From: a virus
Virus record (IMG/VR): IMGVR_UViG_3300042559_001081
Location: 62,001-126,000 of that record
DNA length: 64,000 nucleotides
Direction: 5' to 3' (one strand)
Part shown: one piece after another, positions 1-64,000 of the stretch
Layout of the letters: each line of letters opens with the position of its first letter
Position numbering within the stretch: the first letter of the stretch is position 1
Program-made: the position numbers and the translations under genes
The notes under the pieces: model-generated
Told to the model about the DNA's origin: nothing
Database searches by the model: none
Seen by the model: the letters and a program-made list of their open reading frames with translations, nothing else

Positions 1-887
1 TGCCATATTTGTTCTTGTTTAGGATCTTTTTGCCACCATTTGTACATTCGACCAGCAGTCCAACAACAAGGCATTGCTATCCCTTCTGCTGTAATAAACA
101 AACTGCCTTCGTCTTTTACCTTGCATCTGATAGGAGTTTGTTGATAGTAAGCATCCATGCTTCCGTATTTTATTTCTAACAATGTTTGCTTCTTTAATGC
201 ATTGTTTACATATTTGTCATCGGGCTTTTTAAGTTCGGTTGTTTGATTACCTTTTCGATCAATTGCTTGGTGTGATTCTTTTTTCTTGCTATCTTGCGTA
301 ATAAATCTACCAGTTTTTTTAGCAACAAACTTTTCAAAGCCTAATTCCTTTGACAACGCTTCTGCGTCTTCGACCTGATGTTGGTTATGTTCAAATATTA
401 AAAAATCCCAACGTGCTCTGCCGCCGGCTGCAATAAATGCTCGCATACTACGTTCGACTATATTCCAGTTAACACCTTGACGATACAAATGATTTGTATC
501 ACCGAGTCCGTCTACACTAAAAATAACAGTACCTGCTCTTCCAAGTATAGTTGCAAGTTCTTGCCACCATTCGGGATCACGGGCGCCAGCATTTGTATTC
601 ATGCTTAACCACATCTTAGGATTATTTTGTCTAAAATAGCGAAATATTTCTAGTGTGTCTCGAGCAACAATTGGATCTCCTAAATTACCGCACATATACA
701 TGGTGTTTAGCTGTGCTATAAATTCCGGTGTGAATATTTTTTTACAATCATCGAGTGTTAGTTCACTTAAATCTATATGAGGATTTAGTGCTCCGCCGTT
801 TTGATTACGGTCACACATAGGGCAACTAGCTTGACAGTTTTGTGTTACTTCTAAGTGTATGGTTTTTATATCTTTATATTCATACAT
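1..887 (-). CDS. Radical SAM protein with C-terminal cysteines, partial (3' end outside window)
   Basis: The first 295 residues are readable; the gene continues past base 1. It has the radical SAM CxxxCxxC motif at C18, C22 and C25 (CQASCPMC), close to the N-terminus, which would bind the [4Fe-4S] cluster that cleaves S-adenosylmethionine. A PCCW motif near the window edge fits the start of a SPASM-type auxiliary cluster. Such proteins usually modify peptides or sugars; the substrate is not visible. The ATG at 887 lies inside the end of the upstream 75-aa gene (8-nt overlap), so the two are translationally coupled. It is one of four radical SAM genes in the cassette. I am sure of the superfamily, not of the reaction. 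Confidence 0.85.
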   Translation of the reverse strand, partial: MYEYKDIKTIHLEVTQNCQASCPMCDRNQNGGALNPHIDLSELTLDDCKKIFTPEFIAQLNTMYMCGNLGDPIVARDTLEIFRYFRQNNPKMWLSMNTNAGARDPEWWQELATILGRAGTVIFSVDGLGDTNHLYRQGVNWNIVERSMRAFIAAGGRARWDFLIFEHNQHQVEDAEALSKELGFEKFVAKKTGRFITQDSKKKESHQAIDRKGNQTTELKKPDDKYVNNALKKQTLLEIKYGSMDAYYQQTPIRCKVKDEGSLFITAEGIAMPCCWTAGRMYKWWQKDPKQEQIW

Positions 888-1107
888 CGTATATTAACTC
901 TACATCCTTTCCTGGACCTATTTTACTAGGAAGATCACCGTATTGCTCTATGTACCATTTAATTACAGCTATATACCAATTTTGACTATTATGATGTGCC
1001 TGTTTATTAAATTGAAAAATATTATTATTAGTTGCTTGTATTGTGCTTAACGCACGGGCACTTTCTTTTTGTAAATCTCTTAAACTTAACTTTGTTAAAT
1101 CATTCAT
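880..1107 (-). CDS. Small hypothetical protein (75 aa)
   Basis: I do not recognise this protein. It is 75 residues long, with a mixed-charge N-terminal half likely to be helical and a short motif (NWYIAVIKWYIEQYGDLP) in the second half. There is no signal peptide, membrane segment or cysteine motif. It is held in place by overlaps on both sides: its ATG overlaps the stop of the sulfotransferase-like gene by 4 nt, and its stop overlaps the radical SAM gene start by 8 nt. That makes it a real gene of the operon and perhaps a partner of the radical SAM enzyme, which is inference only. Confidence 0.65.
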   Translation of the reverse strand: MNDLTKLSLRDLQKESARALSTIQATNNNIFQFNKQAHHNSQNWYIAVIKWYIEQYGDLPSKIGPGKDVELIYDV

Positions 1108-1787
1108 TCTAATTCTAACATCCCATTAATGTTTTTAATGCCTTCGCTTGAAAAATTAAACATTCTTTCATTAAAAATTTCTTGTAGTTTGTCTTTATTT
1201 AAAACGTTTATTATTTTATATGGAGTTTTTCCAGGTTCGAATGTAGGACGTGGCGGAGAATCTTCAAATGGTAAATTTAATTTTTTATAATCAGTATAAC
1301 TATCAAAAGAAAGATCTTCAAAATAAATTATGTCGTTATGAATGTTATTTTTTTTTAATTCAGCAAACTTTGTCCAAAGATCAATTTTTCTTTCTAAAAC
1401 TTCTGTAAATTGATACTCGTCTATACTAATAGTTGTTTTTTCGTAAGGAAAATCGTTAAAATTTTGTAATTTATTAGCTACAACATGACTAAATGTATTT
1501 TGAAACAGATCTTTTCTTAAAAGAAAGATTTTATACCAAATGTTGTTATTTAAAAAAAATTTAATAGTCTTAGGTCTCTTAATCTCATATATTTGATTTA
1601 AGTGAGTTTTTAATATAACATTTTTATGTAACAAACAGGTTTTAATTATACCTTTTACATACGTGTCTGGCTGTTCAGTCATAAAGGGTTCTGTAAGAAA
1701 AAACGTATTCCTATAAAAATAACGATAGATGGTTCTAGCAAAATAACTACTTCCTGTTCTTGTACTAGATATTATAAGTATTTTCAT
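1104..1787 (-). CDS. Sulfotransferase-like P-loop protein
   Basis: 227 aa. The N-terminus is a short beta strand (MKILIIS) followed by STRTGSSYFA at residues 8-17, which matches the 5'-phosphosulfate-binding loop of PAPS-dependent sulfotransferases (SxxRxGSxxL type). The length is at the short end for this fold. If active, it would move sulfate from PAPS to a sugar or lipid hydroxyl. The start overlaps the stop of the upstream methyltransferase-like gene by one base, so both belong to the leftward operon. The rest of the protein is divergent and I cannot point to the 3'-phosphate-binding serine with confidence. A kinase-like P-loop protein is the main alternative. Confidence 0.6.
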   Translation of the reverse strand: MKILIISSTRTGSSYFARTIYRYFYRNTFFLTEPFMTEQPDTYVKGIIKTCLLHKNVILKTHLNQIYEIKRPKTIKFFLNNNIWYKIFLLRKDLFQNTFSHVVANKLQNFNDFPYEKTTISIDEYQFTEVLERKIDLWTKFAELKKNNIHNDIIYFEDLSFDSYTDYKKLNLPFEDSPPRPTFEPGKTPYKIINVLNKDKLQEIFNERMFNFSSEGIKNINGMLELE

Positions 1788-2632
1788 TATTTTATTCCAA
1801 TTTTCATAAATCTTGTATACTTAGGTAAAACTAATTCACCCTTAAAAAGTGTATTAGTCATAGGTGCTTTTTTATCAAACTCGTCTAAATCTGTTGAACA
1901 ATTAACATGTTCTGCAACTTCAAAATAATTATTTCCTTGTAAAATTACTAATTTTCCTGTTGGAATTTTTTCATACCAATCTTTAAAATTTTCTATATGC
2001 TCGCAACTAGTATTAATAATTGTATTAGGGATATCAGTTATAGGATAACTCATCCTGTTATTTGCATTGCTCCAATATTGCCAAGTATGTTCTCTGTAAT
2101 CAATGTCTTGTATATTTTGTATTAATGACTTAAATCTCCACTGATCTGTAAACCAAGGTTTGTTAAAAACTTCTGCAATATCTACTGTGGTAGGATCAAT
2201 ATCAAAACTTCTAATTTTGTCAATTTTAATTCCGCTTTCAAACAACATTACTGCAAGTGTACCATACCACCCTGCACATAAAAAAACTGTACCTAACTCA
2301 ACATCTAGTTTTTTTAATTCATTAACCAACCATAGTTTACTTTGTAATTGACCTCTACTAAAACAATCGTTGTCAATCTTTAAATTGTTAACATAAAAGT
2401 TTTTGAATGCTGAGACAAATTGAGTATCAACGTAATTGTCTAATAATGGCCAAAGTTTCCATGCATTGTCTTCTAGAATTAGTTTTCTTAAATCTTCTTT
2501 GTTTTGATCATTAACTATGCGAAAAATACTGTTTAAATCTCGGTCAATATAAGCTCTACGCAGGTCTGATAATTTATTATTATCAGAATAGAGTAATTCA
2601 AATCTATCTAATATCTCAAATATTTCTAGCAT
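1787..2632 (-). CDS. Class I methyltransferase-like protein
   Basis: 281 aa from the ATG at 2632; an in-frame TTG three bases upstream is less likely, because AAGGA sits at a usable distance from the ATG. Mid-protein there is a Rossmann-type signature: LGTVFLCAGWYG as the glycine-containing loop I, then IRSFDIDP with the acidic residue that normally binds the S-adenosylmethionine ribose. Further on is NTSCEHI, where the catalytic region of related proteins lies. The loop is AGWYG rather than the classical GxGxG, so cofactor binding is inferred. The start lies inside the end of the 857-aa gene (17-nt overlap). Substrate unknown; a sugar methylation would suit the cassette. Confidence 0.55.
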   Translation of the reverse strand: MLEIFEILDRFELLYSDNNKLSDLRRAYIDRDLNSIFRIVNDQNKEDLRKLILEDNAWKLWPLLDNYVDTQFVSAFKNFYVNNLKIDNDCFSRGQLQSKLWLVNELKKLDVELGTVFLCAGWYGTLAVMLFESGIKIDKIRSFDIDPTTVDIAEVFNKPWFTDQWRFKSLIQNIQDIDYREHTWQYWSNANNRMSYPITDIPNTIINTSCEHIENFKDWYEKIPTGKLVILQGNNYFEVAEHVNCSTDLDEFDKKAPMTNTLFKGELVLPKYTRFMKIGIK

Positions 2633-5189
2633 CAAACTGTTCCTTTAACCAATTAAAGTCGTTAATTTTTTTCAAAGTTTCGATGCTGTCTTTATTTCTT
2701 GCACCAAAAAGTGCACCAAATTTAGCACCATCTATTGCATATTTGCCAAACGGTCTATCTTTGCCTGTTGTACACCATGTTTGCAATCTGTTTTGCGTTT
2801 CTGTATCTTTTTGCCTATCGATAATTTTACTGCTTAATTTAGTGCATTCTCTAAAAGCACTTTTCCAAGTATTAAACGGGTCTGTGTTAAATCCTGTGAC
2901 ATTAGAGATTTCTTGCACTGCTTTAAACTTGCTGCTAATGCTAGTTGTCATATCAGGCTTTGATGTATCCATATTAATAGTTAGTTCTGTAGGAAATAGT
3001 TTTATGCCGCCGTATCCATATACAAGATCATTAATCGGATTTACAGATCGCCATACATGCACCATTTCTTTATCCCAACGAGGAACTTGATAATCAAATT
3101 TAAAATTAGATTCTACAAGTGCGTCGCCGTCGACAATCCAAAACATATCAGTTGAACATAGTTTAGCTGCCTCTATATGTGCCTGATGAATTCCTTTAAC
3201 TCCGTGAACACGCTTTGCTCTAGGAAATCTGGCTATCAAATATTTGTAATACTCGTCTGCGTTGGGTTCTTGATAACTAATAAAAACAATGTCGTATAGT
3301 GCAGGTGTTGATATAACCACGTTGACTTCTTTTTTATGAGCAATAAATCTATAATCTAATTCTCTTTTACTGAATTTTGCCTGTTTACTGCAAAGAAGAA
3401 TACCGTCATTGTACTTTCCATTTAAATATGCATGATTTATTGTTCTGTCATACGTATTATCATGCGTAAAATATGTGTCGTATTTAAATCGTGTTGTTGG
3501 ATTTACATAACTAGGAATAATCCAAAACATTTCAGTTTTAGAATTTTCAAGTGCATACAAGTATTCGTCATAAGTGTCAACATTAAACTTTTCGTATTGT
3601 ACAGGACCACTTGCTACAACAGGCCATTCTTTTCGGTTAAGTATAAACTTATGATTAATTTCTTTTTCAGAAATTTTTCTATTTTTACTAAACAAGAAAA
3701 CACCGTTATAATAGTCTTTATCATTTACTCGATGTATAAACGAATGATTTGTTGTTCTGTCATATTCGTTATCATGAGTAAAATAGATGTTAAACAAAAA
3801 GTTATCATCTATTTTTATATTATTGCTTGTACCCCAAAACATTTCAGTTTTAGAATTTTCAAGTGCATACAAGTATTCATCATACGTATCTATATTAAAT
3901 CTGTCATATTGCACAGGACCACTTGCTACAATGGGCCATTCTTTTCTATTTACAATAAACCTATGTTCTATTTCTCGTTGAGTAAGTTTCTTATTTTTAG
4001 ATAGTAAAAACACACCATTATATAAGTCATTGCCATCAACACGGTGTATAAAAGCGTGATTTATTGTTCTGTCATATTCGTTGTCATGAGTAAAGTATAC
4101 ATCAAAATCGAAAGAACTAAAGTCAATGTTATTACTAGTACCCCAGAACATTTCAGTTTTAGAATTTTCAAGTGCATACAAGTATTCGTTATAAGTGTCA
4201 ACATTAAACTTTTCGTACTGTATAGGTCCACTTGCTACAATGGGCCATTCTTTTCTATTAATAATAAATCTATGTTCTATTTCTTTTTTTGTCAAAACAC
4301 AATGCTTACTACATAAGAAAACTCCATTGTATAAGTCTTGGTCTTTAACTCTGTGTATAAAAGCGTGATTTGTCTTAGAGTCATAATTATCATGAGAAAC
4401 ATATATACGGTTTAACACACTGTCGTCAACACAAATGTTTCTCGACAACATCCAAAACATATCAGTATTAGAATTTTTAAGTGCATACAAATATTCATCA
4501 TACGTATCTATATTAAATTTGTCATATTGCACAGGACCACTTGCTACAATGGGCCATTCTTTTCTATTAATAATAAATCTATGTTCTATTTCTTTTTTTG
4601 TTAAAGGTCTGTTTTTACTACAAAGAAATATTCCGTTATAGTAATCTGTTCCGTCAACGCGGTGTATAAAAGCATGATTTTCATTTCTGTCATAGCTGTT
4701 ATGATGAGAAATATAAAAATTGATTATTAGTTCGTTATTTTCTTTTACATTTCTTGACAACATCCAAAACATTTCAGTTTTAGAATTTTCAAGTGCATAC
4801 AAATATTCGTCGTAAGTGTCAATATAAAACTTGTCGTATTGTATCGGACTACTAGCTTTTATATCGACTTCTTTTTTATTAATAAAAAATCTATGAGAGA
4901 TTTCTTTATTTGATATGTTAGAATTTTTTGGAACTAAACAAATTCCGTCGTAGTCTGTTCCGTTTAAAAAAACATGAATGTAATCTTTACTCCATTCATC
5001 TGGAGTATAAGAAAAATCAAAACTTTCTAATACATCACAGTCGTCCCAAATTACCCAAAACATTTCAGTCATAGAAATGTTTTGTGCTTGTCGAAAATCC
5101 ACTGCTACTTTTGCTATAGGAAAACGAGCTTTTATTTTTTTAAAGTTTTCATTTGAAAACTTTTGTTTAATGTAAATTATGTCATACAT
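2616..5189 (-). CDS. Multi-repeat glycosyltransferase-like protein (857 aa)
   Basis: Six modules of about 103 residues precede one C-terminal module, which is the only one with an intact GT-A-type metal-binding motif (VDGD, D687 and D689). The anchor T[ED]MFW recurs at residues about 41, 138, 242, 345, 448, 552 and 680. In the first copy the next residues are VIWDDCD, in the last IVDGD, but in the middle copies they are MLSRN or GTSNN, so the DxD has been lost. The C-terminal module matches the whole of the 310-aa protein at 22124-23056 (shared RVHGVKG, a DGD motif and a YG-GG-K motif). One active transferase domain with binding-only or structural repeats is the simplest reading. It has a GGTGA ribosome-binding site and lies 3 bp after the radical SAM gene. 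Confidence 0.7.
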   Translation of the reverse strand: MYDIIYIKQKFSNENFKKIKARFPIAKVAVDFRQAQNISMTEMFWVIWDDCDVLESFDFSYTPDEWSKDYIHVFLNGTDYDGICLVPKNSNISNKEISHRFFINKKEVDIKASSPIQYDKFYIDTYDEYLYALENSKTEMFWMLSRNVKENNELIINFYISHHNSYDRNENHAFIHRVDGTDYYNGIFLCSKNRPLTKKEIEHRFIINRKEWPIVASGPVQYDKFNIDTYDEYLYALKNSNTDMFWMLSRNICVDDSVLNRIYVSHDNYDSKTNHAFIHRVKDQDLYNGVFLCSKHCVLTKKEIEHRFIINRKEWPIVASGPIQYEKFNVDTYNEYLYALENSKTEMFWGTSNNIDFSSFDFDVYFTHDNEYDRTINHAFIHRVDGNDLYNGVFLLSKNKKLTQREIEHRFIVNRKEWPIVASGPVQYDRFNIDTYDEYLYALENSKTEMFWGTSNNIKIDDNFLFNIYFTHDNEYDRTTNHSFIHRVNDKDYYNGVFLFSKNRKISEKEINHKFILNRKEWPVVASGPVQYEKFNVDTYDEYLYALENSKTEMFWIIPSYVNPTTRFKYDTYFTHDNTYDRTINHAYLNGKYNDGILLCSKQAKFSKRELDYRFIAHKKEVNVVISTPALYDIVFISYQEPNADEYYKYLIARFPRAKRVHGVKGIHQAHIEAAKLCSTDMFWIVDGDALVESNFKFDYQVPRWDKEMVHVWRSVNPINDLVYGYGGIKLFPTELTINMDTSKPDMTTSISSKFKAVQEISNVTGFNTDPFNTWKSAFRECTKLSSKIIDRQKDTETQNRLQTWCTTGKDRPFGKYAIDGAKFGALFGARNKDSIETLKKINDFNWLKEQFDARNI
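3138..5068. repeat. Tandem coding repeats, about 310-bp unit
   Basis: The anchor sequence (complement of ACTGAAATGTTTTGG and variants) starts at 3138, 3522, 3834, 4143, 4452, 4764 and 5054. Internal spacing is 305-315 bp, widening to 384 bp before the last module and narrowing to 290 bp before the first. Neighbouring copies are nearly identical at DNA level over stretches of 40-60 bp (for example around 3528-3590, 3840-3900 and 4150-4210). That indicates recent duplication or continuing gene conversion rather than an ancient protein repeat. Confidence 0.85.
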
Positions 5190-5192
5190 AAA

Positions 5193-6719
5193 TCACCAAT
5201 TGTAACGAGAATCTAGAAATATGCTAGCAAATTCCGGAAATGTGTCAATAAAGTTTGTGCCGCGACGCTGATCGTGTTGCAATACATATTTTACAAAATT
5301 TATTTTATTTATATGCATTTCGTTGGGTGAAATATTTGACCTATCTCGAAAAATATCTAAATTTCTTTCTGCTTTTGCTATTTCAAAATCGTAAAATCCT
5401 GCAAAGTTAGATACGTCGGAATTTTTTTTCATAAAGTCAATTCCTTCTTCAAGGTATGAAGAAAATTCTAACGGAAGCACATTCATGTTTTGCCATGCAG
5501 GATTTCTTAAAATAGGAATGTCAAACCAAATTCTTTGTCTGGGATGAATTTCGTAATCCGGATGAGTATAATACGGATCATATATTGGTATGAATTGTAT
5601 GCCCTGCTTGTCTTTGCTAAATTCCGTTCTTAAATCGAGTATATATTGTAAGTAATCCTTAAATTTAGGAAAACTTAATGCATTAAATGTATTAATAAAT
5701 GTAACTGTAGTATTCTTAGTTTCATTTAAAAATCTACTAACGTTTTCTTGCATATAAGAATAGTTTAAACCTGTACGAATATACTCCGCTTGGGTTCCTA
5801 CCGAGTCAACACTTACAAATAATGCAAGATTTTTTAGTGCCATATTTACATACCAATGATTGTTAGCACCCGGGTTAAAGCGTTCTTTGTCTTCCCATAT
5901 TTGTATTTCCTCGAGTTTCTTAATTTTTTCTATAAACTTGTCCATTAACTCAGGCTTTGGAGGAGAAAAATTACTAGTGATACTTAACTCTAACCAAGTG
6001 TTAGGATTTTCATATATGTAATCTAAAACTTTAAAAGTATTTGCATCCATAAGAGGCTCACCGCCTGTAATTCTAAACACTTCTAATTTTTTATATAACT
6101 CAGGCCACCATTTCCAAAAAGCAGATATATAAGGATTTTCCGATTGTTTTGATTTTAAAGGCATTAACCCTGCAGATGCAAGGGCATCTAAATTGTTATG
6201 CCCAACTTCATTATTGTTAATATCTAAAATTTTAAACTCGCCTAACTTTTTAACTTCGTCTTCCCACTCAGTGCTTAAATGCGGAGAACAATACATGCAT
6301 TTTAAATTACATGCTTGATTAAAGTTAACTTCCATATATCTAGGATTTATGTTACTAGTGTCAAGAGAATCTATAATATCACTGCGAGAATTTTGTGCCC
6401 AATATTCTCCTGATCGATATATCCTGTCACTTCTATTTCCAGAATCTTCAATTTTCCAGCAATACGAGCATCCTGCCGGTCTTTCGCCTTTGAGCATTAA
6501 AGATCGTTCTGCTTTTTTTTCTTGTGTATTATGAAGAGCACTAGGATTTTTTTCTATTTCAGGAATACTTATTTTATGTAACGGCGGATGATAGCAGCTA
6601 TGTGTTGTTCCATTGGTTAAGTGCATCGACACTTGTGCCCATTTAGCATAACACATTGTTTTACTTATTTTTTTAAGTTGATTTTCGGCTATATCTGCAG
6701 ATTGGTTATAATCACTCAT
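5193..6719 (-). CDS. Radical SAM protein with N-terminal twitch/SPASM-like cysteines (508 aa)
   Basis: The radical SAM core motif CxxxCxxC is at about C136, C140 and C143 (CNLKCMYC), followed by RITGGEPL, the GGEP motif that contacts S-adenosylmethionine. Before the core, at about residues 42-86, lies a second cysteine set (SCYHP, then GCSYCW). In most SPASM/twitch enzymes such cysteines come after the core, so the order is unusual. The protein at 20751-22127 has the same order and is a clear paralogue. The reaction is probably on a peptide or sugar; the substrate is unknown. It is the first gene after a strong sigma70-type promoter (6738-6765), with AAGGA 6 bases before the ATG. Confidence 0.85.
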   Translation of the reverse strand: MSDYNQSADIAENQLKKISKTMCYAKWAQVSMHLTNGTTHSCYHPPLHKISIPEIEKNPSALHNTQEKKAERSLMLKGERPAGCSYCWKIEDSGNRSDRIYRSGEYWAQNSRSDIIDSLDTSNINPRYMEVNFNQACNLKCMYCSPHLSTEWEDEVKKLGEFKILDINNNEVGHNNLDALASAGLMPLKSKQSENPYISAFWKWWPELYKKLEVFRITGGEPLMDANTFKVLDYIYENPNTWLELSITSNFSPPKPELMDKFIEKIKKLEEIQIWEDKERFNPGANNHWYVNMALKNLALFVSVDSVGTQAEYIRTGLNYSYMQENVSRFLNETKNTTVTFINTFNALSFPKFKDYLQYILDLRTEFSKDKQGIQFIPIYDPYYTHPDYEIHPRQRIWFDIPILRNPAWQNMNVLPLEFSSYLEEGIDFMKKNSDVSNFAGFYDFEIAKAERNLDIFRDRSNISPNEMHINKINFVKYVLQHDQRRGTNFIDTFPEFASIFLDSRYNW

Positions 6720-6737
6720 AGGTAATCCTTTTTTACA

Positions 6738-6765
6738 ATTATAACTAATTTATTAAAAATGTCAA
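6738..6765 (-). promoter_or_regulatory. Sigma70-type promoter
   Basis: Reading leftward, TTGACA (6765-6760), 16 bases, then TATAAT (6743-6738): both boxes are perfect. The -35 box overlaps the TGA stop of the SGNH-like gene. The -10 box is 18 bases from the ATG of the radical SAM gene, after its AAGGA ribosome-binding site. It divides the cassette into two transcription units recognised by host-type RNA polymerase. Confidence 0.8.
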
Positions 6766-7607
6766 GCGTTAGGGTATTTTTCTTTAATAAAATTTGCTAG
6801 TTCTTCTGCTATTACTTTATATCCATCAACATTAGGATGAATACAATTGGTTAAATGTTTCTTTGGATAATCTAAATTGCTGTAATGGTTATAGTATTGC
6901 GGCTGCATTTCATCTGAAAGCCAGTTATCTTTTCTAACTAATAATTCTACAAATGTCTTATAATCTCTAAAATTGTGTATATAACATGACCAATCTACTT
7001 TATTTGCTAATTTGTCGCAATGCTCATATAAAAAGTCTTTGCCACGGTCATCAAATGCGTTTGCTAAAACAAATTTTAAATTGTTGGCTTTACAAAAAGT
7101 TTGCACTTCTAAAATATTACATAAAGTTTCGATTGCAGTTGCATCCTCGGCATAAACTTGTCTTGTGTATATATCCCATAATTTACTGTTGCCTAGGTGC
7201 GGCCACACTGTTTGAAAATTATAATGACCTGCATCTTTAGTATCACTTTTATAACAAATTTTAGTATTTTTCCAAGAATCTCTAAAAAAATCAAATCGTT
7301 CATACCCACTCATCATGAACACTACAATTCCGTTTTCAACTTTTGAAAAATCTATATTTGTAAGATACAGACTTCTTGCACTGCCTCTATTTCCTATGCC
7401 GCGTTGTCCGAGATTGTAAGGAATGTATTCTGACAAATAATCTCTACATAATACATTAACCCAACTATTTCTGTGTTCGTGTTCTATAAGATGATAACTT
7501 TTGTGCATTGGAAGATTAATTTTTCCATTGTATTCTTTCCAGATCTCTTCTGGATAACCGCCTTCGCCTTGTGTCCAACTACATCCTAAGCCAAATAAAA
7601 CATTCAT
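6762..7607 (-). CDS. SGNH/GDSL-like hydrolase (281 aa)
   Basis: The N-terminus has a beta strand then GCSWTQGEGG (residues 8-17), the place and form of the GDSL nucleophile block with Ser10. The C-terminal HPNVDGY near residue 260 matches block V, where SGNH enzymes carry the catalytic histidine, and a GQRGIGNRG segment near residue 67 could be block II. Members remove or transfer acyl groups on sugars and lipids, so modification of a glycan acetyl group is plausible. The start shares one base with the stop of the amidinotransferase gene. A second, more divergent member is at 19919-20761. Confidence 0.65.
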   Translation of the reverse strand: MNVLFGLGCSWTQGEGGYPEEIWKEYNGKINLPMHKSYHLIEHEHRNSWVNVLCRDYLSEYIPYNLGQRGIGNRGSARSLYLTNIDFSKVENGIVVFMMSGYERFDFFRDSWKNTKICYKSDTKDAGHYNFQTVWPHLGNSKLWDIYTRQVYAEDATAIETLCNILEVQTFCKANNLKFVLANAFDDRGKDFLYEHCDKLANKVDWSCYIHNFRDYKTFVELLVRKDNWLSDEMQPQYYNHYSNLDYPKKHLTNCIHPNVDGYKVIAEELANFIKEKYPNA

Positions 7608-8647
7608 TATCTAAAATCCTCGTATTTGTCATCACGTACAGTATCTAATGTAACACAGTGTGGGCCACCGCTTAATGTTCTTGCATGTCGCATTTGTACT
7701 GGCATTACATCAAAACCACGTGACTCTAATTGTTTGATTAAAGGAATTTGATTTTTTTCAACTGCAACTAAATTTTCGCTAATACTTAGCACATTCATAC
7801 TTAACCAAGGACTTGCAGGAGCCCAGTGATCTATAAATGGTGTAGGAATTGGATCTTCTGCCCAAATTTTATCCCAAGATTTAAAATAGGCAGGAATGTT
7901 ATTATTGTTAACTCTGCTCGGATTTAACAATACCTTTCCTGGAGCCAAAGGTAATATTGTTGTATCGACATGAACATAAGCATATATGTTATCCATAATA
8001 TGTACATTATATTTTTCACCCAATGTTGATTGTAACCATTGAGATCCTAATTTATTACCAGAATTTGAAACAAGATAAAAAATGTCTCGACCGCATTTAA
8101 TAACGTTGGCTGCGTCGAACGCAATTTCGTATTCGGTTAAAGTAGGTTTAGACAAATCTGATCTGTCATAAAGGTCATCTAACAGTTCAGGTTTTGGAGC
8201 AGATATCCATCTGCTACCTTTAGAAAAGTATTCCTTAAAAAGTTTTCTATAACCTAAGGTTTCAAAGTATCTAGATCTTAACGGCATCGGAGTTTCTATT
8301 AGCATATCTCCAATTACTAAAACACTATCTCTAGGACAATACATGTAGTATCCATCAGACGTCCAGTCCGGTGTTGCACATAGCAACCCTAAGTTTTTTA
8401 TTTCAGGACGATGAACTGTAACATTAACAGATTCTAATTGTTTTTGAAATGCATCTAAATCTTCTACAGTTTCGTCTATAACTTGTTCAGGGTATTTTCC
8501 TGCTGGCAATCCGGAAACTGTATCGTAATTTGCATAGTCAACACAATGAATGTCATGTTTTTTTGTTTTAGGTATTTGTGCATTTTCTGCCCGACCTAAT
8601 ATTACTTCTTTTAGAGTTCCCCATTCTGTGTTCGAGTTAACTTTCAT
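7607..8647 (-). CDS. Glycine amidinotransferase-like enzyme
   Basis: 346 aa. The whole catalytic pattern of the L-arginine:glycine amidinotransferase family is visible: FDAAN with the aspartate, HVDTTILPLAPGKVLLNP with the histidine, WLSMNVL, and a C-terminal GGPHC. Counting from the C-terminus, the nucleophile is C331, 15 residues from the end, much as in vertebrate GATM. The family moves the amidino group of arginine to an amine, as in creatine, streptomycin-type aminocyclitol or guanidinylated toxin synthesis. Beside an aminotransferase and sugar enzymes, guanidinylation of an amino sugar is a reasonable guess. The start overlaps the aminotransferase gene by 11 bases. Confidence 0.88.
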   Translation of the reverse strand: MKVNSNTEWGTLKEVILGRAENAQIPKTKKHDIHCVDYANYDTVSGLPAGKYPEQVIDETVEDLDAFQKQLESVNVTVHRPEIKNLGLLCATPDWTSDGYYMYCPRDSVLVIGDMLIETPMPLRSRYFETLGYRKLFKEYFSKGSRWISAPKPELLDDLYDRSDLSKPTLTEYEIAFDAANVIKCGRDIFYLVSNSGNKLGSQWLQSTLGEKYNVHIMDNIYAYVHVDTTILPLAPGKVLLNPSRVNNNNIPAYFKSWDKIWAEDPIPTPFIDHWAPASPWLSMNVLSISENLVAVEKNQIPLIKQLESRGFDVMPVQMRHARTLSGGPHCVTLDTVRDDKYEDFR

Positions 8648-9293
8648 ATATTCTGTAAGGCCAAAAGACCTTTTGCTCCTTTAAATCTTTATAGGTTAAG
8701 TTACTGCCGGTATCTGGATTTTCATCAGGTAGATTTTCTAAAAGTAATAATCCCGAAGCTGCTTCTTCCGGAGTCATGTACATGTGATAACCAATACATT
8801 CATAATCGTCCTCGTCGTGCTTAACGTATTTGTGACGACCATCGTAAATCATTGGTCTGCACCAATTTATAAAATCATAATCGTCGGTTAAAATGACACC
8901 ACCTTTTCCTATTTTAAGAGTTTTTCTATGATGGAAACTAACACAGTAATAAGAACCTTTTACATACATGCCTCTTTTAAACCTAGTAGCACCATCTATA
9001 ATAGGGGTAGGTTCTAAGTAATATTCTCCACTCCATTCTTTTTCAACAAATTTAATCCTATTTCCTGCATGTATTATTTGCATAGGTGTACTTGCGTAAG
9101 TATGCGAAGGTATGCTAATTATTTGATTTTTTATGCCTAAGTATTTCATACAAAGAAACATAGCATTTGAACAACTGTCAACACAAACAGCGTATTTTGA
9201 TCCTGCATATTCTGCTAATTTGTTTTCAAAAAGTGTTACTGCATCCCAAGGATCGTTAATTTCATATCCTTTATTTTTCAGTTGGGATATCAT
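8637..9293 (-). CDS. DegT/DnrJ/EryC1-type aminotransferase, short form
   Basis: 218 aa from the ATG at 9293; the frame is open to 9365 but that extension lies inside the upstream gene. The PLP region is clear: DGATRF carries the aspartate that pairs with the pyridine nitrogen, and SFHHRKTLKIGKGG carries the Schiff-base lysine, K124. These enzymes transaminate ketosugars and normally have about 370 residues. Here the C-terminal small domain is essentially absent, ending soon after PEEAASGLLLLENL. It may be a minimal active form or one needing a partner. The product, an amino sugar, would be a natural substrate for the amidinotransferase encoded next. Confidence 0.8.
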   Translation of the reverse strand: MISQLKNKGYEINDPWDAVTLFENKLAEYAGSKYAVCVDSCSNAMFLCMKYLGIKNQIISIPSHTYASTPMQIIHAGNRIKFVEKEWSGEYYLEPTPIIDGATRFKRGMYVKGSYYCVSFHHRKTLKIGKGGVILTDDYDFINWCRPMIYDGRHKYVKHDEDDYECIGYHMYMTPEEAASGLLLLENLPDENPDTGSNLTYKDLKEQKVFWPYRIYES

Positions 9294-10011
9294 AAGGTTC
9301 CCCTGTTTCTTCGTCAAACCAATAAAGGCTTCTATGAGGCAAGTCTTTTGAATCGTATGCTGCATTGCTTACATAAAAGAAAAGTCTAAATGCATTTCTT
9401 GTTATTCCTTCAGGGCATGTTAACGGATCTGGAAATCCATGAAATCCTTTTTTATGGTGTCTCCATAATACTGCTCTGTTGAATAGCGGAGGTACTCTTT
9501 GTATTATATTTTTATTTTGAAAATCATTAAACTGTAAGTGGCCGCCCCACTCATCTTTCCAGTCACTATTTAAATATATAATAAACGAAAGCATACGATG
9601 AACTTTCATTGTATCGTTCCAATTAAAGTCAGTATGTATTTTTAACGACGACCCGGTTTTAATTTTGCTATATCCGGCTCCAACTAAGTAAGGGTCCGGA
9701 ATTAAATCTTTAATCCCAGTTATTTCTGTAAGCCATTTCATAAATTGTTGACTATGAAACTGATTTACAAAATTTTCTGCTACAGGTGCAACATCCATGT
9801 TTATACATTCTTTCATGCTGCTACCGCGTCTAGTAAATTCTGTCCAATAATAATCTGGAATATTATTGCATTCTTTTTCTAAATCGTAGGCTAACTCTAG
9901 TGGAAGAAAGTCGTCAAGCACAATCATAGGAAATGGAGGAGTGCCTACAAATGTGTCATTTAATTTTTTAGTATTGTTAAATTTTGTTCTAACGTGATCG
10001 ATTAATTTCAT
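9271..10011 (-). CDS. 2-oxoglutarate/Fe(II)-dependent oxygenase
   Basis: 246 aa. The double-stranded beta-helix signature is present: H126 and D128 in IHTDFNW, distal H191 in FHGFPDP, and R209 in NAFRLFFY, which would bind the 2-oxoglutarate carboxylate. Spacing fits the prolyl-hydroxylase-like branch common in T4-like marine phages. It would hydroxylate a protein, sugar or other metabolite of the cassette. The start has only a weak purine-rich leader (AAAGAAAG). It ends 23 bases inside the aminotransferase gene. Confidence 0.82.
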   Translation of the reverse strand: MKLIDHVRTKFNNTKKLNDTFVGTPPFPMIVLDDFLPLELAYDLEKECNNIPDYYWTEFTRRGSSMKECINMDVAPVAENFVNQFHSQQFMKWLTEITGIKDLIPDPYLVGAGYSKIKTGSSLKIHTDFNWNDTMKVHRMLSFIIYLNSDWKDEWGGHLQFNDFQNKNIIQRVPPLFNRAVLWRHHKKGFHGFPDPLTCPEGITRNAFRLFFYVSNAAYDSKDLPHRSLYWFDEETGEPYDIPTEK

Positions 10012-10024
10012 CTTAGTACTTTCT

Positions 10025-11263
10025 TTAATATGCGTTGTTAAACCAATGGTCAGGTGGATTATTTAATAATAAATTATCAAAATCTTTATTAAATTTTTTG
10101 TATGTTATACCCGACTTTATATTAGCTAGTCTATTCATAACAACATTATAATTATGAGTTGTTTCAGGAATAGTTTTGTAAATAATTTTTTTAAATTCGT
10201 TGTCGGACATTCTGTTAAGATGATCTACTTGGTTATGAATATGATAAATTCTTTCCCACGCTGTATTTAGTGTATCGTATGATTCATCAAAAACATTAGA
10301 AAATGTCTTAAACCCATGTTGACGTGTACGAGATAAATGATTTTCTGTTGCATATACAAAAAATGGATGTCTATACATCATAGATTTATAAGTTTTTTCT
10401 GTACATTGAAAATGAGATGAGATGTCATAGTTGTTTGTTTCTACTAATAAACTCATAGCAGAATTTATAAATGCATCTTGAAGTGTATTAGAAATAAATT
10501 GTTGCCCTGGCGGTATTTCTTTAGACTCATTTTCTAAGAGACACGGCATAGATCTTACAATTTCTGTTTTTTCGTCGTTCCAGTATTCGTTTAATTCATT
10601 TCCCCAGATAGGATTTTTTGCAGATATATCAGCTATGCTATTTTTAAAAATAGTATCAATTTCTTCTAAAGAATAGTATTGGCGAGGTTCTATTCTATTA
10701 TCAGCATATATATTTTTAACATTAAAAAATGAATAATAAGAATTGTTTAATATTCCTCGGCGTCGTAAATCAACAAATGATACAAGTCTTGTGTTATGCC
10801 AATTTCTACTTAAAAATAGAAAACGTTTTTTAAATTTTTTAGTTAAAAATTCATGTAATACAATTAGTAAAGGTCCCGGTACTATAGCAAAATTTATGTT
10901 TGTTTTTATTATACTTTTTATTAAATCTACATCATGCTCAGAATGAGCCATTACTAGTATCTTTTCTTCAGAAATTTGATTTATTTCTATCCATTTTTTT
11001 AATTTTTCAATAGTGTAAATTGACGTGCCATCAGAGAAATTTACTAAAAATAATGCATTTAATTTTTTAAATCTTTCGTCATTAAACAACGAATCATTGG
11101 CTACTTTATGTTCTTCTAAATAAACAACCTTTTTTAAAGAACTCGAATCTTTAACAAATTTTTTAAAATCGTATATTATTTCTACTTTTTCCATGTCAAA
11201 GTGTCGCTGAAACGGAGGAGTTGCCTCCGAAGCTAACACTGTATAGAATAAGTATTCTTTCAT
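10025..11263 (-). CDS. Putative glycosyltransferase of the EKT..P family (412 aa)
   Basis: The C-terminal third has TEKTYKSMMYRHPFFVY followed by HGFKTF, FDESYD and a helix, a pattern shared with the genes at 12432, 16407 and 18628. The N-terminal half is a Rossmann-like alternation, with a FLSRNWHNTR element at the place where the relatives have N-R-x-HR. The arrangement (a motif ExxK/P before a strand in the second domain) recalls GT-B transferases such as fucosyltransferases, which place a nucleotide-sugar-binding glutamate there; this is structural inference. The start overlaps the dehydrogenase stop by 4 bases. It is the most divergent member, lacking the PI after EKT. Confidence 0.5.
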   Translation of the reverse strand: MKEYLFYTVLASEATPPFQRHFDMEKVEIIYDFKKFVKDSSSLKKVVYLEEHKVANDSLFNDERFKKLNALFLVNFSDGTSIYTIEKLKKWIEINQISEEKILVMAHSEHDVDLIKSIIKTNINFAIVPGPLLIVLHEFLTKKFKKRFLFLSRNWHNTRLVSFVDLRRRGILNNSYYSFFNVKNIYADNRIEPRQYYSLEEIDTIFKNSIADISAKNPIWGNELNEYWNDEKTEIVRSMPCLLENESKEIPPGQQFISNTLQDAFINSAMSLLVETNNYDISSHFQCTEKTYKSMMYRHPFFVYATENHLSRTRQHGFKTFSNVFDESYDTLNTAWERIYHIHNQVDHLNRMSDNEFKKIIYKTIPETTHNYNVVMNRLANIKSGITYKKFNKDFDNLLLNNPPDHWFNNAY

Positions 11264-12435
11264 TTTCTTGTATTTCCATAATGTATTGTATAATAATTAT
11301 TGCACGGTGCAATATGTCTCCATGGATCTATCACTGTGCAACCTTCGGGCCACAATATGTTTTCAACCCATTCTTCCCAATACCCGATTAAATAAACATC
11401 TGCGATAGGAAAAATAGTATCTCCTGTGTTTGGATCATAATACTGCACTGTACCACCGTGCTTTTCAATATAATGTCCTGTTAACATACTCGACGAGCCT
11501 ATAGTATAAGAAACTCCCGGTTTATAAGCTTTGCCTACAATGCATACATTGTTTCCAACAGTTAAACAACGTTTAGCTATATTTTCTGCTTGAATCTCTC
11601 TTGCTGTCATAATAGAATCAAAAAGATCATAACCTAAATCAAGTTTTTCAGCAAGATATCTAAGAGCAATGTTGTCTCTAGGATGACAAGCACCTCCGTC
11701 GCCCATTCCTGCTTTCATATATCCAGGGCCCATAATCCTGCGTGTTGACTTTGTTAATGCATCTGTGACTATATCTACATTGATGTTACCGTTGCGTTCA
11801 GCAACATCCTGTATCATATTAACTAACCCTAATTTTGCAGAAATAAAAGTATTATAAAAAATCTTAATACTTTCTGCTTCATCCCATGTTCCTACTTCAT
11901 ATCTAGGATTATTTTCCATTATAGGTTTATAAAATTCAATTAATTCTTGTGCGTCAGTTGTTAGACTGCCATCTTTGGTACCGATAATAACCATTTCAGG
12001 ATTTATCATATCCCATTTTACAGTACCCATTGCTATTAAATACGGATTATATATAAATCTTGCATTGTTTATTAAATCTATAAAATGCGTTCTAACAGTT
12101 CCTGGTAAAACTGTGCTTATTAACACTACTAGTTGAGATTTGTTAACATATCTATTAACTTCTGTTAATACTTCTTTAACTATAGTATAGTCAAAGTCTT
12201 TATTAGGTAAATGACTAGTCGGAGTTTCGCCGCCGTATTCAGATTCATGCGGGGTAGGAACAGCAATAAAAATTATATCACGATCTGCAACTGCTTCTTT
12301 AATAGTCGATGCCATATTGAAATTTTTAGGAGATCTTGTTTCAATGTCATATCCTATTACATTGTAAAATTCGGCTATTACTTCGGCACAATCTTGTCCG
12401 AGCTTGCCACATCCTATCATTGCTACGTTCTTCAT
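11260..12435 (-). CDS. Nucleotide-sugar dehydrogenase (UDP-glucose/GDP-mannose dehydrogenase family)
   Basis: 391 aa. The N-terminal NAD-binding loop is IGCGKLGQD. The catalytic cysteine is C250 in GGACHPRDN, corresponding to GGSCFPKD in UDP-glucose 6-dehydrogenase. GKAYKPGVSYT in the C-terminal domain matches the family's GxAFKxxxxD region. The enzyme would oxidise the C6 hydroxyl of a nucleotide sugar to a carboxylate with two NAD+. Which nucleotide sugar cannot be told: with a GDP-mannose epimerase-like gene nearby, UDP-glucose and GDP-mannose are both possible. It overlaps both neighbours by 4 bases. Confidence 0.85.
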   Translation of the reverse strand: MKNVAMIGCGKLGQDCAEVIAEFYNVIGYDIETRSPKNFNMASTIKEAVADRDIIFIAVPTPHESEYGGETPTSHLPNKDFDYTIVKEVLTEVNRYVNKSQLVVLISTVLPGTVRTHFIDLINNARFIYNPYLIAMGTVKWDMINPEMVIIGTKDGSLTTDAQELIEFYKPIMENNPRYEVGTWDEAESIKIFYNTFISAKLGLVNMIQDVAERNGNINVDIVTDALTKSTRRIMGPGYMKAGMGDGGACHPRDNIALRYLAEKLDLGYDLFDSIMTAREIQAENIAKRCLTVGNNVCIVGKAYKPGVSYTIGSSSMLTGHYIEKHGGTVQYYDPNTGDTIFPIADVYLIGYWEEWVENILWPEGCTVIDPWRHIAPCNNYYTIHYGNTRK

Positions 12436-14495
12436 TTTTGTTCCTCGTTTATGTTAGTGTTTAAAATACAAAAATACTTGTTTAATCTTCCGTGATCAGT
12501 AAGTGGTGCCGGTTGAATTTTTTTGAGACAGTTTTTTATTTCACTAGGTATAAAACTTCTATCGTTAATTATTTTTAGAAAATTTCGATAATTAAATTCT
12601 ATTTTTGGTTTTAACAAATCATATACTTCTCTGAAGTTAGTTATTTTACTAACTGTTTCTATATTTTTTACATATAAATGAGCACGCTCATCTATATCAG
12701 CTACATCATCGAAGGTATAATCTATTATTTCGTCGTACAAAACAAATCCTAACTTTTGTAAATACTTATTAAAATGCATCGACGAAAGTGTTACAAACGG
12801 TTTTTCTAAAATAATAGGCGTTATAGTTTTTTCACTAATCATTATTGTTTCATGTGAGCATTCTGTAACAAAATCAAATAAACTTTCGTGGTACTGATGC
12901 GGAAGTAAAAACGAGTCAAGTTTTGTATCAAAATCGTCATCAATTTTTTTAACAGTATTATCAAAATATTTAAATTCAAAATTAGAATTTTCTTTTAAAA
13001 AGTTATGCCAAGTTACAATTCCTTTATCAAATAAATTATATTTCGAAATGTAATCTATTGTATAGCATCGATGTAAGTGCCCACGATTATTAAAACACAC
13101 AAACGGATACAAAAAATTCTTATTGTTTTTTAATTCTTTTATATTACGAGGTTTTAATACTGATAAAGTATAATTAAACCAATATGTAGGATAATGTTTT
13201 AATTTAAAATTTTTAATGCCAAAACTATTTACTAGATCTGTAAGATATTTGGATTCAGGTGCACCTGTAATCCAAATAACACTAACATTATAGGAATTTA
13301 CTACGTCAACAAATTCTTTAGTAACCCAAGGGTGCCATTCGTTTTCTCCATAGATCGTAACTAATTCAGGTTTTGTATTTTTAATACTTTGAATTAAATT
13401 GTCATAGTTAAAGTTATGCCACAAGTCTGCTTCGAGCTCGTAAACTTTGTGTTTATAGTGATCTATATTAATATTATAAATTTTAAACTTAGAAAAAAAC
13501 TCTAAAAGTTCTCTGTTATATTCGCTTACTTGAGTTTGTTTTTTAAGATTAATATTAACAAATGTTTTTACAATCTTAGGAACATAGTTGTCTGATTTTG
13601 TTATATCCAATGCTAGACTTTTATTGTAATCAATTTTCTCTTTTATTTTATTATATAAGTCATTCAAGTTATTTTTTTGATCAATAACGTTAGTTACATT
13701 TACCATTAACTTTTGTATGCGTTTTTCAACATCGGGTTCTGAATCGAACGAATAATCAAAAATTTCGTCATATAGTTTAAATCCTAGATCTTCAAGATTT
13801 TTATGATAGTACTGAGACCCAAGAGTTAATGTAGGTAATCCACATAAGATAGGATTAGCAGTTTTTTCAGACAAAAGAAATGTATCAGTAGTAGTTTCTG
13901 TTGGAATATGCAAAAAAGATTCCAAAAAAGTTTTATTAAAATGATAACTAGAAAAATGATTTTCAAACCCGTCTCCGGATAGTAATATCTCCCCTGTATA
14001 ATATTTCCAATTTTCTTTTAACTCGTTATTAGGAATTTGCTGGTACGATACTATGCCTTTATCAAGATAGTTATTTTTTGCTAATTCATCTATCCATTGT
14101 GTTCTATGAAGTCGAGTACGACCATTAAACGTTAAAAAAGGATTTACAAAATTAAATTTGTAATTTTCAATATTATTAAAAAGATCATTATTTTTTTCAA
14201 GTTCTTTAGCAGTTTTTAAAAACCAAAACGTCGGCCATGTAATAACTTTTTTTATTAAATCCTTATTAATTCCGGTCTTAAGTACATTAGAAAAAAGCCA
14301 TTTTTTGTCTTTTACACAAACTACAACAGTTATTGTAATTAAATTTTCATTGATATAATCAACTATTTTTTTTGTTAGATTTAATTCATATTCGTGCATA
14401 TAAAAAAAATTTATATGTTTTAAATTTTTTATTTTTATATAGTTGTATAATTCGTCATCGACAAATTCCCATGCATAAATTGTATTATCGATCAT
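12432..14495 (-). CDS. Two-domain putative glycosyltransferase, tandem EKT..P fusion (687 aa)
   Basis: Two copies of the same unit are joined. Copy A has FNGRTRLHR, GIVSYQ, then SEKTANPILCGLPTLTLG, LGFKLYDEIFDYSFD. Copy B has FNNRGHLHR, GIVTWH, then SEKTITPIILEKPFVTLS, LGFVLYDEIIDYTFD. The parallel order shows an internal duplication of a gene of about 340 codons. Both copies keep the motifs, so neither looks dead; a bifunctional transferase adding two residues is possible. The DNA is the most AT-rich of the cassette by eye. Its start overlaps the 641-aa radical SAM gene by 11 bases and it ends 4 bases inside the dehydrogenase gene. Confidence 0.55.
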   Translation of the reverse strand: MIDNTIYAWEFVDDELYNYIKIKNLKHINFFYMHEYELNLTKKIVDYINENLITITVVVCVKDKKWLFSNVLKTGINKDLIKKVITWPTFWFLKTAKELEKNNDLFNNIENYKFNFVNPFLTFNGRTRLHRTQWIDELAKNNYLDKGIVSYQQIPNNELKENWKYYTGEILLSGDGFENHFSSYHFNKTFLESFLHIPTETTTDTFLLSEKTANPILCGLPTLTLGSQYYHKNLEDLGFKLYDEIFDYSFDSEPDVEKRIQKLMVNVTNVIDQKNNLNDLYNKIKEKIDYNKSLALDITKSDNYVPKIVKTFVNINLKKQTQVSEYNRELLEFFSKFKIYNINIDHYKHKVYELEADLWHNFNYDNLIQSIKNTKPELVTIYGENEWHPWVTKEFVDVVNSYNVSVIWITGAPESKYLTDLVNSFGIKNFKLKHYPTYWFNYTLSVLKPRNIKELKNNKNFLYPFVCFNNRGHLHRCYTIDYISKYNLFDKGIVTWHNFLKENSNFEFKYFDNTVKKIDDDFDTKLDSFLLPHQYHESLFDFVTECSHETIMISEKTITPIILEKPFVTLSSMHFNKYLQKLGFVLYDEIIDYTFDDVADIDERAHLYVKNIETVSKITNFREVYDLLKPKIEFNYRNFLKIINDRSFIPSEIKNCLKKIQPAPLTDHGRLNKYFCILNTNINEEQK

Positions 14496-16410
14496 TTACT
14501 TTTGTTATCCACGATTTTCCAAAATTTCGCCGTCTAGCAAAAAATATTTGTTCACAAAACTTTTGTAGACTAATATCTTTATCCTCAGGAAAATCAAATT
14601 TGTATCTTACTTTATTTTTTAAAATTTCGTTAGATTGTATGTATCCTATAAAGTCAAAGTCAAAATTTAAAATCTTTGGATAGTGTGTTGTTTGAGAATA
14701 GTCAATAATATAATTTCTTTGCAATTGTATTAATTGATCCGAGAGTTCTTTATCTAAGTCGAAATTTTCTTTTAAAAATTTATCTATTAAATCAAATACA
14801 TGTTGACTTTTATTTTCGCTATGAATATTAATTATGGTACTGTGAATCAAATTCCAACCATGTATTTCAATTCCTTGAATAGGAACATGATTTATTAAAC
14901 CGTAATCTGACCAATTTTTATAATGTTTTCTAATTCTATTAATTTCAGAATTAAGCCAAGGATCTTGTTTTATATAATCAAAAAGCTTTTCATAAAAATC
15001 TTCGTACAAAACATTTGAATGCTTATAAAGAAATCTGCTAATATAATTAGTTATACCGTTGATGTGAAAGGTATTCATAAACCAACTAAAAACTTGAGCA
15101 TCTAGCATTGTTTCTATTGGTAAATCTTTAGTAGAAATTACAACTTCTACTCCTTCTTTTAATTCATTTTCATTATATGTTCCAACAAGATAATCGTAAA
15201 CAATTCTACCTTTTAAATTGTACTCTTCTCTTTGTACCAGATTCATTTCAGCATTTTCAAGAAGCTGTGCTTGATAGATTGTTATTCCTGTGTGATTTCC
15301 TGCTCTATATAGTTTATAAAAGTTGTCTTTCCAAGATTTTAGTGTTTCGCCAGGTAGGCCTAGAATTAATTCTGTGTACAGAGGAATGTTGCTTTCTTCG
15401 CAAAGTTCAAAAACTTCTTCAATTTTGTTTGTATCGAGATTTTTTCTTTTTATGATTTCAAGAACATTTTCATCCATAGTTTGTACACTTAGATTTAACC
15501 CTATCTTAGCACCGCCATCATAGATTAATTTTTTAACAATATCAACTATTTCTTTTTTTTGATTTTTTGCCCAGCTTATTGTATAAGCTTTTGGATTATT
15601 ATAGGTTTTTTGAACTTCTATTAATTTGTCGGCTATTAACGAATCTCTGTCTGGAAATATTCCAAAATTGGCATCGGTTATACTAACAAAATCGCATCGA
15701 TTTTCGCCGATCCATTCGAGCTCCTTGTAAACCCTTTCAAGGTCAAACTTTTTAACTTTGTTGTATGTTAAACTACCCCAGTCACAGAATGTACAAGCAT
15801 ACGGACAGCCTCTATTAGTTTCTAAAGTTGCGTTCCATGTTATCTCAGGATACTTTTTCATTAAGTTGTCAAATATCCCAATTAAATAAGGACTAGGAAT
15901 TTCGTCTAATTCATTTATTCTTAAACTCGGCCCTGTGTCAATTGTTTTATTATCAACATTAACTAAGAGTCCTGGTATTTTTAATATTTCTTCTTTGCTG
16001 CTAGCTTCTAACAACTTCTTAAAAGATATTTCGCCTTCTTGTTTAAAACAAACGTCAATATAAGGATAAATTTCAAAAAAATTAGGATTTTCAATTGACG
16101 GTTCAGGCCCGCCGAACAATATCATTATATCAGGATTTATTTTTTTTAGTTCTCTTGCTAAAACATTATTATAGCTTTTATTCCATATATAAGTGCTAAA
16201 TCCTACTATAGAAGAATCTTTTAACTGTTCAACTGCTTCTTCTATAGGGTCTCTTCTCCAAATAAAGTCACCCAAGTAATAATTATTTTTTATACTTTCA
16301 AATTGTTGTGCATATGCCCATACAACCGCAGGACTGTATGGAAGATAATATGCATTAAATTCCTTAGGACCTTGCTGAAAGTTCGGGCTTACAAAACTTA
16401 CTTTTTTCAT
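14485..16410 (-). CDS. B12-binding-type radical SAM protein (641 aa)
   Basis: The N-terminal 180 residues look like the cobalamin-binding Rossmann domain of class B radical SAM enzymes (VGFSTYIWN, then LFGGPEPS, then CFKQEGE). The classical DxHxxG of cobalamin ligation is not evident, so B12 binding may be lost. The radical SAM motif follows at C202, C206 and C209 (CPYACTFCDWG), and the TIM-barrel part has ELILGLPGE. About 200 extra residues at the C-terminus are unassigned. Class B members perform methylations and other hard C-H chemistry. It overlaps the EKT..P gene upstream (16407-17669) by 4 bases. Confidence 0.85.
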   Translation of the reverse strand: MKKVSFVSPNFQQGPKEFNAYYLPYSPAVVWAYAQQFESIKNNYYLGDFIWRRDPIEEAVEQLKDSSIVGFSTYIWNKSYNNVLARELKKINPDIMILFGGPEPSIENPNFFEIYPYIDVCFKQEGEISFKKLLEASSKEEILKIPGLLVNVDNKTIDTGPSLRINELDEIPSPYLIGIFDNLMKKYPEITWNATLETNRGCPYACTFCDWGSLTYNKVKKFDLERVYKELEWIGENRCDFVSITDANFGIFPDRDSLIADKLIEVQKTYNNPKAYTISWAKNQKKEIVDIVKKLIYDGGAKIGLNLSVQTMDENVLEIIKRKNLDTNKIEEVFELCEESNIPLYTELILGLPGETLKSWKDNFYKLYRAGNHTGITIYQAQLLENAEMNLVQREEYNLKGRIVYDYLVGTYNENELKEGVEVVISTKDLPIETMLDAQVFSWFMNTFHINGITNYISRFLYKHSNVLYEDFYEKLFDYIKQDPWLNSEINRIRKHYKNWSDYGLINHVPIQGIEIHGWNLIHSTIINIHSENKSQHVFDLIDKFLKENFDLDKELSDQLIQLQRNYIIDYSQTTHYPKILNFDFDFIGYIQSNEILKNKVRYKFDFPEDKDISLQKFCEQIFFARRRNFGKSWITKVNDR

Positions 16411-17669
16411 CGTTGTTTATATTTTCCTGAAAATATTTCTTCTACAGTATTAAACAATCTTTTGTGAGATTCATATACATAATCATGTTGCATATAATTT
16501 AGTTGATTTTGTTTTACCATTTTTAATGATTCTCTAATAAAAGACTCTTTGTGTTTTCTACTTGTATTTACCCACTTGGTCAACGACTCATGTGCTGCAT
16601 AAAATCTATCAACTGGACTTTGAATATCATCATACGATTGATCTAACCCAGGAAAGTCTGTTTGATAGCCCATACTTCTTAATTCTTTTAAAATATTGTA
16701 TTGTCCTAGAATTATAAACGGATGACCGGCAACAATCGGTTTAAATGTTTTTTCAGTAATAAACATTCCCGGTTGTTGAAATGCTGTTTCTGTTACAAAA
16801 CTTAATAAACTATTTTTATAAATAGAATGATTAAAAATTGTTTCGTTGTTAAAGTCTGGATTTTCTACTGTAAAATCTTTGTCAACAATTAACGGTAAGT
16901 TTTTTGTTAACGTATTTTTATATTGATCATCATCTATATTTAACACTGTACTCGGAGGTACTTGAGTACTATTAGGATCATTACGATAATTACCGCTTAC
17001 TAATCCATGTTGTGCAAGATTTTTTGTAATCAAATAATACAAATGATCAATTCTATGATTTCTAGCTGTTCTATTTAAACTATTAAAGTCTTTTGAGTCC
17101 GATGACTTTAAAGCATCAAGTATCAATGGTTGCTTTGGAATGCGATCTTGAAAATAGAAAAATCCTGTTAAAAAGTATACATGTGCAACACTTTGTTTCT
17201 GTCTATTATTAATACACCATTGCTCGTATTGACTTGAGAACCATGAATTATTGTCTACTAATATCACGCTGTATCTAGGAAGATGTAAATTTTTTATTGC
17301 CTCATGAAGTTCAAAAAATCCATCAACTAATCCGTTAATTGTTTCTCTAATTAAAGGAAACCCTTCTGACTGATTGTCAATGACTATAAGAACTTTTCCT
17401 TTTCTAGCTGCCTGAATAACGTCTAAAGGTATTTCATATAATACATGTCTAGGAGGACCGTAGCGTTCTTTTCCAGACCAAGTTTCAGCATAACATCTTA
17501 CACTAACAAGATATATACCCGGATTATCGTATTCATTTGTTTCTGCAATTTCAAAACCTGCTTGCTTAAAAGAATGAAATGCGTTAGTATTGTCAAACGT
17601 AAGAGGGTGCGGTCCATCTGATAATTCATGCAAGTTGCTATGATTTAGGTCGTCGACATAGAATCTCAT
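16407..17669 (-). CDS. Putative glycosyltransferase of the EKT..P family (420 aa)
   Basis: The C-terminal domain contains FVTETAFQQP, then TEKTFKPIVAGHPFIILG, LRSMGYQTDF and LDQSYDD, the most canonical form of the motif in this window. Upstream is LNRTARNHRIDHLYYL, the N-R-x-HR element, and VLIVIDNQSEG in a Rossmann-like N-terminal domain. A nucleotide-sugar-dependent transferase is the best guess from the fold pattern and context. The ATG shares one base with the stop of the epimerase gene, so it may use the product of that enzyme. Confidence 0.55.
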   Translation of the reverse strand: MRFYVDDLNHSNLHELSDGPHPLTFDNTNAFHSFKQAGFEIAETNEYDNPGIYLVSVRCYAETWSGKERYGPPRHVLYEIPLDVIQAARKGKVLIVIDNQSEGFPLIRETINGLVDGFFELHEAIKNLHLPRYSVILVDNNSWFSSQYEQWCINNRQKQSVAHVYFLTGFFYFQDRIPKQPLILDALKSSDSKDFNSLNRTARNHRIDHLYYLITKNLAQHGLVSGNYRNDPNSTQVPPSTVLNIDDDQYKNTLTKNLPLIVDKDFTVENPDFNNETIFNHSIYKNSLLSFVTETAFQQPGMFITEKTFKPIVAGHPFIILGQYNILKELRSMGYQTDFPGLDQSYDDIQSPVDRFYAAHESLTKWVNTSRKHKESFIRESLKMVKQNQLNYMQHDYVYESHKRLFNTVEEIFSGKYKQR

Positions 17670-18631
17670 TATTTACTTTTTTCTATTTGTTCAAGTATCC
17701 ACTTGTAAGTTTTTAACAATCCGTTTTCTAAATTATCCGGAGGAGACCAATTTAGTTGTTCTTTGATTAACTGATTATGACTTGTTCTTCCTGCTACTCC
17801 TATAGGACCGTCAACGTTTTTTATTTGTATATTTTTGTTTGTTAGTCTTCCTACTAGCATTGCTAACTCGTTAATGGAAATCATTCTTTCGCTACCTAAG
17901 TTTAAAGGAAGACTGTAATCTCCGTCTACAATTTTTTTAATTCCAACAATACATTCATCTATATACAAATAACTACGAGTTTGTGTTCCTGGGCCCCATA
18001 CTTCGATCTCTCCTGTTTCTGTTTCAGCAACTTTTCTACATATTGCAGCAGGAGACTTTTCTTTGCCACCAGTCCAAGAACTTTCTGGACCAAAGACATT
18101 ATGAAATCTTGCTATTCGAACACGTATTCCATAGTTTTTAGCAAATGACAAAAACAAACGCTCACTAAACAACTTTTCCCAGCCGTATTCGGAATCAGGA
18201 TTTGCAGGATATGCACTGTCTTCACTTAAAAGAGGATTGGACGGATCTGCTTGATTATGTTCAGGATACATGCAGGCACTGCTAGAATAAAAAATTCTGT
18301 TAACTCCCTTTTCTACCATTTCTCTAAGTATATTAAGATTAATTATAGAACTATTATACATAATATTTGCATCGTTGTCGCCTGTAAATATGTATCCAGC
18401 ACCACCCATATCGGCTGCAAGTTGATAAATTTCATATAAATCGCTTGTAACTATCTTACTTACATGTTCTTGATTTCTTAAATCAGCTATATGAAATTCG
18501 TCGGCAGTTGTTTGAGAAAATTCAGGATATCTTAAATCTACTCCTATTACATAAAAACCTTGACTTTTTAAATCATTGACTAAGTGTACACCGATAAACC
18601 CGCCTGCACCGCAGACTAAAACTTTTTTCAT
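17669..18631 (-). CDS. GDP-mannose 3,5-epimerase-like SDR enzyme
   Basis: 320 aa. The extended SDR loop GAGGFIG is at residues 8-14. The residues that define plant GDP-mannose 3,5-epimerase are conserved with identical spacing: C120 in SSACMYPE, Y149 and K153 in YGWEK, and K192 in GGKEKSPAA, matching C145, Y174, K178 and K217 of the Arabidopsis enzyme as I recall its numbering. FHNVFGP and RSYLYIDE are also typical. The likely reaction converts GDP-D-mannose to GDP-L-galactose or GDP-L-gulose. A dehydratase of the same superfamily is unlikely because the catalytic cysteine-lysine pair is retained. It overlaps the upstream transferase gene by 4 bases. Confidence 0.85.
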   Translation of the reverse strand: MKKVLVCGAGGFIGVHLVNDLKSQGFYVIGVDLRYPEFSQTTADEFHIADLRNQEHVSKIVTSDLYEIYQLAADMGGAGYIFTGDNDANIMYNSSIINLNILREMVEKGVNRIFYSSSACMYPEHNQADPSNPLLSEDSAYPANPDSEYGWEKLFSERLFLSFAKNYGIRVRIARFHNVFGPESSWTGGKEKSPAAICRKVAETETGEIEVWGPGTQTRSYLYIDECIVGIKKIVDGDYSLPLNLGSERMISINELAMLVGRLTNKNIQIKNVDGPIGVAGRTSHNQLIKEQLNWSPPDNLENGLLKTYKWILEQIEKSK

Positions 18632-19926
18632 ATATTTGCACCGTACTTTTCTACAAAGTTATTTAATTCAATAGGTTTTAAATTTGCAAGATTTTTGAAA
18701 TTATATTCTCTTATTTCTTTCGTTCTTGCATAAAATGTGTGTAATTCCATAGGACTCCATTTTGAAATAGTTCTACAGAGCGAAATTATCTTTTTCATTC
18801 TTTTTTTAGGGTCTGATTCATTATCGTAGCCTTCATCCCAGAAATCCGAAAACGTTTGAAATCCTAATTTTCTTAAAGATTCTAAAGTTTTTGCTGGACC
18901 AACAATAATAAAAGGTTGTTTAAAAATTATAGGTTTAATAGTTTTTTCAGTCATATGTATGATGTTATTCTCAAAGTTAGTTTCAGAAACTATACTTATA
19001 TAAGTTTTATCATACCAACTTATTGTGTCCTCAAGTCGATCTTCCATAGGAAATCTTGAAAAGTCGTGAGTATCTAAAACATAGGGCAACGAATCGTACA
19101 CTTGGTATAACTCGTCAATCTTTAATCTTATATCGTATTCTGCTACTGCCCGTTGTGCGTCGTGAATCCAATGTTCCACTGGAACATCTCTTGAAAAACT
19201 CATATGTGTACGTTTTAGCAAATCATGCTCAAAAAACTTTAATAATAAAATGTATCTATGCAATCTGTGACGTCTATTGAAATTTAGAAATAATTTTTCT
19301 TTTTTAACATTTGCATCTGTTCTCTTTGAGAATACAGGATCTTTGCATACCACACGTTGCTGCAAGACATATAATCCTGCATATTCACAGTTTATTCTTT
19401 CTTCGATACAATATTTATTGCAATATTTTTCATAAATTTCTTGTGAATTTGCACAATTATTTAAGTATATTACTTTATTCAAAGGTATTTGATTTTCTTT
19501 AAAATAATCATGTATACTTTTAAAAGTTGCATTATCAACAAAGCTTTCATATTTGTTAGAAAGTAAAATAAAACCATTCCTATTTCTTACAGCATCTAAA
19601 ACAGTTTGGCTTACAGGAGTTGTTTGAAAAACACCCAAGTGACTGTTTAATGTAATTTCTGTAAAAAACTTTCTAGGAGAAAGTAATATTTCATACATAA
19701 ATGGAGTGTCTCCAAGACTTTCAACGTCGTACGAAGGAACAAATCTACATTTAACATAATCTTTTATTAACATCGAAATCGGATCTTGCTCATCTGTTAC
19801 AGAATTGCTGTCCCATCTTAAATACGGCAATCGTTTTATTAAATCATACAGGTCCGGTACCTTGTAGTTATTCAACGGACCTTCTGGTCCTATCCAGTCA
19901 TATACAAAAACCAGTTCTTTATTCAT
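18628..19926 (-). CDS. Putative glycosyltransferase of the EKT..P family (432 aa)
   Basis: The ATG at 19926 is preferred over the in-frame TTG at 19944, because AGGA sits 6-7 bases before it. The protein has LNFNRRHRLHR near its centre and, later, SIVSETNFENNIIHMTEKT (in two parts), KPIIFKQPFIIVG, LRKLGFQTFSDF and WDEGYD. This makes it the third single-copy member of the family in the cassette. The start overlaps the SGNH-like gene stop by 8 bases (ATGAATAA). The N-terminal 180 residues differ from its relatives, which would suit different acceptors. Confidence 0.55.
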   Translation of the reverse strand: MNKELVFVYDWIGPEGPLNNYKVPDLYDLIKRLPYLRWDSNSVTDEQDPISMLIKDYVKCRFVPSYDVESLGDTPFMYEILLSPRKFFTEITLNSHLGVFQTTPVSQTVLDAVRNRNGFILLSNKYESFVDNATFKSIHDYFKENQIPLNKVIYLNNCANSQEIYEKYCNKYCIEERINCEYAGLYVLQQRVVCKDPVFSKRTDANVKKEKLFLNFNRRHRLHRYILLLKFFEHDLLKRTHMSFSRDVPVEHWIHDAQRAVAEYDIRLKIDELYQVYDSLPYVLDTHDFSRFPMEDRLEDTISWYDKTYISIVSETNFENNIIHMTEKTIKPIIFKQPFIIVGPAKTLESLRKLGFQTFSDFWDEGYDNESDPKKRMKKIISLCRTISKWSPMELHTFYARTKEIREYNFKNLANLKPIELNNFVEKYGANI

Positions 19927-20761
19927 AGTCATTCCTACAGTCAAGTGCTTTTTTAAAATTTAATAATTTTTGATTTGTTGAAAGTCTTTTTTCTAACATA
20001 ATTAAATTAATCTGTGTTTGAAAGTCAAAATTTGTCATTACTTCGTCGACATATTCTTCCATTTTTACAATATTTAAATCTAATATTTTTAAAGATACTA
20101 TTTCTTTAATATACATTAGTGTGTAATTTGTTAATGGGTGATCGTCGTGATAGTGTTGCATTTTTTTATCATTGTCTACATAGTAACAATTTTTTATTGG
20201 CATTTTTTTACTACGAAAAAAAACCGTCATTGTTTTACTATCAATAAAATGATTTTTATATAATGAGAGCTTTTTAATTAACGAATTATAAAAATAAGAA
20301 AGAGTTGTATCTATAAACAATTTTGAAATTTCGTTAGAATAAACCATACTATCAGGAGACATAAACATAAAATACCATTTACAACCTGTATTTTCTAATA
20401 AATTTATTAAATTAACCATATACGTTAGTGTTTTTATTATTGAAGTTTTATCTGAAATTAAAAAATCTAATTTAGCTTTTGTTAACTGTTCAGATGTTAA
20501 ACTTCCTAAACACACCCAATCTCCATTTTCATTGATGTAATCAGTTCTGTTTGGTTCTGTCCACTGTATTATTACCGTATCAGTATTTTTTACTTTATTA
20601 CTGAGTAATACGTTGGTTGCTTTGTGAAATATATAAAAATTTCCACATCCTGGATTTCCATAATTTTTTGTCACATTGTAACTTTGTGCCACAATGTCTG
20701 GCCACATCGGCCACGAATATTGAGCAAAACTGCATCCAAACGTATATAGGTTACCCTGCAT
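19919..20761 (-). CDS. SGNH-like hydrolase, divergent (280 aa)
   Basis: The N-terminus YTFGCSFAQYSW resembles a GDSL block I with Ser11, and a NPGCGN segment follows about 20 residues later where block II glycine is expected. WTEPNR near residue 68 could be block III. DDHPLTNYTLMYI towards the C-terminus could supply the aspartate-histidine pair. Similarity to the other SGNH-like gene (6762-7607) is limited to these points, so function is less certain. A role as an acyl esterase or acyltransferase on the glycan is inference. It overlaps its upstream radical SAM gene by 11 bases. Confidence 0.5.
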   Translation of the reverse strand: MQGNLYTFGCSFAQYSWPMWPDIVAQSYNVTKNYGNPGCGNFYIFHKATNVLLSNKVKNTDTVIIQWTEPNRTDYINENGDWVCLGSLTSEQLTKAKLDFLISDKTSIIKTLTYMVNLINLLENTGCKWYFMFMSPDSMVYSNEISKLFIDTTLSYFYNSLIKKLSLYKNHFIDSKTMTVFFRSKKMPIKNCYYVDNDKKMQHYHDDHPLTNYTLMYIKEIVSLKILDLNIVKMEEYVDEVMTNFDFQTQINLIMLEKRLSTNQKLLNFKKALDCRNDYE

Positions 20762-22127
20762 TGGTAGTAGTATCCTTACATAGATTATAAAAATTTTCCA
20801 TTTCAGGAAATGTTTCTAAAAAGTTTACATTTCTTCTTCTATCGTACTCTTTAAACCAGTTATAAAAGTCTTTTCTACCTTCGACAATTTTATTTTCTTC
20901 GTATGCTACCGATGCAAAATAGTTTCTAACACGACGAAATCTTTCATATTCTAAATCAGAGAATTTAGTAGTATCTTTTTCGTCTGTATTGTCTTCTATA
21001 AATTTTAATATTTTATCAAAATAAGGAAGAAATTCTTCCTTAGGAAGAATATGCATATCATATTGCAACGGTTCTTTTAAATACGGAGTATCAAACCTAA
21101 TTCTTCTTCTCGACGGATGATGATATTGTTTACGCCATTCTAGTATTTTTTCTAAAAACAAAGTAAAACTAGTAACACTTAAAATATTAAAGGTACACAT
21201 GAAAGTAATATCTGCACCAGTAACGTCTAAGTAGTTTTTCATATTTGATTCCCACAAATCGACATCTAATCCGGTTCTCATATACTCAGCACGTTTTCCA
21301 AAAGAATCTATACTTGAATAAAGTTTAAACTTTTTTATGGAGTTTGTTTCTAATAGCTCGTTAACACTGGTTGATAACTTTGTTACTAATCTCGGACTTA
21401 TACCCAAGTTACTATTTAAATTAAGTTCAAGGTGAGGACGGGGATCTTTTTTCAATCTCTCAAATAAATTCCATGTGCTTTTATGCATCAACGGTTCGCC
21501 ACCTGTAATTCTTAAAATATTTAGAGTTTTTGAAAGCTCAGGCCACCATTCCCACCATGCTTTAATGTAAGGATTGTTATCTTCTTCCATTGGCTTAAAC
21601 CAGTCAATGTCTAGTGCATGGTTGTTAACACCTTCGACTTTTCCAAACTTTTTAATTTCAGCATGATAAGAACTACTTGCCATTGGGTGGCAATATCCAC
21701 ATTTAAAATTGCATTCATTTGAAAATGCAACTTCAACATATTCAGGATTAACGTTAAAATCCCACGGCTTTGTTAGAATTTCTTCAACTCTCTCAGGCTT
21801 ATAAATTGATTGGTTTCTAATCATTCTATCTGAGATGTGATCGTTACCAAGAGATTCTACATTCCAACAGTATTTACAGCCTTCAGGTTTTTCACCAATA
21901 AGCATCTTTGCACGTTCTTTTTTCTTTGTTAGAGTGTTGTGCAAAGCACTAGGATTATTTTTTATTTCCGACAAAGAAATAGCGTGAGGAGCAGGATGAT
22001 AACAACTGTGGGTATCACCTGTGTGCAAGTATATTGTTGTATGATGCCATTTAGCTAAACAAAACGTTGGACTTATTTTGTCCATTTCTGTATTTTGTTG
22101 CTTGATTAAGTCTGTTTCTGAAGTCAT
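20751..22127 (-). CDS. Radical SAM protein with N-terminal twitch/SPASM-like cysteines (458 aa)
   Basis: Paralogue of the 508-aa protein at 5193-6719. N-terminal SCYHP (about residue 41) and GCKYCW (about 83-86) precede the radical SAM motif CNFKCGYC at about C138, C142 and C145, then RITGGEPLMH. LNSNLGIS and SSIDSFGKRAEYMRTG follow, and the second of these is nearly shared with the paralogue (SVDSVGTQAEYIRTG). Both paralogues lie next to a gene for a DGD-type glycosyltransferase that shares the RVHGVKG module, so the pair was probably duplicated together. It overlaps that transferase gene by 4 bases (ATGA). Confidence 0.85.
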   Translation of the reverse strand: MTSETDLIKQQNTEMDKISPTFCLAKWHHTTIYLHTGDTHSCYHPAPHAISLSEIKNNPSALHNTLTKKKERAKMLIGEKPEGCKYCWNVESLGNDHISDRMIRNQSIYKPERVEEILTKPWDFNVNPEYVEVAFSNECNFKCGYCHPMASSSYHAEIKKFGKVEGVNNHALDIDWFKPMEEDNNPYIKAWWEWWPELSKTLNILRITGGEPLMHKSTWNLFERLKKDPRPHLELNLNSNLGISPRLVTKLSTSVNELLETNSIKKFKLYSSIDSFGKRAEYMRTGLDVDLWESNMKNYLDVTGADITFMCTFNILSVTSFTLFLEKILEWRKQYHHPSRRRIRFDTPYLKEPLQYDMHILPKEEFLPYFDKILKFIEDNTDEKDTTKFSDLEYERFRRVRNYFASVAYEENKIVEGRKDFYNWFKEYDRRRNVNFLETFPEMENFYNLCKDTTTNAG

Positions 22128-23056
22128 TGTTCTCTATCTATAAATTGTTGATCGAATGTCCTTGCAGGATTTTGATATACTGTTTTAAAAAACTTACTTT
22201 GTTCTGCTTCTAGTGGATAAGCCGCAATAGGTAAATCCAACACCGGAATAAGTGCATCAGCTAAGTCCTCGCATTTACGGATAATGTTTTCTTCATTGAC
22301 ATTTTTAGTAACAGTATTGTTCCAGTAATCATTAAGCCAGTCAAAGTCTCTAACATTTACATAATCCCAATCGGATAACATTGTCTTATGTAATCCTTCT
22401 CGAGCACCGTAAATAGCCCACATACCGTTTTCTACATCAGCACCTATCATTAACCAAATATAAAGTCTGTGTAAATTTTTCCAATGGTTCTTTTTAAAAT
22501 CTTCTATCGATGGCTTAATGCCGCGGTCGAGCGACATTTTAACGCCTTCGCGAAAACCTGCACGCCATGCTTGTTGTGGAGTTGCGTTATTAAAAATTTC
22601 ACTGTAACAGCTATTCATTTGAATGTATTCTACATCCCAACAAAAATCTACTTGTGCGTGAGGGTTGTTTGGGTCTGCATTTTCATGAGTTTTCATGTTA
22701 AGAACGTATTCTTTTGGCCAGCATTTAAGGCCGCCGTTTCCGTACATAAGACCATTAATAGTATTTCGAGCAGTCCAACTAATAACGCACTTTTCTAAAT
22801 CTTTATTTTCATCAAAGTCAAACTCCTTTGTTAAAAACTCCGATTTAATAGTGTTGTCGCCGTCAACGGTGATAAATCTATCCGTTTCAGAGAGTTTAGC
22901 ACATGCCTTATGTGCTGCATCTGAGCCTTTGACTCCGTGAACACGTTTTGCCCATGGAATTTTTTTGCACAAGTCTGCATAATTTTTTTCTGCATTAGGT
23001 TCATCATAACTTAAGTATATAATGTCGTAATCAAGAACTCTAAATTTATTTCCCAT
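22124..23056 (-). CDS. GT-A-type glycosyltransferase-like protein (310 aa)
   Basis: The ATG at 23056 has a GAGGT ribosome-binding site; the open frame extends to 23104 but only inside the upstream gene. VDGD at residues 64-67 is a DxD-type metal and nucleotide-sugar motif. IIYLSYDEPNAE, RVHGVKGSDAAH and GNGGLKCWPKE match the C-terminal module of the 857-aa protein. This is therefore the single-module, complete version of that family. The acceptor is unknown. It overlaps the upstream 197-aa gene by 11 bases. Confidence 0.7.
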   Translation of the reverse strand: MGNKFRVLDYDIIYLSYDEPNAEKNYADLCKKIPWAKRVHGVKGSDAAHKACAKLSETDRFITVDGDNTIKSEFLTKEFDFDENKDLEKCVISWTARNTINGLMYGNGGLKCWPKEYVLNMKTHENADPNNPHAQVDFCWDVEYIQMNSCYSEIFNNATPQQAWRAGFREGVKMSLDRGIKPSIEDFKKNHWKNLHRLYIWLMIGADVENGMWAIYGAREGLHKTMLSDWDYVNVRDFDWLNDYWNNTVTKNVNEENIIRKCEDLADALIPVLDLPIAAYPLEAEQSKFFKTVYQNPARTFDQQFIDREQ

Positions 23057-23639
23057 TAATAACCTCGTGATAATATGTTTCAAGTCGTTTAATAGTATAT
23101 ACACTTAATAATCCAACAGTGTGTTCTATTTGATTTTCAAATAAAATTTCATAGTCATTGTAAATTAAATCTGTTAAATTAACAATAATGCATCTTTCCA
23201 ATTGATGCGGATCATTAAATCTAGTAATGCTAAACATTAAGGGTCTGTCTAAAGATACTTTTTTTGTTTTTAAGTTTTCTTTTATAGACTCATCTAGTTT
23301 AAAAACCCATTTTTTATTTTCAATGTCTTGTACTATAGTTAAGTCTGGCCTAGAACTACTCTTATATTCTGGTATTTTATGTACCTGTGTATTAATATCA
23401 AAGACAACTTCTTCGTTGTTAAATCTATGCTTTAATATATAGTTCTTTTTTATTGTATCAAAGATTACTTGATAAGTGTGAAACTGTTCCTGACCTGTGA
23501 TTAAATTATAAACTTCGTCAACGTCTACCTCAATATACAATCCTTCGCTGTCGTTAGAATTTCCTACTGAGAGTAAATTTCCCAAATCGTCAAAATAAAC
23601 AAATTTTTTGTTTGAAACATATAGATTATCTGTGTTCAC
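23046..23639 (-). CDS. Hypothetical protein (197 aa)
   Basis: I do not recognise this protein. It starts at a GTG with AGGA seven bases before it and one base after the upstream stop. The sequence is predicted to be mostly beta strand in its first 130 residues, then has SLDRPLMFSITRFNDPHQLERCI and an acidic, hydrophobic tail. There is no membrane segment. The tight packing between two glycosyltransferase-like genes implies a function in the same pathway, perhaps as an accessory subunit. Confidence 0.6.
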   Translation of the reverse strand: MNTDNLYVSNKKFVYFDDLGNLLSVGNSNDSEGLYIEVDVDEVYNLITGQEQFHTYQVIFDTIKKNYILKHRFNNEEVVFDINTQVHKIPEYKSSSRPDLTIVQDIENKKWVFKLDESIKENLKTKKVSLDRPLMFSITRFNDPHQLERCIIVNLTDLIYNDYEILFENQIEHTVGLLSVYTIKRLETYYHEVINGK

Positions 23640-23640
23640 G

Positions 23641-24483
23641 CTATATTCCTAAAAACTTTTCGTATATAGATATTATTTCGTCCGAAGCAAAATCTTTTTC
23701 TGTATAATGAAATATACCCGATTGCTTGTAATTACCAATTTTTAAGTTTAAATTTTTATCTAAATACACGCCAACTTTGTCTTGCCATCGGTCAGTCTGA
23801 ATTAATTTCCAATCTTGACACCTAGCTTTCATGTGAACGAAGTACGGATAACTAGTATTCGGACTAGCTATTTTATTTTCGCAATTCAAAATCTTTGTTA
23901 CAATTGCTGCACTTAAATCAACACTAGGAAATTTTTGAAAATATTTTCCGCCGGCGTATTGTCCATAAAATAATTCCCAATTGTTCATCACTAATTCTAA
24001 CCACTTGTAAAAGTTATGTGCTTCGTCACTTTTTTCAAAATAGTTAAATGCACTATACAAGTTTGGCAAATTATGATTTATAAAGGCTTTACGATAATAA
24101 GGACTGGTAATTTCGTCGCCGCGATAAGTGATAACTTTTTTTGTAAAAAATACATTGTATCCTTTTAAAAAGTCCCACCAATGACTTATGTTTTCTAATA
24201 CTAATACATCAGAATCAAGAACTATTGTGCGAGAATATGGAGTAGCATGATATATTTTCCATCTATTTTCTATTTTCCAGCTTGATGATTGTGCAGTATC
24301 TTCCCAAGGAATATTAACTATGTCATCAAAAACAGACTTTGTTTTAGTATCAATGCTATCGTTAGTAATTAAGCAGATTTTGCTATCTGGATTTGTTGAT
24401 CGTATGCTTAATGCTGCTAAGTATGCCTGTTTAACATAATTATGCTCACTGTTTTGTGCTAAAATAGTAAAATTAAGACTCAT
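23641..24483 (-). CDS. GT-A-type glycosyltransferase-like protein (280 aa)
   Basis: NFTILAQNSEHNYVKQAYLAALSI opens the first strand and helix of a GT-A fold. RTIVLDSDVLVLEN carries the DxD at D90 and D92, which binds the metal and nucleotide-sugar diphosphate as in GT8-like enzymes. A C-terminal GIFHYTEKD may provide a further metal-binding histidine. It is related to the next gene (24473-25321), with which it shares the overall order of elements. The start overlaps that gene by 11 bases. I am confident of the fold, not of the sugar. Confidence 0.65.
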   Translation of the reverse strand: MSLNFTILAQNSEHNYVKQAYLAALSIRSTNPDSKICLITNDSIDTKTKSVFDDIVNIPWEDTAQSSSWKIENRWKIYHATPYSRTIVLDSDVLVLENISHWWDFLKGYNVFFTKKVITYRGDEITSPYYRKAFINHNLPNLYSAFNYFEKSDEAHNFYKWLELVMNNWELFYGQYAGGKYFQKFPSVDLSAAIVTKILNCENKIASPNTSYPYFVHMKARCQDWKLIQTDRWQDKVGVYLDKNLNLKIGNYKQSGIFHYTEKDFASDEIISIYEKFLGI

Positions 24484-25321
24484 TGTCGATAATCCTATTT
24501 AAGTTTATCTTATTCATTATGTGTACATTACTTTGTTTAATCTTAACAGGAAAATAATTAGTCGAACTTTTATTGTTTTCGACTAAAAATAAAAACTCCT
24601 CGTCTTTAATTTCAAGAATCAAATCTCTGTCAAGTGTATAATACATAGTGCCTGGTAAACTTTTTACAAAGTTTCCTGATTTATATCCATTCATAACATG
24701 TACAGCTATACTAAATGCATAGTCATTCCTAAACGTAGCATAAGGCAACTGATAAATGTTTTTGTAATGATACCAATTTTCTTGTATGTGCTGAATTAAA
24801 TTAAAAAATATTTTATTTTTTTCTGTTTTTCTAAAAAAAACTACAGTTGCCCAATAAAAGTTAGGGCCTGTTTCACTAATTTTAGAAAATTCACTAACAT
24901 CTCTCCATCCTGACAATTCAACTGCGTCTTTGTACATCATTAAATCGTGAGGTTGATTGAAACAGTTTAGTAAGTCTGCGTTAGAAATTATAAAATCTGT
25001 ATCAAGTAAAATAGTTTCGTCGTACGGAGACAGATCATATGCACGACTTCTAGAATCATTTTTATACTCTAAATTTTTTCTTACATAAATCCCGTCATTG
25101 TATTTTTTATATTGAATCGTTTTTTCGTTTTTTATTTCGATAACTTGATCAAAGATTGTTTTGTAATTGCTAAACGATTTTTTTAAATACGCTGCATTGT
25201 CTGTAATAATGCTAACAGGTAAATTTAAATATTTTTTAATACGATTTGCAGCATAAACCGCTTGTTTTGTATAATCTACTTCGCTATTATTTCTTGCTAT
25301 TAATAATGCTCCGCTAGTCAT
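24473..25321 (-). CDS. GT-A-type glycosyltransferase-like protein (282 aa)
   Basis: Begins SGALLIARNNSEVDYTKQAVYAA (read in two parts), which parallels the start of the neighbouring 280-aa protein. TILLDTDFIISN holds the DxD at D107 and D109. VHIMNKINLNR at the C-terminus lies where the relatives have the second metal histidine. The two genes are probably an old tandem duplication. The start overlaps the upstream 115-aa gene by 4 bases. Confidence 0.65.
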   Translation of the reverse strand: MTSGALLIARNNSEVDYTKQAVYAANRIKKYLNLPVSIITDNAAYLKKSFSNYKTIFDQVIEIKNEKTIQYKKYNDGIYVRKNLEYKNDSRSRAYDLSPYDETILLDTDFIISNADLLNCFNQPHDLMMYKDAVELSGWRDVSEFSKISETGPNFYWATVVFFRKTEKNKIFFNLIQHIQENWYHYKNIYQLPYATFRNDYAFSIAVHVMNGYKSGNFVKSLPGTMYYTLDRDLILEIKDEEFLFLVENNKSSTNYFPVKIKQSNVHIMNKINLNRIIDNES

Positions 25322-25665
25322 AAATCAATAATACCTTCAATACTTCTATTGCTTCGTAACTTATTGTATGCAACTAGATAAGTATTGGCAGCTTTCCAGT
25401 AAACATTAACAATATCGCTTGTAAACTTTTCAAGATCTTCGACCTCGATAGGAATGTCGTTGTCATCTATCAAAATAGTGTTGTTTTGATTCAATTGTTT
25501 CAAACTTTGACAAAAGCTTAACAATTGTTGAGTTACTGTAAACCTACCGCCACTAAAATAAAATATAATATTGTCTTGATACTGTTCTTTTAAAATTCTT
25601 TTTTGATTTTCAAGAGTAATCATGTAATTACTAAAATCAAGTGCTTTTTCTAAACGTTCATCCAT
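25318..25665 (-). CDS. Small conserved-type phage protein (115 aa)
   Basis: I do not recognise a function. It is acidic, largely helical and has a central YFSGGRFTVTQQLLSF element followed by ILIDDNDIPIEVE. It looks cytoplasmic, with no signal peptide. It is the first gene after a sigma70-type promoter, with a perfect AGGAG six bases before the ATG, and overlaps the next gene by 4 bases. It could belong with the structural genes by ancestry but is transcribed with the glycan cassette. Confidence 0.6.
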   Translation of the reverse strand: MDERLEKALDFSNYMITLENQKRILKEQYQDNIIFYFSGGRFTVTQQLLSFCQSLKQLNQNNTILIDDNDIPIEVEDLEKFTSDIVNVYWKAANTYLVAYNKLRSNRSIEGIIDL

Positions 25666-25676
25666 AGAAAACTCCT

Positions 25677-25699
25677 ATTGTATCTTTTAATGATACAAT
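25677..25699. other. 8-bp stem-loop over the -10 region
   Basis: ATTGTATC (25677-25684) and GATACAAT (25692-25699) are perfectly complementary around a 7-nt loop, followed on the + strand by ATTTTTTT. Read rightward it has the form of an intrinsic terminator, but no rightward gene precedes it. Read leftward it covers the promoter -10 box and the first transcribed bases, just before the AGGAG. It may be a weak 5' hairpin on the leader, or block antisense transcription into the tail genes. Confidence 0.55.
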
Positions 25700-25718
25700 A
25701 TTTTTTTAAAAAAGTCAA
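25690..25718 (-). promoter_or_regulatory. Sigma70-type promoter for the glycan cassette
   Basis: Leftward TTGACT (25718-25713), 17 bases, TATCAT (25695-25690): five of six matches in each box with ideal spacing. It lies in the only gap between the tail genes and the glycan cassette, upstream of the 115-aa gene. No late-type TATAAATA is seen in this gap. Confidence 0.65.
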
Positions 25719-25725
25719 TGTAAAT

Positions 25726-26730
25726 TTATGCTGGTGGGCTAGCATTATCCGCTGTCATAGCAACTGCTGTTGCAATTGTCGGTGCAGCTATGCTAACTGC
25801 TGTATATGTGACAGTATTGTATACAAAAGAACTATCGGGTTGAAATGTATTAACGCTACTAGTAACCGTACCGTTGACTGATTCGTCTACCGATACTCCA
25901 GTGTTGTCGTCGTTTAACGAGATTCTAAAGCGTAACACTGTGCTACTAACTGTTCTGCCTTCTATAATATAATCGTTACTTGCATATAACCCAGAACCGG
26001 CTTTAATAAATAGTTGACGGTATGAAGATGTTAAGCTATCGTATCCACTTCCGCCCGAGCCAGACGGAGTTGGTGTACCCGAACTTGCTGTTAATGCATA
26101 TTTTCCAAATCTTACTGTTCCCATAGCTGACAACAAAGATGCCCAATCAGTAGACTTCGAACCCGAACCTCCGGTAAGTGTACTAGAAAATCTTATTTCT
26201 CCGCCAGCATTAAAAAAACAGTTCATTACGGTTGAACTTGAAAAAGTTACAGTAATTACATGATAGATTGACTTAGCAACATCTGCTGACCCACCCCACG
26301 AAGTGCTTCTTGCACTACTTGTAGCAGTTCCAAGTGTAAAATTTCCTATCGGAAATGCTGTTGTGCTCGGATTAAAATTTGAAATATTAGTAATTAACGT
26401 CGAATAATCATTTACACCTTGTTTTGTTCCATCTGCCGGAGTTGCTTTTGCCCCAGTTGATTGGTTAAACGTTTGCGATGTGTCTGCTCCAATAGTTTGT
26501 CCAGAAGGAGGTACAGCTATAGCTGTACTAATTGCTCCTTGTTGATGCACATATGCACCTTGTGCATCTAAAAATAAGTTAAGCATTTGTTGTGATGTAA
26601 CAGAATTAACCGATGCGGTAACTGCCGATGATCGCATAGTTTGTCCATACAATGTAGAATAAACAGATGCTAGAGATGTTCTCACATTGTTATATTGTGC
26701 GGCAGTAATAGAATCACCTACTAACGGCAT
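25726..26730 (-). CDS. Virion structural protein, paralogue A (334 aa)
   Basis: Low-complexity, Ser/Thr/Ala/Gly-rich protein of the kind found in phage fibres and decoration proteins. It shares with the next gene (26778-27695) the order N-terminal AAQYNN / ASRYNS helix, then FFNxGGEIRF, TGGSGxKxxDW, LSxMGTV, then SGLYxxNxY. The Gly-rich GGSGGSGYD loop suggests surface exposure. It has AGGAG as ribosome-binding site and a late-type promoter box (26750-26757). The exact position in the virion is unknown. Confidence 0.7.
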   Translation of the reverse strand: MPLVGDSITAAQYNNVRTSLASVYSTLYGQTMRSSAVTASVNSVTSQQMLNLFLDAQGAYVHQQGAISTAIAVPPSGQTIGADTSQTFNQSTGAKATPADGTKQGVNDYSTLITNISNFNPSTTAFPIGNFTLGTATSSARSTSWGGSADVAKSIYHVITVTFSSSTVMNCFFNAGGEIRFSSTLTGGSGSKSTDWASLLSAMGTVRFGKYALTASSGTPTPSGSGGSGYDSLTSSYRQLFIKAGSGLYASNDYIIEGRTVSSTVLRFRISLNDDNTGVSVDESVNGTVTSSVNTFQPDSSFVYNTVTYTAVSIAAPTIATAVAMTADNASPPA

Positions 26731-26749
26731 TAAACTCTCCTAATAGCAT

Positions 26750-26757
26750 TATTTATT
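26750..26757 (-). promoter_or_regulatory. T4-type late promoter box
   Basis: The leftward sequence is AATAAATA, seven of eight matches to TATAAATA. It ends 19 bases before the ATG of the structural gene at 26730. Confidence 0.5.
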
Positions 26758-26777
26758 AAAATAAATTGCTATTTAAA

Positions 26778-27695
26778 TTAGCTTGACAAATTGATAGTTG
26801 TTTGATATGTAGGTGTTGGAACACTAACATAATTACCTGTAGGTCGTAATTGAGTAATTGTACTAGTAATTGTTCCTACTACTTGTTCGTCAAGACCGCC
26901 TACATTTGCATCGTCAAAAATAACTAAAAATGTTATAACATTTGCGTTTTGAGCACCTTTGGCTCGAATTCTTATATAGTTTTGAGAATATAAACCAGAA
27001 CCATATTTTTCAAATACTGTTTGATATGTTGACGTTAAGTCAAAGTTTCCTAAATTGAAAGATGTACCAGATCCTGTTGCTATTGCAGTGGTGTAGTTAA
27101 ATTTTACTGTGCCCATGTTTGATAGCATAGTAACCCAGTCATTAAACTTAACACCCGACCCTCCGGTTGCCGAAGCTGCAAATCTTATTTCGCCGCCACC
27201 ATTAAAAAAGTGTCTTCTATGATCAACTCCAGTAGATAACACATTGTTTCCAGAAGTGTTAGTTGTTTGATAACCGCCTGGAAATGTAACTGTAAACTCA
27301 TGCATGATTGGGCCCGAGGTTCCCCAAGGAGACGATCTTACACTGCTTGCTTTCGATTCTGCTGTTACTCTACTAGGATGTACTGAATTTTTTGCAGCAT
27401 ATACAGTATCAACTTCTGATTCGTATGCGGCATACACTGCTTCAGTTATTTGATCTGTTGCTGCAACTGTTGGCACTGTGGTAGATATGTTTGTTTGATG
27501 AACTTTTGCTATATTGATGTCGGATTTTAAATTATTAATATGTTGAGCTTCAACTATGTCAACAGGCGGCGTGTTTCTTACTTGTCGACTCGACAAGGCT
27601 TGTCCGTAACCAAACTCCCCCGAACCATTACCTAAAATGGTTCGTATTTTTGCTTGCATACTGTTATAGCGACTTGCCTCAATGTTACGTGCCAT
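26778..27695 (-). CDS. Virion structural protein, paralogue B (305 aa)
   Basis: Shares the ordered motifs FFNGGGEIRF, TGGSGVKFNDW, LSNMGTVKF and SGLYSQNY with the neighbouring 334-aa protein, but differs elsewhere, with about 35-40% identity in the central part by eye. It begins MARNIEASRYN. No enzymatic motif is visible. A perfect late promoter lies 26 bases before the ATG. It is probably a tail or fibre-associated protein. Confidence 0.7.
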   Translation of the reverse strand: MARNIEASRYNSMQAKIRTILGNGSGEFGYGQALSSRQVRNTPPVDIVEAQHINNLKSDINIAKVHQTNISTTVPTVAATDQITEAVYAAYESEVDTVYAAKNSVHPSRVTAESKASSVRSSPWGTSGPIMHEFTVTFPGGYQTTNTSGNNVLSTGVDHRRHFFNGGGEIRFAASATGGSGVKFNDWVTMLSNMGTVKFNYTTAIATGSGTSFNLGNFDLTSTYQTVFEKYGSGLYSQNYIRIRAKGAQNANVITFLVIFDDANVGGLDEQVVGTITSTITQLRPTGNYVSVPTPTYQTTINLSS

Positions 27696-27720
27696 TAAAT
27701 ACCTCTTAAACTTATAGTTT

Positions 27721-27728
27721 TATTTATA
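27721..27728 (-). promoter_or_regulatory. Perfect T4-type late promoter box
   Basis: Leftward TATAAATA, identical to the T4 late consensus, 25 bases before the ATG at 27695. It overlaps the stop codon of the upstream fibre-like gene (27724-27726). It should be read by RNA polymerase carrying the gp55 sigma factor encoded at 58852-59676. Confidence 0.75.
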
Positions 27729-29214
27729 CCTTTAAAACGCATTCAACTAGCTTTTCTTCATTCGATTCATTAGTCTCTAGTGCAACACCAACTAATCCGT
27801 TAGTTGCTAATGTTGAGCAAACTCCGTCTTGCCATGCATATACTGCTTGTCCTTTTTTTACAGGACCAGTTATTCTAACCGGAACTCTTCCTTTAAGAGC
27901 AATAGCTTGCCCGTCGATATGAGAATTCATTAAATACGCCGGTTTTTCTGATATGACACCTATACAAACATTACTTGAGTTTGCAGGGCATGTTTCATGC
28001 TCACCGTTATAAGAAACTGCCATTGCAGTTCCAACTGGATGTGAAAATTCAACTGTATACTTTTCAGCTAAGTCGGCATATTGTGCAACTGTGGCTGTTC
28101 CTACAAAGAAAGTTGCCTTTAATGCACCAGCTGTGATAGTTTGGCCGCCAATTGTTTCATTTGCTGCTGTTCTAGATGCAACAGTATCTGCTGTTGCAGA
28201 TACAGATGCAGTTTTGTAAGATGAACCTACCTTTAATGTATCAGCTTGTGTTGCAATTCCATTAAAAGTAGTTGCATATACAGTTTGCCACTTTTCGGAA
28301 GACTTTCCTAAGTCAAAAGTATTTGTTGCACCTGGATGTATACCTGTACTGTCAATATAGGATATTAAGCTATTGCTTGCATTTTTAATTCTTAATAAAT
28401 TTCTAACTAACTTTATAACCGGAGTTTGTAAGTCAGTATCTATATTAATAATTAAATCGTTATCACTTCCGAGTGTGATACCGCTGTCATCAAAACTTAC
28501 TACGCTAGCAAACGATGTGTTGTCAGTAGTTAGGTAATCCGATGCTGCTCTTCCGTTTAGTTTTACAGCATTTGATGCTGTTCCCCAAAATCTATAATTT
28601 GATGATGTGACCCCTGCGGTGCTTGCTCTTGTGTCTATTAATGTAACACCTTGCTTAATTACATCAAAGCCTGTTATAGCAGTGCCAGTTGAGTTGGTAA
28701 AGTCGGCATCTTTACTAATAACAAAAACAACTGTATCGTTAATGGTGCCCGTAATTACGTTGTGTGATGCGGCTCCAGTGTCTGTTAGCGTTATACTTTT
28801 CATTTGTGTTTCGCCAACACCCGGTGCTGTTTGTGGTCCAACTAATATCCATTCATTTAATGAATTTTTTACATATAGTTGTTCTGTTGAATTATTCCAC
28901 CAAAACTCGCCCTCAACAAATCCAGATGGTTGTGTCGCACTTATTTCTGTACCACCTGTAGTTTTCCATTTTGTTCCATCGTAGACTTTTAATTTACTTA
29001 CGGAGGTGTCAAACCAGATCATTCCAGAAACTGGTTTTGGTGGAGCAGATGATCCTGCAAAATTTTCTAATAAAAACATAAAGTTTTCATTTTGAGCTTC
29101 ACCGTACCCAGCATAGTTTTTGCCGATGAATTTTAATTCAGTTGATGTATTTACTGTACCATCGTCAACTGTTGTTTGTACTGTACCGTTATATTTGTTA
29201 ATAATGTATGCCAT
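27724..29214 (-). CDS. Fibre-like protein 1 (496 aa)
   Basis: The N-terminal 130 residues are the module shared with the next two genes: NTSTELKFIGKNYAGYGE, ENFMFLLENFA, then W[FY]DTSxxxLKVYDGTKW. This kind of module is common in cyanophage fibre-like proteins and probably attaches to the tail. The middle is beta-rich. The C-terminal LAEKYTVEF, then KGRVPVRITGPVKKGQAVYAW look like a compact trimerisation or chaperone-like head. A GATAAATA late box lies 27 bases before the ATG, with AGGGG at the start. Confidence 0.75.
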   Translation of the reverse strand: MAYIINKYNGTVQTTVDDGTVNTSTELKFIGKNYAGYGEAQNENFMFLLENFAGSSAPPKPVSGMIWFDTSVSKLKVYDGTKWKTTGGTEISATQPSGFVEGEFWWNNSTEQLYVKNSLNEWILVGPQTAPGVGETQMKSITLTDTGAASHNVITGTINDTVVFVISKDADFTNSTGTAITGFDVIKQGVTLIDTRASTAGVTSSNYRFWGTASNAVKLNGRAASDYLTTDNTSFASVVSFDDSGITLGSDNDLIINIDTDLQTPVIKLVRNLLRIKNASNSLISYIDSTGIHPGATNTFDLGKSSEKWQTVYATTFNGIATQADTLKVGSSYKTASVSATADTVASRTAANETIGGQTITAGALKATFFVGTATVAQYADLAEKYTVEFSHPVGTAMAVSYNGEHETCPANSSNVCIGVISEKPAYLMNSHIDGQAIALKGRVPVRITGPVKKGQAVYAWQDGVCSTLATNGLVGVALETNESNEEKLVECVLKV

Positions 29215-29241
29215 TATGGAAGAACCCCTAGTGCTTTATGT

Positions 29242-29249
29242 TATTTATC
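29242..29249 (-). promoter_or_regulatory. T4-type late promoter box
   Basis: Leftward GATAAATA, seven of eight matches to TATAAATA, in the 38-bp gap before fibre-like gene 1. Confidence 0.6.
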
Positions 29250-29252
29250 GCA

Positions 29253-31064
29253 TTATGGATAAACTGAAGTTGACACATAAGTCCATTGATAGGCCCCGTC
29301 AACTTGAAATACTTTTAATGATCTAGCTACAGTCAATGACACAGATTCAACTGTGTCCGAAAAACCGACATCTTGTAAAACAGATTGATTTTCAACACCG
29401 TTTTTATCAACTGCAACAAATGTTTTATTAATTCCATCGGCCCCATTGTATGAGATTGTTCCAGAATATGCAGTGCAATGAACGTATGCATAAACTCCAA
29501 CATTTTTAGTAATACCTGGTACTAAATCTTCTATAAATGATGCTAATTGAGTATTGTTTACTCCTGTAATGTCAAATGTTAAGTATACATTTTGATCTTG
29601 GAATTTTTCATCTACGTATGTTTTATTTGCTATAGAACTTCCTGGATCGCTTACATCTGGTGTTGCTACCCCTGTTATTTTAACGTCTGCTAACAACGGA
29701 TCACTAAAAACTACTGTGCCATCGCTAACAATGTATAATGGATACCCTGTAGTAGTGATTGTTGCACCGTTTAAGTTTATATAATCAACATTTAAATTAG
29801 TTAAAACTCCTATAGATGTTAGACCTGGGGCCGAAGTAACCGAAGAACCTAGTGCAGTAGCAGACAACACTAAAGAATTATTAATTTTGTATTGATATCC
29901 AGTAGGTATGTTAAAGTGACTAGTTGCATTCCAATTATTATTTGCATTGTCCCATGTTAACGATTTATCGCTAACTCCAGATTTTACAACTATACCAGCA
30001 CCATCGAGTTCTATTTCTGAAAAAGTTGTGCCACCCGAAGTTATACCAAGTTCTATTGTTTTATCTTCAACTCGTATGTTAGTAACATCAAAATATGATG
30101 CTGAGCCGCCTACAATTAAGTCTCCGGTAATTCTCATACTGCCTGTTAAATCTAAAGAGTATTGCGGAGTTGATTGCCATATACCTATTCTTGAGTTTAA
30201 GTTGTCTATCTTAATTGCATCAACATTTGACGAGCCTTGGCGCACTTGTATTTTAAAATCAGATCCAGAGATTTGAGATCTCTGTACAACAGTGTTGCTT
30301 TCTACTTTAACAGTAAAATCCGAATCGTCTCCAACAACTAGTCCTGTATCATTTTTTACATGTAGCCAGCCAGTAGTAGTATTGTTAGATGCAATTTTTA
30401 AAAAACTGTTTGGAGTATATAAGTTTCCTAAGCTGTCTATTAATTGTGTTGTTGAGCTAGCAGGACCGTTAAATTTAAAGTCTGTGTGCTCAGAACTCAT
30501 ATTCCAACCAGCTAGAATGCTTGTTCCAAAGTTAGTAATAGATGTTGCTGCTGTAAAACTTTCGCTACTAACAATAGCGACAGTAGTATTTCCGATTAAA
30601 AATCTTGCTACAACTCTAGGTTGTCCTGTATTATCTGTAATAGTTGTTATACTAAATCCCGATTCTCCTTGCGAATCAGTGTATATAGGACCGGCTAGTA
30701 TTAAATTGCTTCCATCACTAAAGTAAATCTGTTTATTATTAGTGTCTACCCATATGTCTCCTGCTAACATTGTTGGTTGAGTTGCAGAAACAATTGTTGC
30801 ATCAGTTGATCTAAAAATAGATCCATCAAATATTTTTAATCTGTTTTCAGATGTATCATACCATAGCTGACCTCTAATAGGATTAGCAGGTGGAGAGGAA
30901 TTAGAAAAGTTTTCCAATAACTTTATAAAGTTTTCATTAAAATATTCGCCGTATCCTGTATAATTGCGACCTACTAGTACCAAGTCAGTTGTATCGGTAT
31001 CTATTCGTCCATCGACCAAGTCAACTAAGAGTGTACCGTCGGCTGTATTAATTTTATAACTCAT
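29253..31064 (-). CDS. Fibre-like protein 2 (603 aa)
   Basis: Begins with the shared module (TDLVLVGRNYTGYGE, ENFIKLLENFS, LWYDTSENRLKIFDG). The middle has beta-helix-like content (GDLIVGGSASYFDVTNIRVEDKTIELG in two parts) seen in phage fibres with stacked turns. Its C-terminus (VQVDGAYQWTYVS type end) differs from its paralogues, so tip specificity is probably different. The start shares one base with the stop of the next gene, so the two are translated together, with GGAG before the ATG. Confidence 0.75.
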   Translation of the reverse strand: MSYKINTADGTLLVDLVDGRIDTDTTDLVLVGRNYTGYGEYFNENFIKLLENFSNSSPPANPIRGQLWYDTSENRLKIFDGSIFRSTDATIVSATQPTMLAGDIWVDTNNKQIYFSDGSNLILAGPIYTDSQGESGFSITTITDNTGQPRVVARFLIGNTTVAIVSSESFTAATSITNFGTSILAGWNMSSEHTDFKFNGPASSTTQLIDSLGNLYTPNSFLKIASNNTTTGWLHVKNDTGLVVGDDSDFTVKVESNTVVQRSQISGSDFKIQVRQGSSNVDAIKIDNLNSRIGIWQSTPQYSLDLTGSMRITGDLIVGGSASYFDVTNIRVEDKTIELGITSGGTTFSEIELDGAGIVVKSGVSDKSLTWDNANNNWNATSHFNIPTGYQYKINNSLVLSATALGSSVTSAPGLTSIGVLTNLNVDYINLNGATITTTGYPLYIVSDGTVVFSDPLLADVKITGVATPDVSDPGSSIANKTYVDEKFQDQNVYLTFDITGVNNTQLASFIEDLVPGITKNVGVYAYVHCTAYSGTISYNGADGINKTFVAVDKNGVENQSVLQDVGFSDTVESVSLTVARSLKVFQVDGAYQWTYVSTSVYP

Positions 31065-33091
31065 TAAAAGACTCCGTGATAAATGATGTATGTTACAGTA
31101 GCAAACGGTGGAACTGTGGTGAATTCGATTTGCGATGTATAATTATAGATACCTTCAGTCCTTGTAAGTCCAGATCCTGGGTCGCCGCCAACTATCGATA
31201 CACTTGATGATCCACCGTCAGCAACTCCAGTTACGTTGGTAGTTGCATAGAATTGTGTACCATCATCGCCCATTAAGCTATGTTTGTGTTCCGGTAATTG
31301 ATTTTCAATGATAAAATCACTTTCTGATCCACCATATTGTCCTACCGATTCAGACGCTATATCTTGTAATACTCTGTTTCCGCTTACTGCATCAGCTTTA
31401 TGACCTAGTAGGAATCTTCCTCTAAGATCCGGTATTTTAAAAAATGCAGTTGAGGAACCTGCTCCAAAGTTTGTTCCTATTGCTGTAAATAATGCGGCAT
31501 AAGAAACTTTTGATTTTTCTGTTCCGTCACAAATAAACCAACCCGGAGGTGCAGTGGTACCTGCATATGACATAATTGAGCCAACAGGTATAACCGGACC
31601 TACAGCAGTATTAGGAATTTTACTAGTCAATGTTTCTTGACTTACTCTTTTTAAACCTATATCAGCACCGGCTAATCTTCTAATAACAATTTGATCTGTT
31701 GAATCAATTGTTGATATAAGTGTTTTTGAAGTAAAATAGCTATCGCTAAGTGTAGTTGTAAAAGTTTTTGTTGTGCCGCCAGTCTGGCCGTCAAAAACAA
31801 AGCTCGGAGCCGTTATGTCTCCTGTCATTACAAACGTAGTAGGACTATTTAATCTTCCTGTAGTTGTTGAGGATCCTGTAACGTTTCCAGTTAAACTTCC
31901 GACAAATGTTCCATAAAAGTTTGTAGCATAAACATTGTTAAATCTTGACAACGATGAGCCTATGTTCTTGCCTGTTGTTTCTGGCAATATATTACCATTA
32001 ACAGTTAAAGAACCTTCTAAATCTATGTTACCACCAACATTTAAATTTTTAGCTATGCCTGCACCACCAGGTACAATTAAAGCACCATTTGAAATCGTTG
32101 TGCTTTCTGTAGTACCTCCTAATGTTAGTGTACCAGATGCAACTATATTTCCAACAACATCAAGTGCTTCTGTTGGAATTTTAGTTGGACTACCTATTGC
32201 AACTTTAGTATCATTATATACTCTAATTGCAGTTGTCGAAACACCTGCATTATTAACTTTAAAGTCAATACTTCCGTCACTTGCTTTATGTGAAATTTCA
32301 CCTACGCTACCACTAACAGAAAACACAAGAGTTTGTGTTTCACCGATGTCAAGGCCGCCGTTATTTCTTATTCTCAGTGTTCTAGATAAAATATTTTCTG
32401 TACTTTTTCTAACAAAGTCTGTTCCTGGAACATTTGTATTAGAAATAACTAAATTTTCTGCTTTTTCAGCAAGACCATAATACTTTGCAGCTTGGCCGCC
32501 GATGTTGCCACTTATGTTAATTCCTGGATATATTGTGCTATATCCTTGAATTACAGCTTTAGGAATAAATTCTACTGAACTTATTATCGACACCGGAATG
32601 TCGCTAACATAATTTATAATAACCGGTATTTCTTGATTTGTAGTCGAAGTAACGGTAACAAATTTTGATCCAGTGCTAGCACCTTCGCTATAATCCGGGC
32701 CTACTAAAATCCAACCAGAACCGCTATACAAGTATACTTGCTGATTTGCTGTATCTACCCACAGGTCACCTATTGTACTTGTTGAAGCTTCGGGTTCTGT
32801 AGTAGCTTTTTTTAAGCCGCCGGCACTAACCCATTGTGTACCATCGTAAACTTTGAGTTGGTCAATACCGTCAGTTGTATCGTACCAAAGTTGTCCTTCG
32901 ACCGGATTTTCAGGCGATGTAGTATTAGCAAAATTTTCTAACAAATGTAAAAAGTTTTCTAAAACAATATTTCCAAAATCTGAAAGATTTCTTCCAGGTA
33001 GTTGAAGAGAAGTGTCTGTGTTAACAGTATTATCTTCAACTGTTATAGAACCTTTGTTAACACTGTCAGTAAAGTTTACTTCATATGCCAT
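31064..33091 (-). CDS. Fibre-like protein 3 with tail-collar domain (675 aa)
   Basis: Shared N-terminal module (NTDTSLQLPGRNLSDFG, ENFLHLLENFA, LWYDTTDGIDQLKVYDG). The C-terminal 170 residues are a phage tail collar domain: PVGSIMSYAGTTAPPGWFICDG, then FKIPDLRGRFLLGHK and ENQLPEHKHSLMG. In T4 gp12 and related fibres this domain ends the fibre and contacts the receptor. It has GAGGT before the ATG. It is the only one of the three with a recognisable tip domain. Confidence 0.85.
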   Translation of the reverse strand: MAYEVNFTDSVNKGSITVEDNTVNTDTSLQLPGRNLSDFGNIVLENFLHLLENFANTTSPENPVEGQLWYDTTDGIDQLKVYDGTQWVSAGGLKKATTEPEASTSTIGDLWVDTANQQVYLYSGSGWILVGPDYSEGASTGSKFVTVTSTTNQEIPVIINYVSDIPVSIISSVEFIPKAVIQGYSTIYPGINISGNIGGQAAKYYGLAEKAENLVISNTNVPGTDFVRKSTENILSRTLRIRNNGGLDIGETQTLVFSVSGSVGEISHKASDGSIDFKVNNAGVSTTAIRVYNDTKVAIGSPTKIPTEALDVVGNIVASGTLTLGGTTESTTISNGALIVPGGAGIAKNLNVGGNIDLEGSLTVNGNILPETTGKNIGSSLSRFNNVYATNFYGTFVGSLTGNVTGSSTTTGRLNSPTTFVMTGDITAPSFVFDGQTGGTTKTFTTTLSDSYFTSKTLISTIDSTDQIVIRRLAGADIGLKRVSQETLTSKIPNTAVGPVIPVGSIMSYAGTTAPPGWFICDGTEKSKVSYAALFTAIGTNFGAGSSTAFFKIPDLRGRFLLGHKADAVSGNRVLQDIASESVGQYGGSESDFIIENQLPEHKHSLMGDDGTQFYATTNVTGVADGGSSSVSIVGGDPGSGLTRTEGIYNYTSQIEFTTVPPFATVTYIIYHGVF

Positions 33092-33093
33092 TA

Positions 33094-33705
33094 TTAAACC
33101 TCGTTAAACCCGCTTAGGCTTTGTACTCTTACAGTATAATCAATCTGGATTAGTCTGTTTAAACTCTTTTGGACAGGGTGAAAAATTACGTGAGTAATTA
33201 ATCTTCCTGTACCCGATGAACTGTAGCTCTTAAGTCCTAGTTCATCAAAAACAAATAATTGGTCAGTATTTGCTGCTGTATCAAATGCATCCTGACCGTC
33301 TGGTTCGCCGTAATCTAACAAACAACTAACTAGTATATCGGTATAGTTTGTGCCCGATACGTGTCTTATTTCGGTCTTGTTTCTAGTAGGATCTGTATTG
33401 TTTACACTTCTATCATCAACTACTTTGTTATATGTTTGGTTATACAAACTAGCATTTGTACCAGTTGTATTAGGAGTCAAGTATGTGATTATACCAGTTG
33501 GATCTACACTTGTGCCGCCGTTTCCGAACGCCATTTCGTATATAAATCCCTGTCCAGCATTTGACAAACTTTCGGCCAATGCTAAACTCATGTTTTCGTA
33601 ATGTATAGCATTACGCTTGTTAATAAATATTTCTCCTGTTTTTGGATCAAATATTTTGATGTGTCCTTCGACGTGTATTCCATTAAGATCGTTTAAATTT
33701 GTCAT
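33094..33705 (-). CDS. Tail-associated structural protein (203 aa)
   Basis: The start is taken as the ATG at 33705 rather than the in-frame GTG at 33714, because AGGTG is seven bases before the ATG and overlaps the GTG. The protein begins TNLNDLNGIHVEGHIKIFDP and is rich in beta strand, with FGNGGTSVDP and a hydrophobic C-terminal strand region. Proteins of this type occur beside the giant structural gene in T4-like marine phages, I believe. I cannot name its place in the baseplate. Confidence 0.6.
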   Translation of the reverse strand: MTNLNDLNGIHVEGHIKIFDPKTGEIFINKRNAIHYENMSLALAESLSNAGQGFIYEMAFGNGGTSVDPTGIITYLTPNTTGTNASLYNQTYNKVVDDRSVNNTDPTRNKTEIRHVSGTNYTDILVSCLLDYGEPDGQDAFDTAANTDQLFVFDELGLKSYSSSGTGRLITHVIFHPVQKSLNRLIQIDYTVRVQSLSGFNEV

Positions 33706-33722
33706 ATGTTTCACCTATACTA

Positions 33723-33730
33723 TATTTATT
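33723..33730 (-). promoter_or_regulatory. T4-type late promoter box
   Basis: Leftward AATAAATA overlapping the stop codon of the giant gene, 17 bases before the ATG at 33705. The surrounding AT-rich run makes it less certain than the others. Confidence 0.45.
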
Positions 33731-36700
33731 TAGGTAAGAGTATTGTTGCTTCACGCAAGAATCTGCTTATATTATTATTAGAAGTTGTTAATGATTTGCC
33801 ACTTTCATTCCATACTTTACCAGTTGATCTTGCAATTACTACCTTAACTCCTGCTGGCGGTGCTATTGCCAACACCAGGTTATTATCTTCTATAGAAAAT
33901 TCTGGCGGAATTGTAACATCACCTTCGGGACTATCCTGTGCTATTGTTTGATCAAACAACTGTATTGAATTTTTTCTTAGGCGTCGGCCAGCAACAAAAA
34001 CTTCAATTTCGTCAACGCTTTCAGGAATCATATAATCTCTGAAAGCAAATGTTGTAGCTGTAGAACTACCATCTGCTATTTCAGTTTGTGTAAGAACAAC
34101 ATCCGAATAGTTAATAGTTTCTTCAGGGCCTTGTCCATAAGCAACTGTGCCAACATTATAAAGATTTTTTACACCTGTACCAAGTGTACCTCTTCTTAAT
34201 TGTTGTAACTTATTTCCAACTACTTCAAAATATTCAATTCTTTCACCGTCAATAAAAACTACTCCCGGTATATTTTTTGATTTGTTTGGCTGGAATATAC
34301 CACTTGTGCTTTCAAGTACAATTCTTAAGTCATAATAATTTAAAGGTTCTGCTAGTACATAAGAATTACTTTGATTTAGCCTCTTATAATGTGTTCTGTT
34401 TAGCATATCTTTAAAAATTCTAAAACCGTACTTTGGTGAAACAGGTGAATTTCCAAATTCAATAACATCTATTTTGTCATTATTAAATGGTAACGACGAT
34501 AATTGTATTGCATCCATTGTAGGAACTAAAACATAATCTATGTTTGGTGTTAACAACTCGCCATTAAGTGCTACCCAAACGTAGTTTGCACTCGATGTAG
34601 TGCCGTTTAATTTAATATATCCACTCGATGTAAGATTTCTTGTTATCCAATTTTCTGTGGTTTCGTCAACATATGTATCTCTAAGTACTTTATATAAAGT
34701 TCTCTTAAAGTTGTTAATGTCGTGGTTACTAAATTGATATATTTCAATATCTGTACCAGAGCTCGGAGGAGTAGCAAAAGTTAAACTGTCACTTAATTCG
34801 TAAGTTACATCTAAAATTGTTAACAAAGTTTCGCTTAATTCAAACTCTGGAGAAATTGTAAATGAATTTCTAATATCATTTCTAAAAGATCTTACAACAA
34901 TTTCGTCCTCAGAGACTGTTTTAACATACGCAGTATAAGATGAACTGTCGTTAGTAGATACCAAAGTAATTTCAGAGTCTGCAACAATCATGCTGTCCAC
35001 TGCACTTGAAAACTTTATTCTTGAATCTATAAAATAGTAATCTGCATCAGTTATAATATAAACTTCAAGTGTACTTCCTGAAATTCCAATATCTTCTTGC
35101 AACAATCTTACAATGCCGACTGTTGAATCAAATGTAAATTCTTCTTTTGTTAATTGTATGCCGTTAACAAAAACTAATACGTTTGCTTCATCTATAGTTG
35201 TTGTGTCGCTGTATTGCCAAGAATCGATTGCATATTCTCTCTCATCTGTTGTAATAAACGACTTACTGTAACCAGGACTTAAAATCTGGTTGTTAGATTT
35301 AACAATAAGATTGTATGCTAACGGTTGCTTGTTAAACGGAACAGGATTATCTGTACCATCAAAGTCATGATAATCTGTGCTGCCATCTGCTTCGAAAGTT
35401 CTGTCAATAATTATTTGACTATAAGTTTTTAATGGTGTATCGTATATCGAATATTGAATTAGATCTCCATTTGCAATTGCCGACGACTCGAAAACAATCT
35501 TAAGTCTGTTTGGATATTGCTCAGTATCTTGTGTTCTAATTTGATTGTAATCTCTGCCTTTTTCTTTAACTATTCCGTTAACAGTTACAAATGTTGACAG
35601 TGTTTCACTCCAAACTGCCGAAGTTACATAACTAGTTGTACTTCCGTCTGATATAGTATATTCAGTGTCTATTAGATTAGCACCGTTAACGCCAATAGTT
35701 AAGATTGACAATAATGATCCGGTTGGTATAGTACTATCAGAAAACGAAATTGTTTGATCTTCGTAATCAACTGTAAACATATCTGGTTTTAAGATTTGGT
35801 TATCAACTTTAACAATTATTCCGTCAGCTGTTTGAGGAATATTAGGAAGATCAAACACAGATCTTGTACCATCTATTTTATAGTTTGCAACAGTAACAAT
35901 TCCAACACCATCTGCAGATCTATGATATACTTTTAAGTCAAGTGTGTCTAGAACTTGTCCAGGTACTAACTCTTCTGGTCCTCTCGATGATGCAGTAACG
36001 AAGCCGTCACCGTCTATAGTTATATCAGCACTTGACAAACCTGTTGCTGTAGTATATGCAAAGTTACCTCCTGAGATAGAAGTATCGTAGCTTGTATCTG
36101 TTGGTGCAAAGCTTCCGTCACTTGTGCTTTTTCTTATTATAACTATGTCATTAGCAACTGTTTCGATTAGCTCTTCATCGATAGTAACAGTATCTGTTAC
36201 ACCATCTCCAATAATAGTAGCCATTTTTGCATTTAGATTACTTAACGGTGTACTAGTGCCGTAATTCTCGTCATCAAGTCTAATATTATTTAGATAAAAG
36301 TTGTATTCAACATTTAATTCTAGTGGCTTACTTAATGTAAGTATTGAAGTACTTCCATCTAATATAAAAATTTCATCTTCGTATGTATTGTCAAAAGTAT
36401 CCCAGGGCATGGATCCGTATCCACCGACACCAAATCCTTGCTCAGTACCAAAATCGACACTGTTAACATTTACACCTTCGAATGTAACGCCATCCATTAG
36501 TTGAGACAAATCTTTGCCAGCCATGCCTGTGGTTGGATTATAGAAAAAGTTTATTCTATCAGCAGCATGTAATAAAGATATGTCTTTTTTATAAGTAATC
36601 GATATTTGTGATCCCAATGCTGGTGCATCAACAAATTTTATGTATCCAAGATGACGGTCAAATCCTTTTGATTTGTCAATGTCATTTCCGATTACAAATT

Positions 36701-39700
36701 TGCTACTTAATTGCTGAATTCCATTTATTGTAACAACGTAGCTATCTGTTCTAACATTCATTGGCCATTTTAGTACAAATTTTTCTTTTGCTGCTGTTCC
36801 TACAAATGATTCTGTTTCTTCTAATTCAGTAAACAGATAAGAACTGCTAATTCTGTCAAATCTTAAAACAACGTGTGCTGATCTAACAACTCCGTTTCCT
36901 AAAATAGCAACAGCAACCGCTGGTTCTCCGCCTTCATCTTGTGTTCCGTTAATAGATATCAATGGTGCTTTATAATATTTTCCACCTTTATTTACTATTT
37001 CAATTTTTGACACACGGCCTCTACTTAAGTAAGCTTTTGCTGTAGTTCCGTTCTCGCCTTCAACTACAACAACCGGTGTTTCTTTGTATTTTGATCCACC
37101 GTTAGCTACTTCTATAGATACAATATCGTAACCGTTGTTTTCTGTCCAACTTCTGTAAGGGTATTGTAAGTATTTGTCAATAACATCTTGAATTTGATTG
37201 TTTTCATACTTAGCATAACTAGTTTCTATTTCTTTTGTTATTTCGTTATAGCTAGGAGGTAAGTCAAAATCTGTAACCAGTGATTCAGTAGGTTCGATAG
37301 AAGAATACGCACTTATATATTCTCTTACTTTTGTACTGTATGGCTTTACTTCGTTAACATAATCTTGATAATTTTCGAGATTATCGTTTTGGAAGTTAAC
37401 AGGTTGATGCAAGTTGCCAACATTGTGTTTTACTCTTACAAAGCTAGTTTTAAAGGCCCAGTCAAGTCCATGCTGCTCGTGTATTGCATATCTTAAACTT
37501 GCAAAGAATAGATTTATGTATTCAACTGCTAAATCGCCTATAAATATTTCATTTTTTAACGCTGATAAAATATTTCTCAATTCGTTTACAGGTTCTTTAT
37601 CATAGAATGTTAAGTCAAATACGTTTGCATCATATCCGCTGTTGATAGATGCATAATCGTATAGCCTTGTAGAAAGCTGTATAGTACCATTTTGTCTACC
37701 CACAGTTTTATAATTTACTGTATAATCTTCAGTTGTCGAATCTGCAATTTTTTCTAACAATAGCCAACCGCCAGAACCGATGTTATTAATTTTTATAACT
37801 TCTCCGATTTCGTCGTCGAGTCCAAATAATTCATAACTTTGATCTACAACATGATCGATTTGTGTTAGGCTTGTATAGTCCGATAGATACCAGTCAGCAT
37901 AGTCCCAATATCTAGTAGTGTCGTAGTTCTGATTGTCTTTTCTATTCCAAGTTTGTGTTGCTTTGTTCCATTCATAAATTGCCCAACGGCCGCCTATTTC
38001 GGCATCAGCCTTAACTAAAACACTGTACTTTCTAACATTCAATTTTACATTGTCAGTATAGTTTTTACCAGAAGATCTAATATATGTACTAGTAATTTGT
38101 CCAAGATTGTTTATTGTTGTTTTAACAATTGCATTAGTGCCATTGCTGTCAACTATTTCAACATTCGGTGCAACACGATAACCTCTACCTGGATTGTCAA
38201 TGTTTATAGAAATAATTTTTCCATTTTCAATCACCGGTGTTAATTGAGCTTGTTCTGTTTTTGATACTCCTACAAAACGAAGATCGTCTACTGTGTCAAC
38301 TATGCTGTCATATCGACCTGTAGTTATTGCTGGTTCCTCATCTTTTAAGAATAATGTAGAAATATCATAGTTGTCAACTATTTGTCTAGTAATTAAAACA
38401 CTGTTTGTTCTTTCAACAAGTTGTTTGACTGCTTCTAATCTATTTACAAACATTCCTTGACGTGGAGCATTTAAAATTCCATATTTCTGTCTAACAGTTA
38501 ATGACGAATCTGGAACATTTTTTGAATTTTGATCATAACCAACTAAACTGTCAACCCATTTGTTTTCAATTTCAGAATTTAATATAACATTGTTATATCC
38601 TTCAGTTATAAGCTGATATTCTGAATGTATATTTGAATTTAATGTTTCATCTTTGGCTATAGTAAAGTGGATCGCAGTATTTTTGTCTTCTATAAAAGTT
38701 TTTACATTATACAATGCAAAACTATTATCGCTTAACAACACTGCAAAACGATATCCTTGCCCAGCCGGATCTGCTATTAGATTTTCTATTGCAGATGCAG
38801 ATAGTTGACGTTTACTATTTTCTGGAACATTCTTTTTACTCTTAACCCAGAAATAGAATCTATCTACAAACGATCCTGACACAGGATCATAAACTTTTTT
38901 AGAACTGTAAATAGTATCGTCGTATAAAGGCTGACCACTTATGCCTTCGGCAAATCCAGAAGGAGTATCTGCTAATGCAGCCCATCTTGATGGAATTACT
39001 GTTGATTCTACCCATTCATAAACATCGATTGATGCACCTGGTAACAGCTTATTCCAATTCGAAATTCTGTATTGATCGTCTCCTTGATAAGGATTAAACC
39101 AACTAGCAGTTTCTAATTTCCACCAAAGTTTTCCAACTTGGCTTTCTGTCCAACTGTTAACTGTATCAACAACAACACCGTCTTGTTGATTTACATTAAA
39201 TGAATAGATAGCAGGATCGTAGAAGGTCTTCCATGTAATTTCTTGTTCAGCAGGACCTGGTATTTTTCCTTGACGAGGATCAATTACATCAAGATTTACT
39301 AATAAATCATTGGTATTAATCGAATACAAGAAGCATCTTTGTATTTTTTCATTATTCGGTTTGCCTTCTTGTATTGTTACTTCCGTCCAGCTATTTGAAT
39401 TCTTTGTAGAACGCAAGTCTGCAAATAATCCTAGAGATGAGTCTTCAGAAGACTCATAGTTATAAATTAAAGCAGAATCTTCAGTGTTAGCAGGATTTAG
39501 TTTAGGAAAACCTATATATAGATGATTATCTATTAATTTGAAGTTACTAATGTCGTTATACTTTGTATTTCGATTGTATGCAACATCCTCGCCATATATA
39601 TAAGAATCTCCAAGTTTTTGGAATAACGCAATTCTGCCAGTATCTTTCAACACATTGACAAAGTTTGTGTAACCGTTATCAAATGTTGTGTATTCTTTTC

Positions 39701-42700
39701 TTTCATCAGAAGTCGGGTCGTTTACATACTTCGAATACTTAATGCTTCCGGTTTCTGTTTTTCCAACCATAATACCATAAAGATTTTCAGTGTATCTGTC
39801 AAATGTTGTAACAACTCTTTTGTCTGTATTTTTTCCAGAAATAGCTAATTTATTTCCATAAAAATCTAAACCAGTACCAAACGACTCGTTCTTTTCTTCA
39901 AACGGGCTTCTTAATGTTTGTAATAATTCATAAGTTGATACATTGTCTGTTGTTACTTGTTTATAAATGTATACGCATCCGCCGTCTATTTCAATATCAT
40001 CGTTTCTCGGTGCACCGATACCAATTCTGTCTCCTGTGTCATTTATAGAAACTTTAAATCCAAAACTTTCTGACATGTCAGACGTATCGATATGTTGAGA
40101 AAACTTCCATCTACTTAAATTATTTCTATATATCGATACTCTTTCTGATCTTATCCCCGATCCAAGATTTACTGAGCTGGAAAGAATAATGATGTCGCCA
40201 AGTGTATTAACATCAAAGTTCTTTCCTATGTTGATTGCATCGTTATACAACGAGCTATCGCCTTCGTTGTCAATGATGTTGTTTATTCTTGGTATGTATC
40301 CTGTATATTCTACAGTTTCGTCATCAAGTAAGATCCACAATGATGACGCTTCTGGAATTGCAGAGCCTGGAGTTATATTTGTATCAGCACGGTATACCTG
40401 TCCATTGTAGAATACTATTTCATTTAAGTTATAACTAGCAAAGTCGCTGTATACTCCTCTATACATTTTATCTTTGCTGTATTCCCATGTATTATCCGAG
40501 TTATCAATAAAATAAATTCTTCCACGTGATAATGATTCTGTACCAGGTGCTCCAACAAATAACTTTACATCTCCAGTTGCTGTTGTTCTAAGCTCAACTT
40601 TATATCCAAATCTTTCGTTGTTTTTCGGATCTGGACTTGCTATACAATGTACTAAATTATAATATCCAGTAGTTTGTCTTTCATAAAGATATACAACACC
40701 TTGATTTGTAAGTCCTGATTCTGTACCGTCGTCAGTGGTTTCTATTATATAGACTGGTTCCCAGTCTTGATCGGTTGTGCTTATAGTACTGCTTTCATCC
40801 CAAGGTGCAAAGGAAGAAATAGCTCTCCATAGCATTCCGTTATCGTTTACAATATCTCCCATTTGATAAACTGTTCCAGGTGTTAAATCACCTTTAAATT
40901 TAGTTTTAATATTGCTTGCATATGGTGCACCTATTGCAAGATACTTACCATTACTGCTTAATGCAACATCGTATCCAAATGCAGAATATCCACTAACAGT
41001 GTCATCTTGTACAAGAGACTGTATTTCTCGTTTATCAATTGACTCTGTAGATCTTGCATAAATTCTTACTATACCTCTTTCGAAGTCGTCAGATACAGAA
41101 CCGATTGCTAGTATAGTGTTAGCTATATTTGAATCAAAGCTAGTAGCAAATCCGTCGCCGTCTAGTGTAGGATTAATAATTTCTTCTTGAAGAGAAAAAA
41201 TGTTTTCGTTTGTATAAACACCCCAGGCATTATCACCTTTGTTATCTATCCAAACAGTATCATTAAATTCTTGCTTAAGAGATTTTATGCTCGAATTCAA
41301 TGTAGTCGAATCAGCAAATCTTCTAGTAACAAATTTAGCTACTCCTACTTCATTGCTGTCAGGTAAGCCGACTGAAGAGTTGTTACCCTCTGTTGTTATA
41401 CTGTTTAAGTTTCCTGCATTTATTACTTGAACTTTGTTTAATGAAACTGCCCAAATTTTATAAAATTTAGTAATACTATCATTGGTAGACAGTAAGCCTA
41501 TGATTTCACCTTTTTGATATTGAGTTTCAATGTAATTTTCAAATACAACAGTGAATCCTTCGATTACGTTTCCGTTTTCGTCAATAACTTCATCGCTGAT
41601 AAAAGCACTGTCAAAACTTAAAATCTTGTCACCAGTTTTAACTAATCTTAATACATCCCAAGTTTGATTGTAATTTGTTACCCAAATAAAATCACCTACT
41701 CTAATATTAAATGCCGACAGTTCGAGGATTGAATCGTAGCCATTAACAACTGCGGCTACATCTTGTTCTCTAATATAACCGTTGTCTTTAGTGTATATTG
41801 TGTTTGTTGTATTAGATTCAAACGGAGCATGATTATAGTCGTCTGGTCTCAGATAGACTTCGTAAGGTGCAATTTCTTGTACTAGATCTGTTCTAGTGCT
41901 AGATTTAGAATCTACCAGTTCGATAATTTGAGGCTCAAGTTTATATTTTAATTCGTCGATGAGATACTCTATCTCATAAATGTTATCGGTAGAACCGTAT
42001 TGTCCAAGACGAACTGCCCATTCTTCGTAGAATTCTAGACTTTCTTCTCCCGCAGTGCTTAATGCATCAAACAGTTTTGTTAAAGCGTTTTTAGTACCTT
42101 TTTCGGCTATGTATCCTTGATAAAACTTATATTGGCTTACACTGTCTGTAATAATGTTTGAAAGATATTCTCTCTTTTGATATCCGATTAAATGTTGTCC
42201 AAGACGTTGTTGTTCAGTGTCAAAGTTATCTGTATCCAAATCATAGAAATCAGCAAATTGATTAGCTTTATAATCCCAGTTTGCATACAACCTTGATTCC
42301 GGCTTTTCAGTTAATCTATTCCAATTATTAGCATCAAAGAATTCATTACTTGTATGTTTAATGTTAGCACTGTAATAAAATTCTTTATACTTTACTAAAT
42401 CACCTATTGCATAATCTGTCCAGATACTCCAATTTGTAATCTTCGCTTCATCAAAAATAAATCCAGGAATATTTAGACTTCCGTCCCAATTATCTGTTCT
42501 GTATCCAACAACTTTGATTCTCTCTTGTCTATACCCTGGAACTTTGTCATAAATTGTATCATTAAACACTGTTTGATTATCAATTATTATAACATGTTCT
42601 TTTTGTATTAGAGGTAATTTTACTAAGAAAATTCCTTCATCGGAATTTACCGGAGTTACTCCAAATGTATTCGACGAAGTTCTAAAAATATTAGAAAATT

Positions 42701-45700
42701 CTTTAGATATTCTACTGCCGTTACCGCTTATCAATGAATAATCGTAAAACGAGTCAAAGATATCATCTACTACAAAATAATCTCTTGAAAATTCAACCTT
42801 GTTCGCAACTGGACTTACTGTTAATACAGTTCCGTTATCCCAGTTTTGTGTAACCCAAAACATATATTCTTTAATGCAAAGTAACATATCTTCTAGGGCT
42901 TCTGTGTTTTTATTATAAAAATTAAACACAAATCCTTTACTAACAAGGTATGCTTCATAACCTTGCATAAAATCTACAACATCTTGTACAGTTGTTAATA
43001 TAGATCCGTATGGCATTGCTGTTACTTGAGTTTCAAATTCTTTTCTAAGTAACGCAGTAACCCCACCCACAACTGGCAATCCTGATAACTTTACAAACTT
43101 TAATGGATCGAAAGATTCATCACTTAAATGTGTAACTTTTGTTCTATAGTATTCACTGTTATATCTAACAACTATACCAATAGTATAATTTTTATTAGAA
43201 TCCCACTCAACAAATTGCTCACTTATTCCACCAACTGCTATAGCAGAATCTGTTGATCTTGTAATCGGTTTATTATAATAAAAAATAGGATCTTCTTTAT
43301 CGTAGCCCGAAATTAAATATCCTGACTCTATCTTTTCTATAATAATTCCACTAAACACAACTGTCTCTAAAACACTGCTCTTAGCTAGTGTAATTTGATA
43401 ATTTTCGTCCGGAATAAATACAGAGGTTTTATTCAACGGATTTCTGCTATCTAATACTAATTTTAACTTAGACTTATCAGCATACCCACTGAGTTTTAAT
43501 GCTAATTGATTGTCTAAATTAGCTAATTGAGTTTTATAAGTTTCGTATTTCGATGTAACCTTACTCGAAATATAACTACTAATATAGTTAACTAATCCAG
43601 ATGTTAGAACTAAGTTTTCTGTTGTTGTAATTGTTGGGAATTTTAAATCTTTAAGATTAATTCTTTTCTTAGTGTCCTTGTAAACCAAGTTTCCAGCATT
43701 GTCTCTCAACATTCTGCTTAAATCAAAACCAACGCCAAGCAACTTAGTCGGCTGCAATAATACCCATGCTGTAATTAACGAAAATGGATATTCACTGCTT
43801 CTTCTCCACGCTGTTTCTACAGGCGAAATATCTCCAAAAACAAAATTATTTTTAGATTCAAGTAAAACAAAGTCTTGTGCTAAACTTGAATCTAGAGGAC
43901 TTAAAAGTTGTCCGTATTCGTTTACAGGAATGTAATCGAGCAATCCTGGGCGAGCATATTTTTTGTTTCTTGATACAGGTTTTCCTGGTTCTCTAATTAT
44001 ACCTTCGGCTAAATCATTCCATAAAATAAGATTATCTTTTGTATACGGAGCAGGACCGTACAGAGATTCCCACCAAGTTGGCTTTATGTTAAATCCGAGC
44101 ATTTCCCAAGGATGCGAATGTGGGCGGTCTGTATCAAAATATTCTTTGTAAACATTTCTCCAGTAACCTTTTAGAGGGTTGCCGTTTCTATCCGACATCG
44201 ACGAATAATTGTAAGTAAAGCTTACATCTTTATCCCACCAGCTATGATCTGCATAGTTCGGCGATCCAGCTAATTCTAGCCATTGTGCAAAATCTGACAA
44301 TAATACATTATCAATATCGGTTTTTGAAAATCCGGTATTTCTGTTTATAGAACCTACAAAATCATCCAAGTTAAGTTTGTCTGTATCGTAAAGTATTTTA
44401 ATATTATTATAAATTCGGGTTTCAAGTTCTAGTAACAGGTCGTCTCTGTAATCGCCAAACCCAATTGTTAAACTTCCGTCGTGTCCCTGTATTACAATTT
44501 TAGGTTCACTGTAAGTATTGTCAACAAATATAGACGGTTCAAACTTCGGATAAAGTCCGAGTTTAGTTGGTGTTGGAGGGATGTTAGATCCTGCTGTTGA
44601 CTCATATTCATAAATTTCAACAATATCGCCGTATTGTAAATCTCTATTAATGTACACATAGTTTTCAGTAAATGTGTAATCCTTACTATAAAGAAGTTGA
44701 TTGCCGTTTAAATAAACTCCAACCGCATTAATAGATAAAGAATCTAAATTAAATACTTTTGACATTGAAAAATATGCAGGTCCTACATATTCTACAGTAT
44801 GTATTGTTTTCTTTGCAGCACCAAATCCTAACATATCACTAAAATAGAAAGATTTATTGCCAATGTTTTCTTTAACAATTTTATCTATAACTAAGTCAAA
44901 ATGAGATTTTGTTGGACCAACATAGCCTGTTTGTTCAGATTCAAGTAAGAATTTACGCTTAAATTTTGCATACTCTTTTCTTGCATATTTTAAAGATTTA
45001 ATTATATTTGCATTCTTGTCAGTTATGTGATATAGTGCAATATTTAATGGACCACTGTGTTGAACAAATCTAGTACCATACACAGATGCAGGAGACAAGT
45101 CTCTTAAGTTACTTACTCCAGGATAGCTTCCTGTAAACCCTGGAACATTTTCAACTATAGAATTTACGTGGTCGTTAACTTCGCCTAGTGTAAAATATGT
45201 TACATTATCATTTAATGGATTTCTTTCTAAGTTTGACGGTATCTCGTAAAATCCGTTTTGATTTTTCGAAGCACTACTATAACACTTTAAAAGTACAATG
45301 TCGCCTATTGTTAGATTATTTAAAAATTCAACAAAAGCATATCCATTTTTAACAGAAATTACGTAGTCAATATTATTTTTTTGTTTAACGCTGTTAACGT
45401 AAACTTTTACTTCTAAATCAGACAAATCACCACTGTTATTGAAAACATCTACTTTGAATGATTCGTTAATAGACGATACTGTAAATTGTCTAATTACGTA
45501 TTGTTTACTATTATTTTTAGCTTTTGTCCATCCGTTAACATATGAAAATGTATTTTCATTAGGTTTAAATTTTTTTAAAAACGCAGTATCAGTTGGCAGA
45601 TCTGTTTCAACTTGTGAATCTGTTTGATATATTATAGAATCGTTTAATAAATTAAATTCAAAAATAATATCGCCAACATTATTGATATTTCTGTAACTTA

Positions 45701-47537
45701 AAGGAAATCCTAATTCTGGATCAACAGTACCAGTTCCTTCTTTATATGAAAATACTTTATTTCCACTAAAGTTACTAGAAGTATAAACCGATGTATCGCC
45801 GTAGCTATATCCATTTTCGTCAAACAGATCAAATCTTGGAAATTGGTTTACTGATAATTTTTCTTGAGACTGTTTCCATGTAGATCCGTCATAATAAAAC
45901 ATTTTTCCTTTATATGTTAGACCATCAGTGATTAAAACTACATCCTCAAATTGAGGTACAGAATCAGCAGCTTCTATTAATGATATCTGTCTACGACCGT
46001 TGTGTGTAATAAACTTTACTTCATAAACTCTTCCGTTAACTAGTATGTCAGTGTCAGCAGAAAATATTACACGCATGCCTTCGACTAAATCGATACCATC
46101 TATGTTATATCCTAATGCACCTTCTATTTTACTAAATGCATCTTGGGTATAAGTATCGATTAAGGTAACGTTATTTTTTGCTTTAGTTCCATGTTTCCAA
46201 AGCTTTAATCCTCCCTCAAATTCGATAATAGGTCTTTTAGCACGATTGTTTTCATCTAATTCAACAGGCAAGTTATTTGCAGTAAATGAAGTTTCAATTA
46301 CTGATCTGTGAAACCAACGATTATATCTTGACCAAGGATTTTTGTCAGCACTAGCACGATTTATTACAATATAGTCTTTTGTTCCTGGAAAACTAGTTGC
46401 ATCTTCAAAAGGTAAGTTGTCAAATCCGTCGTTGTCAAACGGAACTTCGTACTCTTGAGTAAAAATTGCAGGTACTTCTAGGTTTCTTTCTGATACTAGA
46501 TATATCTCAGATCCTACACCACTAATGTACCAATATCCAGTTTCGTATTCTTCAGGAATAACCGATCCTTGGAAATAAACCTTCATCCCGTTAGAAAGTT
46601 CTACACCACTAGATGTTTTATAAGTTTTTTTACCTATTATTTCATTAGTAACATTAATTTGTGTGTTTTCAGATATTTCAAATATTGTTACTATACCACT
46701 TGTGTTGATATCATTCTGACTAACATAATATAAAACTGCTGGAGCATCATCAGGCACTGTAAATTCAATAACACCATTTTCAACATAATCAGAATCCGAT
46801 GTTATACCTTTTTTGTAAAGAGTGCTTTGATTTAGGTAATCAGTGTTAGATGTAGGATCAGTATCTAAGAAATTTCTAGATGTAACAAAAGCAATAGGAT
46901 GACCAGGAGTATTAACTTCAAATCTATAAGTCTGTCCTTTGAACAACTTAATTGACGGATTTCTAGTTAAACCATTAGGTGTAAAAATGTATGCAGTGTT
47001 GTCACCTTCATCAGAAGTGACTACTGTATATGTACTTACAACATCTCTTGATTGTCCTGCAATACCAATAGGTTGAGGACCCATAGGCAACCAATAATAT
47101 TCTCTAAAGTTTACAAACTTATCCCAACAAATATGAGGATCCCATGCATAAAATTCTTGACTATTTAATAAACTGTGGTTATCGACTGTACCTTTAAAGC
47201 TACTAATTTGTCCAATATAGTCGTTATAATTTTTAAAAAATTCAATATTGTTTAAATCGTCTTTATACAAAAGAGATGGTTCTAATTGATAATTTTCTCT
47301 AGATGGCAAAACATCAGAAAGATAAACATCTGACGATGTTGCTGCTTTTGCATGTCTTCTTCCTGCAAATGCATTCACCTTCTCAACAACACCCGGCTTA
47401 ATCATTTGATCCATGGTGCTGCTTAAAAACTTCTTGTTTACAGAAGTTCTAAAATACTTTGGCAAAAAGTCTGAAGAAGTTGCATTATTTGATCCTCCAG
47501 TTGGAAGAGGAAAATCTGATTGATCATTATGTGCCAT
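33726..47537 (-). CDS. Giant virion protein, baseplate/fibre-type adhesin (4,603 aa)
   Basis: An uninterrupted 13.8-kb frame. Visible parts, N to C: a conserved head (residues 1-130); a cupredoxin-like beta domain with FKGQTYRFEVNTPGHPIAF (about 165-275); four W..Y..G..V.Y...YY modules like CBM5/12 carbohydrate-binding domains (near 1444, 1701, 2215 and 2356); seven FG-GAP-like blades (about 2140-2700, for example LAIGAPYASN, LFVGAPG, IGIGAPRNDD) that could close a seven-bladed propeller; GxGYxxxPxVxI-type repeats (near 3110 and 3480); and many Ig-like beta units to a C-terminal FLREATILLPK. No catalytic motif is seen. It probably binds cell-surface glycans from the baseplate. Its ATG shares one base with the gp6 stop. 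Confidence 0.8.
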   Translation of the reverse strand: MAHNDQSDFPLPTGGSNNATSSDFLPKYFRTSVNKKFLSSTMDQMIKPGVVEKVNAFAGRRHAKAATSSDVYLSDVLPSRENYQLEPSLLYKDDLNNIEFFKNYNDYIGQISSFKGTVDNHSLLNSQEFYAWDPHICWDKFVNFREYYWLPMGPQPIGIAGQSRDVVSTYTVVTSDEGDNTAYIFTPNGLTRNPSIKLFKGQTYRFEVNTPGHPIAFVTSRNFLDTDPTSNTDYLNQSTLYKKGITSDSDYVENGVIEFTVPDDAPAVLYYVSQNDINTSGIVTIFEISENTQINVTNEIIGKKTYKTSSGVELSNGMKVYFQGSVIPEEYETGYWYISGVGSEIYLVSERNLEVPAIFTQEYEVPFDNDGFDNLPFEDATSFPGTKDYIVINRASADKNPWSRYNRWFHRSVIETSFTANNLPVELDENNRAKRPIIEFEGGLKLWKHGTKAKNNVTLIDTYTQDAFSKIEGALGYNIDGIDLVEGMRVIFSADTDILVNGRVYEVKFITHNGRRQISLIEAADSVPQFEDVVLITDGLTYKGKMFYYDGSTWKQSQEKLSVNQFPRFDLFDENGYSYGDTSVYTSSNFSGNKVFSYKEGTGTVDPELGFPLSYRNINNVGDIIFEFNLLNDSIIYQTDSQVETDLPTDTAFLKKFKPNENTFSYVNGWTKAKNNSKQYVIRQFTVSSINESFKVDVFNNSGDLSDLEVKVYVNSVKQKNNIDYVISVKNGYAFVEFLNNLTIGDIVLLKCYSSASKNQNGFYEIPSNLERNPLNDNVTYFTLGEVNDHVNSIVENVPGFTGSYPGVSNLRDLSPASVYGTRFVQHSGPLNIALYHITDKNANIIKSLKYARKEYAKFKRKFLLESEQTGYVGPTKSHFDLVIDKIVKENIGNKSFYFSDMLGFGAAKKTIHTVEYVGPAYFSMSKVFNLDSLSINAVGVYLNGNQLLYSKDYTFTENYVYINRDLQYGDIVEIYEYESTAGSNIPPTPTKLGLYPKFEPSIFVDNTYSEPKIVIQGHDGSLTIGFGDYRDDLLLELETRIYNNIKILYDTDKLNLDDFVGSINRNTGFSKTDIDNVLLSDFAQWLELAGSPNYADHSWWDKDVSFTYNYSSMSDRNGNPLKGYWRNVYKEYFDTDRPHSHPWEMLGFNIKPTWWESLYGPAPYTKDNLILWNDLAEGIIREPGKPVSRNKKYARPGLLDYIPVNEYGQLLSPLDSSLAQDFVLLESKNNFVFGDISPVETAWRRSSEYPFSLITAWVLLQPTKLLGVGFDLSRMLRDNAGNLVYKDTKKRINLKDLKFPTITTTENLVLTSGLVNYISSYISSKVTSKYETYKTQLANLDNQLALKLSGYADKSKLKLVLDSRNPLNKTSVFIPDENYQITLAKSSVLETVVFSGIIIEKIESGYLISGYDKEDPIFYYNKPITRSTDSAIAVGGISEQFVEWDSNKNYTIGIVVRYNSEYYRTKVTHLSDESFDPLKFVKLSGLPVVGGVTALLRKEFETQVTAMPYGSILTTVQDVVDFMQGYEAYLVSKGFVFNFYNKNTEALEDMLLCIKEYMFWVTQNWDNGTVLTVSPVANKVEFSRDYFVVDDIFDSFYDYSLISGNGSRISKEFSNIFRTSSNTFGVTPVNSDEGIFLVKLPLIQKEHVIIIDNQTVFNDTIYDKVPGYRQERIKVVGYRTDNWDGSLNIPGFIFDEAKITNWSIWTDYAIGDLVKYKEFYYSANIKHTSNEFFDANNWNRLTEKPESRLYANWDYKANQFADFYDLDTDNFDTEQQRLGQHLIGYQKREYLSNIITDSVSQYKFYQGYIAEKGTKNALTKLFDALSTAGEESLEFYEEWAVRLGQYGSTDNIYEIEYLIDELKYKLEPQIIELVDSKSSTRTDLVQEIAPYEVYLRPDDYNHAPFESNTTNTIYTKDNGYIREQDVAAVVNGYDSILELSAFNIRVGDFIWVTNYNQTWDVLRLVKTGDKILSFDSAFISDEVIDENGNVIEGFTVVFENYIETQYQKGEIIGLLSTNDSITKFYKIWAVSLNKVQVINAGNLNSITTEGNNSSVGLPDSNEVGVAKFVTRRFADSTTLNSSIKSLKQEFNDTVWIDNKGDNAWGVYTNENIFSLQEEIINPTLDGDGFATSFDSNIANTILAIGSVSDDFERGIVRIYARSTESIDKREIQSLVQDDTVSGYSAFGYDVALSSNGKYLAIGAPYASNIKTKFKGDLTPGTVYQMGDIVNDNGMLWRAISSFAPWDESSTISTTDQDWEPVYIIETTDDGTESGLTNQGVVYLYERQTTGYYNLVHCIASPDPKNNERFGYKVELRTTATGDVKLFVGAPGTESLSRGRIYFIDNSDNTWEYSKDKMYRGVYSDFASYNLNEIVFYNGQVYRADTNITPGSAIPEASSLWILLDDETVEYTGYIPRINNIIDNEGDSSLYNDAINIGKNFDVNTLGDIIILSSSVNLGSGIRSERVSIYRNNLSRWKFSQHIDTSDMSESFGFKVSINDTGDRIGIGAPRNDDIEIDGGCVYIYKQVTTDNVSTYELLQTLRSPFEEKNESFGTGLDFYGNKLAISGKNTDKRVVTTFDRYTENLYGIMVGKTETGSIKYSKYVNDPTSDERKEYTTFDNGYTNFVNVLKDTGRIALFQKLGDSYIYGEDVAYNRNTKYNDISNFKLIDNHLYIGFPKLNPANTEDSALIYNYESSEDSSLGLFADLRSTKNSNSWTEVTIQEGKPNNEKIQRCFLYSINTNDLLVNLDVIDPRQGKIPGPAEQEITWKTFYDPAIYSFNVNQQDGVVVDTVNSWTESQVGKLWWKLETASWFNPYQGDDQYRISNWNKLLPGASIDVYEWVESTVIPSRWAALADTPSGFAEGISGQPLYDDTIYSSKKVYDPVSGSFVDRFYFWVKSKKNVPENSKRQLSASAIENLIADPAGQGYRFAVLLSDNSFALYNVKTFIEDKNTAIHFTIAKDETLNSNIHSEYQLITEGYNNVILNSEIENKWVDSLVGYDQNSKNVPDSSLTVRQKYGILNAPRQGMFVNRLEAVKQLVERTNSVLITRQIVDNYDISTLFLKDEEPAITTGRYDSIVDTVDDLRFVGVSKTEQAQLTPVIENGKIISINIDNPGRGYRVAPNVEIVDSNGTNAIVKTTINNLGQITSTYIRSSGKNYTDNVKLNVRKYSVLVKADAEIGGRWAIYEWNKATQTWNRKDNQNYDTTRYWDYADWYLSDYTSLTQIDHVVDQSYELFGLDDEIGEVIKINNIGSGGWLLLEKIADSTTEDYTVNYKTVGRQNGTIQLSTRLYDYASINSGYDANVFDLTFYDKEPVNELRNILSALKNEIFIGDLAVEYINLFFASLRYAIHEQHGLDWAFKTSFVRVKHNVGNLHQPVNFQNDNLENYQDYVNEVKPYSTKVREYISAYSSIEPTESLVTDFDLPPSYNEITKEIETSYAKYENNQIQDVIDKYLQYPYRSWTENNGYDIVSIEVANGGSKYKETPVVVVEGENGTTAKAYLSRGRVSKIEIVNKGGKYYKAPLISINGTQDEGGEPAVAVAILGNGVVRSAHVVLRFDRISSSYLFTELEETESFVGTAAKEKFVLKWPMNVRTDSYVVTINGIQQLSSKFVIGNDIDKSKGFDRHLGYIKFVDAPALGSQISITYKKDISLLHAADRINFFYNPTTGMAGKDLSQLMDGVTFEGVNVNSVDFGTEQGFGVGGYGSMPWDTFDNTYEDEIFILDGSTSILTLSKPLELNVEYNFYLNNIRLDDENYGTSTPLSNLNAKMATIIGDGVTDTVTIDEELIETVANDIVIIRKSTSDGSFAPTDTSYDTSISGGNFAYTTATGLSSADITIDGDGFVTASSRGPEELVPGQVLDTLDLKVYHRSADGVGIVTVANYKIDGTRSVFDLPNIPQTADGIIVKVDNQILKPDMFTVDYEDQTISFSDSTIPTGSLLSILTIGVNGANLIDTEYTISDGSTTSYVTSAVWSETLSTFVTVNGIVKEKGRDYNQIRTQDTEQYPNRLKIVFESSAIANGDLIQYSIYDTPLKTYSQIIIDRTFEADGSTDYHDFDGTDNPVPFNKQPLAYNLIVKSNNQILSPGYSKSFITTDEREYAIDSWQYSDTTTIDEANVLVFVNGIQLTKEEFTFDSTVGIVRLLQEDIGISGSTLEVYIITDADYYFIDSRIKFSSAVDSMIVADSEITLVSTNDSSSYTAYVKTVSEDEIVVRSFRNDIRNSFTISPEFELSETLLTILDVTYELSDSLTFATPPSSGTDIEIYQFSNHDINNFKRTLYKVLRDTYVDETTENWITRNLTSSGYIKLNGTTSSANYVWVALNGELLTPNIDYVLVPTMDAIQLSSLPFNNDKIDVIEFGNSPVSPKYGFRIFKDMLNRTHYKRLNQSNSYVLAEPLNYYDLRIVLESTSGIFQPNKSKNIPGVVFIDGERIEYFEVVGNKLQQLRRGTLGTGVKNLYNVGTVAYGQGPEETINYSDVVLTQTEIADGSSTATTFAFRDYMIPESVDEIEVFVAGRRLRKNSIQLFDQTIAQDSPEGDVTIPPEFSIEDNNLVLAIAPPAGVKVVIARSTGKVWNESGKSLTTSNNNISRFLREATILLPK

Positions 47538-50500
47538 TAGTAAATAAAGCCTCCGGTATTAGTAGAATTTGTTTCTGTAGAACTTTGAAGTCCTGCTGTT
47601 GTAGTTGTATAGCTTGTAACTATATTTCCTGTAGATCTTAAACGCTCTGCTGTAATTGCTGATATTACTTCAACATCATCAACTGTTGCACTGCTTATAA
47701 AAATTTCATCCGATTCTGCTTTTATTTCATGCAAACTACCAAATGAACTTTCTGAAGATCTTGGAACAATAACAATGCTACTTAAATCTGGCGATAATTC
47801 TTTTATAATATAAGCCGACAATTCGCTCCAATAAAATGTTTCGCCAAAATCCCAGTTGTCTAATGTAAAGTATTGATTTATAGCTGTTATAACTCGAGAC
47901 TTTAAATCATTATCATTTACAACTCTTTCAGGATTTTTTACTATTTTAAAAACTGCTTGCATATTTGTATCACTTTTACTACCAAACAAGACTTTATATC
48001 TAACCGAATGGTAAATTATTTCATCACTAATAGATTTTATAGCATTTATTTCAGATCCGTATGATCTGAAAAGTTGATCTGTGCTAGGTGGATACGGCAT
48101 CTGAGTAGTAGTTCCTGCGAGCCACTGTCTAAAATTAGTATCATATTGTTTTGTTAAAATGTATGTATCAATTATATTTGAAGAACTAGGATCTATTCTA
48201 TTGTTTTCATCACTTGCGTGTATATACTGAAATTTCAACTCCGGTCTTCCGATATAAGCATAATAATCATAAACTACAGTTAATGTTCTCGAAGCTGTTG
48301 TTAACTGATAAAAACGGTCTTCGTCGATAACATAATATATAGGATCATTTTCAACTAACATATTTATGTCGGATTTTCTAGTCACTGTTATTATATTTTC
48401 GCTCGACGCATCAACATAAATTATAAATTCGTTGTTGTTTATAATAACTTTTTTATTAAAAATATAATTGCTTTGATTTACAATTTCAGTAAAAATTTGT
48501 GGATCGTCGATTACACCATCGTCGTCACTGTCAAAGAAGTTTACTTCTACTTTTTTACTATCAATGTATCCGTCACCGTCTCTATAAACTCCTGAAATTT
48601 CCCAATCAAAATCTCTAGTAAATGGCGATGTTCCAGTGCCTGTGTTTATATCATTGTTAATATTAAGAACAGTAATTTTATCTTTAATTATTTTTCCAGA
48701 CTTACTATCAAATATTTTTTTGTTATTGTCAAAGTAAAATCTTATTTCGTTGTTACTTTCAAAAACATATCTTAGTGTTCTATATGTTAATTCGTAAGAT
48801 GATCCATTTGTTTCAAAAAGAATTATCCAACTGCTATCAAGAGACTGACCTGTTTCGTCGCCAGACAATCCTAAGTTGAAATCGTCAAGCACATTTAGGT
48901 TGTCTTGAGTAATTATTTCCCAGCTTCTTGTTTCTCTATCGTATCGTAATCCAAAAGTTCTATAAGCGAATATTTGATCAACCATAGATACTTTTACATC
49001 TTCTGATATTTCTCTTACAAACTTTGGTTTAACTAAAGTTAGAACAGAATTATTAGGAACAATATCATTAAAAATTATAGGACCTAGCCCTGTTGAAGTA
49101 ACTGTTGTGCCATCACCTGTTACACTTATTACTTTAATCCACTTATAAGAAGTGGCATTTTTTGCATTAGCATTGTTAGTTACAGTTCCGTCTGGTAAGA
49201 AATAATATCCAGCTGCTGGAACAAACTTAATCATTGCTCCTGCTTCTATGAATCTCAAAGGACCTTCTGTGAAACTACCTACTTGATACTTTATCAAGTT
49301 TGTATCAGTAAAATAACCTGTTGATCTATTTGTATCCAATGTTACAAGATTCCATTTTAAATCTAATTCTACATAGTTTTGATCAGGGAATTCTTTTAAA
49401 TAAAAACTTCTTACATTGTTGTCACTGAGTATATCTGTAATTTTATTTTCAACAATGCTTTCGATATCTGTTCTAGTTACAAAATTAAAGTTATCTTTTT
49501 TATCTTTGTATTCTGTATACAATATGCCGTCGGTGCCAAACAGTGTTGTCTTACTATATTTTCCTGTTGCATCTAACAGATCATAATATCTACTTATACC
49601 ACTTGATGTTCTGTTAACTGCTTTAACTTTAATAATATCTTGACTTACACCCAATGGTCCAACATTATAATCTTCAGCTGTTATTAAACGATTTTGAGTA
49701 TAATAAGTTGACGGAGCATTTGTTTTAATACTTTCGATTGTTTCAGTACTACTTGCATTATCAACGGCTGTTTTAAGTTCAAGTGTGCAAGTAATAGTTT
49801 CACTTCTTCCAATTTTGCTTATGTAAGGAATTCTAATTGCAACATTCTTTATACTTGCAGGAAGTATTGTGTAATCTTTATTTGCACTTGTTCTATAATA
49901 TACTCTAAATTTTCCCTTAGGAAGATTTCCAAATATTCCATCAGAAAAAACGAGACTTATTCTGTCATCAACACGAGTTAACACACTGTAAATATTTTTT
50001 ATTTGTTTATTTAAACTGTTATAAACAATGTTATTTCCTTCAACAGCAGAAACTTTTGTCCATAGCTCTGATTCGTTATTTGAACTGTCAAGGCTATAAA
50101 GCCAAACATCTGTGTCATTTATGTTTTGTACATCAACATCGACTTTTTGATTAGGAGTTGGAAAATCTATTAATAGATCATTTCTTTTTAAAGATCCTTG
50201 TCTAAAATGCATAAAGAATCCAGTGGAATTACTTCCTGCACCTTGTCCGTTGTCTCTGTATAAAAAGGAAAGCTGATTTCCGGGCAACGGTGGTTCTTCT
50301 GATATTTCTCCATTTGAAATAGTCGAACTAACTACTTCAAATTCAAAGTTTTGATTGTTAATCGGTTTTGAAAACGCATATACAGGGATTCCAGTTGTCA
50401 AAGACGAAAATCTATATTGTTCTGTTGGTATTCCGCCAACTACTTCGTATTTTACAGGACGACCAAATGTATTTTGTACTGGCAATGCTGCATTAATAAC

Positions 50501-50974
50501 TTTAACATATTGTTCGAACCAATCTGGATTTACAGTATCATTCCAATTTATAGTTCTATTACTTAAATTGAACCCGTTTGAATCGCTAACATTTTCTGTA
50601 GTGCTTACACTAACAATTTTTAACAAACCATTTGCTGATTGATTTCTTGTTGGATTATATGAAAGTAATTGTGCTAATCTTAATACACTTTCTTTTCTTT
50701 CAGCTAATTCTAAAAAGTTTTCTCTTGCATTTAAGTCAACTCTAAATGCAATGTTTTGTCCTAAAAATGCAATCATATCAACTAATGCTAAGTATTCCGA
50801 AGATTCGATATAGTCGTTAAAATCTTCAGGATAGTTAGTTCGTAAATACGAAATCATTGTTCGACGCAGGGTGTCGAAATCATAACTTTTAAAATCTGCA
50901 AACTTAAAACTTTGATAGATTTTTTTCCAATCTTCAGCAAGTAACAGTCTGTTTTGTCTGTCAGTATAAGACAT
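47537..50974 (-). CDS. gp6: Baseplate wedge protein gp6-like (1,145 aa)
   Basis: Start taken at the ATG at 50974, with GAGGAAG five bases before it, rather than the GTG at 50980. The N-terminal DWKKIYQSFKFADFKSYDFDTLR, then ALVDMIAFLGQNIAFRVDLNARENFL (in parts), is the conserved opening of gp6 in T4-like marine phages, and the C-terminal region resembles baseplate J proteins. T4 gp6 has 660 residues; the extra length is an insertion-rich middle. It forms the wedge ring that holds gp25 and gp53 around the hub. A CATAAATA late box precedes it. Confidence 0.88.
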   Translation of the reverse strand: MSYTDRQNRLLLAEDWKKIYQSFKFADFKSYDFDTLRRTMISYLRTNYPEDFNDYIESSEYLALVDMIAFLGQNIAFRVDLNARENFLELAERKESVLRLAQLLSYNPTRNQSANGLLKIVSVSTTENVSDSNGFNLSNRTINWNDTVNPDWFEQYVKVINAALPVQNTFGRPVKYEVVGGIPTEQYRFSSLTTGIPVYAFSKPINNQNFEFEVVSSTISNGEISEEPPLPGNQLSFLYRDNGQGAGSNSTGFFMHFRQGSLKRNDLLIDFPTPNQKVDVDVQNINDTDVWLYSLDSSNNESELWTKVSAVEGNNIVYNSLNKQIKNIYSVLTRVDDRISLVFSDGIFGNLPKGKFRVYYRTSANKDYTILPASIKNVAIRIPYISKIGRSETITCTLELKTAVDNASSTETIESIKTNAPSTYYTQNRLITAEDYNVGPLGVSQDIIKVKAVNRTSSGISRYYDLLDATGKYSKTTLFGTDGILYTEYKDKKDNFNFVTRTDIESIVENKITDILSDNNVRSFYLKEFPDQNYVELDLKWNLVTLDTNRSTGYFTDTNLIKYQVGSFTEGPLRFIEAGAMIKFVPAAGYYFLPDGTVTNNANAKNATSYKWIKVISVTGDGTTVTSTGLGPIIFNDIVPNNSVLTLVKPKFVREISEDVKVSMVDQIFAYRTFGLRYDRETRSWEIITQDNLNVLDDFNLGLSGDETGQSLDSSWIILFETNGSSYELTYRTLRYVFESNNEIRFYFDNNKKIFDSKSGKIIKDKITVLNINNDINTGTGTSPFTRDFDWEISGVYRDGDGYIDSKKVEVNFFDSDDDGVIDDPQIFTEIVNQSNYIFNKKVIINNNEFIIYVDASSENIITVTRKSDINMLVENDPIYYVIDEDRFYQLTTASRTLTVVYDYYAYIGRPELKFQYIHASDENNRIDPSSSNIIDTYILTKQYDTNFRQWLAGTTTQMPYPPSTDQLFRSYGSEINAIKSISDEIIYHSVRYKVLFGSKSDTNMQAVFKIVKNPERVVNDNDLKSRVITAINQYFTLDNWDFGETFYWSELSAYIIKELSPDLSSIVIVPRSSESSFGSLHEIKAESDEIFISSATVDDVEVISAITAERLRSTGNIVTSYTTTTAGLQSSTETNSTNTGGFIY

Positions 50975-50997
50975 TAGCACTTCCTCAGTTTATGTTA

Positions 50998-51005
50998 TAT
51001 TTATG
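50998..51005 (-). promoter_or_regulatory. T4-type late promoter box
   Basis: Leftward CATAAATA, seven of eight matches to the T4 consensus, 23 bases before the gp6 ATG at 50974 and ahead of its GAGGAAG ribosome-binding site. It lies in the gap after the gp25 gene. Confidence 0.65.
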
Positions 51006-51025
51006 AGAATTAATAAGTGCGTAGT

Positions 51026-51469
51026 TTAAATAATACTATTATTTCTATCAAATCTAAATTGTAAATATTCCGAAATACTATAATCTAAATAGGTTAATTC
51101 ACACTGTATTTGTATACCGTATTCGTAACTATCTACTACAATTTTATCTACAGTTACCCTAGGATCATAGTTAATAATTTCAGTTACGTTTTTTACAATA
51201 ACTTCTTTTAAGGAATCAGTAAAAGGCTCATACAACACATCCCATATAATAGTTCCAAAGCTAGGATTTTCTAATTTTTCACCTAATCTTATATGAAAAT
51301 GATTTACAATGTCCTGTTTTATTAGTGCAATATCAAAAAGTTTATATTCTTTTGTGTCAGGATCAGTAGTGCTTATTCCTCTATAAGTTCTATTTTCAAC
51401 AGGACTTACAACCACATTTTGTGGTTGTATTTTTAAATTTTTATATAAATTTTTTTCTAAAGAACTCAT
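51026..51469 (-). CDS. gp25: Baseplate wedge protein gp25-like (147 aa)
   Basis: The gp25/phage lysozyme-related wedge family is recognisable: FDIALIKQDIVNHFHIRLGEKLENPSFG (in parts), TIIWDVLYEPFTDSLKE, and a C-terminal strand pattern. T4 gp25 has 132 residues, so the length fits. It sits under gp6 in the wedge and helps start sheath assembly. A weak AAGGT lies 12 bases before the ATG. Order lysozyme-like, gp25, gp6 matches T4-like marine phages. Confidence 0.9.
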   Translation of the reverse strand: MSSLEKNLYKNLKIQPQNVVVSPVENRTYRGISTTDPDTKEYKLFDIALIKQDIVNHFHIRLGEKLENPSFGTIIWDVLYEPFTDSLKEVIVKNVTEIINYDPRVTVDKIVVDSYEYGIQIQCELTYLDYSISEYLQFRFDRNNSII

Positions 51470-51490
51470 AGTACTATATTTACCTTAACA

Positions 51491-52636
51491 TTATTTGCGA
51501 ACAGCATCCGACGGTGAAATAAACCTCCTTGACGTTGTTGTGACTGTTTGCACCTTAGGTGCTGTAACAGAGGATGCCGATGCGGTTGTTTGAGCCGGTG
51601 CTGTATAATTAGACAACCTCGGGCCACCTGGAGTTTCTACGACTTTATATTGTTGAGTAACTGTTACCAGACCTTTAGGTGTGTCGATTGTTTTTACACC
51701 TGTTACTATGTCGCCAACTTGAGCAACTCTATTTGCTACTGCATCATTGAGCTGTTCTTCAGTTAAGGGTTGTCCGCCAATGTCGGCAACCGGGGGTCTT
51801 CCGTTGTTTGATAACGTTCCACTATTTGCAACTGGATTTACTCCATTAATTAATAAGTCTCTTACTTTTTCACCTGTTCTAAAATCATATCTGTTATCCA
51901 GTGCATTTATAAGTTTGTAAGCATAGGGATCGCCAACTGGCGGCAATGACGAATTAGGTAATGGCTGAAATCCTGCTGATCCGCCAAAAACACGCTGGCC
52001 GCCGCCTGCTGCAATTTCTGCTTGAGTTTTTAGAGATGTACCAGTTGGTTGATAAGGTGCACTTCCATTTTCAATATCAACCGTTGAAAGATTTCCTGGG
52101 CCTCCATTTCTAATATCTGCAAGATTGTATGAAAAAACATCGGCATTATGTCCCGACGAATTAAGTCCGTCTCCTGAATAATAGCTTTGTCCTTTTCTAA
52201 CAAACCCATTTGGTCCTTGCGTATCATAAGGTACCGGAACAGATGCAAATTCTCTAGCTAATTCTAACTGAAAATCTAAATCTGATAAAGATCCAGACTT
52301 CCATTGATCGAGCTTTCTTAGATCTTTTAATCTTAAAATAATTAGATAATCTTGAACGTCGGGACTAAATCTTATTGTGCCCGGTAGTCCAGAAAGAGTA
52401 ACAACTTCTCTTAGTGTGCCTCTAATAAATTGATATCTTCCTATTGCCGATGATTTAAATCCTGCTCTAATTCTATCCGTTTGATATTGATCGATTTGTG
52501 CAAGTGTATATTCAGGAATCATTGGATCAGCAGTGCTTGGCCAAAGTGACGAATAAGGATCTGCTCCCCGAACTGCTTCTCCTTTAGCAACAAGGTCTAA
52601 TAATTTTCTTTCTTGATCGGAAATCTGTATTGCCAT
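51491..52636 (-). CDS. Lysozyme-like baseplate protein (381 aa)
   Basis: The N-terminal 160 residues resemble a phage lambda R-type (GH104) or related transglycosylase fold: LLDLVAKGEAVRG with E20 as the candidate catalytic acid, then SSAIGRYQFI, and FSPDVQDYLIILRLKD. The C-terminal 200 residues are low-complexity Gly/Pro/Ser/Thr-rich and probably a flexible anchor. It would cut peptidoglycan locally during injection rather than cause lysis, because it lies among baseplate genes and lacks a signal peptide. AAGGA is seven bases from the ATG. Confidence 0.65.
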   Translation of the reverse strand: MAIQISDQERKLLDLVAKGEAVRGADPYSSLWPSTADPMIPEYTLAQIDQYQTDRIRAGFKSSAIGRYQFIRGTLREVVTLSGLPGTIRFSPDVQDYLIILRLKDLRKLDQWKSGSLSDLDFQLELAREFASVPVPYDTQGPNGFVRKGQSYYSGDGLNSSGHNADVFSYNLADIRNGGPGNLSTVDIENGSAPYQPTGTSLKTQAEIAAGGGQRVFGGSAGFQPLPNSSLPPVGDPYAYKLINALDNRYDFRTGEKVRDLLINGVNPVANSGTLSNNGRPPVADIGGQPLTEEQLNDAVANRVAQVGDIVTGVKTIDTPKGLVTVTQQYKVVETPGGPRLSNYTAPAQTTASASSVTAPKVQTVTTTSRRFISPSDAVRK

Positions 52637-52645
52637 GTTAAATCC

Positions 52646-55144
52646 TTACTGTGGTCCACTAGATGGTTGTTCTTTAGATATATAATCAGAGTTTTTAGGA
52701 GCCATAGGAATTATACCGTTTGCAGGAATATCTATAGTCCCGCCTTCGGCTCTAGCAACACTAAAATGCATTGCATCATCGATGTTTGGCCAATTGCCTC
52801 CCCAACCAAGACCCCATTTTGCAATTAATTGTCTAACTATAGCAACTGGCATATCTGTTCTTGGCGCATCTGGCGGGCGTGGTGAAAAATACCCGTTAGG
52901 ATATCCATTTATTATAGGTGTCGGTTTGTTAATATCAAGAGCTGCACCCGATGCATGATACGAGAACCCTGTTCCGCCTGTTACACTTCTGTAAGCATAT
53001 CCGTCTAGTCGTTTTATTACATAACCAGTTGCTTCTAGGTCATCAATAAATCCTTGGAAAGTATCTTTAAACACCTCTGCAACTTGTGCAGTTAATCCTC
53101 TTTTTGACCTAATAGTTGCAAGAGGACCTTGCCCTTCTGCTGGTATAGCTACTGAACCGCCAGCGGTTCTAGGATATTCAAGATCTCCGGAATTGCCAAG
53201 GCCGACACCTCCACTACCAGGAACCGTCACACTGGATTTTCTTCCAGTTACACTCTTTTGGAAAGTATCAGGTGTTAACACTCGATCATTCGTCGGCAAT
53301 TCTCCAGGTAATTCTCTATCTGTTTGTTCGGGTTTAAATGCATATGGGTTCATGTTTTCGTGTTGAGTCCACGGTTCTCTTTGTGGTGCTCTAGTTACAA
53401 TACTATCATATGGAACTGGAACTGTTGCACCAGGAAAGTTATAAGGCAAAATTACTGTAGGCAAAGGTTTTCCTGCATATGCACTTGTTGGTGCTGTAGG
53501 AGTGTTGCCGCCGATTGGTTTAATAGCCGGAGCAGGCGCTGTTGAGGTACCGCTGTTTAAATTAATAGATCCGCTGCCGTCAACATCGAACTTACTGGAA
53601 AGAACACTAAACGCATCTTTCGCTTCATTGAGAACTGTGTTGCCAATTTGGTGTACTTTATCTTTTGCCTGTGAATAAATGCTTGCTTGAGATGTAACGT
53701 GTACTTCGCCCGACGCTTGTGTAAAATACGAACCTGCAATGTCGTCAACCATGTCAGCAAAAGATTTTCTAAACCAACTTCCGACCGCAGTTTGATGTAC
53801 AGATCCTTCTGCTCTTGAATACATGTTTTGATTAGTATTCATGCTTATATCACCACTAGCTGTTACCTTAAGTTCTCTAGAGGAATTTATATCTATGCTT
53901 TCAACAGATCTAACAGATGTATTTCTTCCTGCATACAAACTTAGATCGTATAAAGATTCGATGTGTACGCGGCCACTTTCTTTTCCATCCATGATAGGAG
54001 CACCGTCACTCCAACGTGCTGCGGCTTTCATATTGATATTTCTACCAGCTTCGAGATTTATGTCTCTTTCTGCTGTTATATTTAGATCCTGGTTGGTCAT
54101 TATACTAATACTGTCATCAGCATGAATATCTATTTTACCGTCTGAAGTTAATTCTATCCATGCAGTGCCTCTGCTGTTTGCAATATAAATCAAATCTTCT
54201 GAATTGTGCAATAATATTTGATGTCCAGTTCTAGTTCTAATTCTAATACACTCGTTTTGAGGAATTGTTTCGTCGCCTCCGGGTTCTCCTGCTTCTTTGT
54301 TTATATAAAAAGGAGGACCATCAGCAGCATGTGTAGCTCTAATAAACTTATCATCGCCGTCGTCCATAACAATAGAACTTCCACCTAATCTACTCTTTGG
54401 TAAAGAAACTTCGTTGTTTGTTGTACCAGATTTTTTAGTAGGTGATTTTAATCTTTTATCTAAAGGTCCCGGAGTGTTTATACCAAACACTGCACTCGGA
54501 ACTTCACGTCTTGCCGAACTAGTAGTTAAACCTCTAACTTCGTCATACAGTAATCCCTGAACTTCTAGTATTTCAGTAAAATCTTTATTATAAGGTTTAG
54601 TATATTGTGTAGGATCGTTGTTGACTTTGGTTTCTAAAGCCTTGTTATATTCGCCAACTGGTAGCTTTTTTCCTTTTAAGTTTTGAGGTGTTGCTGGAGA
54701 TGTTAACTCAGTTGCTGCTCGACCGTCCGGAACCATAAAATTCATGTACGGCTCAGGAACACAGGCAAACCAATATCCTAAGTCTCGTCGACCTTCCACA
54801 AACATAACTAGTACTTTCGATCCTACATCTGGAGGAACTGCCCAAAAACCGTAACTTTGCTGAGTATGACGATATGCGTCTACACCTTCTGTATCAGTAT
54901 ATGGGGTTACTCCGTAAAACGGTGTTGCATAACTTACAACTACTGTTTCGTTTTCTGCTTTTTCACTGCGGAAGTCAGCATCACCAAACATACTTGTTTT
55001 TAAGAGCCTTACTTTTAAGGCTCCCATATAATTTCTATCTAAATGTCCAACAACTTCGGCAATAAATGGGCCAGGATTTCCAGACATTACTGCATCATTC
55101 GGAGAACGCGAAGTCTTGTTTGTTACTCTATTATTTACGCTCAT
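52646..55144 (-). CDS. gp5: gp5-like baseplate hub/spike with M15 peptidase domain (832 aa)
   Basis: The N-terminus (about 25-130) is an OB-fold like T4 gp5/VgrG: GPFIAEVVGHLDRNYMGALKVRL in parts, and FWAVPPDVGSKVLVMFVEG. Residues about 330-470 have a strand-repeat pattern (DIHADDSISI, DLNITAERDINLEAGRNINM in parts) of the spike beta-helix. The C-terminus (about 683-805) is a D-Ala-D-Ala carboxypeptidase/M15-type peptidase: SYHASGAALDIN with the HxxxxxxD zinc site, and a later DAMHF histidine. T4 gp5 instead has a lysozyme domain in the middle. The spike would pierce the outer membrane and cut peptidoglycan cross-links. AAAGGA precedes the ATG. Confidence 0.87.
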   Translation of the reverse strand: MSVNNRVTNKTSRSPNDAVMSGNPGPFIAEVVGHLDRNYMGALKVRLLKTSMFGDADFRSEKAENETVVVSYATPFYGVTPYTDTEGVDAYRHTQQSYGFWAVPPDVGSKVLVMFVEGRRDLGYWFACVPEPYMNFMVPDGRAATELTSPATPQNLKGKKLPVGEYNKALETKVNNDPTQYTKPYNKDFTEILEVQGLLYDEVRGLTTSSARREVPSAVFGINTPGPLDKRLKSPTKKSGTTNNEVSLPKSRLGGSSIVMDDGDDKFIRATHAADGPPFYINKEAGEPGGDETIPQNECIRIRTRTGHQILLHNSEDLIYIANSRGTAWIELTSDGKIDIHADDSISIMTNQDLNITAERDINLEAGRNINMKAAARWSDGAPIMDGKESGRVHIESLYDLSLYAGRNTSVRSVESIDINSSRELKVTASGDISMNTNQNMYSRAEGSVHQTAVGSWFRKSFADMVDDIAGSYFTQASGEVHVTSQASIYSQAKDKVHQIGNTVLNEAKDAFSVLSSKFDVDGSGSINLNSGTSTAPAPAIKPIGGNTPTAPTSAYAGKPLPTVILPYNFPGATVPVPYDSIVTRAPQREPWTQHENMNPYAFKPEQTDRELPGELPTNDRVLTPDTFQKSVTGRKSSVTVPGSGGVGLGNSGDLEYPRTAGGSVAIPAEGQGPLATIRSKRGLTAQVAEVFKDTFQGFIDDLEATGYVIKRLDGYAYRSVTGGTGFSYHASGAALDINKPTPIINGYPNGYFSPRPPDAPRTDMPVAIVRQLIAKWGLGWGGNWPNIDDAMHFSVARAEGGTIDIPANGIIPMAPKNSDYISKEQPSSGPQ

Positions 55145-55153
55145 TGTTATCCT

Positions 55154-57538
55154 TTAAAATAATTTAAATTTGCCGAGCGAACTTTGAATAGTGTTCGGCA
55201 AAGACTTTACAGTACCTGATATTTGATTTATTGAGGTGGAAATTGCACCTATATTTTCCGAAAAGGATGAAAGTCCTGAAATAACTCCAGGAAAGCCGCC
55301 CGTTTTTATTTGATTTATACTATTTTGTAAATTTCGAAAATCTGACTGTATTTGGTTAAACGGTGCAGCAATACCGTTAATGGTACTTATAAAATTGTTT
55401 TGTATTAATTGAAAACTATTAATAAAATTGTTCGCCGATTCTATTGCTTGAAATATAGAAGTTTCTCCTAACGACTGGAATAATTCTACTTTCATTAAGT
55501 CTAAATTAAAACTTTGATATTGTTCGGGCAAGATTTGTAAAAATGGTTGTATTATCTGACTTACAGATTGTATAGATTGATTTAATGCAAATTCTGCTGC
55601 TTCAAGATTAATTGCCGATACAAACGCACTCGTTACCATGTTTGAAGTATCAATTGATTCCGATGTTTGATTCGGTCTTCTAAGTAAAGACAACTCTTGT
55701 GTAAATTGACCTTTTGAAAAAGTTGATGTTAGAGTAACTACTCTGTATATTCCATTAAAACCGTTTGCAGGATCTAATGTCATTAAACCTGTATTTTTAT
55801 TATAATCTATTCCACTTTTAATTTGTAATAAAACATCAACCTCTGACGATATATAATCCACTGTGCCATCTTCGTTTAAGTATATAGAATCTGGGCCTGA
55901 TCTATAATTTCCAGCATCGCTGTCATTTAGATAATAAGGGTCGCCTAGTATTTTTAAATTTAAAGACACGTTATCAACACTGCTGTTTAATATCATATCA
56001 TTAAATGCTCTAGCAATTATATTTTTTCTGTCAAACGACCCTAGACCACCTGCTAACATTATTTCTTTAGCTGTTTTTTCAACTCTTTTGTAGATATTAA
56101 AAGCTATCCAGGATACAGACGATTCTAACGGAACTATTTCCGGAGGTAATGTGTTTTCTCCGATAATGTTTTTCATATAAGCATCTTGTCCTGCTTCTGT
56201 ATTAAACGAAGGATTATAAAACCCGTTATCAATTGAAAATTCAAAATCAAGTACTTCGGTATTTTTGCCTGTATACGAATAATAATAAGCTTTAACACAA
56301 TCTGCAATGTTTGAAGCGTAGTTAAATGGTGTAGTAGATGTACTAAATTTAGAAAAATGAACTTTGTAAGGAATTACAATATATTCAATTTCATATGCTG
56401 GTCGACTTGATATCGATTCGTCTCCTAAAGTTAAAATTCTAACCTTAGAATCAATTCTAAACCAGTTTACCATTCCTCTGCCATCTGGTTGTGACAAACT
56501 CTGTGTTAAGTTTTTTCCCCATGCACTACTTAAAATAACTTCTTTTATTACTTCTTCTATTTTTGTTCCTTCATTAAAAGTATAAACTTTTTCACTAGGG
56601 TCAATAGTAATCGGTCCTCGTTGTGCTATATTATCAACTACTACATCTTCATCATTTGCAACGTTGTCTTTTGCAAAATCATTTAAATTTTCAATGATAT
56701 AAGAATTACCAAGTTCGTTTACATCTGTATTAAATGACGCACCTGTAGGTGTCGATATTATTCTTGTAGAATTACCGTTATTAGGAAAACTTATAATATA
56801 TCGATCTCCAGTTTTTTGATTTTTTTGTGCGGCAGCAGCTAGACCTGGGTCAACAGTGCCTTCGCCGTATCCTACTGGAATTATTTCTCTTCTGTTAAGT
56901 TCGTTTGCCAAACTATTCTCAGCAGAACTTAACATTTCACCAACTGTTGTTCCTTTAATAGATGTAGTCTTCTTTAATCTTGATATTTCATCCGTATACG
57001 CAAGATGATTGTAAGAAATAGCACTTACGTTATAAATTGTGCCGCCGGCGTCAACTTTAAAAGTAACATTTGTTAACTTTATAACAAAGCAGCGTCTTGA
57101 AACAAATTTTTCAATATTATTTTCTGAATCCCATCCTATAAAATCTAAAGATAACAAAAATGGTGCTTCGATATAATTTTTATAACCAGCTGCATCTGCT
57201 GCAACAAACAAAGACTGAAAAAACAATCCAACGCTGTATGGCTCAGTAACTGTAAATTCCATTGTCGTAACTGTAGTAACCCCAGTACCTGGGTTAGGAG
57301 AAACCAATGACGAAATCATAACATCGTCAATAAAATACTCTACATTTATTCCTAAGCTAGATTCTATTGCTGTCTTGGTTGGTTTATCTGGAAGACCCCC
57401 TGACCTTATTATAGGCAAATTTCCTCCAGTAGATCTATACAAATCAGGATTGTTAAGTTCGTCTGGTCTAAGCGGTCCAAAAGTCCACCGATAGTTGTAA
57501 GATCTAAACTTACTTAACTCGTTTTTTTGTACAGCCAT
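55154..57538 (-). CDS. Baseplate hub-associated structural protein (794 aa)
   Basis: No family is certain. The N-terminal 200 residues are beta-rich, with EFTVTEPYSVGLFFQSLF, YIEAPFLLSLDFIGW and CFVIKLTNVTFKVDAGG (in parts), resembling tube-like or gp27-like domains. The centre has FEFSIDNGFYNP and the C-terminal 150 residues are a Q/N/S-rich helical region likely to be a coiled coil. Its position between gp53 and the gp5-like spike is that of a hub protein. It could be the gp27 equivalent, but I see no decisive motif. AGGGA precedes the ATG. Confidence 0.5.
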   Translation of the reverse strand: MAVQKNELSKFRSYNYRWTFGPLRPDELNNPDLYRSTGGNLPIIRSGGLPDKPTKTAIESSLGINVEYFIDDVMISSLVSPNPGTGVTTVTTMEFTVTEPYSVGLFFQSLFVAADAAGYKNYIEAPFLLSLDFIGWDSENNIEKFVSRRCFVIKLTNVTFKVDAGGTIYNVSAISYNHLAYTDEISRLKKTTSIKGTTVGEMLSSAENSLANELNRREIIPVGYGEGTVDPGLAAAAQKNQKTGDRYIISFPNNGNSTRIISTPTGASFNTDVNELGNSYIIENLNDFAKDNVANDEDVVVDNIAQRGPITIDPSEKVYTFNEGTKIEEVIKEVILSSAWGKNLTQSLSQPDGRGMVNWFRIDSKVRILTLGDESISSRPAYEIEYIVIPYKVHFSKFSTSTTPFNYASNIADCVKAYYYSYTGKNTEVLDFEFSIDNGFYNPSFNTEAGQDAYMKNIIGENTLPPEIVPLESSVSWIAFNIYKRVEKTAKEIMLAGGLGSFDRKNIIARAFNDMILNSSVDNVSLNLKILGDPYYLNDSDAGNYRSGPDSIYLNEDGTVDYISSEVDVLLQIKSGIDYNKNTGLMTLDPANGFNGIYRVVTLTSTFSKGQFTQELSLLRRPNQTSESIDTSNMVTSAFVSAINLEAAEFALNQSIQSVSQIIQPFLQILPEQYQSFNLDLMKVELFQSLGETSIFQAIESANNFINSFQLIQNNFISTINGIAAPFNQIQSDFRNLQNSINQIKTGGFPGVISGLSSFSENIGAISTSINQISGTVKSLPNTIQSSLGKFKLF

Positions 57539-57539
57539 A

Positions 57540-57842
57540 TTAAATCCCTATAACAGTAGTAAGTGTTGATTTTTTAGGCAAGTATATTTGAGTTCCTGCA
57601 ACAAAGTCAAATATAGGATCTTTAATTACTTCGATGTTTCTTACTGAAAATACCCACCAAAGTTTAGAACTTCCGTATAAGTCAAATGCTAACAAGTCAG
57701 GTCTATATGTGTATTGTGGTTGTATAGAATACACAATGTCATCTGCTTGTGGCGGTATTGATCTTTTAACATAAAAATCTAAATAGTTACCAATATTTAC
57801 TTTTGTATTTGCCCAAGGACTTGATTTTGAATACACCGACAT
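57540..57842 (-). CDS. gp53: Baseplate wedge protein gp53-like (100 aa)
   Basis: The pattern YRPDLLAFDLYGSSKLWWVFSVRN, then IKDPIFDFVAGTQIYLP, is typical of the LysM-like gp53 wedge proteins of marine T4-like phages. T4 gp53 is about twice as long, so this is the minimal form. It would bind gp6 and the wedge core. The start shares one base with the stop of the gp48-like gene (TAATG), so both are coupled. Confidence 0.85.
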   Translation of the reverse strand: MSVYSKSSPWANTKVNIGNYLDFYVKRSIPPQADDIVYSIQPQYTYRPDLLAFDLYGSSKLWWVFSVRNIEVIKDPIFDFVAGTQIYLPKKSTLTTVIGI

Positions 57843-58774
57843 TAAATAAATCCTTTATTTGTTGTACTTTGTTGACCTATATAACCACCTTGTGCAAATT
57901 CATCAAGGTTAAATTTGCTAACATCGTCTCTGCTGTATATTGGTTGGAGTGTTACGTTTAGATTACTTAAAACCGGAACATAAGAATAGGACGACGAGTT
58001 GTTGTCTGTTGAAAAACCGCCATTTATAGGAACTTTAATATAGTCAACGTCGTTTCTTAAATCTAATGTAAATAATTTTACGACACACGGTACTTTGTTA
58101 AAAATAAAATCTCCGTATCCACTCAAATAAACAATAGGTGGCGGTGCTCCTAGGTTTGTTGAGCTTCCATAAAACATTTTTGTTATAGATCTTAAAAAAT
58201 GAACCGATGCAATCCAGTAGCGTCCATCCGATTCGTTCTCAACTGGAAACTCGCCAGTTATAGTGATATCTTCAACTGCCGAGTTTTGGTATTGTAAGAA
58301 TGGATAATTTGTATGTGTCGGCGATAATGTATTATAATTTGCCGAGTGTGCAACAGTAATTTGAGGAGTAGTTGGCCATACCATTGCATTACCCGAAAAT
58401 TTCAATGGTGCAAACATAGAAGAATTTAAAAATTCAGGAGTATTAGGTAAACTTAATCTAACACGCCAATCAGCACCTGATGTTTGTGATGCTGCACTGT
58501 ATGATCCATACGCTCTAGTTTGTTCTGTATATTCTGCACCGGCGGGCAAATTTCCAAGTCTGATTTGAGATATATATGTTACAGGATTAGAAATATTTTG
58601 TATATTAGATGTAAAATTTCCTTGTCTTACGTTACTAAATGTATTTTGAAAATTATTTTGTAAATTTTGAAAACTATCAACTACTCCGCCAACGGTGTTA
58701 GCAAAAGAACTTATTCTATTTGCTGTAGAACTAATACTTTGTGTAATTTGTGTTAACTTTGTTAAAAATCCCAT
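57842..58774 (-). CDS. gp48: Baseplate tail-tube cap protein gp48-like (310 aa)
   Basis: The ATG at 58774 has GGAG nine bases before it; the in-frame ATG at 58789 has no ribosome-binding site and contains that GGAG. After a helical N-terminus of about 70 residues comes DWRVRLSLPN, PLKFSGNAMVWPTTPQI, ITITGEFPVENESDGRYW and FLRSITKMFYG (in parts), a pattern of gp48/gp54 proteins that join tube and baseplate. T4 gp48 has 364 residues. Separation from gp54 is not certain. It is the first gene of the leftward late operon. Confidence 0.65.
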   Translation of the reverse strand: MGFLTKLTQITQSISSTANRISSFANTVGGVVDSFQNLQNNFQNTFSNVRQGNFTSNIQNISNPVTYISQIRLGNLPAGAEYTEQTRAYGSYSAASQTSGADWRVRLSLPNTPEFLNSSMFAPLKFSGNAMVWPTTPQITVAHSANYNTLSPTHTNYPFLQYQNSAVEDITITGEFPVENESDGRYWIASVHFLRSITKMFYGSSTNLGAPPPIVYLSGYGDFIFNKVPCVVKLFTLDLRNDVDYIKVPINGGFSTDNNSSSYSYVPVLSNLNVTLQPIYSRDDVSKFNLDEFAQGGYIGQQSTTNKGFI

Positions 58775-58792
58775 GACACCATTCTCCATATA

Positions 58793-58799
58793 TATTTAG
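58793..58799 (-). promoter_or_regulatory. Late-type promoter box before gp48
   Basis: Leftward CTAAATA, 18 bases before the ATG at 58774. It matches six of seven positions of the TATAAATA core if one allows CTAAATA. It starts one base from the -35 box of the rightward gp55 promoter, so the two promoters lie back to back. Confidence 0.45.
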
Positions 58800-58828
58800 T
58801 TGACAAAATTATATACGTATATTAAAAT
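58800..58828 (+). promoter_or_regulatory. Sigma70-type promoter for gp55
   Basis: TTGACA (58800-58805), 17 bases, TAAAAT (58823-58828): a perfect -35 box and five of six in the -10 box. A strong AGGAG is at 58842-58846, followed by the ATG at 58852. It would let host-type polymerase make the late sigma factor before late genes are on. Confidence 0.75.
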
Positions 58829-58851
58829 AAAGTAATTTCCTAGGAGAAAAA

Positions 58852-59676
58852 ATGAAAAAAGTAAACTATCTTAATAACAAAGACATGTTATTAGAAATAC
58901 ACAAGTCAAAGAACACGTTTTCAAGCTTTGTTGACCCCGATTATGTTGATTATGATCTAATTTTGCCTGATCTAGACAAGATTAATATAAGAACTATTGC
59001 AGAAGCAAAGAAAAATAGAGCAAAAAAACTTACTTTAAAAAAGTACGAAGAAGAAAAACTTCTAAATAATAAAACAAAGTTATCTGAAATAGAGATAGAC
59101 TATAAAAAAATAGAAAAAACTGACTTAATTTTTAGAATTATGACATACGATCACATACCAGAAGAAGCAGGTCGTAAAAAAAATCCAAAAAATGTTGCAG
59201 ACACTAAAGTAAAATTAAATTTTCCACCATTTCAACATTGGAAATTTGATGAAAATGACAATCTTATATGTGTTGGAAAAAGTCATTGGCAAGGTGGCAT
59301 GGAAAACGGGCATTTTTCTAAAGATCACGGAAAAGCAACAAACAAGCTTGCACTTATGTGGATGAAATTATGTGATCGTTATGCTACTCGTGGTAATGTT
59401 CGTGGTTATACCTACAACGACGAAATGAAGGGACAAGCAATACTACAGCTAGCACAAATAGGGTTGCAGTTTGATGAGTCAAAAAGTCAAAATCCATTTG
59501 CCTATTACACAGCCGCAGTTACTAACAGTTTTGTAAGAGTTATTAATTTAGAAAAACGTAATCAAAATATTAGAGATGACATTCTCGAAATGAACAACTT
59601 GAATCCTAGCTTTACTCGTCAAAGTGCTGGTGAATTCGAAGCTGGCTTAAAAAGATTCAATGATAGCCATGATTAA
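58852..59676 (+). CDS. gp55: Late-transcription sigma factor gp55-like (274 aa)
   Basis: The C-terminal 150 residues match the gp55 family: KATNKLALMWMKLCDRYATRGNVRGYTYND in parts, then AILQLAQIGLQFDESKSQNPFAYYTAAVTN in parts, which correspond to the sigma region 2 helices that open and read the -10-like box. The N-terminus has a long charged extension, so the protein is longer than T4 gp55 (185 aa). It reprogrammes host RNA polymerase to the late TATAAATA promoters seen in this window; T4 also needs gp33 and the gp45 clamp, which are not here. It has its own sigma70-type promoter. Confidence 0.9.
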   Translation: MKKVNYLNNKDMLLEIHKSKNTFSSFVDPDYVDYDLILPDLDKINIRTIAEAKKNRAKKLTLKKYEEEKLLNNKTKLSEIEIDYKKIEKTDLIFRIMTYDHIPEEAGRKKNPKNVADTKVKLNFPPFQHWKFDENDNLICVGKSHWQGGMENGHFSKDHGKATNKLALMWMKLCDRYATRGNVRGYTYNDEMKGQAILQLAQIGLQFDESKSQNPFAYYTAAVTNSFVRVINLEKRNQNIRDDILEMNNLNPSFTRQSAGEFEAGLKRFNDSHD

Positions 59677-59683
59677 TTTATAG

Positions 59684-59712
59684 TTGACATTTGTTATCTT
59701 ATCATTTATATT
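59684..59712 (+). promoter_or_regulatory. Sigma70-type promoter for gp47-gp46
   Basis: TTGACA (59684-59689), 17 bases, TATATT (59707-59712) in the 60-bp gap after gp55. The -35 is perfect and the -10 has five of six matches. GGAG and a GTG start follow. Confidence 0.75.
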
Positions 59713-59736
59713 ATATAGAGTTACGGAGTTATCTTA

Positions 59737-60747
59737 GTGTTTAAGAAAGCAGCAGTGTTTACGGACCTTCATTGTGGTATGAAGGGTAATTCAAAAATTC
59801 ATAATCAGGATTGTGAAGATTTTGTTGATTGGTATATCGAAACTGCCCAAAAAAATGGATGCGATACTGGAATCTTTTGCGGTGATTGGCATCACAACAG
59901 AAATAGTTTAAATTTAACAACTATGGATACCAGTATTAGATGTTTAGAAAAACTTGGAAAAGCTTTTGACCAGTTTTTTATGTTTGACGGCAATCACGAT
60001 CTTTATTATAAAGACAAAAGAGATGTAAATTCTACAGCATTTGCAAAACATATACCTGGAATTACAACTATTAACGATATTTACGTTAAAGACGACGTTG
60101 CTCTTATACCTTGGTTAGTTGGCGAAGAATGGAAACGCATTCCTAAGATAAAATCCAAGTATATGTTTGGACATTTTGAATTACCAAGCTTTTATATGAA
60201 CGCAATGGTGCAAATGCCCGATCACGGAGAACTTAAAAGTGAGCATTTTGTAAATCAAGACTATGTTTTTAGTGGACACTTCCACAAAAGACAGAAGCAA
60301 GGCAAAATTCACTACATAGGCAATGCATTTCCGCACAACTACGCCGATACATGGGACGATGATAGAGGAATGATGATCCTCGATCGAGAAAACAATAAAG
60401 AACCAGAGTACATTAATTGGGCAGATGCTCCTAAATATCGAAATGTTATGCTTTCTCAGTTGATAGACAACAAAGATACTTTAATAAAATCAAAAATGTA
60501 TCTTCGAGTAACATTAGATATTCCTATTTCCTACGAAGAAGCAAATTTTATTAAAGAAACGTTCATGGAACAGTACGAATGTAGAGAGATTACTCTAATT
60601 CCACAAAAGCAGATTGAAGAAATTAGCACTGACCTTGATATAGGACAGTTTGAGAGTGTTGATCAGATTGTTAGCAATGAAATTTTAGCTATCGACAGTG
60701 AAAATTTTGATAAATCTCTTCTATTAAAAATTTATAGTGAATTATGA
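59737..60747 (+). CDS. gp47: Recombination nuclease subunit gp47 (SbcD/Mre11 type, 336 aa)
   Basis: Metallophosphoesterase motifs are in order: FTDLHCG (D9, H11), CGDWHHN, DGNHDLYY (N86, H87), FGHFELP and SGHFHKR (H181, H183). Length equals T4 gp47 (339 aa). With gp46 it processes DNA ends for recombination-dependent replication and degrades host DNA. The start is a GTG with GGAG eight bases before it. It overlaps gp46 by 4 bases (ATGA), the normal arrangement for a complex. Confidence 0.93.
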   Translation: MFKKAAVFTDLHCGMKGNSKIHNQDCEDFVDWYIETAQKNGCDTGIFCGDWHHNRNSLNLTTMDTSIRCLEKLGKAFDQFFMFDGNHDLYYKDKRDVNSTAFAKHIPGITTINDIYVKDDVALIPWLVGEEWKRIPKIKSKYMFGHFELPSFYMNAMVQMPDHGELKSEHFVNQDYVFSGHFHKRQKQGKIHYIGNAFPHNYADTWDDDRGMMILDRENNKEPEYINWADAPKYRNVMLSQLIDNKDTLIKSKMYLRVTLDIPISYEEANFIKETFMEQYECREITLIPQKQIEEISTDLDIGQFESVDQIVSNEILAIDSENFDKSLLLKIYSEL

Positions 60748-62531
60748 CAATAAAAATTAAAGACTTATCTGTTAAAAACTTTATGAGTGTGGGTAATGTT
60801 ACTCAGGCTGTCGACTTTAATCGAGAGCAACTCACTCTAGTGCTTGGCGAAAACTTAGATCAAGGAGGTGACGATTCTGGTTCCCGTAACGGTACAGGCA
60901 AAACCACTATTATTAACGGTTTATCATATGCCCTGTACGGCCAAGCACTTACTAATATTAAAAGAAACAACCTAATTAACAAAACTAACAGCAAAGGTAT
61001 GTTAGTTACGTTAAATTTTGAGAAAAATGGGGTTGAATATAGAGTTGAACGTGGAAGATCACCTAATATTCTAAAATTCTTTGTTAACGGTGTTGAAAAG
61101 TCTAGTGAGATCACTGACGAAAGTCAAGGTGATAGTAGAGAAACTCAAAAAGATATCAACGAGTTACTAGGACTTAGTCACAATATGTTTAAACACATTG
61201 TTGCTCTCAATACATACACCGAACCATTTCTTAGTTTAAAGACCAATGAACAAAGAGAAATTATCGAGCAACTGTTAGGCATTACACTACTTTCGGAAAA
61301 AGCAGAATCTCTTAAAGAACAAATAAAAGTAACAAAAGATATTATTACAGAAGAAACTTTAAAGATTAATGCCATTCAAGCAAGCAATGAGAAGATAAAA
61401 GCCAGCATAGATCAGCTTGTTAGTCGTCAACGTGCATGGGAAAGTAAGAAAAAGCAAGATGCTGAGCATTTGCAAAAAGCTATTACCGAACTTGAGCACT
61501 TAGACATTGATTTAGAACTAGAACTTCATGAAAAATTAGTTAATTGGACACAATTAAACAACGAGATCTCTGGTTTAAACAAAGAAAAGTCAACTTTAGA
61601 AACTGCAATGCTACGTGCAAGCAATTCTGTAAAAAAGATCGAAGACGATATTAACAATTTAGATGATGCTGTTTGTTTTACATGCGGTCAAGCGTTACAC
61701 AAAGATAAAAAAGAAAAAATATTAGCTGAAAAAGAAAAAGAACTAGCAGATGCTAACGCATACAAAGACGAAGTTGATTCAAAACTTCAGATTGTTCTTA
61801 AGTCGTTGAGTTCTATCGGTGATATTAACGGAAAACCTGTTACATTTTATGAAACAGCTAAAGAAGCATACGAACATCGTAGCAATGTCGATAATTTAAA
61901 AGTATTATTAAAGAATAAAGAACTAGAAGAAGACACATACCAAGATCAAATAAACGATTTAAAGACAACTGCGTTACAAACAGTCGACTGGTCTACAATT
62001 AACAAGCTAACTTCACTAAAAGAACATCAAGAGTTTCTTTTAAAGCTGTTAACTAATAAAGATTCTTTTATTAGAAAAAAAATTATAGATCAAAACTTAA
62101 ATTATCTAAACAATAGACTGACTTATTACTTAGATAAACTAGGATTGCCTCATCAAGTAGAGTTTTTAAACGATCTAACTGTTCAAATTACACAGTTAGG
62201 TCAAGATTTAGACTTTGACAACTTGTCAAGAGGCGAAAGAAACAGACTTATACTTGGATTAAGTTTTGCATTCCGCGATGTTTGGGAATCTTTGTATCAA
62301 TCAATCAACTTATTGTTTATAGACGAGTTAATTGATAGTGGAATGGACACCGCAGGTGTAGAAAATTCCTTAGGTGTACTTAAAAAGATGGGTCGTGAAA
62401 GAGATAAAAATATATTTTTAATATCTCACAAGGATGAATTGATAGGAAGAGTTAATAATGTTCTTAAAGTTATTAAAGAAAATGGGTTCACATCCTATCA
62501 ACCTGACTTAGAAGTTACAAGTATAATTTAA
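60744..62531 (+). CDS. gp46: Recombination nuclease subunit gp46 (SbcC/Rad50 type, 595 aa)
   Basis: Walker A is at about 46-55 (GSRNGTGKTT); coiled-coil arms flank the zinc-hook CFTCGQ at C311 and C314; the ABC signature LSRGERNRL is near 494 and Walker B LLFIDELID ends near 529, followed by LISHKDEL. Length is close to T4 gp46 (560 aa). The ATPase drives the gp47 nuclease. The two CxxC hooks of a dimer bind one zinc. Nothing is missing. Confidence 0.93.
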   Translation: MTIKIKDLSVKNFMSVGNVTQAVDFNREQLTLVLGENLDQGGDDSGSRNGTGKTTIINGLSYALYGQALTNIKRNNLINKTNSKGMLVTLNFEKNGVEYRVERGRSPNILKFFVNGVEKSSEITDESQGDSRETQKDINELLGLSHNMFKHIVALNTYTEPFLSLKTNEQREIIEQLLGITLLSEKAESLKEQIKVTKDIITEETLKINAIQASNEKIKASIDQLVSRQRAWESKKKQDAEHLQKAITELEHLDIDLELELHEKLVNWTQLNNEISGLNKEKSTLETAMLRASNSVKKIEDDINNLDDAVCFTCGQALHKDKKEKILAEKEKELADANAYKDEVDSKLQIVLKSLSSIGDINGKPVTFYETAKEAYEHRSNVDNLKVLLKNKELEEDTYQDQINDLKTTALQTVDWSTINKLTSLKEHQEFLLKLLTNKDSFIRKKIIDQNLNYLNNRLTYYLDKLGLPHQVEFLNDLTVQITQLGQDLDFDNLSRGERNRLILGLSFAFRDVWESLYQSINLLFIDELIDSGMDTAGVENSLGVLKKMGRERDKNIFLISHKDELIGRVNNVLKVIKENGFTSYQPDLEVTSII

Positions 62532-62533
62532 AA

Positions 62534-62800
62534 ATGACTAGAAAAACTTATCCTTTAAAAGTACACATTGATGATACACACGACAAACTAGCAAAGGCGT
62601 ATCTCGAATATTTCAAAGCAAACGAAATATTCGAGCAACGTCCATCTGAACCAAAACGCCGTATAGTTCGAAAATGGCTTCAAGAGATAAGACATTATGC
62701 TAAATTACGTAGAGTAGAGGTAATTGAGTCTCATCTTAACAAGCAAGAAAGATACAAACGCGGTGGCAAGCAAAAGCAAGACAAAGGGGAAGGGGTTTGA
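62534..62800 (+). CDS. Small basic protein after gp46 (88 aa)
   Basis: The gene starts two bases after the gp46 stop. The protein is short, very basic and helical: LAKAYLEYFKANEIFEQRPSEP (in parts), then KRRIVRKWLQEIRHYAKLRR. I know no function; genes of this size behind gp46 are usual in T4-like marine phages, I believe. DNA binding is likely from the charge. Its last 38 bases overlap the nuclease gene in another frame, around a G-rich run with a candidate frameshift site. There is no clear ribosome-binding site of its own, so it is probably coupled to gp46. Confidence 0.65.
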   Translation: MTRKTYPLKVHIDDTHDKLAKAYLEYFKANEIFEQRPSEPKRRIVRKWLQEIRHYAKLRRVEVIESHLNKQERYKRGGKQKQDKGEGV

Positions 62801-63278
62801 AAGAGAAATTGCAAACTTCTTATCAGAACTCTACGAAGATTCTTTTACTAGAGTACCTGATTCGGGTGCATTTACCGGAGGCAAAAACGCTCATAGACGA
62901 GATAAGCTCACTGAAGGTCAAATTAGATCCCATAAAGGCGACATCATTCCACCCGACGACTGGAAAAAATTTAACGCAGAGTGTAAAAACTATGCGGAAT
63001 TCCCGTTTCACCAATTAATTTCTTTAGGCCACATACCTTTACTCGAAGGTTGGATTTCACAAACACTAGAAGCAGCAGACCAAGGCGACATTAATATTAT
63101 CTTTATGAAGTTTAATCGTAAAGGCAGATATGTTTTATTTCAAAAAGAAAACGACTTTCAAACTTACAGGCACGTCGACTATCAAGATAAATCAGGCAAC
63201 TACTGGCGATTTACAAGCTTTGACGATTTCTTTTCCTTAAACAAAGATTTATTTCAAAAAAACTGCACAGGCATTTAA
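62763..63278 (+). CDS. PD-(D/E)XK nuclease, Hjc-like (171 aa from GTG)
   Basis: KGKGFEREIANFLSEL opens the fold with the first glutamate (FERE), followed by VPDSGAFTGG, the acidic GDIIPP, and FNAECKNY with the E-x-K pair. This order, with FERE, SGA, D and ExK, fits archaeal Hjc-type Holliday junction resolvases and related nucleases. It would cut branched DNA before packaging, which T4 does with gp49. The frame has no ATG start: the GTG at 62763 is the natural N-terminus but has only AAGAAAG before it, and a TTG at 62724 is also open. A +1 frameshift from the gene before is another possibility. Confidence 0.75.
   Translation: MASKSKTKGKGFEREIANFLSELYEDSFTRVPDSGAFTGGKNAHRRDKLTEGQIRSHKGDIIPPDDWKKFNAECKNYAEFPFHQLISLGHIPLLEGWISQTLEAADQGDINIIFMKFNRKGRYVLFQKENDFQTYRHVDYQDKSGNYWRFTSFDDFFSLNKDLFQKNCTGI
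62781..62800 (+). other. Candidate +1 frameshift site
   Basis: In the overlap of the 88-aa gene and the nuclease gene the sequence AAAGGGGAAGGGGTTTGA ends the first frame as GTT TGA. A one-base forward slip would read TTT GAA and join the nuclease frame. A Shine-Dalgarno-like AGGGG lies about five bases before, as in bacterial RF2 (a similar sequence ending CTT TGA). The nuclease frame is open upstream, so the slip is possible but not required. Confidence 0.3.
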
Positions 63279-63289
63279 GGCTAACATCA

Positions 63290-63665
63290 AACAGCACATA
63301 AGGTTGGCGGGCCAGTTTATAATACCGCTGTGGAAAAGTCGGCTTGATACCCGAACACGTGACATGTTGAGACATTGCCGGTAGTAGGCTCTAAGTATTG
63401 ACATTGAATGATTGCTGTCATTCAAAAACACCGCATACTCCTAAACACTTAAGGATTGAGGAACGAGCTTAAGACAGGCAGTGCAGCGTAAACAGTACAT
63501 TGAAAAGTGTATTGTTTATGACGCATTGCCTGGGTCGACGCAGGTAGGGAAAAGGTTAGAGTCCCTGGAGTTGGTGTATAAACAAAAAACCTGCTTCCCG
63601 TGTCTCGGCTAGTGCAACTCACATGAAGTCAACGACGACGGAACCTTAAAACAGGTTCCGTCTGA
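63290..63665. ncRNA. Candidate structured non-coding RNA
   Basis: G+C is 166 of 360 (46%) over 63301-63660 by hand count, against 40 of 120 (33%) just before. Complementary pairs: GTCGGC/GCCGGT (63338-63343, 63377-63382); TTGAATGA/TCATTCAA (63404-63425, 6-nt loop); CTTAAG/CTTAAG (63448-63473); a long hairpin of CAGGCAGTGC with GCATTGCCTG and inner TAAACA/TGTTTA (63475-63532); GCAGGT/ACCTGC (63540-63594) enclosing AGGGA/TCCCT; and GACGGAACCT/AGGTTCCGTC (63637-63662, 6-nt loop). I could not match it to tmRNA, RNase P RNA, a group I intron or tRNA. Strand and ends are uncertain. Confidence 0.55.
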
Positions 63666-63766
63666 CCAGATTAATCTACATGAAGTATTTCACTTCGTGC
63701 TTAATATTATTTAGAAAAGAAATGTGTTGAGCGATAGCGAAACACAGATGAACGTAGTTCATCTTG

Positions 63767-63774
63767 TATAAATA
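63767..63774 (+). promoter_or_regulatory. Perfect T4-type late promoter box
   Basis: TATAAATA on the + strand, 28 bases before the ATG at 63803 and just after a perfect 8-bp hairpin. It marks the next rightward gene as late, unlike the gp55-gp46 genes upstream. Confidence 0.75.
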
Positions 63775-63802
63775 ATATTAACAACTCTAAAGGATTTCTC
63801 TT

Positions 63803-64000
63803 ATGAAAATATCTTCTATTATCGCAGAACAAGAAAAAACAAATGAAGGCCCACTAAGAAATATAATGCCTGCATTTACTAAAACACAAAAACTAAGAAA
63901 GGCAGCTGGTAAAGCTGCCGCTGGTGCTACTAAAGATGAAATTCGACAAATGGAAGTTGAATTATTAACTTATATGGAATACTCGGGTCAAAAAAGAGCA
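63803..64000 (+). CDS. Late gene of unknown function, partial (5' end only)
   Basis: 66 residues are visible before the window ends. The start ATG has AAAGGA nine bases before it. The visible part begins MKISSIIAEQEKTNEG and continues with a lysine- and alanine-rich helical stretch (LRKAAGKAAAGATKDEI), perhaps a scaffold-like or DNA-binding segment. I do not recognise it. The perfect late promoter upstream suggests a virion or assembly protein. Confidence 0.7.
   Translation, partial: MKISSIIAEQEKTNEGPLRNIMPAFTKTQKLRKAAGKAAAGATKDEIRQMEVELLTYMEYSGQKRA

What the first reader, a model, noticed from the sequence alone, without database searches (positions are those of the whole stretch)
63279..63766. 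G+C-rich, hairpin-dense intergenic region: possible new phage RNA
In an AT-rich phage genome this 360-nt stretch rises to 46% G+C (hand count), has no gene, and contains at least six complementary stem pairs, some with 8-10 perfect base pairs and short loops. Elevated G+C with nested stems is how structured RNAs stand out in AT-rich genomes. It does not fit tmRNA, RNase P RNA, group I intron or tRNA signatures that I know. It lies between recombination genes and a late gene, a plausible place for a regulatory or ribozyme-like RNA.
Basis: partly seen in the sequence, partly recalled or inferred. Interest (0 to 1): 0.8.

Follow-up and report, generated by a model that had tools for sequence, protein, structure and literature searches.

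The report
Phage RNA with twin matching words
Behind the recombination genes of many uncultivated phages lies an undescribed folded RNA of about 400 bases that carries one seven-base word twice; the word differs between phages, yet the two copies change together, as if both had to fit the same unknown partner.

Summary
Window 63285-63690 (+) encodes a structured non-coding RNA that no Rfam 15 model matches. A 62-pair pseudoknotted fold, tested on 44 homologues, keeps 93.9% of cells paired (33-42% when slid; 82% in shuffles), with 314 two-sided changes (109±8 in shuffles). G·U far outnumbers A·C in the stems (469 to 35), so the + strand is read. The new point lies in the 3' module: two direct copies of a 7-nt word, about 57 nt apart around a G+C-rich hairpin, after CUC in copy 1 and UCU in copy 2. 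In class A the copies agree in 88 of 89 RNAs (12 words, at least 22 changes on a core tree). In a second RNA class with an unrelated core they agree in 55 of 56 (12 other words, at least 19 changes). An RNA of 121Q/GAP32-type jumbo phages (four copies in coliphage 121Q) has the same layout, with weaker evidence. No partner was found in cis or in the genome stretches searched, so the mechanism is inferred: an RNA whose two word copies grip one partner. Cage, nuclease-guide, ribozyme and DNA-site readings remain as rivals.

The parts
63285..63690 (+). the RNA (class A), ends approximate; conserved from helix P1 to the second word
63300..63315 (+). most conserved box AAGGTTRGCGGGCCRG; its GGUU (63302-63305) may pair with 63664-63667
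   Evidence: pairing predicted by RNAalifold, varied only by G-U/G-C changes
63291..63296 (+). helix P1, 5' strand; pairs with 63413-63418
   Evidence: 4 of 6 pairs change on both sides, 99.6% of cells paired (helix 1)
63413..63418 (+). helix P1, 3' strand, lying in the loop of hairpin 63406-63410/63419-63423, which makes a pseudoknot
   Evidence: helices 1 and 6
63307..63328 (+). hairpin GCGG (63307-63310) / CCGC (63325-63328), invariant in 44 sequences, so without covariation
   Evidence: helix 2
63329..63359 (+). helix 63329-63332/63356-63359 enclosing covarying hairpin 63339-63342/63351-63354
   Evidence: helices 3 and 4 (82.7% of cells paired in the inner hairpin)
63364..63404 (+). helix 63364-63370/63398-63404
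   Evidence: and helix 5
63437..63441 (+). pseudoknot strand ACUCC, pairs with GGAGU 63567-63571 (window register read by eye)
   Evidence: all 5 aligned pairs change on both sides, 86.6% of cells paired (helix 7)
63448..63473 (+). hairpin CUUAAG...CUUAAG with invariant GGAACGA on the loop side
   Evidence: helix 8 (76.8% of cells paired, the weakest helix); pair 63448/63472, one nucleotide off the register seen by eye
63475..63532 (+). variable hairpin, missing or different in relatives
63540..63594 (+). helix 63540-63545/63589-63594, with inner hairpin 63546-63550/63562-63566 and conserved loop AAAGGUYAGAG; crossed by 63437-63441/63567-63571
   Evidence: helices 9 and 10
63618..63627 (+). 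CUC (63618-63620) followed by word 1, ACAUGAA (63621-63627)
   Evidence: CUC in 89 of 89
63637..63662 (+). G+C-rich hairpin GACGGAACC/GGUUCCGUC between the words
   Evidence: helix 11
63675..63684 (+). UCU (63675-63677) followed by word 2, ACAUGAA (63678-63684)
   Evidence: UCU in 89 of 89
63767..63774 (+). T4-type late promoter TATAAATA of the downstream gene; NATAAATA in 49 of the 72 relatives in which a downstream ORF was found
   Evidence: sequence; late-promoter type recalled, late sigma factor found at 58852-59673
62724..63278 (+). neighbouring PDDEXK_15 endonuclease gene; most relatives have a SegE-type GIY-YIG gene here instead

Best explanation
Shown: a phage-encoded, roughly 400-nt, pseudoknotted non-coding RNA of a family not in Rfam, selected on the + strand, found once in this genome and placed behind gp47-gp46. 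Its 3' module carries the same 7-nt word twice, after CUC and after UCU, around a hairpin, and the two words stay identical while the word itself changes between phages. Inferred: the RNA works in trans as a scaffold with two equivalent recognition segments. Each contacts the same partner sequence, or the two equal halves of one partner (base pairing with one RNA or DNA sequence, or binding by a dimeric protein), and this double grip controls or tethers the partner, perhaps at the switch from replication to late functions. The core pseudoknots would present the two words; the fixed CUC/UCU flanks and the spacing near 57 nt would set their geometry.
For: Real RNA: 62 pairs on 44 sequences, 93.9% paired against 33-42% slid and 82.4% shuffled; 314 two-sided changes against 109±8; further pair types 81 against 74±2.5, reached by 4 of 500 shuffles. 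Own tree-based null: 11 column pairs above all values of 60 null alignments, 10 of them of base-pair type, two of which share a column. G·U 469, A·C 35. Twin words: equal in 88 of 89 class A RNAs (L177 matches 6 of 7 when read directly), 12 words, at least 22 changes; equal in 55 of 56 class B RNAs, 12 other words, at least 19 changes. In class B 75 of 79 pattern loci match 7/7, 3 match 6/7, 1 is a chance hit; controls reach at most 6. A search that presupposes no flanks finds an identical 7-mer pair 45-70 nt apart in 76 of 79, and 75 of these have the CTC/TCT flanks. In class B five column pairs of the two copies, four in the word and one at position 8, exceed all nulls; in class A two do so less clearly, E=0.08 and 0.13. 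Functional rather than copied: flanks CUC and UCU differ in all 89 class A RNAs; positions 0-5 agree in 126 of 126 contexts, 6 in 124, while in class B position 7 agrees in 3 and position 8 in 51 of 54. Word 1 lies in a hairpin loop in class B (closing stem 5.4 against 3.6 shuffled).
Against: No partner was found: no complement in cis, no consistent excess of own word in 14 records, no syntenic site, none at gene starts, no intergenic third copy in 136 kb of the own genome. No transcript data. Word 2 is not better enclosed by a stem than shuffles in either class (3.20 against 3.56; 3.03 against 3.64), nor is word 1 in class A (3.83 against 3.72), so two equal loops are not shown. In ten of the 12 jumbo-phage copies a terminator seems to lie between the words. 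Recombination between phages could inflate the count of word changes. Trans action is inference.
Confidence: 0.45

Rival explanations
1. RNA-only scaffold: like GOLLD and ROOL the RNA assembles into a homo-oligomer, and the words are equivalent contact sites inside the assembly.
For: Large, pseudoknotted, phage-borne RNA found in several gene contexts. GOLLD and ROOL form RNA-only cages with conserved intermolecular kissing loops, and ROOL occurs in phages and prophages (passages of PMC12286853).
Against: Contacts by base pairing need complementary, not identical, sites; no complement to the word exists in the RNA. No Rfam match to those families.
Confidence: 0.17
2. RNA-guided homing or recombination: the words are guides used with a nearby nuclease; or, in a weaker form, the RNA gene is a favoured target of homing nucleases.
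For: A SegE-type GIY-YIG gene lies directly before the RNA in 69 of 84 class A loci, and in 49 of the 84 the upstream frame's stop lies in the RNA's first box; PDDEXK_15 in the window. In 121Q the two genes annotated as HNH endonuclease (91320-92108 and 246019-246630) lie within about 1 kb of two of the four RNA copies, and endonuclease VII lies beside a third.
Against: The nuclease type changes from phage to phage. In L130 and L177 the neighbours are cold-shock, redoxin and rubrerythrin genes; in L178 and L194 the neighbours tested match no Pfam family (ten ORFs tested). Own word is not enriched or syntenic elsewhere. Seven nucleotides are few for a guide.
Confidence: 0.15
3. Ribozyme or self-processing RNA: the two CUC/UCU-word junctions are two cleavage or ligation sites recognised by the same element, so they must carry the same word.
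For: Two crossing pseudoknots in the core; an AGAG in the core of both classes could pair with CUC/UCU (seen; hardly varies, so untested); junctions with constant flanks.
Against: No internal guide complementary to the word; no Rfam ribozyme or intron match.
Confidence: 0.13
4. DNA element: the words are iteron-like sites and the hairpin an origin, packaging or recombination structure.
For: Direct repeats that co-vary within one locus and differ between relatives are typical of iterons (recalled); four copies spread over the 121Q genome; no promoter-like site upstream on the + strand in the window.
Against: G·U 469 against A·C 35 in stems shows selection on one strand read as RNA; a 121Q copy has a TATAAT promoter-like site with TG and a terminator on the coding strand (terminator-like sites exceed shuffles, promoter-like sites do not).
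Confidence: 0.07
5. Ordinary long 3' UTR or terminator region without function of its own.
For: It lies directly behind a gene and no promoter-like site stands upstream on the + strand in the window.
Against: Covariation and the same RNA in other gene contexts.
Confidence: 0.03

Closest known systems
GOLLD and ROOL RNAs
   Same: Large, elaborately folded non-coding RNAs of unknown function; ROOL is found in phages and prophages (passages read).
   Different: No Rfam match; about 400 nt rather than the 659 nt of the ROOL studied there; ROOL is often near tRNA islands, whereas this window has no tRNA; twin words not mentioned in the passages seen.
IS110-family bridge RNA (recalled)
   Same: One RNA with two separate recognition sites.
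   Different: No recombinase was seen beside it, none searched for; the two sites here are identical and 7 nt, not two different guides.
TIGR-Tas guide RNA (search listing with start of abstract only, PMC12045711)
   Same: RNA with short recognition stretches in phages.
   Different: No array: the first box occurs once per record holding it; structured 400-nt core; no Tas gene was seen, none searched for.
Intergenic RNA of 121Q/GAP32/RaK2-type jumbo phages (class C here, undescribed as far as searched)
   Same: Syntenic place behind gp46 in 121Q; word, G+C hairpin, word with different flanks.
   Different: No match to the class A or B profiles; word GUCAR with only two states; four paralogues in 121Q; a terminator often between the words.

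Membership tests
Any of 4227 Rfam 15 families | covariance model score at or above gathering threshold | tested here: not met
   window: 0 matches; E<=10 only five matches far below cut-off; eight class A/B loci: only tRNAs elsewhere in L250; five jumbo-phage loci: 0, 121Q gap at E<=5 only weak matches
GOLLD / ROOL / OLE | match to the Rfam model | tested here: not met
GOLLD / ROOL / OLE | homo-oligomeric RNA-only particle | not testable with these tools
   needs biochemistry or cryo-EM
tRNA / tmRNA | ARAGORN model | tested here: not met
   0 genes in the window
Group I or group II intron | Rfam model match | tested here: not met
Group I or group II intron | interruption of a gene with spliced exons | tested here: inconclusive
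   the RNA lies between open frames with their own starts and stops; splicing itself not testable here
Retron or other reverse-transcribed RNA | reverse transcriptase in the genome | tested here: not met
   PF00078: 0 of 13 records; records may be fragments
RNA-guided nuclease system | constant neighbouring effector gene | tested here: inconclusive
   GIY-YIG in 69 of 84 loci, PDDEXK in the window, HNH near two of four 121Q copies, but no nuclease found among ten neighbouring ORFs of L130, L177, L178, L194
Structured RNA family (generic) | covarying helices beyond shuffled and slid controls, strand asymmetry of wobble pairs | tested here: met

The most novel reading that the evidence does not exclude
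A widespread class of phage RNAs with at least three dissimilar cores, including those of cultured E. coli jumbo phages, shares one device: two copies of the same evolvable word, set in fixed but different flanks. It would be a bivalent, re-programmable recognition module of phages in which the word names the partner and matching copies are required for function.
Probability: 0.2. Interest if true: 0.95.

Novelty: categorically new. Interest (0 to 1): 0.85.

Why it matters
The paired words change together at least 41 times on two trees, covariation by identity instead of complementarity, for which I know no precedent in a non-coding RNA. It points to an unknown partner that can be found by experiment: phage Sharanji, listed with host E. 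coli K12 MG1655, carries the class C RNA.

Tried and rejected
Coding gene: no frame above 60 aa, indels of many lengths. Known RNA: cmscan and ARAGORN negative. Word pairs with a complement in cis: own complement 2 against 5.5 expected as 7-mers; own about equal to foreign with G-U allowed (class B own 124 against 101.5 as 7-mers, with an excess of 12 in one 15-nt bin that has no counterpart in class A). Word enriched in the genome: no consistent excess (G016, G017 and G020 slightly above, G010 and G013 below expectation). Syntenic trans partner: only the RNA itself plus coding coincidences; the one followed up (L241/G020) does not follow the word in other phages. Gene-start partner: no family clearly above chance with several words. 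Third intergenic copy or hairpin-loop copy: none consistent (open frames of 70 codons were masked on both strands, which may hide sites). Reverse transcriptase: none in 13 records. Host-genome copies: 4 pattern hits in a collection of 84,980 species genomes; L245 was read and judged a chance match in G+C-rich DNA; L242-L244 were not inspected. tRNA-anticodon pairing of the word was considered and dropped because six of the seven positions vary and all of these move together. Contiguous gene conversion is disfavoured by the position profile. Programmed ribosome bypass was dropped for lack of a frame. Literature: nine searches and term searches with passages in PMC5259590, PMC6892783 (no term found), PMC13282480, PMC13070987 and PMC12286853 showed no description of this RNA; no paper was read whole, and only open-licence papers are covered.

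Rows dropped: five chance box hits L085, L092, L120, L180, L187 (judged by eye); six RNAs without a recognisable 3' end, L032, L117, L130, L132, L151, L168, of which L117 and L132 are divergent or hybrid and show no clear twin word by eye, and L130 has copies alike in 6 of 7 by eye; near-duplicates of 95% identity or more; class B hit L302, a chance hit; class B sequences with less than 300 nt upstream, leaving 70, of which 56 non-redundant. The detector presupposes CTC and TCT as flanks; the flanks were therefore checked without it. In the strand count one helix was placed one register off (82 'other' cells). A1 holds 44 of the 89 non-redundant RNAs, chosen by hand for diversity. The structure tested was derived from the same family, so the slid control favours it. 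For class C the search pattern fixed the letters GTCA; only the fifth letter is a test.

Full report
1. Observation. The stretch is the most G+C-rich 360 nt of the window (0.46 against 0.33±0.043), carries no open frame above 60 aa, folds far better than shuffles (z -5.5) and matches nothing in Rfam or ARAGORN. The surroundings are those of a T4-like phage: late sigma factor 58852-59673, gp47-like 59737-60747, gp46-like 60744-62531, an 88-aa ORF, a PDDEXK_15 endonuclease ending at 63278, then the RNA, then hairpins, a TATAAATA late promoter and a further gene. The record is 138,699 bases long and holds one copy.

2. Relatives. A profile of the RNA finds it in 50 of them. Of the other 30, 12 hold the core of a different RNA there (class B, below), and 18 contigs stop before or just at the place, judged from gene positions and contig lengths. 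Eight of the 50 keep only the 3' half of the profile; the four of these that I read have another 5' domain. Exact matches to the box occur once in each of 18 records chosen because they hold it and in 6 of 8 others; the two without are a class B and a short-form phage. In bacterial and archaeal genomes a longer pattern gave four hits; the one I read is not this RNA, three were not inspected. No record of the INPHARED set matches the window's RNA.

3. It is an RNA. From 94 full-length sequences 89 remain after removing near-duplicates. A G-test with average-product correction against 60 alignments simulated on the tree gives 11 column pairs above all null values; ten are of base-pair type and one (178-301) is not. 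On an independent MAFFT alignment of 44 of these, a 62-pair structure with two pseudoknots keeps 93.9% of cells paired, against 33-42% when slid and 82.4% when shuffled; two-sided changes occur in 314 cells against 109±8; further pair types are 81 against 74±2.5, a value reached by 4 of 500 shuffles. Two helices are weaker (76.8% and 82.7% of cells paired). RNAalifold finds 17 of 44 nested pairs with two-sided changes. Wobble pairs G·U (469) far exceed A·C (35), so the + strand is the one selected. P1 closes with a strand that lies in the loop of the next hairpin, and helix 63437-63441/63567-63571 crosses helix 63540-63545/63589-63594.

4. The twin words. Among the co-varying columns were pairs that are identical rather than complementary (348-409, E=0.08; 350-411, E=0.13). 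They belong to two direct repeats: CUC-N7 and, 49-68 nt on, UCU-N7, around the hairpin GACGGAACC/GGUUCCGUC. In the window the word is ACAUGAA at 63621-63627 and 63678-63684. Over 89 RNAs there are 12 words; copies agree in 88, and the exception, L177, matches 6 of 7 when read directly. CUC and UCU are invariant in all 89. The word changed at least 22 times by parsimony on a tree of the core alone; exchange of modules between phages could inflate this. Position profile over 72 distinct contexts: positions 0-5 agree in all, position 6 in 71, position 7 in 26, position 8 in 44.

5. A second RNA class confirms it. In 12 of the 80 gp46 loci, at the same place, lies an RNA with an unrelated core (GGGGGAUACAGGUCAACCGCCUCC); the nine that I aligned have the same 3' module. 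In 79 distinct loci with enough downstream sequence, 75 have identical words, three differ at the last base, one is a chance hit; the same detector gives at most 5 in a downstream control region and 6 once in shuffles. Without presupposed flanks, 76 of 79 hold an identical 7-mer pair 45-70 nt apart, 75 with the CTC/TCT flanks. Twelve further words occur. On 56 non-redundant sequences five column pairs of the two copies (four in the word, one at position 8) and three helix pairs exceed all nulls, and the word changed at least 19 times. Position 7 differs in 51 of 54 contexts while position 8 agrees in 51, a pattern that copying of a contiguous tract would not leave. L132 looks like a hybrid of the two classes by eye.

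6. Jumbo phages. The nearest named gp46 genes (49% identity) lie in jumbo phages. In 121Q an 837-nt gap follows gp46 and endonuclease VII. It is similar to sequence in 41 phage records, and 121Q itself has four copies near 90, 193, 247 and 327 kb, each preceded by a TATAAT by eye. For the copy behind gp46 the scan finds a TATAAT site with TG and a terminator on the same strand; promoter-like sites there are not more than in shuffles (6 against 4.0±2.3), terminator-like sites are (4 against 0.4±0.7). Class A and B profiles do not match it, yet its 3' part again reads word, G+C hairpin, word with different flanks. Of 14 copies examined, four from 121Q and one each from ten other phages, both words could be placed in 12. 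The pattern fixed GTCA; the fifth letter agrees in all 12, A in six and G in six. In ten of these a terminator seems to lie between the words by eye, so there the second word may not be on every transcript. This is weaker evidence than in classes A and B, and homology between the classes is not shown.

7. Partner. I looked for what both words could bind. There is no complement in the RNA or near it, no consistent excess of own word in 14 records, no syntenic copy, nothing clear at gene starts, and in 136 kb of the own genome no intergenic copy outside the RNA. No reverse transcriptase was found in 13 records. A host molecule, a site inside a gene, or a protein remain possible.

8. Neighbours. 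An upstream frame ending at the RNA was found in 84 of the 89 class A loci; 69 of these belong to one family, whose representative (first 120 residues) is a SegE-type GIY-YIG nuclease (PF19835, E 3e-33); in 49 of the 84 the stop codon lies in the RNA's first box. The window has a PDDEXK gene instead. In 121Q the two genes annotated as HNH endonuclease lie within about 1 kb of two of the four copies. In L130 and L177 the RNA sits among cold-shock, redoxin and rubrerythrin genes, and in L178 and L194 beside ORFs without a Pfam match. Nucleases are thus frequent but not constant neighbours; they may use the RNA, or merely favour its conserved sequence as a homing site.

9. Mechanism. Most likely the RNA offers two equivalent segments to one partner; fixed flanks and spacing argue that geometry matters. 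Word 1 lies in a hairpin loop in class B, but no enclosing stem was detected for word 2 in either class or for word 1 in class A. Whether the partner is an RNA, DNA or a protein dimer cannot be told here. Cage assembly, an RNA-guided nuclease, self-processing and a DNA site are kept as rivals.

10. Novelty. No Rfam model matches it, and nine literature searches over open-licence papers did not turn up a description. Large phage RNAs of unknown function are a known kind (GOLLD, ROOL); identity-coupled words in two RNA classes with unrelated cores are, to my knowledge, not, and that is why I rate it categorically new. I hold the existence of the RNA at about 0.97, the reality of the word coupling at about 0.97, and the stated mechanism at about 0.3 to 0.35.

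Noticed in passing
window 63724-63765: Two hairpins (GUGUUGAGCGAUAGCGAAACAC and GAUGAACGUAGUUCAUC) in front of the late promoter are conserved in relatives, including those with the class B RNA (86% identity in L025-L027); purpose unknown.
   Followed up: partly
L001-L201 loci holding the first box: Contigs break unusually often inside this RNA: 37 of 131 end within 420 nt after the first box, 9 in the next 420 nt. Probably shared conserved sequence of co-occurring phages, but a physical cause is not excluded.
   Followed up: partly
L370-L376 (phage 121Q, near 90, 193, 247 and 327 kb): Four paralogous unannotated RNAs of about 500 nt in a cultured coliphage; the two genes annotated as HNH endonuclease (91320-92108, 246019-246630) lie within about 1 kb of two of them.
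   Followed up: partly
L366 11407-12422 (Phosso) and L365 11020-12540 (Paride): Large stretches behind gp46, unannotated or covered by tiny ORFs, in other jumbo phages; may hold further RNA classes.
   Followed up: no
window 62724-63278: PDDEXK_15 gene in the slot where most relatives carry a SegE-type GIY-YIG gene.
   Followed up: partly
words of classes A and B: By eye, position 6 of the 7-nt word is A and position 5 a purine in all 24 words, so the word is not free at every place.
   Followed up: no
window 5196-6719 and 20754-22127 (-): Two proteins with radical SAM matches among the genes of the - strand (the second just below the Pfam cut-off).
   Followed up: no
window 33726-47537 (-): A 4603-residue open frame beside the baseplate wedge gene.
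   Followed up: no
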